Below are positions 1 through 27,018 of a stretch of DNA of 27,018 bases, in pieces. The notes beneath the pieces were generated by a model. It worked only from the letters and a program-made list of their open reading frames with translations. It was not told the origin of the DNA and ran no database searches. Source of the stretch: a virus; IMG/VR virus record IMGVR_UViG_3300021961_000520, positions 1-27,018 of that record; one strand, written 5' to 3'. Numbering within the stretch: position 1 is the first letter of the stretch; each line of letters opens with the position of its first letter. A program made the translations under genes and the position numbers.

Positions 1-3000
1 CTAGTTCGAAATCTTGATTTGTACTATAGATGTACAATAAATCACGTGTCCGGCGATAATTTTCAATCAGAAAATTTTGTTAGGTTGCCGTCATTACCAA
101 TTACAGGAGCAGTCCAAGCGATAAAAAGAACCACCTTTAATACTTTTAGAGTAAAGCGTATTCCTTATAATTTTATTGCCTACACAGTGCAAGAAGTAGT
201 AGATATTATCTTGGGCTACAGCGAATGGTTAAAGGGACAAGGCGTAGTATTTGATGAGTTTAATAAAGATTTATCAACACCTAGTGATTGGTTATTATCA
301 GCCAAAGAGTTTATGTTTTGGACTACGCATAATTGGGCAGTGGGATCATTAATTACATTGAGTCCAGCGGCTACCAAATTAAAAGTTTCGAATGTTGGAA
401 GCGTTGTTGAAAACTTATTAGATGGCTTTTACGAGTATAATATTTTTAAAAATGATGGTACAAAGATACCGTCGACAAATATACAAGTTTACAGAGGGTA
501 CGATGAATTTAGTCTAACCCCTCTAGACTCTAACGAAGGAATATATTTTGCAAAACTTAATTTTGTGCAGAAAGAACATATAGCTATCTTCAATGATAGA
601 ACTATGTTCGGGGATATATTGTACGACAAAGGGCCAGGATATCGACAAGACCGAATGAAGTTATTAGGTTTTAGGACCACAGACTGGGATGGCGATTATA
701 CTAGTCCAGGTTTCATATACGATTCTGCTGAAATTAATTCATGGGAATCTTTTAAAGATTACAGGATCGGTGATATAACTCGTTTTAGAGAATTCTTTTA
801 TGTGGCGAAATTATCTCATACAGGAACTCCTGATTTCAAATTTAGTAATTGGGAAAGGTTAGATTCTTATCCCACAGCTGGTTTAGTTGCAAATTTTGAT
901 TATAAGATTAATCAAATTGAGGATTATTATGAATTAGGTTATCAAGGTATAGACGATACTGAAAAAGAATTAGCAAGACATACTCTTGGATATCAAAAGA
1001 GACAATATCTGGAAGATATCGCACAGGACGAAGTAACACAATTTAGAATTTATCAAGGATTTATAAGAGAAAAAGGAACTAAAAATTCTATAACAAAAAT
1101 TTTCGATAAACTAAGCCCTATCGACCAAGATGCTATAGAACTAAACGAAGAATGGGCTTTCTTAATGGGATCTTTTGGCGGATCTGCTCAATTTGATGAA
1201 GTTGAATTAACAATTGATCAAAGAGATATTAAATTAAATCCTCAGCCTGTTATAGTGAATAGTAGGGGGTTGATTAAATCAAATTATCAAAACTATATAT
1301 TGGTCAAACCAGATGATTTTACTGTCGGCAATTCAGACTATCTATTTCCTACTAAGTCTTATCCGGTATCTGAAGCATCGGCGGGCTACGTGTATTCCGG
1401 TGATGTTGATTTTGTGGTTCGAGAAAGAATAAACTTATATGCCCTCGATATTAATCAATTACAGGATGGATCTACAGTATGGGTAACTTTTGATAATCCG
1501 GGGTGGACGGTTTTACGATACACTGTAACTGATATAATCATTGGAGCAGTAGCAGTTGTTGATACTACCTCGGTGACTTTAGAAACAAATAAACCGCATG
1601 GTTTAAAAATTGATGATATCATCGGAATCAACAATATTAGATACTTAGAAGGTTTTTGGCGTATCAAGGCTGTCGGATCTACTACAATTATTATCGAGAT
1701 AGCAGGCTATGACGAAGAACCGGTTATCGATGAAAGTTCTTTCGCCACAATATCTATTTTTAAACCTCTGCGTGTAGGTGAGTATAGCGATCTCGTATTA
1801 GATCGATTCGCAGCATACAGAGAAGGCACAAAAGTTTGGCTAGATGATAACGGATCCAATAAATGGGAAGTATTAGAAAAACGTAGAATTTATAAAGCCA
1901 TTGACGTTGCTAACTACGGTGTTGCCTTTCCAACCGGATCGGGCAAGGATGTTCTATACATCGAAGCTAGAAATCAAGTTGTTTCTGCCAACCCCGGACA
2001 GGTTGTTCCAGCAGGCGAAGTTATTAGAGAATCAGCAGTAGTAATTTATGGACAGAGCGAAGAAGGTCTAATACCTTTACAGGTTTTAAATCCTAACTCT
2101 GGTCTGAGAACATCATTCTTAGGATCATACGGTGAAGTGTTATCGGTCAGCAAAGACGGCCGTTGGTTAATGGTCGGATCACCTAATGTATCTTATATTC
2201 CTAGCAATTACAAAGAAACATTTAGTTCAACAGCAACATACAATCCTGGCGATACAGTTCTATATGCTGGAAAGTTATGGCAAGCTCAAAGGACAATCAT
2301 CGGTGACGGGTCATCTATAGATATTGAAAGTCAGGACTGGATTCCTGCGACAGAACACCTAGCTAACCCTTTAGGCATCGGCCTATATGATGTTAATCAA
2401 GGATATCGCCAGCAAGGTGCTATAGAGATATTTGAATACGACGAAGTATTCAGTCAGTATCAATTAAGGCACACAATTATTAGTCCAAGACCGGCACACG
2501 GAGAAAAATTTGCTTCTTCTATCAGCTTGTCTAAGAGACAGGGAATAGAAGGAACAAGCGGCGACGTTACACTAACTGTAGCATCTATAGATTCGCTCGG
2601 AGGAATATTAGAAGTTTCCGCTCAAGGAGAAAGCGGGTTAGAAGATGCTACATTCTCTAATGTAAGCGGCGTTGACATTAGTCTTCCTGGTTCTAACGCA
2701 ACATTTGATGTTTTAAAATCTAATAATACGTATACTGTTCTAGTAAGAACCGGCGGTACTCGATATGCTGTTGGCGACAGAATAAAAATTTCTGGTAGTA
2801 ATTTATTAGGGTTGACACCATTTAATGATTTAATTATCACAGTGACCGCTGTCACATCAACTGGCGAGATTGTAGGGTCTGCCACATATAATAATATTAT
2901 TGGTATTAACTCGATCGCTCCGCTAACCGAAGCAACGTTTCGTGTTACGAAATCTGGAACTAGATATGCTATTTCTAAAATCAATGCCGGCACAGGTTAT

Positions 3001-6000
3001 TTTTCTAGGAGCATTGTGCGATACTCTGGTCGATTATATGCCTGTATCAAAGATACTAGAGTTGATCTAGGAGTATGGGATCCTAATAGAACTTATCAAT
3101 CAGGAGACATCGTAAAATATCCAGCTAACTCAAGTTCGTATTATGTTGCTTTAGGATTGAATACAGGAGTTCTTCCTACCGATATAACTAAGTGGGAAAC
3201 AGCAGAGCCAATATTCCCAACAGATCAAGAATACTGGGAGCAAGTATCGGGGGCAGTTTTTGCTGAAGCTGCGGTTGAATGGTCTGACCTAGACATAACA
3301 GGAAATAGAATTCGCTATGTTTCTGGATCAATTATAACTATTTTAGGTAGCCAACTCGGCGGTGAAGATGGCGAACACGATGTTACTATTAGAGTTAATT
3401 CTATAACTGCTAACAAGAGTATAGATAATTTTTCTTACAGAGGAACAGCATCGTCTGGTATTACCTGGACTGGTGTCGGAACTGCTGGCGAAAGACAATT
3501 TAATGACCTACAAGGTGAAGATGTAAGCGACCCAGGGCAAGGTGCGATTTTTGATATCATTAGAGAAAATGGCGGTTATTCCGCTGTAGTCAATGTGTCA
3601 GGAACTCGATACAATGTTGGAGACCAAATTAGGATCTTAGGCAGTACATTGGGCGGTGTCGAGGAAGCCTATTATATGGTTGTAGGTGCTTCGGGTTCTA
3701 GAGACGATACCGGTCGATCATATCTTTACAAATTTGATGGAATATCGTGGAAGCATTTAGACGACCCTGCGTTTGTTGGAATCTATTCGTCCGCTAAAAA
3801 TTATCCGGCGGGATCAAAAGTTTGGTACAACAATGCCTATTGGCAGGCATTATCAAACATTCCAGCTATTTCAAATAATCAACCGGGTGTTGGTGCTTGG
3901 GAAGAATTAGCCGAAGTTACCAGAAGCATACTACCATCGACATTGGCCTATGCCGACGATGGTTCAACACTTCAACAAGGGGTTGATGGCAATGTAGAAT
4001 TCTTAACTACTGGCAGCAATTTTGGAACATCAACAGCATTTAGCAAAGATGGTTCAGTAATGGTAATTTCTGCTCCAAGGAATGACACAGCAGATTTTGA
4101 AAACTTCAAAGGAATTTGGAAAAATAATATCAATTATCTTGTTGGCGATACCGTAAGAAGAGGTACTTTCTATTATAATTGTCTCGCTGATAATATTAAT
4201 TCAACACCAGAATTAACACCGTCTATATGGCAAGAAAATACAGATTCAACTCTAAGCAAGACCGGATCTGTATTCATTTATGAAAAAGATGACGCAGAAA
4301 CATTTAATTTGATACAAACAATCGACGCCGATGAAATAGCATTAGAAGCTGGAGATGAATTCGGTCACAAGGTTGTAATAAATGAAGAAGGCACACGATT
4401 GTTTGTGTCTGCTCCTAATTTTGACTTTATCGGTAAAGACCAAGGTAGTGTGTTTATTTTCGATAAACGAAACGGCCAGTTCTCTCTAATACAAAAAGTC
4501 AACGGATTAGTATTAGAACCAGGTGAAAGATTTGGTTCAAATCTTTCTGTATCGCCCGACGGAGTAACTTTAGCTATATCCGCTGAAGGCGCATCTACAT
4601 TTAAAACAACTATATTTGATAATGGAAATACAGCGTTTGACAGGTTTGTAACTAACTTTAGAGATTCTCAAGGTAAGACAGGTAAAGTATATGTCTATAC
4701 AAATTATACAGGTTCTTTTGTTCTGTCAGAAATTCTAGATCAAGGTTTGAATACTGACGAAGATTTTGGTCGAGGTCTTTCTGTATCTAACAGTTCAATA
4801 ATAGTTGGATCTCCGTTGTACATTTCTGAAGATCCAGCGTTCGAAGCTGTTAGAATCGGTCGTATACAGAAGTTTGATAAGATTCCAAATACTAAGCCCT
4901 GGTTCACTATCAGACAACAAGACGACCAGGTTAACATCGATCTGTTAAAGAATTTTGCCTTATACGATAAATTTAATAATTTAAAGATAGCTGATATTGA
5001 TATTATTGATCCGTACAAAGGAAAAATACTTTCAGAAGCAGATCAATATATCGATTTTAAAACATCATTCGATCCTGCGATATACGGAGTGGGAACAGAA
5101 GATTCACCAGTAGACCCCAACCAAGCATGGCAGTCAGATAAAGTAGGTTCGATATGGTGGGATTTGTCTACAGTCAAGTGGACTTTATACGAACAGGATT
5201 CATTATCTTTCCGTAGCGGAAATTGGGGTTCTCCGGTTCTAGGTAGTAGTATCGACATTTATGAGTGGGTTGAGACAGAGTTGAAGCCTAGTGAATGGAA
5301 TGATATTACAGGTACATCAGAAGGATTCTCAATAGGAGTATCGGGAACAGCATTATACGGTGACGATTCAAATTATTCTGTACGCACAGTATTGGACGTA
5401 ACTACCGGGTTTCCGTCATCTGTTACATATTATTATTGGGTAAAAAATAAAACTACAATTCCAGATATCGTAGAAAGAAAATTTACTGCTCAACAAATAG
5501 CAAATTATATTTCATCTCCGCTCTCGGCAGGAGTTCCATACGCGGTATTAACTTCTAAAAATACTTTTAGTTTAGTTAATGTTGATTCTGTTATTGATCA
5601 AGATAAATTTTTAGTTAATATTCAGTTTTTTGAAAAAGAAAAAGACATTAACTTAATTCACACTGAATATCAATTATTATCTGAAGGCATATTAGAGTAT
5701 CCTAATCAAGAATTAGAAAACAAATGGATTGACAGTTTAATAGGCGAAGACATTGCTGGACAAACAGTACCAGACAGAAAATTGTCTACTAAAATGAGAT
5801 ATGGAATATTATCTAGACCGAGACAAAGTATGTTTGTCGATAGAAATAAAGCAGTAAACATTACTATCGGATATGTTAATGATATTTTAAAACAAAGACC
5901 ATTTGCTGAAATAATTGATTATACTAATTTAAATCTATTAGATGAAGAACCATCATCTGTAAAAAATCTTTATGATCAGGTTTTAGAAACCGAAGCCGAA

Positions 6001-9000
6001 TTAAGATTTATAGCTACATCTAAAATTAAAACAGCAATATTAAAAGCAAACATAGTTAATGGTCATATTAATACTGTTGACGTTATCGATGGAGGGTATG
6101 GATATAAGACTCCGCCTGACATAAAAATAATAGGTACTGGTTCTGGTGCTAAACTAAAACCGATACTTAATAACAGGGGCACAATTACTTCTGTTCAAGT
6201 TATTAATCAAGGCAAAAAATATCTTACAGTATCATTGATAGTACGGCCATTCGCTGTGTTAGTTAGAACAGATTCTACAGTTAACAATGCCTGGAGCATT
6301 TATTCTTTAGAAGAAAAAAATAAAGAGTTTTATAGATCTGCTACTCAATCTTATGATACAAGAAAGTATTGGAAAAAAATAGATTGGTGGTTAGCACCTT
6401 TCAACGAAAAATCTAAAATTAAGAAAACAATCGCTGGGTTATACGAAGAATCTAGTGTTGATCTCAAAATCGGAGAACTTCTAAGACTAGAAAACTACGG
6501 TGCTGGTGGATGGGCTGTATTAGAGCGTGTTGAGACGACAGATGCTGATATTTTTGAAAAATATAGATTAGTTGGTAGAAATCTAGGTACTATTGAAATT
6601 ATTAACGGTTTTTATAACACAACCGCAGAATCAACTGGGTACGATCTAACCCAAGCGTTTGATAGTAATCGATATGATACATCGGCTGCTATTGAATTTA
6701 GAAATATCTTAAGAGCTGTTAAGGAAGATATATTTAAAGATGATTTATTGGTTGAGTGGAATAAACTATTTTTTGTGGCTGTGAGATATGTATTTTCAGA
6801 ACAACTATATGTTGACTGGGCATTTAAAACTAGTTTTGTTAAAGGTACACATAATGTAGGATACTTAGAACAGAAACTTAATTATAAAAACGATAATCTT
6901 TCGAGTTATCAGTCTTATATAGAAGAAGTAAAACCATATAGGACAAAGATTAGAAGTTATGTTAGTAAGTATTTCAATATTGAAACAGCTAATCAAGTAA
7001 CTACAGATTTTGATTTACCACCAGTATGGAACGCTGCTACAAAGACAATTAAGACTATCGATAATAGTTCAGAAGAGATATCGCAATATCCGTGGAAACT
7101 TTGGTCAGACAATAATCATTTTTCTGTTGTTGATATTAAGATAGTTTCACAGGGATCGAGTTATACTTCCGTCCCGCAGATAGTTTTTGAAGGCGGCGGA
7201 GGCAGCGGAGCTAAGGCACAGGCATATATTTCAAACGGAAAAATATCTAAAATTATTGTAACCTCTTCGGGATCGGGATATACATCCGCTCCGAATGTTT
7301 TAGTGGTGGGCGGAGTAGGTAGCGAAATACAGAATGCTGCTCGAGCTGTAGCGATCATCGGCGACTCAAAGGTTAGAACCTTTGATATGAAATTAAAGTT
7401 TGATAGGATTTCTAAGATACCTAAATTTAAATCATATAGCTACGATGAAAAGTTTGTAGAATCAGAAACTTTTGTCGCACAGAACAAACAGACCACTTAT
7501 AGATTGAAATATCCGTTATCTCTAGATAAATCGACCATCGAAGTTTCGGTTAACGGATCTAGACTATTAGCTAGTCAATATTCTGTAAGTCTAACAGAAG
7601 AAATAATAAATGGAACTACTGAGTTAATCGGCAGATTGATTCTTAATATAGCACCGTCTGCTAATTCTTTAGTTGCTATTAATTATGAAAAGAATGATGA
7701 AATATTAGACAGTTTAAACAGGATCGACAAATATTATAAACCTATTGCCGGTCAGTTAGGAGTAGAAAAAACTAAAGTTGATGATACAGAAGGCAGTGAA
7801 ATTGTATCTGATTACTCTCAGTTAATTACAGGAATTGACTACGGCGGAACTATTGTCCAAGGTGCTACTTTTGATGTTGGTGCAGGTTGGGACGCATTAC
7901 CATGGTTTACCGAAGGATGGGATAGTGCTGAAGTTAATGAAACAGATTATTATTTCTTAGTTGACGGAAGCACAACATCTGTAACATTGCCTACTGTTCC
8001 CGCAGCGGGAATCAATATCAACGTTTATGTAAAACGTGAAACTACAGGAAAAACTGTAAGATTAGATCATCCAAGATACGACGAGTATCAGTTAGGAGAT
8101 AGTTCTTATACAGGAGAAATTCCACCTGATACCGCAGTGATGAATACGTTTGTTGGTGATGGATCGACAGCCGCAGTAATTTTACCGCAGGCAACCAATT
8201 TAGAATCTGGCGACCTTCTAATATTCCGTCCAGACACCAGCGACGGAAGTTTAATTATTGGCGGAAGAAACAGTATCGATGCTTATATATCAGGTGGCTC
8301 TCTATCTGGAATGGCTGCGTATTCAACTGCTACAGGATCAACAGCATCGGAAATCTTGCTTGACGGTGATAGATTTATCAGTCCCGAACAAGTTCCGGCA
8401 CCGGAAGAAAACGTTCCCGGTCAAGTCCTTGAAGCATTAAGCATCAAAGTTTTTCACTCATCGCGTAGTGGTGGTTCGTCTCTCAAATCTAATATTTTTA
8501 TCGGTGACGGCACAACGATATTGTTTGATATCGGACAACAGGTAATTGAAAAAACAAACATAATAGTATTTGTTGACAAATACAAAAAATCTATTGACAC
8601 AGACTTTGTTATTATTCCAGAGACCGATTCTGTTCGATTTATAGGATCTGCTCCGATTCTAGGATCTATAATAGAAATTTTTAGTATGGGGCCAGGTGGC
8701 GCCGGTATTTTAGATTATAGAGAATTTACCGGAACCGGTAATGATAGATATTTTATAACAGGCGCCGCGTTTGACGAAACAGCGACGATATTTGCTAGCG
8801 TCGATAATCAACCTATTGATGTTGGATTTATTAACAGTAGTCAATTAACAGATACACAAGACAAAGCTCTTGTCGAATTTGGTGTAGCACCAATAGTCGG
8901 TTCTAAGATTATTTTAATAGCACTATTATCCGCTGACAGACCACTGATTAAAATTAATCAAACTGAAATTATTCTTGACGATACGATACTAGAATATGCT

Positions 9001-10392
9001 ATACCTACTTTCAGCGGATTAGACATTGATCCAGCCGGTGATATGATAGTTGAGTTAAATGGGCAGTTACTAAGAACTGTTGAGACTACTTATAAAATCT
9101 ATGACGGGAATAATAGTGTGCCTATCGGAGTTGATACACCGAGAGAACCAGGCACTATTATATTCACTGACTTAAAAGTTTTTGTTGACGGTGTTATTAA
9201 AACTTTTGGTATTGATTATGTCTTTACCTCAGAAAACAATACTGTTACATTTACCAAACCTGTGGAAATAGGAGCAGTTATCCGCATAGAGGATTCATCG
9301 GCTAGACAGTATTCAATTTTAGGTACACAGATTATCCTAGAACAATCTACTTCATTTACTACAGGTGATATATTATCTATTACTTGGTTTGATAGATATA
9401 CTGAACTTGACGTGGTCAAAGATGAATTTACCGGTGGCAAAGTTAGCTTTTCATTGCAAAGACCGTTGTTAGGAATTTCATATGTTTGGGTTTATAAAAA
9501 CGGTGAACGTCTAACTCCCGACATTGATTTCTATGTCGAATTACCAAGGACTATCTATCTAAAAGACGAAACTTCGACAACAGATATAATAGAAACTATC
9601 AGCTTCGGTGATCTTTTATATAAAGAACCGCTATCTTTTGAGATATTTAAAGACGTATTGAATAGAAATCATTTCAGCAGATTTAGGGTTTCTGAGATCG
9701 AGCTAGACAAAGATCTAAATTACTACGATAACGAAATAGTTCTAGTAGATGCTAGTACTCTGCCAACCCCTGCCAAAGATCAACCAGGTATCGTAACAAT
9801 ACAGGGAGAAAAGATACAGTATTTTGAAAAATCTGGAAATATACTCAGAAATATCAAACGAGGATTGTTCGGAACAGCTATTAGGCCATTGCACACTAAG
9901 GGAACACTAGTAGTTGATACCAGCTTTTTAGAATTTGTTCCTTACCAAGAATCTCAGGAAAAAGAAGATTTCATATCTGATGGAACTTCACATATAATTG
10001 GTCCGCTTACTTATGTTCCTCAAAAAACAACAGTAACAAATTGGTATAGAGACACAATTCCAGACGATTTCGGCCGCTGTGATCAGATCGAAGTATTTGT
10101 AGGCGGAAGAAGATTGAGAAAAGATCCGACTAAGCTCTACGATCCTACAGTAGGAGCTTATAGTCCTGCCGGCGATGTTGACGTCGAGGCAGAGTTTTCT
10201 GTGGACGGAATCACAGAGAATATTAGATTAACTGTGCCTGCTCCGGCGGGAACACGTATCACAGTGATACGCAGACAGGGAAGATTATGGTATGATCGCG
10301 GTATTACAACCGCAACTACTGGGCAAGGACTCAGCTATAGCAACACCGCTATCGCTAAGTTTCTACAAAATAGCAGTACAAAATTACCATAA
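1..10392 (+). CDS. Giant modular virion structural protein, 5' end outside window
   Basis: The frame is open from base 1 (CTA GTT CGA AAT...) to the TAA at 10390-10392, giving at least 3463 residues. The TTG at 19 has no ribosome binding site, so the true start lies upstream. Modules in order: an N-terminal region (1-1250) with phrases such as FWTTHNWAVGSL and FRIYQGFIREKGT, which I recall from giant structural proteins of T4-like cyanophages; an HGLxxxD beta module (about 1555-1722); an FG-GAP propeller with inserted modules (2104-4890); a central conserved-looking region (6370-6985, WKKIDWWLAP and YIEEVKPYRTKIR); two Gly-rich segments (about 6070-6240 and 7150-7350); and C-terminal beta-sandwich-like modules (7465-10310). 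No signal peptide, membrane segment or enzyme motif was seen. It sits directly upstream of the small virion gene and the fibre cluster, suggesting a baseplate or tail-associated, possibly glycan-binding, role. The structural assignment is fairly sure; the position in the virion is inferred. Confidence 0.85.
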   Translation, partial: LVRNLDLYYRCTINHVSGDNFQSENFVRLPSLPITGAVQAIKRTTFNTFRVKRIPYNFIAYTVQEVVDIILGYSEWLKGQGVVFDEFNKDLSTPSDWLLSAKEFMFWTTHNWAVGSLITLSPAATKLKVSNVGSVVENLLDGFYEYNIFKNDGTKIPSTNIQVYRGYDEFSLTPLDSNEGIYFAKLNFVQKEHIAIFNDRTMFGDILYDKGPGYRQDRMKLLGFRTTDWDGDYTSPGFIYDSAEINSWESFKDYRIGDITRFREFFYVAKLSHTGTPDFKFSNWERLDSYPTAGLVANFDYKINQIEDYYELGYQGIDDTEKELARHTLGYQKRQYLEDIAQDEVTQFRIYQGFIREKGTKNSITKIFDKLSPIDQDAIELNEEWAFLMGSFGGSAQFDEVELTIDQRDIKLNPQPVIVNSRGLIKSNYQNYILVKPDDFTVGNSDYLFPTKSYPVSEASAGYVYSGDVDFVVRERINLYALDINQLQDGSTVWVTFDNPGWTVLRYTVTDIIIGAVAVVDTTSVTLETNKPHGLKIDDIIGINNIRYLEGFWRIKAVGSTTIIIEIAGYDEEPVIDESSFATISIFKPLRVGEYSDLVLDRFAAYREGTKVWLDDNGSNKWEVLEKRRIYKAIDVANYGVAFPTGSGKDVLYIEARNQVVSANPGQVVPAGEVIRESAVVIYGQSEEGLIPLQVLNPNSGLRTSFLGSYGEVLSVSKDGRWLMVGSPNVSYIPSNYKETFSSTATYNPGDTVLYAGKLWQAQRTIIGDGSSIDIESQDWIPATEHLANPLGIGLYDVNQGYRQQGAIEIFEYDEVFSQYQLRHTIISPRPAHGEKFASSISLSKRQGIEGTSGDVTLTVASIDSLGGILEVSAQGESGLEDATFSNVSGVDISLPGSNATFDVLKSNNTYTVLVRTGGTRYAVGDRIKISGSNLLGLTPFNDLIITVTAVTSTGEIVGSATYNNIIGINSIAPLTEATFRVTKSGTRYAISKINAGTGYFSRSIVRYSGRLYACIKDTRVDLGVWDPNRTYQSGDIVKYPANSSSYYVALGLNTGVLPTDITKWETAEPIFPTDQEYWEQVSGAVFAEAAVEWSDLDITGNRIRYVSGSIITILGSQLGGEDGEHDVTIRVNSITANKSIDNFSYRGTASSGITWTGVGTAGERQFNDLQGEDVSDPGQGAIFDIIRENGGYSAVVNVSGTRYNVGDQIRILGSTLGGVEEAYYMVVGASGSRDDTGRSYLYKFDGISWKHLDDPAFVGIYSSAKNYPAGSKVWYNNAYWQALSNIPAISNNQPGVGAWEELAEVTRSILPSTLAYADDGSTLQQGVDGNVEFLTTGSNFGTSTAFSKDGSVMVISAPRNDTADFENFKGIWKNNINYLVGDTVRRGTFYYNCLADNINSTPELTPSIWQENTDSTLSKTGSVFIYEKDDAETFNLIQTIDADEIALEAGDEFGHKVVINEEGTRLFVSAPNFDFIGKDQGSVFIFDKRNGQFSLIQKVNGLVLEPGERFGSNLSVSPDGVTLAISAEGASTFKTTIFDNGNTAFDRFVTNFRDSQGKTGKVYVYTNYTGSFVLSEILDQGLNTDEDFGRGLSVSNSSIIVGSPLYISEDPAFEAVRIGRIQKFDKIPNTKPWFTIRQQDDQVNIDLLKNFALYDKFNNLKIADIDIIDPYKGKILSEADQYIDFKTSFDPAIYGVGTEDSPVDPNQAWQSDKVGSIWWDLSTVKWTLYEQDSLSFRSGNWGSPVLGSSIDIYEWVETELKPSEWNDITGTSEGFSIGVSGTALYGDDSNYSVRTVLDVTTGFPSSVTYYYWVKNKTTIPDIVERKFTAQQIANYISSPLSAGVPYAVLTSKNTFSLVNVDSVIDQDKFLVNIQFFEKEKDINLIHTEYQLLSEGILEYPNQELENKWIDSLIGEDIAGQTVPDRKLSTKMRYGILSRPRQSMFVDRNKAVNITIGYVNDILKQRPFAEIIDYTNLNLLDEEPSSVKNLYDQVLETEAELRFIATSKIKTAILKANIVNGHINTVDVIDGGYGYKTPPDIKIIGTGSGAKLKPILNNRGTITSVQVINQGKKYLTVSLIVRPFAVLVRTDSTVNNAWSIYSLEEKNKEFYRSATQSYDTRKYWKKIDWWLAPFNEKSKIKKTIAGLYEESSVDLKIGELLRLENYGAGGWAVLERVETTDADIFEKYRLVGRNLGTIEIINGFYNTTAESTGYDLTQAFDSNRYDTSAAIEFRNILRAVKEDIFKDDLLVEWNKLFFVAVRYVFSEQLYVDWAFKTSFVKGTHNVGYLEQKLNYKNDNLSSYQSYIEEVKPYRTKIRSYVSKYFNIETANQVTTDFDLPPVWNAATKTIKTIDNSSEEISQYPWKLWSDNNHFSVVDIKIVSQGSSYTSVPQIVFEGGGGSGAKAQAYISNGKISKIIVTSSGSGYTSAPNVLVVGGVGSEIQNAARAVAIIGDSKVRTFDMKLKFDRISKIPKFKSYSYDEKFVESETFVAQNKQTTYRLKYPLSLDKSTIEVSVNGSRLLASQYSVSLTEEIINGTTELIGRLILNIAPSANSLVAINYEKNDEILDSLNRIDKYYKPIAGQLGVEKTKVDDTEGSEIVSDYSQLITGIDYGGTIVQGATFDVGAGWDALPWFTEGWDSAEVNETDYYFLVDGSTTSVTLPTVPAAGININVYVKRETTGKTVRLDHPRYDEYQLGDSSYTGEIPPDTAVMNTFVGDGSTAAVILPQATNLESGDLLIFRPDTSDGSLIIGGRNSIDAYISGGSLSGMAAYSTATGSTASEILLDGDRFISPEQVPAPEENVPGQVLEALSIKVFHSSRSGGSSLKSNIFIGDGTTILFDIGQQVIEKTNIIVFVDKYKKSIDTDFVIIPETDSVRFIGSAPILGSIIEIFSMGPGGAGILDYREFTGTGNDRYFITGAAFDETATIFASVDNQPIDVGFINSSQLTDTQDKALVEFGVAPIVGSKIILIALLSADRPLIKINQTEIILDDTILEYAIPTFSGLDIDPAGDMIVELNGQLLRTVETTYKIYDGNNSVPIGVDTPREPGTIIFTDLKVFVDGVIKTFGIDYVFTSENNTVTFTKPVEIGAVIRIEDSSARQYSILGTQIILEQSTSFTTGDILSITWFDRYTELDVVKDEFTGGKVSFSLQRPLLGISYVWVYKNGERLTPDIDFYVELPRTIYLKDETSTTDIIETISFGDLLYKEPLSFEIFKDVLNRNHFSRFRVSEIELDKDLNYYDNEIVLVDASTLPTPAKDQPGIVTIQGEKIQYFEKSGNILRNIKRGLFGTAIRPLHTKGTLVVDTSFLEFVPYQESQEKEDFISDGTSHIIGPLTYVPQKTTVTNWYRDTIPDDFGRCDQIEVFVGGRRLRKDPTKLYDPTVGAYSPAGDVDVEAEFSVDGITENIRLTVPAPAGTRITVIRRQGRLWYDRGITTATTGQGLSYSNTAIAKFLQNSSTKLP
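2104..4890 (+). other. FG-GAP (integrin-like) beta-propeller region inside the giant protein
   Basis: Six blade-type motifs are visible in translation: GSYGEVLSVSKDG (near 2128), GEKFASSISLSK (near 2500), GSNFGTSTAFSKDG (near 4015), GDEFGHKVVINEEG (near 4354), GERFGSNLSVSPDG (near 4522) and DEDFGRGLSVSNS (near 4756). Each is followed by a hydrophobic strand ending in VGSP, ISAP, VSAP or similar, and then by a strand such as GSVFIYEKD, GSVFIFDKR or GKVYVYTN. This is the FG-GAP blade pattern. Several inter-strand loops hold extra modules of about 45 residues with aromatic residues and a GD or GS step (GDTVLYAGKLWQA, GSKVWYNNAYWQA, GDTVRRGTFYYNC), which resemble CBM5/12-type binding modules. The propeller call is good; ligand binding is inference. 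Confidence 0.7.
2640..3665 (+). repeat. Diverged protein repeats (GTRYxVGDxIxIxGS) in the giant gene
   Basis: At least two clear and two partial copies of one beta-rich unit occur here. Clear copies contain ATFDVLKSNNTYTVLV then GTRYAVGDRIKISGS (about 2698-2805), and AIFDIIRENGGYSAVV then GTRYNVGDQIRILGS (about 3544-3645). Partial copies contain GTRYAISKINAGTGYF (about 2959-3005) and RIRYVSGSIITILGS with QLGGEDGEHDVTIRV (about 3309-3405). The block falls between two strands that would normally be adjacent in the FG-GAP propeller, so it looks like an insertion that grew by duplication. Copies are diverged at DNA level, so this is old duplication rather than a recent tandem repeat. Confidence 0.65.
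7465..10310 (+). other. String of beta-sandwich-like modules at the C-terminus of the giant protein
   Basis: The translation repeats a loose pattern: a start such as F-x-GDGSTxxxxLP, then a strand with VxVDG or VYVNG, then a tyrosine-containing turn, then a strand ending AP-x-xG-x-x-I. Examples start near 7465 (ETFVAQNKQTTYRLKYPL), 7945 (YYFLVDGSTTSVTLP), 8142 (NTFVGDGSTAAVILP), 8491 (NIFIGDGTTILFDIG), 8720 (REFTGTGNDRYFITG), 8962, 9310 and 9960 (DFISDGTSHIIGPL). Similar modules are common in phage fibre and tail proteins. The last, containing FVGGRRLRKDPTKLYDP and ending near GRLWYDRG, is the most distinct. The module boundaries are estimates by eye. Confidence 0.5.
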
Positions 10393-10398
10393 TAAATA
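10391..10398 (+). promoter_or_regulatory. Possible T4-type late promoter box (AATAAATA)
   Basis: AATAAATA fits the NATAAATA -10 element of T4-like late promoters. It overlaps the stop codon of the giant gene. With usual T4 late spacing, transcription would start at about 10404, directly at the ATG of the next gene (10405), so the mRNA would be nearly leaderless, or translation would begin at the internal ATG at 10429. In AT-rich DNA such an 8-mer can arise by chance. Confidence 0.35.
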
Positions 10399-10404
10399 TA
10401 TGAT

Positions 10405-11064
10405 ATGAATAAAGACGAGTCTAAAACTATGTTAGAACAACCAATACAACAAATTCCAGAGAAAAAACCTGACGAAACAGGAGGGTTTCATGTTGAAGGG
10501 CATATAAAGATATTTGATCCTGAAAACGGAGAAATCTTTATAGATAAAAGAAATGCTATCCATTACGAGAATATGAGCGTAGCGATGGCACAGTCTTTGT
10601 CTAATCAACTCCAGGGATGGATATCAGAAATGGTATTTGGCAATGGAGGAACTGTAGTTGATCCTACGGGATTAATTACCTATCTAACACCAAATACTAA
10701 CGGTACTAATTCCAGCCTTTATTCGCAGACCTATTCAAAAGTAGTAGATCAAAATTCTGCTACAAACAACGATCCTGTTAGAAATAAAATGGAAATCAGG
10801 CATGTAACCGGAGCAACATATACTGATATTGTTGTAAGTTGTTTATTAGACTACGGCGAACCAGCTAGCCAAGAAGCGTTTGATAACTCAGTTGACATGT
10901 CTGGAGATTTCGTATTTGACGAATTAGGACTAAAAGCTAATGGATCTGGAAAATTATTAACACATGTAATATTCCATCCTGTACAAAAATCTCTGAATCG
11001 TTTGATACAGATCGATTATACAATTAGAATACAGAGCCTAACTGGTTTCACTGAGGTACAATAA
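10405..11064 (+). CDS. Putative virion structural protein (219 aa)
   Basis: The 219-residue product has a short charged N-terminus followed by an apparently beta-rich body (GGFHVEGHIKIFDPENGE near the start). Its end, THVIFHPVQKSLNRLIQIDY then TIRIQS, is a type of C-terminus I recall from uncharacterised structural proteins of T4-like marine phages. No enzyme motif is visible. It follows the giant gene by 12 bases and overlaps the first fibre gene by one base (ATAATG), so it belongs to the adsorption-apparatus operon and may be a baseplate or fibre connector; that role is inferred from position only. The first ATG (10405) has no Shine-Dalgarno sequence. An alternative ATG at 10429 has a weak GAG nine bases upstream and would give 211 residues. 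Confidence 0.75.
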   Translation: MNKDESKTMLEQPIQQIPEKKPDETGGFHVEGHIKIFDPENGEIFIDKRNAIHYENMSVAMAQSLSNQLQGWISEMVFGNGGTVVDPTGLITYLTPNTNGTNSSLYSQTYSKVVDQNSATNNDPVRNKMEIRHVTGATYTDIVVSCLLDYGEPASQEAFDNSVDMSGDFVFDELGLKANGSGKLLTHVIFHPVQKSLNRLIQIDYTIRIQSLTGFTEVQ

Positions 11065-13259
11065 TGGCATATAAAGTATATTTTACCGACAGTACGCTAC
11101 ATCCTGAACCATTAGAAGTTCCGGATAATTTTCCAAATACTTCAACTAGTATTTCAATACCTGGCCGAAATCAAACAGGCTATGGACAGATAATCGCTGA
11201 AAATTTTATACATCTATTAGAAAATTTTGCCAGCGGTTCAGCACCTGAATCATCAAAATCAGTTGTAGGTCAACTCTGGTTTAATTCAGACGAAAATAAA
11301 CTTTATGTTTATGATGGCATAGAATACAAAACAACCAGTAATATTAGCACAGGCGTTAATGAGCCAACTGGATCAAGCCTTGGTGACCTTTGGGTCAACT
11401 CTAGTACACAGCAGTTATATCTGTGGTCAGGAACTAATTGGGTTTTGATTGGACCACAGTTCAGTGAAGGAACAAAATCAGGTCCTCTAGTTGAAACAAT
11501 ACTTGATATTGATAACTTAGAACGAACTGTAATTGTATTTTATACTAAAGATATTCCTGTAACAATCATTAGCAAAGACGATTTTATTCCTAAGGTTGTT
11601 ATTCAGGGATTTACTGAAATTAAAGCCGGCATCAATATAACAAATAGGACTGATATTTCTGAAGAAGTAGTTACTCCTAGATTAATAGGCATAGCTAGAT
11701 CTGCAGAATCTTTGCTAGTAGGCACTGACGAGATTCCTTCCTCTAGTTTTATTAGAACTGATACTACCGGAACGATCCAGGCACAGCTTAATATTAGATC
11801 TGACTCTGGTCTATTTGTAGGTACTAACGGAAACATAAACCTCGGAGTAAGGTCATCGAGCGGTATTTTTTATAATTCAACACCTGGTGCGGCTATCGAT
11901 TTGCAGACCACTAGAACAGGTGCTGCTGGTTTGCCGACAACCGTAATTAAGATAGTTGAAGACCGTGTCGGTATTAACAATACTAATCCTCAACAGCCGT
12001 TAGATGTCGGTGGCAATGTTAAGATAGCGGGCGAAATTATTAATACATCGGAACAGCAGTCGTCAAATCTTAGCAATGGTGCTATACAAACAGCTGGCGG
12101 TGCTGCTATCGCTAAGAACTTAAACGTTGGCGGTGACTTATCTGTTTTAAACGGAAACATTTTTTCAAAATCTATTAAACCGTTAACAACATCAGAAACT
12201 ATCGGTGATTCAGCAAATAGATACAGTACGATTTATGCTAACACTATTGATGCGTCTATTATTAAAGGTAACCTAAGCGGTAATCTTGCTGGTAATGCTC
12301 AAACATCCACGTCGTTACAATCTGCTACTAATTTTAAACTAGAAGGTGACGTTTCTAGTAACGTTGTGGTGTTTAATGGTACAGGAAATTTAACTAAAAC
12401 ATTTGTAACAACACTAACATCAGATATTATTTCGACTAAGTCGGCATTAGGTAATGTTAGAGATACAGACGAATTATTAGTTTATAGAAGTACTCTGGGT
12501 CTTCGTAAGATGACCAGAGAAACATTTATTGATGATGCAGGTGTTCCTATCGGAGCAGTCTTGCCTTACGCTGGCACTACAGCACCTACAGGTTACTTGC
12601 TGTGTGACGGATCTGAATATGAAGCATATAGATTTAGGGATCTATATGATATCATTGGATCAAATGTTAATTATAAGAATTTAGGTAGAACTGTAAATTT
12701 AGACCTTAAAGGATCTGACAAGGGCGAAACTTTCCGAGTTCCAGACCTCAGAGGGCGTTTTGTTCTTGGTAAACAAGATATGAATGCTGATACAACAGTT
12801 CCTTATCCAGGAGGAAACAACAGCCCTGCTGCTGAAACCCCGTTGTCTGAAGTAGGTGGAAATCGTGTTGCTGACACATCGTCGGCTAATAGTTTAGGTA
12901 GAGCAGGCGGAGCAGATCAATATACTCTACAGGGACCTAATGTTCCAGATCATGAACATGATATGTATGGTAGATCGTCTGCTAACTCTCGTGCTACTCA
13001 GTACTATGCTATTACAGAATCGCCGACTACAAATTTAGATTATCAACCTGGCGGATCGATTACTAACATAAGAATAGAGGGTGGAACAGCCGCAAACGGA
13101 GCACAAGCTATGGCTTCTTCGGGATTAGTTAAAGTAACAGATGAGAACAAACGACGACCTGGATTTGCGGATTCTCAAACAGGCAAACCTTTCACTGTGA
13201 TGAATCCTTTTATCACGTTGAATTATATTATTCGAAGCGGCAGACCTACTAATGATTAA
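11064..13259 (+). CDS. Tail fibre / short-fibre-like adhesin with phage tail collar domain
   Basis: The 731-residue protein has three parts. Residues 1-190 form the anchoring domain shared by five genes here (ENFIHLLENFA, VGQLWFNS, LGDLWVNS, WVLIGPQ). A middle shaft contains the fibre phrase ETIGDSANRYSTIYA and short GN repeats (GNLSGNLAGNAQ). The C-terminal part has a phage tail collar domain beginning about residue 496 (IGAVLPYAGTTAPTGYLLCD) and continuing to FRVPDLRGRFVLGKQ near 562. An HEH motif (H630, H632) may bind metal in the trimer, as HxH motifs do in T4 fibre tips. It ends PFITLNYIIRSG, typical of collar-domain fibres. Its N-terminus is the most diverged of the five. The ATG at 11064 overlaps the previous stop and follows GAGGT. 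It may play the role of T4 gp12, but orthology is not shown. Confidence 0.85.
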   Translation: MAYKVYFTDSTLHPEPLEVPDNFPNTSTSISIPGRNQTGYGQIIAENFIHLLENFASGSAPESSKSVVGQLWFNSDENKLYVYDGIEYKTTSNISTGVNEPTGSSLGDLWVNSSTQQLYLWSGTNWVLIGPQFSEGTKSGPLVETILDIDNLERTVIVFYTKDIPVTIISKDDFIPKVVIQGFTEIKAGINITNRTDISEEVVTPRLIGIARSAESLLVGTDEIPSSSFIRTDTTGTIQAQLNIRSDSGLFVGTNGNINLGVRSSSGIFYNSTPGAAIDLQTTRTGAAGLPTTVIKIVEDRVGINNTNPQQPLDVGGNVKIAGEIINTSEQQSSNLSNGAIQTAGGAAIAKNLNVGGDLSVLNGNIFSKSIKPLTTSETIGDSANRYSTIYANTIDASIIKGNLSGNLAGNAQTSTSLQSATNFKLEGDVSSNVVVFNGTGNLTKTFVTTLTSDIISTKSALGNVRDTDELLVYRSTLGLRKMTRETFIDDAGVPIGAVLPYAGTTAPTGYLLCDGSEYEAYRFRDLYDIIGSNVNYKNLGRTVNLDLKGSDKGETFRVPDLRGRFVLGKQDMNADTTVPYPGGNNSPAAETPLSEVGGNRVADTSSANSLGRAGGADQYTLQGPNVPDHEHDMYGRSSANSRATQYYAITESPTTNLDYQPGGSITNIRIEGGTAANGAQAMASSGLVKVTDENKRRPGFADSQTGKPFTVMNPFITLNYIIRSGRPTND

Positions 13260-13271
13260 TGGAGCGATTTA

Positions 13272-15338
13272 ATGGCCTATACAGTAAACAAAACAGACGG
13301 ATCGATAGTAGCTACAGTAGCTGACGGTCAGATTGATCAAGGATCGACTGACCTAACACTTATCGGCAAAAATTTTAGCGGCTTTGGCGATTATCTAAAC
13401 GAAAATTTTGTTCATCTCCTAGAAAACTTTGCTTCTCAATCACAGCCTTCGCAGCCATTGATAGGACAGTTATGGTTTGATACTACAGAAAATAGAATTA
13501 AGGTATATTCGGGAAACGAATGGAAATCTGTCGGAACCGCAGCTTTATCTATATCTCGACCTCTTGACATCAGCACAGGGGATTTTTGGTTCAATACCTC
13601 GACAGCACAACTATTCTTTTTTGACGGAAGTCAAGATACTCTAGTAGCACCGATATACAGCTCATCTCAGAATCTTAGCGGTTTTAGGATTGAATCTTTA
13701 GAAGATTCTGATAGAAGAAGTAAGATCGTATCTGCTGTTTATAATGGTGGCAGGCTGATGGGATTTTTCAGCTCACAGGAATTTTCTCTAAGAAATCCCA
13801 TTTCTGATTATAACACAGTTAATCAAAATGGTGAGTCGATTCCTAATACGCTGATAAAGATCGGCTTCAATTCAGCCGATCCTACATTCAAATGGCAGGG
13901 CACAGCATATAATACAGATAGATTAGGTGAGATTGATTCTGTATTTTATGTAAGAAAAGATCTTCCTAACGTACTAACAGAAACATTAACAATCCAAAGA
14001 AACGACGGATTGTTTTTTGGTACAGGTCCTCAGGGACAGTTAGCAGTGGAAAATTCGACTGATGTAACGCTAAGAAACACTTCCGAAGACGGAAGCATAA
14101 CTCTAAAAGCTACCCGTGGCGGTAATCTTTTAAGTTATTTTATAATAACTCCTGATACCGGTGGTGATGATTTAATACAGATAGCACCATCAAATCCTCA
14201 GAGTTTAACTACCATTGGCGGCAGTGTTGAAATCACCGGCGATCTTACAGTTTTAGGAAATACAGTTAGTGTTGATGTATCGACATTAAGGGTAGAAGAT
14301 AAGAACATAGAATTAGGCAAGAAGTCTGACGGAACCAATATAACAGATGCTCAGGCGTATGGCGGTGGTATTATTCTAAACGGAACTACTGATCATTATA
14401 TTATTTGGAATGAAGACGAATCTGCTGTAGCTGACGAACAGGATTGGGACTTTAGTGAAAACATTGATATTCCAGCGACACGTTCTTATAAAATAGGCGG
14501 AGTTGAAGTTCTTAGAAATAATGGTACGACAATTGAATTAACCTCGGCAGTTACTATAGCTCCGGGATTAATTAGTTTCGGATCTCAGACGGCTCTTACT
14601 GCTGATAACATCACTATCGACGATAATAGGATTTCTAACAATGGAAGAAATACTCCTTATGCCGACGGCGATCCAGCTAATCCAAACGATTTAATTTTTG
14701 AACCGTTAGGCGATGTTGAGTTTGTCGGATCTCCTAGGCTACTAGGTATCACTACAGATGGAGAAAGTGCTCCGGATCAAACACAAGAAGGCTATACTTA
14801 CCTATCTACCAACGACCCTGATCAATTAGCACAAGCTACATCAAAGAAATACGTTACTAATCTAGTTAGAACTAGAAGCATTCCTCTATCTTTAGATATC
14901 ACAAAGAATAATAACAGCGGTCAAGGAACACAGGCAGAAACATCGTTAACCAATGCTGAAATAATTGCTATTGTTACAGATATTTGTCCTCCTGATGAGT
15001 ACGAAGAAAATACCCTTTGCCGAATAGCGACATCAAGATACTATCAAGAAGATATCGCACAACAAACATTCAATATCAACTATTCTACATTATATGAAGT
15101 TGATGGTTCTGAAACGCCCGGCGGACTTGAAACACCTCATGGTGTTGTTTTAGATATACAGAATCCAGTAGTTATACCAGCTAAAGCTCCTCCGCTATTA
15201 TTTGTTAGAAGAGGAAAAATTGTTTTACGATTAGAAAATATTTCTTCAACGTTAACATGGGTAGTTTACGAACCGTTAGTTGAAGATCCTTCGCCATATG
15301 ATATTCCATATGCGACATACGGTACAAGATTAATATAA
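13272..15338 (+). CDS. Fibre/adhesin paralogue 2 (688 aa)
   Basis: Residues 1-200 are the shared anchoring domain: LTLIGKNFSGFGDYLNENF, HLLENFA, IGQLWFDT and GDFWFNT. A fibre-shaft module follows at about residues 315-415 (ITGDLTVLGNTVSVDVSTLR then VEDKNIELGKKSDG and a TTDHYIIWNEDES stretch), a form I recall from cyanophage fibre-like proteins. It ends with a globular-looking tip containing two cysteines (DICPPDEYEENTLCRIATSR). The tip resembles that of the gene at 17347: each starts with a SLD strand and reaches an L-x-x-IA-S segment. The start at 13272 follows GGAGCGATTTA, a ribosome-binding arrangement seen before other paralogues. The receptor-binding role is inferred from architecture. 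Confidence 0.8.
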   Translation: MAYTVNKTDGSIVATVADGQIDQGSTDLTLIGKNFSGFGDYLNENFVHLLENFASQSQPSQPLIGQLWFDTTENRIKVYSGNEWKSVGTAALSISRPLDISTGDFWFNTSTAQLFFFDGSQDTLVAPIYSSSQNLSGFRIESLEDSDRRSKIVSAVYNGGRLMGFFSSQEFSLRNPISDYNTVNQNGESIPNTLIKIGFNSADPTFKWQGTAYNTDRLGEIDSVFYVRKDLPNVLTETLTIQRNDGLFFGTGPQGQLAVENSTDVTLRNTSEDGSITLKATRGGNLLSYFIITPDTGGDDLIQIAPSNPQSLTTIGGSVEITGDLTVLGNTVSVDVSTLRVEDKNIELGKKSDGTNITDAQAYGGGIILNGTTDHYIIWNEDESAVADEQDWDFSENIDIPATRSYKIGGVEVLRNNGTTIELTSAVTIAPGLISFGSQTALTADNITIDDNRISNNGRNTPYADGDPANPNDLIFEPLGDVEFVGSPRLLGITTDGESAPDQTQEGYTYLSTNDPDQLAQATSKKYVTNLVRTRSIPLSLDITKNNNSGQGTQAETSLTNAEIIAIVTDICPPDEYEENTLCRIATSRYYQEDIAQQTFNINYSTLYEVDGSETPGGLETPHGVVLDIQNPVVIPAKAPPLLFVRRGKIVLRLENISSTLTWVVYEPLVEDPSPYDIPYATYGTRLI

Positions 15339-15350
15339 TGGAAGAGCGAC

Positions 15351-16973
15351 ATGCCATATCAAATTAACAAATATAACGGAGAGCGACTAGTAATACTAGA
15401 AGATGGTACACTAGATTCCACTACGAATTTAAATCTAGTAGGAAAAAACTTTGCCGGCTACGGCGAAACACAAAATGAAAATTTTGTATTTTTATTAGAA
15501 AATTTCGCAGGTGGAATAGCTCCGGGGAAACCGTTGGCCGGGCAGTTATGGTATGATTCGACCGATAAGCGTATAAAAGTATATTCTGGTTCTACATGGA
15601 ATATTGTGGGCGGAACAAAACTATCAGAAACAGAACCAGAAGATCCTGCTCCAGGCGACGGATGGTATGAATCAGATAGCGGTAGATTCTATGTCTATGA
15701 CGGATCTGATTTTCAATTTGTAGGTCCGGAAACTGTAGCAGGTTTTGGTAACACACGACATGTTTCTACAATCATAGTTGATTCGTCGGGTAACGATATA
15801 CCGGTAATACAGACAACTATCAACGACACAATTATTTCAGTGATCGCTGATCGAGCATTTACACCTCTAACACCTATAACAGGATTTACTTCTTTTGTGA
15901 AGGGAATCAATTTATCAAGCACTGCTGTTATTAATGGGAATATATCAGGCAGCGCCGGTTCAGCAGCAACATTAACGACACCTAGAAATATCAACGGTGT
16001 GGCATTCAGCGGAGCCGCTGACATAACAGTTAAAGCCTCTACTACATTTAAATTAATCGCAGGCGACTATGTATCCGGAGCAGATTTTGACGGATCGGCA
16101 AATATTACTTGGACATTAGATGCTTCGTCAAATAATGTTCAAGATACTGTGGTTGTTCGAGATAGTTCTGGAAATTTTGCCGCTAATACAGTAGTGGCTA
16201 ATCTCACAGGCAATAGTGTAGGTACACATACTGGTCCTGTTGTTGGTGGAGTAACTGGAAATGTTATTGGTAATCTAACAGGCAATGTCTTAGGTAATGT
16301 TACAGGTGATGTAGTTGGTGATGTTACAGGTTCATTGACAGGCAGTGTATTAGGCAATGTCAAGGGAAGTTTAATTGCCGCAGATGATTCTGTGGCCTAT
16401 GACGGTACTACGAAAATCTTTACAGGTACGTTAACAGGTAATGCTGCTACGGCTACACGATTACAGAGCGATATACTTATTAACAATGTTCCTTTTACAG
16501 GACAATCTAGTATCACAGTTTTTGATAATACTAAATTTCCTAGCACCGGAGGAACATTAACTGGACCACTAATTTTAGCCAATGATCCATCAACGGGATT
16601 GGGTGCTGCTACAAAACAATATGTTGATGCTAGGGATCAGATTATAAAAAATGAAGTTATAGCATTATTTCCGACCAATTATACAATTACTTACGGTAAT
16701 ACACAGTATAGTACTACTGGTTATACAAATCAAGTCGGATCATTTAATAACGGAGCAAATTTCTTTGATGTTTATCCTCCGAGCGGAAAAGCTATGACAA
16801 ACCTTGTGGCATTTATGCCAAGTATCGCTGTTATACACTATGCCGGCGGCGTAGATGGAAATGACAGCTTAAGATGTACCTGGAGCAATCTTGGAGATAG
16901 GATTCGTGTTTGGGTTCAGAATACAGAACAGAGATCAACACCAGCAGCCAATTGGCTAGCTATTTGGAGTTAA
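15351..16973 (+). CDS. Fibre/adhesin paralogue 3 with tetrapeptide-repeat shaft (540 aa)
   Basis: Residues 1-190 are the shared anchoring domain (LNLVGKNFAGYGETQNENF, FLLENFA, AGQLWYDS, GDGWYES). The shaft includes 13 consecutive G-x-x-x tetrapeptides (residues 287-338), then AADDSVAYDGTTKIFTGTL and TGNAATATRLQS, then the fibre linker GGTLTGPLILANDP with AATKQYVDAR (near residue 405). The C-terminal 100 residues form a compact tip (FFDVYPPSGKAMTNLVAFMP, AGGVDGNDSLRCTW, TPAANWLAIWS) of a type I recall at the ends of phage tail fibres. It is followed after one base by a chaperone-like gene, the classical order of fibre then fibre-assembly protein. GGAAGAGCG precedes the ATG at 15351. Confidence 0.82.
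   Translation: MPYQINKYNGERLVILEDGTLDSTTNLNLVGKNFAGYGETQNENFVFLLENFAGGIAPGKPLAGQLWYDSTDKRIKVYSGSTWNIVGGTKLSETEPEDPAPGDGWYESDSGRFYVYDGSDFQFVGPETVAGFGNTRHVSTIIVDSSGNDIPVIQTTINDTIISVIADRAFTPLTPITGFTSFVKGINLSSTAVINGNISGSAGSAATLTTPRNINGVAFSGAADITVKASTTFKLIAGDYVSGADFDGSANITWTLDASSNNVQDTVVVRDSSGNFAANTVVANLTGNSVGTHTGPVVGGVTGNVIGNLTGNVLGNVTGDVVGDVTGSLTGSVLGNVKGSLIAADDSVAYDGTTKIFTGTLTGNAATATRLQSDILINNVPFTGQSSITVFDNTKFPSTGGTLTGPLILANDPSTGLGAATKQYVDARDQIIKNEVIALFPTNYTITYGNTQYSTTGYTNQVGSFNNGANFFDVYPPSGKAMTNLVAFMPSIAVIHYAGGVDGNDSLRCTWSNLGDRIRVWVQNTEQRSTPAANWLAIWS
16209..16370 (+). repeat. 12-bp-periodic repeat encoding 13 G-x-x-x tetrapeptides
   Basis: Thirteen in-frame 12-base units encode GNSV GTHT GPVV GGVT GNVI, then GNLT GNVL GNVT GDVV GDVT, then GSLT GSVL GNVK and a final GS. 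The glycine codon heads each unit (GGC, GGT, GGA). Other positions vary mainly as N/D/S and V/L/T. Shorter forms occur in paralogues (GDVEGDLTGNTVGEHTG in the gene at 20121). A strict four-residue period suggests a repetitive beta-structured shaft whose length can change by slippage or unequal recombination. Confidence 0.85.
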
Positions 16974-16974
16974 T

Positions 16975-17334
16975 ATGTATTACGTTTGCGTAGAAAATAA
17001 TCAGATCACAGCGATATTAAATTATCAACCAAATACGCCTAATGGCGTTCAGGTTACTAGTATAACCGATCAGCAATACGGTCAAATAATTTCAGATACA
17101 CACTATTTTGACACAACAACGAACACTGTTTGTGAATTGTCTACTGAACAAGTTTTAGCAAAGTCAACATATACTAGTAATAGTGTTCACAGAGAATTTT
17201 TAAATCGAACTGATTGGAAGATATTAAGACACCTTAGAGAAAAAGCGTTAGAAATTCCTACATCTCTTTCAGAACAAGAATATTTAGAATTAGAGCAGCA
17301 AAGACAGGCTGCAGCAGACAGTATAACAGAATAA
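16975..17334 (+). CDS. Putative tail fibre assembly chaperone (119 aa)
   Basis: The 119-residue product has a beta-rich N-terminal half (MYYVCVENNQITAILNYQPN) and a helical C-terminal half containing NRTDWKILRHLREKAL then PTSLSEQEYLELEQQRQAA. The 'TDW...R....' segment followed by a Glu/Gln-rich helix is typical of small phage tail fibre assembly proteins that sit directly downstream of their fibre gene. Here the gene begins one base after the stop of the tetrapeptide-repeat fibre, with a good TTGGAGT ribosome site. It most likely helps fold or trimerise that fibre tip. The chaperone role is inferred from motif and position. Confidence 0.65.
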   Translation: MYYVCVENNQITAILNYQPNTPNGVQVTSITDQQYGQIISDTHYFDTTTNTVCELSTEQVLAKSTYTSNSVHREFLNRTDWKILRHLREKALEIPTSLSEQEYLELEQQRQAAADSITE

Positions 17335-17346
17335 CAGGAGCGGACA

Positions 17347-19128
17347 ATGCCATACCAGATTGATAGATATAACGGGTCGTTTTTTATAGAAGTACCCGAC
17401 CAAACTGTGGACAGTTCTAGTTCTGATCTGAAACTTATCGGAAAAAATTATGCTGGATATGGTGAAGTACAAAATGAAAATGTATTACATCTGCTAGAAA
17501 ATTTTAGGGGTTTCAGTGCCCCAAGACGACCAATTACTGGACAGATTTGGTACGATGAACTAAACAACAAATTAAAATTTTATGATGATACAGCAAAGTG
17601 GAAAACTGTTTCTGTTACCGATGTGTCAGCAGCAGCACCGACTGGACTAGCAGCTAAAGACAAAGGTAATCTTTGGTACGATGATACTCTTAAACAATTA
17701 AATGTTTGGGACGGCGCAGACTATGTTATTATTGGACCTGAATTAGCAGTAGGATTCGGCGAAACAAAATTCAGTTCAGGCACTATACGAGATAACAGCA
17801 ACGTTGAACATGCTATAATCAAAGTATTTAATAATGAAACAGTTGTGGCAGTAGTTAGTTCGACAGAATTTGATATTGGTATTATCGATGAGATTGATGG
17901 ATTCACTGAGATTAAGAAAGGTTTCACATTAGTTGATACTCCTGCTACTGGTGTAACATCTACCGATTACAGATATTGGGGAACAGCTAGCAATTCAGAA
18001 AAGTTTGAGGGATTCACTACCGCAGATTTTGTAATGCGTGGCTTAAATGGTTCAACGTTTGGCGATAATGGGTTTACCGTAGGCGACGATAGTGATTTAA
18101 AAATATTTGTAGAAGATTTTAATAAAATTGTCCTATCGAGTCAATTGAACGGCCCGTTAAAAATACGTGTAAAAAATGGTACCATCAATAACGATGTGGC
18201 TATATTTTCAGAAGAAGGCATGGCTCCTAACACTACAGAAATTTACAATCTAGGTTCGGTATCAAAGAAATGGAATTCTGTATATTCTAAAGATTTTTAC
18301 GGAAATGTTCGAGGAACACTACAAGGAGATCTTTTGGCAGAAGATGACCAAGTAATGTTTGATGCCAGTGCTAAAGAATTTTTTGGAACACATGTAGGCA
18401 CACTTCAAGGTGATATTAGAGCGGCCGACACATCTTTGTGTTTCGACTCATCTGCCAGAGCATTCACAGGTGCTCAAGGTACATTTACAAATATAACAAC
18501 AAATACATTAACACTAATTGATAAAGTTATTGGAGATCTTAAGGGCGATATCTATGCCGGCGATGATACTATCGCTTATAATGCCGGCACTAAAACATTT
18601 ACTGGCACATTAACCGGCAACGCCGCTACTGCTTCTAAATTACAGTCCCCAAAATATATCAATGGTGTTGCTTTCGACGGTTCGGAAAATATTGAAGTAG
18701 TAGACAACACCCGTGTGGCTAAAGCTGGCGGAATAATGACAGGTTATCTGACACTTGTTGATGAACCTATTGATGAAAAACATGCTGCTACTAAAAAATA
18801 TGTCGATGATCAGATAGCTAATAGGACTTTATATTTTAGTTTAGATACTAATGGTTTATCTACTACCGGTACCGGAGCAGGATCAGTAGCTGGATTATTG
18901 AATCAATTAGCACCCCCGTTGAATTTCCGTGTAGGAACGCTGGCACATATTGCCAGCACTATACAGAATGTATCAACATCTACATCTGTTTCTAGAGGAA
19001 GTTGGATCAGTGTATCTTTTGTATCTAATGTTTCCGTAACTACTACTGTTACAAATCCTTCTAGAAATAATCTTTTGATTTATAGAGTCAATACAATACA
19101 ATCGAGTTGGGAATATGTCTCAGGTTAA
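17347..19128 (+). CDS. Fibre/adhesin paralogue 4 (593 aa)
   Basis: Residues 1-195 are the shared anchoring domain (LKLIGKNYAGYGEVQNENV, HLLENF, TGQIWYDE, KGNLWYDD, IIGPELAVGFGETK). The shaft has the fibre phrase EIYNLGSVSKKWNSVYSKDF and three copies of a unit like LQGDIxAxDxxxxFDA (18313-18612). It then has GTLTGNAATASKLQSP, nearly the same as in the gene at 15351, and the linker GGIMTGYLTLVDEP with HAATKKYVDDQI. The last 95 residues form a Ser/Thr/Val-rich tip (SLDTNGLSTTGTGAGSVAGL through RVGTLAHIASTI) related to the tip of the gene at 13272. AGGAGCGGACA precedes the ATG. Its end overlaps the 2OG oxygenase gene by 14 bases, implying coupled translation. Confidence 0.82.
   Translation: MPYQIDRYNGSFFIEVPDQTVDSSSSDLKLIGKNYAGYGEVQNENVLHLLENFRGFSAPRRPITGQIWYDELNNKLKFYDDTAKWKTVSVTDVSAAAPTGLAAKDKGNLWYDDTLKQLNVWDGADYVIIGPELAVGFGETKFSSGTIRDNSNVEHAIIKVFNNETVVAVVSSTEFDIGIIDEIDGFTEIKKGFTLVDTPATGVTSTDYRYWGTASNSEKFEGFTTADFVMRGLNGSTFGDNGFTVGDDSDLKIFVEDFNKIVLSSQLNGPLKIRVKNGTINNDVAIFSEEGMAPNTTEIYNLGSVSKKWNSVYSKDFYGNVRGTLQGDLLAEDDQVMFDASAKEFFGTHVGTLQGDIRAADTSLCFDSSARAFTGAQGTFTNITTNTLTLIDKVIGDLKGDIYAGDDTIAYNAGTKTFTGTLTGNAATASKLQSPKYINGVAFDGSENIEVVDNTRVAKAGGIMTGYLTLVDEPIDEKHAATKKYVDDQIANRTLYFSLDTNGLSTTGTGAGSVAGLLNQLAPPLNFRVGTLAHIASTIQNVSTSTSVSRGSWISVSFVSNVSVTTTVTNPSRNNLLIYRVNTIQSSWEYVSG
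18313..18612 (+). repeat. Three shaft repeats (LxGDIxAxDDxxxFDAxxKxFTG) in the gene at 17347
   Basis: Copy 1 reads GTLQGDLLAEDDQVMFDASA with KEFFGT (18313-18390). Copy 2 reads GTLQGDIRAADTSLCFDSSA with RAFTG (18397-18470). Copy 3 reads GDLKGDIYAGDDTIAYNAGT with KTFTGT (about 18535-18605). A single copy (KGSLIAADDSVAYDGTTKIF) lies in the shaft of the gene at 15351. The copies are diverged in DNA, so this is an established shaft module rather than a fresh duplication. Confidence 0.7.
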
Positions 19129-19612
19129 ACTAGTAAAAAATTATGTTACTAATGTAGAAGAGATAATCGAACTAGCAGAAAAGCATAGCGATAGGTTTTC
19201 TAGCCGGACCTCAACTGACACACATAATTTTAAAACATCGTATGGTAATAGTAAATTAAAAAGTCTTTTTCATTTTAACATGGACAATGACTTAAAATAT
19301 GCTATCACTAAAACTATACCAGATGATTCGAGATTCATCACTAGTATGACAATTAATAGATACGATCCGGGAGACTATCTATTAAGACACAAAGACAGCA
19401 TAGGTGGTTACTGGAAATTCAAATTGATTTTCCTTCAAAGCGATCAACCTCATTTTAAGTATTATGATGATCAGGGCATAGATCATTTAGTTGAAGAAGA
19501 ACCAGGTGCTCTAATGGACATGCCTATACACTTGGAACATGAAGTTACAAAAATAGGACCCACAGAACGGCCTAAATATAGTCTAGTATTGGCTTGGGGG
19601 AGGATTGGATAA
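19115..19612 (+). CDS. 2OG-Fe(II) dioxygenase, prolyl-4-hydroxylase-like (165 aa)
   Basis: The 165-residue protein carries the full 2-oxoglutarate/Fe(II) dioxygenase signature. The RHKDS motif gives the metal ligands H92 and D94, the distal ligand is H142 in MPIHLEHEV, and R152 (ERPKYSLVLAWG) is placed to bind the 2-oxoglutarate carboxylate. The strand NRYDPGDYLLRHKDSIGG is characteristic of the P4H-like group common in T4-like marine phages. Enzymes of this fold hydroxylate prolines or other residues of proteins, among other substrates. It is sandwiched within the fibre cluster and overlaps the upstream fibre gene by 14 bases and the next gene by one base (ATAATG). A fibre protein is therefore a natural candidate substrate, but this is inference from position. 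Confidence 0.85.
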   Translation: MSQVKLVKNYVTNVEEIIELAEKHSDRFSSRTSTDTHNFKTSYGNSKLKSLFHFNMDNDLKYAITKTIPDDSRFITSMTINRYDPGDYLLRHKDSIGGYWKFKLIFLQSDQPHFKYYDDQGIDHLVEEEPGALMDMPIHLEHEVTKIGPTERPKYSLVLAWGRIG

Positions 19613-20082
19613 TGGCTAAAGTAGCAAGAGAATTACTTTTTATAAAAAATACCGGTGTGTTAATAGGAGAAATAACTCCCGACACTGATCGAACAGCATT
19701 GAATCTCGACAATTTTTTAGTTAAAACAGTTGAGCTAGATGAAGATTCTGGTGACTATTGGTACGGTGATTATAGCACTGGCGAAGTTAGATCAAGATCT
19801 GACAAACCAGTTATCACTGAATCATATGTAAAGTACAACACTAATGTAACGATTCTGTCGGAATATCCTATACACCGACAAATAAACATACTGATCGATA
19901 TGTTAGATAGGAGTGATATTACTAAAACCGCAGAATTCGCAGCTATGAAAGAGTTTCTAGACGCTGCTAAACAGAATCATCAAGAACAGGTAAGGTCATA
20001 TTCTTCAAATACCGGTGCTTTTACATTTGTTTCAGAAGCAGAAGAGCAAGATATCATAGCTAAAAAGCAGAATTTTGAATAA
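19612..20082 (+). CDS. Small fibre-associated protein, possible assembly chaperone (156 aa)
   Basis: The ATG at 19612 overlaps the previous stop (ATAATG) and has a strong GGGGGAGG ribosome site 5-12 bases upstream, so I prefer it to an in-frame TTG at 19594. The 156-residue product has a beta-rich N-terminal half (RELLFIKNTGVLIGEITPD, GDYWYGDYSTGEVRSRSDKP) and a helical C-terminal half (YPIHRQINILIDMLDRSD, FAAMKEFLDAAKQNHQEQVR). The H-x-Q-I-N-I-L-I-D-M-L helix is reminiscent of small tail fibre assembly proteins. It lies between two fibre genes. I do not recognise a named family with certainty; the chaperone role is a guess from shape and position. Confidence 0.7.
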   Translation: MAKVARELLFIKNTGVLIGEITPDTDRTALNLDNFLVKTVELDEDSGDYWYGDYSTGEVRSRSDKPVITESYVKYNTNVTILSEYPIHRQINILIDMLDRSDITKTAEFAAMKEFLDAAKQNHQEQVRSYSSNTGAFTFVSEAEEQDIIAKKQNFE

Positions 20083-20091
20083 TACTGCTAC

Positions 20092-20099
20092 GATAAATA
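20092..20099 (+). promoter_or_regulatory. Likely T4-type late promoter box (GATAAATA)
   Basis: GATAAATA matches the NATAAATA late -10 consensus of T4-like phages. It lies in a 38-base gap, one of the few real gaps in the window, upstream of the fifth fibre gene. With normal spacing, transcription would begin near 20105, leaving a 16-base leader that includes the TTGGAAG ribosome site before the ATG at 20121. Geometry and location both fit. Confidence 0.55.
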
Positions 20100-20120
20100 C
20101 AGTGAATTGGAAGAATAACT

Positions 20121-21917
20121 ATGACATACCGCGTAGATAGATATAACGGAACGTTTTTAACCAACGTTTCTGACGGCACTATAGACAATACTACAGATCT
20201 TAAATTTGTAGGTAGAAATTATACAGGATATGGTGAAGTACAGAATGAAAATTTTCTACACTTACTAGAAAATTTCGCTAATACAATACCTCCTTTAAAG
20301 CCTATTTTAGGTCAAATTTGGTATGATTCTGTTAATAGAAAATTAAAATTCTACGATGGTACAAAATTTAAAGTAGCCAGCGGTGCTGAAATAGCATCTA
20401 CACCTCCGCCAGGTTTAACAGCAGGCGATCTATGGTTTGATACAAACACCAATCAGCTGTCGGCATGGAATGGATCTAGTTTTGTTCTTATTGGACCACA
20501 GAGTGCTCCGGGTTTTGGCACATCTCAGATCGTAACACAGGTTGTAAAAGATTCTAATAATACCAGCCATGTTATTTTACGTGCTGTTGTTGGTGGCGTG
20601 ACTACTGCTATTTTTAGTAATGATGATGATTTTACATTATCGACATCGAATAACATTGCTGGTTTCTCAGAAACAGGTCGACAGGTTAAAAAAGGTATCA
20701 CTCTAAATGCTGTAAGTTCGACGGGTGTTAGTACCGGACAAATTTTCTGGGGTACAGCCAGTGATTCTCAGAAACTAGGCGGAGTAAGCCCATCGAATTA
20801 TATTCGATCAGATATCGAAGGCGGATTTAATAATACTGTTGGATTCCAAGCAGGATTGACTATTGGAACCAGTATCAGAAAAGATCTTAAAATTTATGTT
20901 AATTCGTCAGTTGGTCAACAACCTATTATTGAAAATCAAATTAATGGTCAGATTTTAGTTAGGATAAGCAATGCTGGTTCTAATACTGACAAAGACGACA
21001 TGATGATTTTTTCTAGACAGTTGTTTGACGTAACCGATCCAGATTCGGAATTTTGTATATTACCAGGATCAACCTCTAAGTATAATCTAGGATATTCTGG
21101 TAAAAAGTGGAACAAGATATACGCCAATCATCTTTTTGGAGATGTCGAAGGAGATCTCACAGGAAACACGGTAGGTGAACACACAGGCAGCATTAGAGAC
21201 ATATCAAATGTAATTTCATTTGATGCTACTACACGTACATTCTATGGAAAGTTTGAAGGTGAATTTTCTGGACCTATTGTGGGTCAGGCTTCATCTGCTA
21301 TCTCCGCTACAAGATTACAAGTAGGCGCTAACATTTACAATCCTAGCGATTTAGCTTTGCCGAGTGCAGCGTCTATACCTATTAGAACATCCAACGGAAC
21401 TATTAGAGCTGTACTCTTTGAGGGCCAGTCAACTGATACCCAATCAGTTGAAGGTAGACTCCCCTCGACAGAAAAAGATCCAGACACGATCGTTATAAGA
21501 ACTGCTGGTGCTGACATTAATGCTAGATTTTTTAATGGAACTTCTACAAGTTCTAGATATGCTGACTTGGCGGAGAAATATCTCGCAGATAAAGATTATG
21601 AAGTGGGCACAGTTGTAGCAATCGGTGGAGCAGCCGAAGTTCGTGAAGCACAATTTGGAGATAGAGCCATAGGCGTGGTTTCCGAAAATCCAGCATTCAG
21701 AATGAATGAAGATTTGTCCAACGGAACATATATAGCACTAAAGGGTCGAGTACCTGTTAAGGTAGTTGGATCCGTTAAAAAAGGTGACAGGCTAGTAGCA
21801 TCGAACAACGGTTGTGCGATCTATGCCAGTTTCCATCAGTTTGCCGATGTTTTTGCTATAGCACTAGAATCGTCAGACGATACTGGAATAAAAATAGTAG
21901 AAGCTTTAGTATTATAA
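20121..21917 (+). CDS. Fibre/adhesin paralogue 5 with autoprotease-like C-terminal domain (598 aa)
   Basis: Residues 1-200 are the shared anchoring domain (LKFVGRNYTGYGEVQNENF, HLLENFA, LGQIWYDS, AGDLWFDT, FVLIGPQSAPGFGTSQ). The shaft includes SKYNLGYSGKKWNKIYANHL and tetrapeptides GDVEGDLTGNTVGEHTG. The C-terminal 125 residues begin YADLAEKYLADKDYEVGTVV and continue with GDRAIGVVSENPAF, KGRVPVKVVG and KKGDRLVASNNG. This order resembles the intramolecular chaperone/autocleavage (peptidase G2-like) domains at the ends of some phage spikes, and also C-termini common in T4-like cyanophage fibres. Whether it self-cleaves cannot be told from sequence. Of the five paralogues it alone has a likely late promoter directly upstream. 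Confidence 0.82.
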   Translation: MTYRVDRYNGTFLTNVSDGTIDNTTDLKFVGRNYTGYGEVQNENFLHLLENFANTIPPLKPILGQIWYDSVNRKLKFYDGTKFKVASGAEIASTPPPGLTAGDLWFDTNTNQLSAWNGSSFVLIGPQSAPGFGTSQIVTQVVKDSNNTSHVILRAVVGGVTTAIFSNDDDFTLSTSNNIAGFSETGRQVKKGITLNAVSSTGVSTGQIFWGTASDSQKLGGVSPSNYIRSDIEGGFNNTVGFQAGLTIGTSIRKDLKIYVNSSVGQQPIIENQINGQILVRISNAGSNTDKDDMMIFSRQLFDVTDPDSEFCILPGSTSKYNLGYSGKKWNKIYANHLFGDVEGDLTGNTVGEHTGSIRDISNVISFDATTRTFYGKFEGEFSGPIVGQASSAISATRLQVGANIYNPSDLALPSAASIPIRTSNGTIRAVLFEGQSTDTQSVEGRLPSTEKDPDTIVIRTAGADINARFFNGTSTSSRYADLAEKYLADKDYEVGTVVAIGGAAEVREAQFGDRAIGVVSENPAFRMNEDLSNGTYIALKGRVPVKVVGSVKKGDRLVASNNGCAIYASFHQFADVFAIALESSDDTGIKIVEALVL

Positions 21918-21927
21918 GGAAAGAAGA

Positions 21928-23160
21928 ATGCCAACCATTACCCCAGGTGTAACCCCGATATCATTTAGCGATTGGGACAATTTATACAATACCCTATTGG
22001 CTATCATTGGGCCAATTGGTGTAGACAATACAGGAAAACCTTTAGCCTCATCTAAAGGAAACGGATATGGGTTAACATCAGCTATCTTAAATTCTTCTCC
22101 TTATCCTTTTACTAAAACTATCTCTAATATTACAAAGACCAATCCAGGAGTTGTTACTACTACAACTAATCACGGATTCCAGAATGGTGACATAATTTAT
22201 CTTTCAGGTTTACCGGGCTCGTGGTCAACACAGTCGGGCCTTGAAGGCGGGTATTTTGAAGTAGTTAATAGAACCAACAATACCTTTGCTTTAAAAAATA
22301 CAACACTCACTACAACCAGTGTCGGAGCATACATAGGTCCTGCCGGAGCCGTGTCACAACCTATAGTTCATAAAAGTCAATTTGATAGAATTAAAGTGGA
22401 TTTAGACGCATTATTCCAGCATATCTATGCCACTAATTCTAGTACTGTAAGCCCTACTCGAAGTACAACCATACAGGGTTCTGTTTATAATCAATATTAT
22501 ACAGCTATTAATCAGGCTGTGACTAAAAAACTAGTATTAAGAACCTATGACAATGTACTACTTGCGACCAGATCTCAGTCATCGACTTGGGGTAATGGTG
22601 CCGCTGGCATTGACGCTCAGTTCACTATTACATGGCCGGACGAATTAAAATTTTTCCAATTTTGGAATACTGGCGGCATAATAAGATTTAACCTTGTGGT
22701 CACTAACGAATCGACTACAGGAGTACAGGCTGCTAAAGATACATCTTGGAAACAATTAGTTGGAGATAATTTTCCAATGTATTATGGCGGATTTACTAAA
22801 GCAGTACAAGGATACGATTCAACAACGTTCCTTCCTGATAGGACCACTGATACAAATAACTATACTTCTGAAGGCGCTTTTACTTCTAGTGCCGCAGGAT
22901 TCACTGAAATATATCGAAAAAATGCTATTACTAGCCCTTATACTTCCAACTATATCCTCATGGAACATTTTAGGCCAATAGCCACTCCTAACGCTATTGA
23001 ATTTAAATTACTGCTACAAGATCAAGTCGATAATCAGTTTACTGGCGGTGTTACAGCTGATATTACTTTCAATATCAACATGTTCTATTCTAAAGATCCT
23101 ATACCTCTAGGTTGGGATCCAGGAACAGCTATCACAGTTAGCTTCACAAATAACCTATAA
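21928..23160 (+). CDS. Putative virion structural protein with inserted HGFxxGD beta module (410 aa)
   Basis: The N-terminal part (FSDWDNLYNTLLAIIGPIG, GNGYGLTSAI) and a later helix (HKSQFDRIKVDLDALFQHIY) belong together in related phage proteins as I recall them, where a 'GYG..S..V' turn leads straight to a 'W/F..L..DL...H' helix. Here about 65 residues are inserted between them (near residues 55-125), with VTTTTNHGFQNGDIIYLSGL, GGYFEVVNRTNNTFALKN and GAYIGPAG, a common beta module also seen in the giant protein near 1555. The C-terminal half is beta-rich (FTITWPDELKFFQFWNTGG, MYYGGFTKAVQG) and lacks enzyme motifs. It starts after AAGGAAAGAAG, 10 bases after the last fibre, and is the last gene before a hairpin. 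Virion location is inferred. Confidence 0.72.
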   Translation: MPTITPGVTPISFSDWDNLYNTLLAIIGPIGVDNTGKPLASSKGNGYGLTSAILNSSPYPFTKTISNITKTNPGVVTTTTNHGFQNGDIIYLSGLPGSWSTQSGLEGGYFEVVNRTNNTFALKNTTLTTTSVGAYIGPAGAVSQPIVHKSQFDRIKVDLDALFQHIYATNSSTVSPTRSTTIQGSVYNQYYTAINQAVTKKLVLRTYDNVLLATRSQSSTWGNGAAGIDAQFTITWPDELKFFQFWNTGGIIRFNLVVTNESTTGVQAAKDTSWKQLVGDNFPMYYGGFTKAVQGYDSTTFLPDRTTDTNNYTSEGAFTSSAAGFTEIYRKNAITSPYTSNYILMEHFRPIATPNAIEFKLLLQDQVDNQFTGGVTADITFNINMFYSKDPIPLGWDPGTAITVSFTNNL

Positions 23161-23165
23161 CCTAG

Positions 23166-23196
23166 TTAGCTCGGCATATATAAGTTGTCGAGCTAA
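23166..23196 (+). promoter_or_regulatory. Intergenic RNA hairpin covering the next gene's weak ribosome site
   Basis: TTAGCTCGGCA (23166-23176) pairs with TGTCGAGCTAA (23186-23196), giving an 11-bp stem with one G-U pair and a 9-base loop. It fills most of the 39-base gap between the 410-residue virion gene and the gene at 23200. No T-run follows, so it is not a canonical intrinsic terminator. The only Shine-Dalgarno-like bases (GAG at 23190-23192) lie inside the 3' arm, so the hairpin could limit translation, stabilise an RNA end, or mark the border between the fibre and glycosyltransferase blocks. Confidence 0.6.
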
Positions 23197-23199
23197 ACT

Positions 23200-23523
23200 A
23201 TGGAAAAATCTTTAGAATCTATAATCAAAAAATCTGACAGACTATTGTCAGTCAAGATCAAACGTCAAGTCCTCAAAGAGAGATTTGATGCTGACATTAC
23301 ATTTGGATTTAATGGCGGTATTTTTAAAATTGACCCGCAGTTAATTTCCTATGTCAACACTGTGTTGTCATTGGGTAAACAACAAAACGTCATCTTATTA
23401 GATGTTAATAAAAATCCCATTGTTATAGAGCACCTATTACAATTTCAAACAGACATTTTAGATCGATATTTTATGGCATTGGGGCGATATAACGCTGGAT
23501 ATCAAGATCTAAAAAATGGATAA
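23200..23523 (+). CDS. Small phage protein of unknown function (107 aa)
   Basis: The product is 107 residues, mixed helical and beta. The second half reads NVILLDVNKNPIVIEHLLQF then a helix DILDRYFMALGRYNAGYQDL. The pattern 'nPI.IE.L..F...IL..YF.A...Y...Y..LK' is one I recall in small proteins of T4-like marine phages, without a known function. It heads an overlapping operon, its last eight bases overlapping the glycosyltransferase-like gene at 23516, which suggests co-translation with it. There is no strong ribosome site, and the weak GAG is within a hairpin stem. Confidence 0.75.
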   Translation: MEKSLESIIKKSDRLLSVKIKRQVLKERFDADITFGFNGGIFKIDPQLISYVNTVLSLGKQQNVILLDVNKNPIVIEHLLQFQTDILDRYFMALGRYNAGYQDLKNG

Positions 23524-24289
23524 AGGTATAGTAATTTTTGGACATAATTCTAAAGAAATAGATTATGTTAAATTAGCTAATATGTCTGCCGGATATGCTA
23601 CTAAAAATTTAAGGGTACCGGTTACATTAATCACTGATCATCATTCCGTAACTACTACGTCGTCGACTCTTGAAAATATTGATAATCTATTAGTTATAGA
23701 TCGACCAGTTATAACTAACACGCGACTTCTCTCAAATCGTCATATAGATTTTATCAACACTAACAGATATCTTGCTTTTGAATATTCACCGTATTCGAGA
23801 ACATTATTGATCGACTCAGATTTTTTTATACTTACAGATAGATTAAATTCTTACTGGAATTCGGACCAAGAATTTTTGATAACTGAGGGAATGAAATCTG
23901 TCGGAGAAAGATTATCCTCTGATACTATAAATTTATCTCCAACAACTATTCCTATGCGATGGGCTACTGCTATCATGTTTTCAAAAACTGATTTCGTAAA
24001 AACTATTTTTAAAATAGTGGAATATGTTAAAGATAATTGGTTTTACTTTGTTGATCTATATAATCTTCCTCCAACTAGTTTTAGAAATGATTTTGCTTTT
24101 ACTATAGCTAATCATATAGCTAATGGGTTCGTGCCTACAGATAATTTTTTACCGAGTCCGTTAATGACTTTGGAAAATTTCAAAGTAAAGAAGTTTAATA
24201 AAGATACGATAGTTTTTGATGACCTCGAAATAAACTGCGATGTTCATATAATGAATAAATTTAATTTGCAGGAGCTAGAAATTGAATAG
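23516..24289 (+). CDS. GT-A-fold glycosyltransferase-like protein (257 aa)
   Basis: The N-terminal strand GIVIFGHNSKEIDYVKLANM resembles the nucleotide-sugar-binding start of GT-A enzymes. RTLLIDSDFFIL (D100-S101-D102) matches the DxD metal/UDP-sugar motif. A late CDVHIMNK (H244, K248) may supply the C-terminal metal ligand seen in GT8-like enzymes. MRWATAIMFSKTDF in the middle fits the acceptor-side core. No signal peptide or membrane span was seen, so it is cytoplasmic. It overlaps neighbours on both sides by eight bases. Sugar and acceptor are unknown. It shares its layout with the next gene, suggesting an old duplication. Confidence 0.7.
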   Translation: MDKGIVIFGHNSKEIDYVKLANMSAGYATKNLRVPVTLITDHHSVTTTSSTLENIDNLLVIDRPVITNTRLLSNRHIDFINTNRYLAFEYSPYSRTLLIDSDFFILTDRLNSYWNSDQEFLITEGMKSVGERLSSDTINLSPTTIPMRWATAIMFSKTDFVKTIFKIVEYVKDNWFYFVDLYNLPPTSFRNDFAFTIANHIANGFVPTDNFLPSPLMTLENFKVKKFNKDTIVFDDLEINCDVHIMNKFNLQELEIE

Positions 24290-25136
24290 AAATTTTGGAT
24301 ATCTGATAGTAATATCTAAAAGTCAAAAACATCGTTACGATCTGATGGCTATTCTATTAGCACAGTCTATCAAACGTACCCAGAAAGTCGGTTATGATCA
24401 AGTAGCATTAGTAACTGACGATAAAGAAAAAATTTCCTGGCTAAAAGGAATGCCTTATTTTGATAGAGTGATTTTCTGGGATAAGCAATCTCATTGGGAC
24501 GGTAGGTCGTGGATGGACGAGTTATCACCGTGGGAATACACTGTATGCTTGGATACAGATATGATATTTTTTAGAGATACTAGTCATTGGATTGATTATT
24601 TTATAAAAGAAAATTATCTCTATGTTAATAATAGGGTGTTACAATATAACGGATTAGAATTAACAGATGATTTCTGTAGAAAAACTTTTACAAAAAATCA
24701 GTTACCGATGCTATACTCTGCTTATACGTTTTTTTCTAAATCAGACAAGACTACTGAATTTTTTCAATTAGGACGAGAGATAATCTTAAATCCTAAAGAG
24801 TTTAAGAACTTTTTCTTATCGAATTATATACCCGAAGTAGTCGGAACCGACGAAGCATTTAGTCTAGCAGCAAAAATATTAGATATTGAAGATCAAATAG
24901 CATATCCTTTAGAATTTCCACGATTTACACATCTAAAGGCTATACTACAGGACGGTATTAAGAACGGAACTGTATACGAAGACCTTGGATATTATTTTGA
25001 CGAGAAGACTTTTAAAATTGGTATTTTTAATCAAATAGATCTATTACACTATTCAGATAAAGATCTTGATGTTGGTTCTTTAATACAGATTTATCAAAAT
25101 AAATTTATTAGCAATATGAAGGTAACCAATGGATAA
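24282..25136 (+). CDS. GT-A-fold glycosyltransferase-like protein, TTG start (284 aa)
   Basis: The start is TTG at 24282, supported by CAGGAG at 24269-24274 seven bases upstream and by conserved-type residues at the N-terminus (FGYLIVISKSQKHRYDL). YTVCLDTDMIFFRDTSHW carries a DxD motif (D91-D93). GTDEAFSLAAKILD resembles the acceptor-binding segment of GT-A enzymes, and LLHYSDKDL may provide the C-terminal His. The arrangement parallels the gene at 23516 (IDSDFFIL versus LDTDMIFF). It overlaps the flanking genes by eight bases on each side, so translation is probably coupled. Donor and acceptor cannot be read from the sequence. Confidence 0.7.
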   Translation: MNRNFGYLIVISKSQKHRYDLMAILLAQSIKRTQKVGYDQVALVTDDKEKISWLKGMPYFDRVIFWDKQSHWDGRSWMDELSPWEYTVCLDTDMIFFRDTSHWIDYFIKENYLYVNNRVLQYNGLELTDDFCRKTFTKNQLPMLYSAYTFFSKSDKTTEFFQLGREIILNPKEFKNFFLSNYIPEVVGTDEAFSLAAKILDIEDQIAYPLEFPRFTHLKAILQDGIKNGTVYEDLGYYFDEKTFKIGIFNQIDLLHYSDKDLDVGSLIQIYQNKFISNMKVTNG

Positions 25137-25704
25137 TCTTTATATTTTGTTTGATAAAATTTCTGGATCTATTATTAAAATTTCTGGAACTCCGATAAAA
25201 AACGATCTTGATAGTAAATTATCAGTGCAGGTAGATGAAAAAAAATTAAAAGAACTAATAGATACTGATTCAGTATCTAGATTGTTTACTGATTTTAAAG
25301 CATTTATTATTGACGGAAAATTAAATCTTTTAGATCAGCAGGTTGCTACTGCCGATAAACATTATAATAAATTATTGCCGGTGACTTATATACATCGTAA
25401 TGTTGATACAACAGCTGAAGTTAAATTAATAATCACTAGTTTAGATAATCGACCAGTATTAAAAATAATAATTTTAGGAGATGAATCTCTGAAATTAAAT
25501 TCTTATAAGAATAAAAGTTATATTCATCTCACTGATAAGAACGATGTTAACAAACACTATCAAACTTTCGAAATAGATTTAAAAAAATTTACATCTCAGG
25601 AAATGATTTTTGATATAGATCGTTGCGATTATAGAAAATTATTTTCCAACAACATTAGTTTTTATCATAGAAAAAAATTAAACATGGTTTATACTATAAT
25701 ATGA
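25129..25704 (+). CDS. Unrecognised protein in the glycosyltransferase operon (191 aa)
   Basis: I do not recognise this 191-residue protein. The first third (LYILFDKISGSIIKISGTPI, then LFTDFKAFIIDGKLNLLDQQ) looks like a small alpha/beta unit. The rest is Lys/Ile-rich and beta-leaning (VKLIITSLDNRPVLKIIILG, EIDLKKFTSQEMIFDIDRCD). No DxD motif, membrane span or signal peptide was seen. It overlaps the preceding GT-like gene by eight bases and the next by four (ATGA), so it is expressed with them and may be a partner protein. AAGGTAACC precedes the ATG. It is lower in G+C than the fibre genes. Confidence 0.7.
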   Translation: MDNLYILFDKISGSIIKISGTPIKNDLDSKLSVQVDEKKLKELIDTDSVSRLFTDFKAFIIDGKLNLLDQQVATADKHYNKLLPVTYIHRNVDTTAEVKLIITSLDNRPVLKIIILGDESLKLNSYKNKSYIHLTDKNDVNKHYQTFEIDLKKFTSQEMIFDIDRCDYRKLFSNNISFYHRKKLNMVYTII

Positions 25705-26618
25705 AAACATCGGAATTAGACATTATTTTTATCTCTTATGACGAACCAAACGCTGATTTAAATCATGCTGATTTAATTAATAAAGCGCCTTGGGCTAAAC
25801 GTGTTCATGGAGTGAAGGGTTCAGATAACGCTCACAAAGCCGCTGCCGAATTATCAAATACAGAATGGTTTGTTACTGTGGATGGTGATAACATAATAGA
25901 TGAGCGATTTCTTAATATTGAAATAACAGAAACACCGGGTATACAAGTGTATGGTTGGTCGGGTGAGAATATTATCAACAATCTACGATATGGAAACGGT
26001 GGATTGAAAATATGGAATAAATCATTTGTAAAAAATATGCGAACACACGAAGCTGCTGAAGCTTCTAGGGCGCAGGTAGATTTTTGCTGGGAGGATGGTT
26101 ACTTAAATCATCCAAGTGTATTCAGCAAGACTGTTATCAACTATTCTCCTTACCAAGCATGGAGAGCAGGGTTCCGTGAAGGTGTAAAAATGTTGCTCAA
26201 GGACGGGGTTAAAGTTTCTGAATCAGTTGTGCTTAATCAGATCTATTGGCACAATTTACATAGATTAAAGATTTGGTGCTCTATAGGAGACCATGCGAAA
26301 AATGGAATATATGCGATGCTTGGTGCTCGTGCCGGAAGTTACATGACCTACTGTACAGATTGGGATTATGTACAAGTTAGAGATTTTGATTGTCTAAAAA
26401 CAATCTATGAAGAAAATTATAAAGATCTTGAAAATAACAAAGAAAAAATTTTAGAAAAGTTAGAGTGGTTGGCTTTTGAAATTCGAGCAGGCATTGGTCT
26501 ACAGCTAACAACTTTTTCTCCAGAACAAAGTGTATATTTTAGAGATCTGTATGCTGAAACCGTTTCTTTAGGACAGACTTATTATAATAAGGATCCAGTA
26601 TGGAAAAGTTCTTCTTAA
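25701..26618 (+). CDS. Phage glycosyltransferase-like protein with DGD motif (305 aa)
   Basis: The N-terminus LDIIFISYDEPNADLNHADL, followed by APWAKRVHGVKGSDNAHKAA and EWFVTVDGDNIID (D61-D63), is a pattern I recall from a family widespread in T4-like marine phages and classed with glycosyltransferases. It looks like a GT-A nucleotide-sugar half. RYGNGGLKIWNKSFV (about residues 96-110) is shared with the next gene. The C-terminal half is helical and aromatic-rich (YSPYQAWRAGFREGVKM, NQIYWHNLHRLKIW) and may bind the acceptor. It overlaps the previous gene by four bases and the next by 19. Catalytic function is inferred from family resemblance. Confidence 0.7.
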   Translation: MKTSELDIIFISYDEPNADLNHADLINKAPWAKRVHGVKGSDNAHKAAAELSNTEWFVTVDGDNIIDERFLNIEITETPGIQVYGWSGENIINNLRYGNGGLKIWNKSFVKNMRTHEAAEASRAQVDFCWEDGYLNHPSVFSKTVINYSPYQAWRAGFREGVKMLLKDGVKVSESVVLNQIYWHNLHRLKIWCSIGDHAKNGIYAMLGARAGSYMTYCTDWDYVQVRDFDCLKTIYEENYKDLENNKEKILEKLEWLAFEIRAGIGLQLTTFSPEQSVYFRDLYAETVSLGQTYYNKDPVWKSSS

Positions 26619-27018
26619 GCTATGATGATCCTAACCTAGCAGAAAACTATCTATTAGCTAAATCTAAGATCACAGATCTTAATCTTTTTAGTACAAAAGA
26701 AAACATAGCTCGGTCTCATAAATTATGCGGAGAAAAATCTTTCACTAATATGTTCTTAGTAATCGATTCGGATGCTTATTTGCTTAACGATTTTGAAATT
26801 TCAAAAATTTATGAAAGTATAACAGACCAAGAAAAAATGTATATTTTTTCAGCAAGGAATCCTATTAACGATCTTGAATACGGTCACGGTGCGATAAAAA
26901 TATTTCAGAAAAAGTTTTTTACTGATCAGGAAGTCATTGATTTCTCTACAAGTTTTTTTGGTAAAATCGAACATGTAAATTTAACTTTAAATATACATAG
27001 ATTTAATTCTAGCGAATT
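26600..27018 (+). CDS. Partial glycosyltransferase-like paralogue, cut by right edge
   Basis: ATG at 26600 opens a frame that runs without a stop to the end of the window (139 visible residues). It begins MEKFFLSYDDPNLAENYLLA, has FLVIDSDAYLL (D56-D58, DxD motif), and then IFSARNPINDLEYGHGAIKI. The last segment aligns with RYGNGGLKIWNK of the preceding gene, and the start aligns with IIFISYDEPNAD, so the two are tandem paralogues. It overlaps that gene by 19 bases, implying coupled translation. The 3' part is missing only because of the window edge; no internal frameshift was seen. Confidence 0.75.
   Translation, partial: MEKFFLSYDDPNLAENYLLAKSKITDLNLFSTKENIARSHKLCGEKSFTNMFLVIDSDAYLLNDFEISKIYESITDQEKMYIFSARNPINDLEYGHGAIKIFQKKFFTDQEVIDFSTSFFGKIEHVNLTLNIHRFNSSE

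Follow-up and report, generated by a model that had tools for sequence, protein, structure and literature searches.

A propeller with modules set into its loops

The window, by which we mean the whole 27,018-base virus record analyzed here, begins inside the gene of a giant baseplate structural protein (its first reading frame, open at the 5' end), and almost certainly this protein contains an FG-GAP propeller into which small modules of the CBM5/12 fold are plugged (Table 1). Residues ~651 to 1639 of the giant reading frame, at window positions 1951 to 4917, form a seven-bladed FG-GAP propeller. An initial annotation had placed such a propeller at 2104 to 4890; its presence was borne out, and its extent was approximately right, although the actual propeller reaches slightly beyond both limits.

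In Pfam searches, FG-GAP_2 (PF14312) matched the giant reading frame with an E value of 1.8e-6 (28.5 bits versus a cut-off of 23) and matched residues 1334 to 1650 with 43.9 bits, while the propeller stretch alone matched both CBM_5_12 (E = 1.7e-13) and FG-GAP_2 (E = 8e-10). A profile built from 33 relatives and compared with the PDB identified integrin alpha-4 (E = 2e-8) and integrin alpha-M (E = 5e-7); this match needed the profile, as the window propeller searched against the PDB as a single sequence gave nothing significant. The Anabaena injection-system protein All3316 (7b5h) was discarded as a weak match (E = 0.27 with the single sequence and E = 0.006 with the profile); this protein, Cis13, is an anchor that has a transmembrane domain.

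When the window stretch itself was modeled with AlphaFold, pLDDT was 75 to 95 over most blades but dropped under 50 across much of the blade 3 insert; because of the inserts, the pTM was 0.61, and the global TM-score to integrins was low. Given the weakness in the blade 3 insert and the low integrin score, a 673-aa relative (L025) was modeled instead, whose three loop modules occupy the same sites and from which the long blade 3 insert is absent; its model had a mean pLDDT of 82 and a pTM of 0.85. The L025 model consists of seven blades of four strands each plus three separate four-stranded inserted modules, so that structure prediction agrees with the initial view of the modules as domains in their own right rather than blade strands. 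In Foldseek searches of solved structures, integrin alpha chains ranked first, several of them of the type that carries an inserted I domain; target TM-scores were only moderate (about 0.3 to 0.6), as expected because of the extra domains. Among viral models, the matches were FG-GAP proteins from both giant viruses and phages, with target TM-scores of up to 0.74, including the "hemagglutinin protein" of Agrobacterium phage Atu_ph07 (target TM-score, 0.69).

Table 1. Features of the giant protein and its propeller in the window
Feature	Position	Strand	Residues and basis
Giant baseplate structural protein, 5' cut	1..10392	+	3463 aa here; phrog_10938, E 9e-128
CBM12-like module A, upstream of propeller, cut by window end	4..99	+	Residues 2-33; Phe at Trp687 position
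CBM12-like module B, upstream of propeller	739..873	+	Residues 247-291; family profile
Propeller blade 1	1951..2088	+	Model strands, alignment
Propeller blade 2, interrupted in b-c loop	2137..2478	+	Model strands, alignment
Site 1 CBM5/12-fold module, b-c loop of blade 2	2221..2358	+	Residues 741-786; Pfam E 7e-5, profile
Propeller blade 3, interrupted in a-b hairpin	2509..3759	+	Model, alignment
Blade 3 insert, ~376 aa, between strands a and b	2539..3666	+	Alignment; low model confidence
Half CBM5/12-like module in blade 3 insert	2986..3057	+	Residues 996-1019; Pfam E 0.06, profile
CBM5/12-like module in blade 3 insert	3070..3213	+	Residues 1024-1071; Pfam E 0.0017, profile
Site 2 CBM5/12-like module, loop from blade 3 strand d to blade 4 strand a	3775..3915	+	~Residues 1260-1305; profile, model
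Propeller blade 4, interrupted in b-c loop	4024..4326	+	Model strands, alignment
Site 3 CBM5/12-like module, b-c loop of blade 4	4105..4242	+	~Residues 1371-1414; Pfam E 0.012, profile
Propeller blade 5, best FG-GAP_2 match	4372..4503	+	Pfam, model strands
Propeller blade 6	4528..4737	+	Model strands, alignment
Propeller blade 7	4774..4917	+	Model strands, alignment
Conserved core directly after propeller	4909..5889	+	Common to PA5oct, RaK2, GAP32 and Phosso giants

Detection and placement of the inserted modules

CBM_5_12 (PF02839) matched the giant reading frame over four stretches (E = 1.9e-10; 41.1 bits versus a cut-off of 26.2). The whole protein therefore lies above the curated cut-off, but each single module lies below it. 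When the five modules listed in the initial annotation were searched one at a time, those beginning at 2221, 3070 and 4105 were matched below the cut-off (stretches 2206-2376, E = 7e-5; 3052-3240, E = 0.0017; 4090-4260, E = 0.012), whereas the stretches around the modules at 3775 and 730 (3760-3930 and 721-894) had no CBM_5_12 match on their own. A profile of the module family found all five, together with a half module and one cut by the window end. With the window's own modules held out, the profile still found the four complete propeller modules (E = 6e-16 to 5e-5) and, weakly, the modules outside the propeller (E = 0.006 and 0.18), and shuffled proteins gave no module-profile match below 1e-3. 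In PDB searches, the profile of 33 relatives also matched the chitinase CBM 2rts (E = 0.001), and module A, which has counterparts in PA5oct and Phosso, matched the chitinase A1 ChBD 1ed7 (E = 0.0034). The initial proposal of separate inserted CBM5/12-like modules is thus upheld by Pfam at the level of the whole protein, by the held-out profile and by the L025 model.

The alignment shows the loop modules cleanly intercalated between neighboring blade strands, and they are regarded as insertions because bare propellers of ~420 to 500 aa occupy the same place in relatives. The modules at 2221 and 4105 do sit in the same type of loop, as had been proposed (the b-c loops of blades 2 and 4), but the module at 3775 lies between blades 3 and 4, that at 3070 belongs to the blade 3 insert, and that at 730 is outside the propeller. 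The full blade 3 insert, found only in close relatives of the window, contains two "GTRYxVGDxIxIxGSxL" repeats as well as CBM-like modules. The b-c and d-a loops of a propeller emerge on the same side of the disc, and the a-b hairpins emerge on the other side; by this topology, the modules at sites 1 to 3 are expected to share one face, with the blade 3 insert opposite them. G+C content is near 0.41 at sites 1 and 2 and in the blade 3 insert, 0.31 at site 3, and 0.34 to 0.37 in the flanks. A recent acquisition was not deduced from base composition, since these differences are too slight.

Binding residues differ between upstream and loop modules

Known CBM5 modules bind chitin via an exposed aromatic pair, Y282-W283, together with Y296 (in CjCBM5), and known CBM12 modules bind via Gln679 and Trp687; other conserved Tyr and Trp residues (Y265 and W299) belong to the hydrophobic core (PMC8449059). 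The propeller modules of the window have core aromatics only, the equivalents of the CBM5 pair and of Trp687 being absent. Across the family, with residues counted by a pattern anchored heuristically on the "[YW]xA/C" strand and with related rows included, the Trp687 position was aromatic in 125 of 133 upstream modules versus 2 of 79 propeller modules, and the CBM5 pair position was aromatic in 6 of the 79. The contrast at the Trp687 position is too large to depend on the heuristic anchor. In most upstream modules, Trp687 is replaced by Phe, often within an "HTSxxxF" motif that resembles ChiA1; loop modules often share "GDGSTIxIxSxDW" instead.

Since the Trp687 aromatic is kept upstream and lost in the propeller, canonical chitin-type binding is predicted for the two upstream modules, which probably use a CBM12-like aromatic contact, and not for the loop modules, which may have a ligand other than chitin or make a protein contact. 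Of the head proposed initially, the three modules in b-c or d-a loops are upheld, but the "several aromatic binding faces" attributed to it are not supported by these residues, and the proposed glycan binding is only partly supported. The dN/dS ratios of the modules between the window and its relatives were roughly 0.03 to 0.16, with dS near saturation; there is no sign in these low values of receptor-driven diversification.

The giant protein occupies the slot of T4 gp7

The whole protein comprises 4,890 aa in one relative (L001, a 269,730-base contig). In L001, the gene just upstream of the giant encodes a gp6-like baseplate wedge (phrog_10646, E = 5e-291; phrog_219), and a wedge-connector match (phrog_677) lies close to the N terminus of the giant itself. 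The same order of wedge and giant is found in PA5oct, Phosso, GAP32 and RaK2, and in GAP32 and Phosso, gp25-type and gp6-type genes precede the giant; the PA5oct giant is a virion protein by mass spectrometry, according to the genome annotation. Its place behind a gp6-like wedge gene makes the giant a baseplate protein, and its gene position in this large T4-like myophage corresponds to that of T4 gp7. Sequence homology to T4 gp7 was not found: a profile search of PDB sequences returned no gp7 chain at E values of up to 1. As to the host, a psbA-type gene, looked for as a clue, was absent from six large relatives, and matches to metagenome-assembled genomes (MAGs) came from numerous marine bins with no relation to each other and therefore do not point to a host.

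Distribution and evolution of the propeller and its modules

The core that follows the propeller was found on at least 586 viral contigs and a relative of the propeller itself on at least 216. Seven relatives are colinear with the window, with 79 to 83% identity over the propeller. The distance from a "WEVxEK" anchor to the core ranges from ~420 aa (a bare propeller) to ~1,100 aa (80 loci). Among 60 distinct relatives, FG-GAP_2 was detected in 55 (E up to 0.01; best E = 4e-27) and CBM_5_12 within the propeller stretch in 24. All three sites were filled in the closer relatives of the extended set (48 of 48). In a tree built from the core, modules are present throughout the window's clade (25 rows) and missing from a clade of 16 rows, and a third clade is mixed; this mixed clade also uses site 1, separately. 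The module label changes at least 4 to 6 times on this quick tree, on which gain and loss are not told apart. The modules have thus been gained or lost repeatedly at recurrent sites.

Compared with annotated phages, the window propeller gave one weak match; of the propellers of two relatives, one gave a weak match elsewhere in the Phosso genome and the other gave none. The bare propellers of two relatives had no PHROG match, and the literature searched contained no description of such an arrangement of modules on an FG-GAP propeller of a giant baseplate protein.

Comparison with known systems

The closest known proteins are the phrog_10938 giants of jumbo myophages (PA5oct gp355, RaK2 ORF070w, GAP32_230 and Sinorhizobium phage Phosso gp294), which share the homologous core on either side of the propeller site and the slot after a gp6-like wedge gene; those of PA5oct and Phosso also have a CBM12-like module. 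However, no propeller was found at the site in these giants, which have ~91 aa (GAP32), ~325 aa (PA5oct) or other repeats (Phosso) there. The integrin alpha chain, the best PDB match by fold and profile, likewise has seven FG-GAP blades and accommodates an extra domain in one of the propeller loops, but identity is 10 to 15%, its inserted fold (the I domain) differs, and the phage protein has several inserts in a baseplate context. The resemblance to integrins is a likeness of plan and not membership in the same system.

CBM-type domains are also inserted in structural tail proteins, and absent from some homologues, in evolved Dits and other CBM-bearing tail proteins of lactococcal siphophages (PMC6669499, PMC10688798), and the same is found in the giant. 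In those systems, by contrast, the scaffold is a Dit, MTP or neck protein rather than a propeller, the CBM folds are others, and binding is proven by experiment: green fluorescent protein (GFP) fusions of 936-phage CBMs bind host cells (PMC6669499), and evolved Dits restore adsorption (PMC10688798). Bacillus myophage Vp4 carries CBM folds in its baseplate wedge protein Gp119, which are absent from the Deep-Blue homologue; Gp119 binds cells in experiments and the CBM-less homologue does not, but its folds are of the CBM16 and xylanase-type CBM kinds, and there is no propeller (PMC11406892). With CBM5/12 itself (PF02839; ChiA1 ChBD 1ed7 and PfChiA 2rts), the modules share the sequence pattern, the core Tyr and Trp, and a small all-beta build, but the loop modules are without exposed binding aromatics, and the upstream modules mostly have Phe for Trp687. 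Module insertion in phage tail proteins is known; here it is found on an FG-GAP propeller in a giant baseplate protein, with fixed sockets.

Possible functions of the modules

Our preferred explanation, which we put forward tentatively, combines this architecture with an accessory adhesion role. The propeller would be a disc that displays the modules on the baseplate, and the modules would be accessory adhesion domains comparable to the CBMs inserted in evolved Dit and wedge proteins. Before the sheath contracts or while it does so, they would touch the host envelope weakly at many points; the upstream modules would act through a CBM12-like aromatic contact and the loop modules through another surface. 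The loop modules without the known binding aromatics, and the low dN/dS, weigh against such a role. Indeed, both points are also consistent with the loop modules being structural, either as spacers or as protein-protein contacts that tie the propeller to fibers or neighboring wedges with no sugar ligand: the binding aromatics are kept upstream and lost in the loops, the modules are under purifying selection, and the three sites are filled throughout the closer relatives, as expected of a structural part. We consider this a plausible alternative of somewhat lower probability. Many family members, however, have a bare propeller, and the modules are therefore dispensable for assembly; gain and loss at the same sites fit accessory domains better than essential contacts; and, because CBM-fold tail insertions elsewhere are adhesive, accessory adhesion is favored over a purely structural role.

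That the loop modules are instead true chitin- or GlcNAc-type CBM5/12 domains, forming a multivalent glycan-binding head via aromatic faces, would suit the passing of the curated CBM_5_12 cut-off by the whole protein and the fact that one face is expected to carry at least three loop modules, but we think it improbable, as the CBM5 pair and Trp687 are missing from the window's loop modules and from those of nearly all relatives. The protein is also large, with several repeat types, so the FG-GAP-like and CBM-like matches could in principle reflect composition in a long repetitive phage protein; this reading is refuted by the curated cut-offs that were passed, the empty shuffles, the confident fold of L025 and the independent PDB matches, and its probability is negligible. 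Going further than the accessory adhesion that we favor, the propeller might be a general exchange platform of jumbo-phage baseplates, with fixed loop sockets that take CBM-fold or other cassettes, loop modules that are a new nonaromatic CBM5/12 subclass with a nonchitin ligand, and a baseplate protein that tunes envelope recognition apart from the tail fibers; we regard this extension as speculative and rather unlikely.

Hundreds of uncultured phages encode giant baseplate proteins of 4,000 to 5,000 aa, whose function is annotated only as "structural." A CBM5/12 database match in a phage protein alone does not mean chitin binding, and such matches call for caution. The present analysis makes the layout of these giants legible, as a conserved core combined with a propeller in a fixed position and with sockets that gain and lose small domains. 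It also raises the question of whether adaptation to the host surface may proceed by the swapping of modules on the baseplate itself, apart from the tail fibers.

Modules of the giant baseplate protein and its relatives

In some relatives encoding homologues of the giant baseplate protein, the small CBM-like modules were extra or doubled, as in L024 and L075, and up to about seven per giant chain were found among the relatives with the module-family profile. In PHROG searches, the 'GSGYTSxP' modules of the giant drew additional matches to head-closure and wedge families, among others. These repeats are promiscuous modules, and most of the weak matches to cyanophages are probably due to them.

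Features of the giant, its relatives and the downstream genes (window positions unless a relative is named)
Feature	Positions	Giant residues	Location or basis
Extra CBM-like module	L024 8327-8422	2279-2310	c-d loop of blade 2
Tandem CBM-like pair, L075		2437-2660	site 3 (b-c loop of blade 4)
CBM-like modules, L034, L038, L054, L057, L064, L069		~4550-4850	near C-terminus; module-family profile
CBM-like modules, most of L025-L048 group		~220-280	near N-terminus; module-family profile
'GSGYTSxP' repeat modules	6028-7320	~2010-2440	after core
219-aa protein, phrog_11259	10405-11064		follows giant
Fibre-like paralogues	11064-13259, 13272-15338, 15351-16973, 17347-19128, 20121-21917		common N-terminal domain
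165-aa protein	19115-19612		between fibre genes
Gene run, glycosyltransferase-like by eye	23516-27016		'LLIDSDFFIL', 'CLDTDMIF' stretches

Genes downstream of the giant

Since a protein of about 200 aa is encoded near the corresponding place in the jumbo phages PA5oct and Phosso, the phrog_11259 protein is a candidate partner of the giant. Pfam searches gave no significant match for three genes of the glycosyltransferase-like run and no match for the 165-aa protein. By eye, the latter resembles a 2-oxoglutarate-Fe(II) oxygenase, in that an H-x-D stretch is followed by a His further along.

The N-terminal domain common to the fibre-like paralogues reads '...LVGKNYAGYGExQNENFLHLLENFA...GQLWYD...', and the product of the first gene also contains a tail collar domain, matched by Pfam Collar at E = 1.9e-12. 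The product of the last carries a C-terminal match to Peptidase_G2, a self-cleaving intramolecular chaperone, that was above the cut-off (E = 1.4e-6). Because of this match, the fibre encoded by 20121-21917 is probably cleaved once the trimer has formed.
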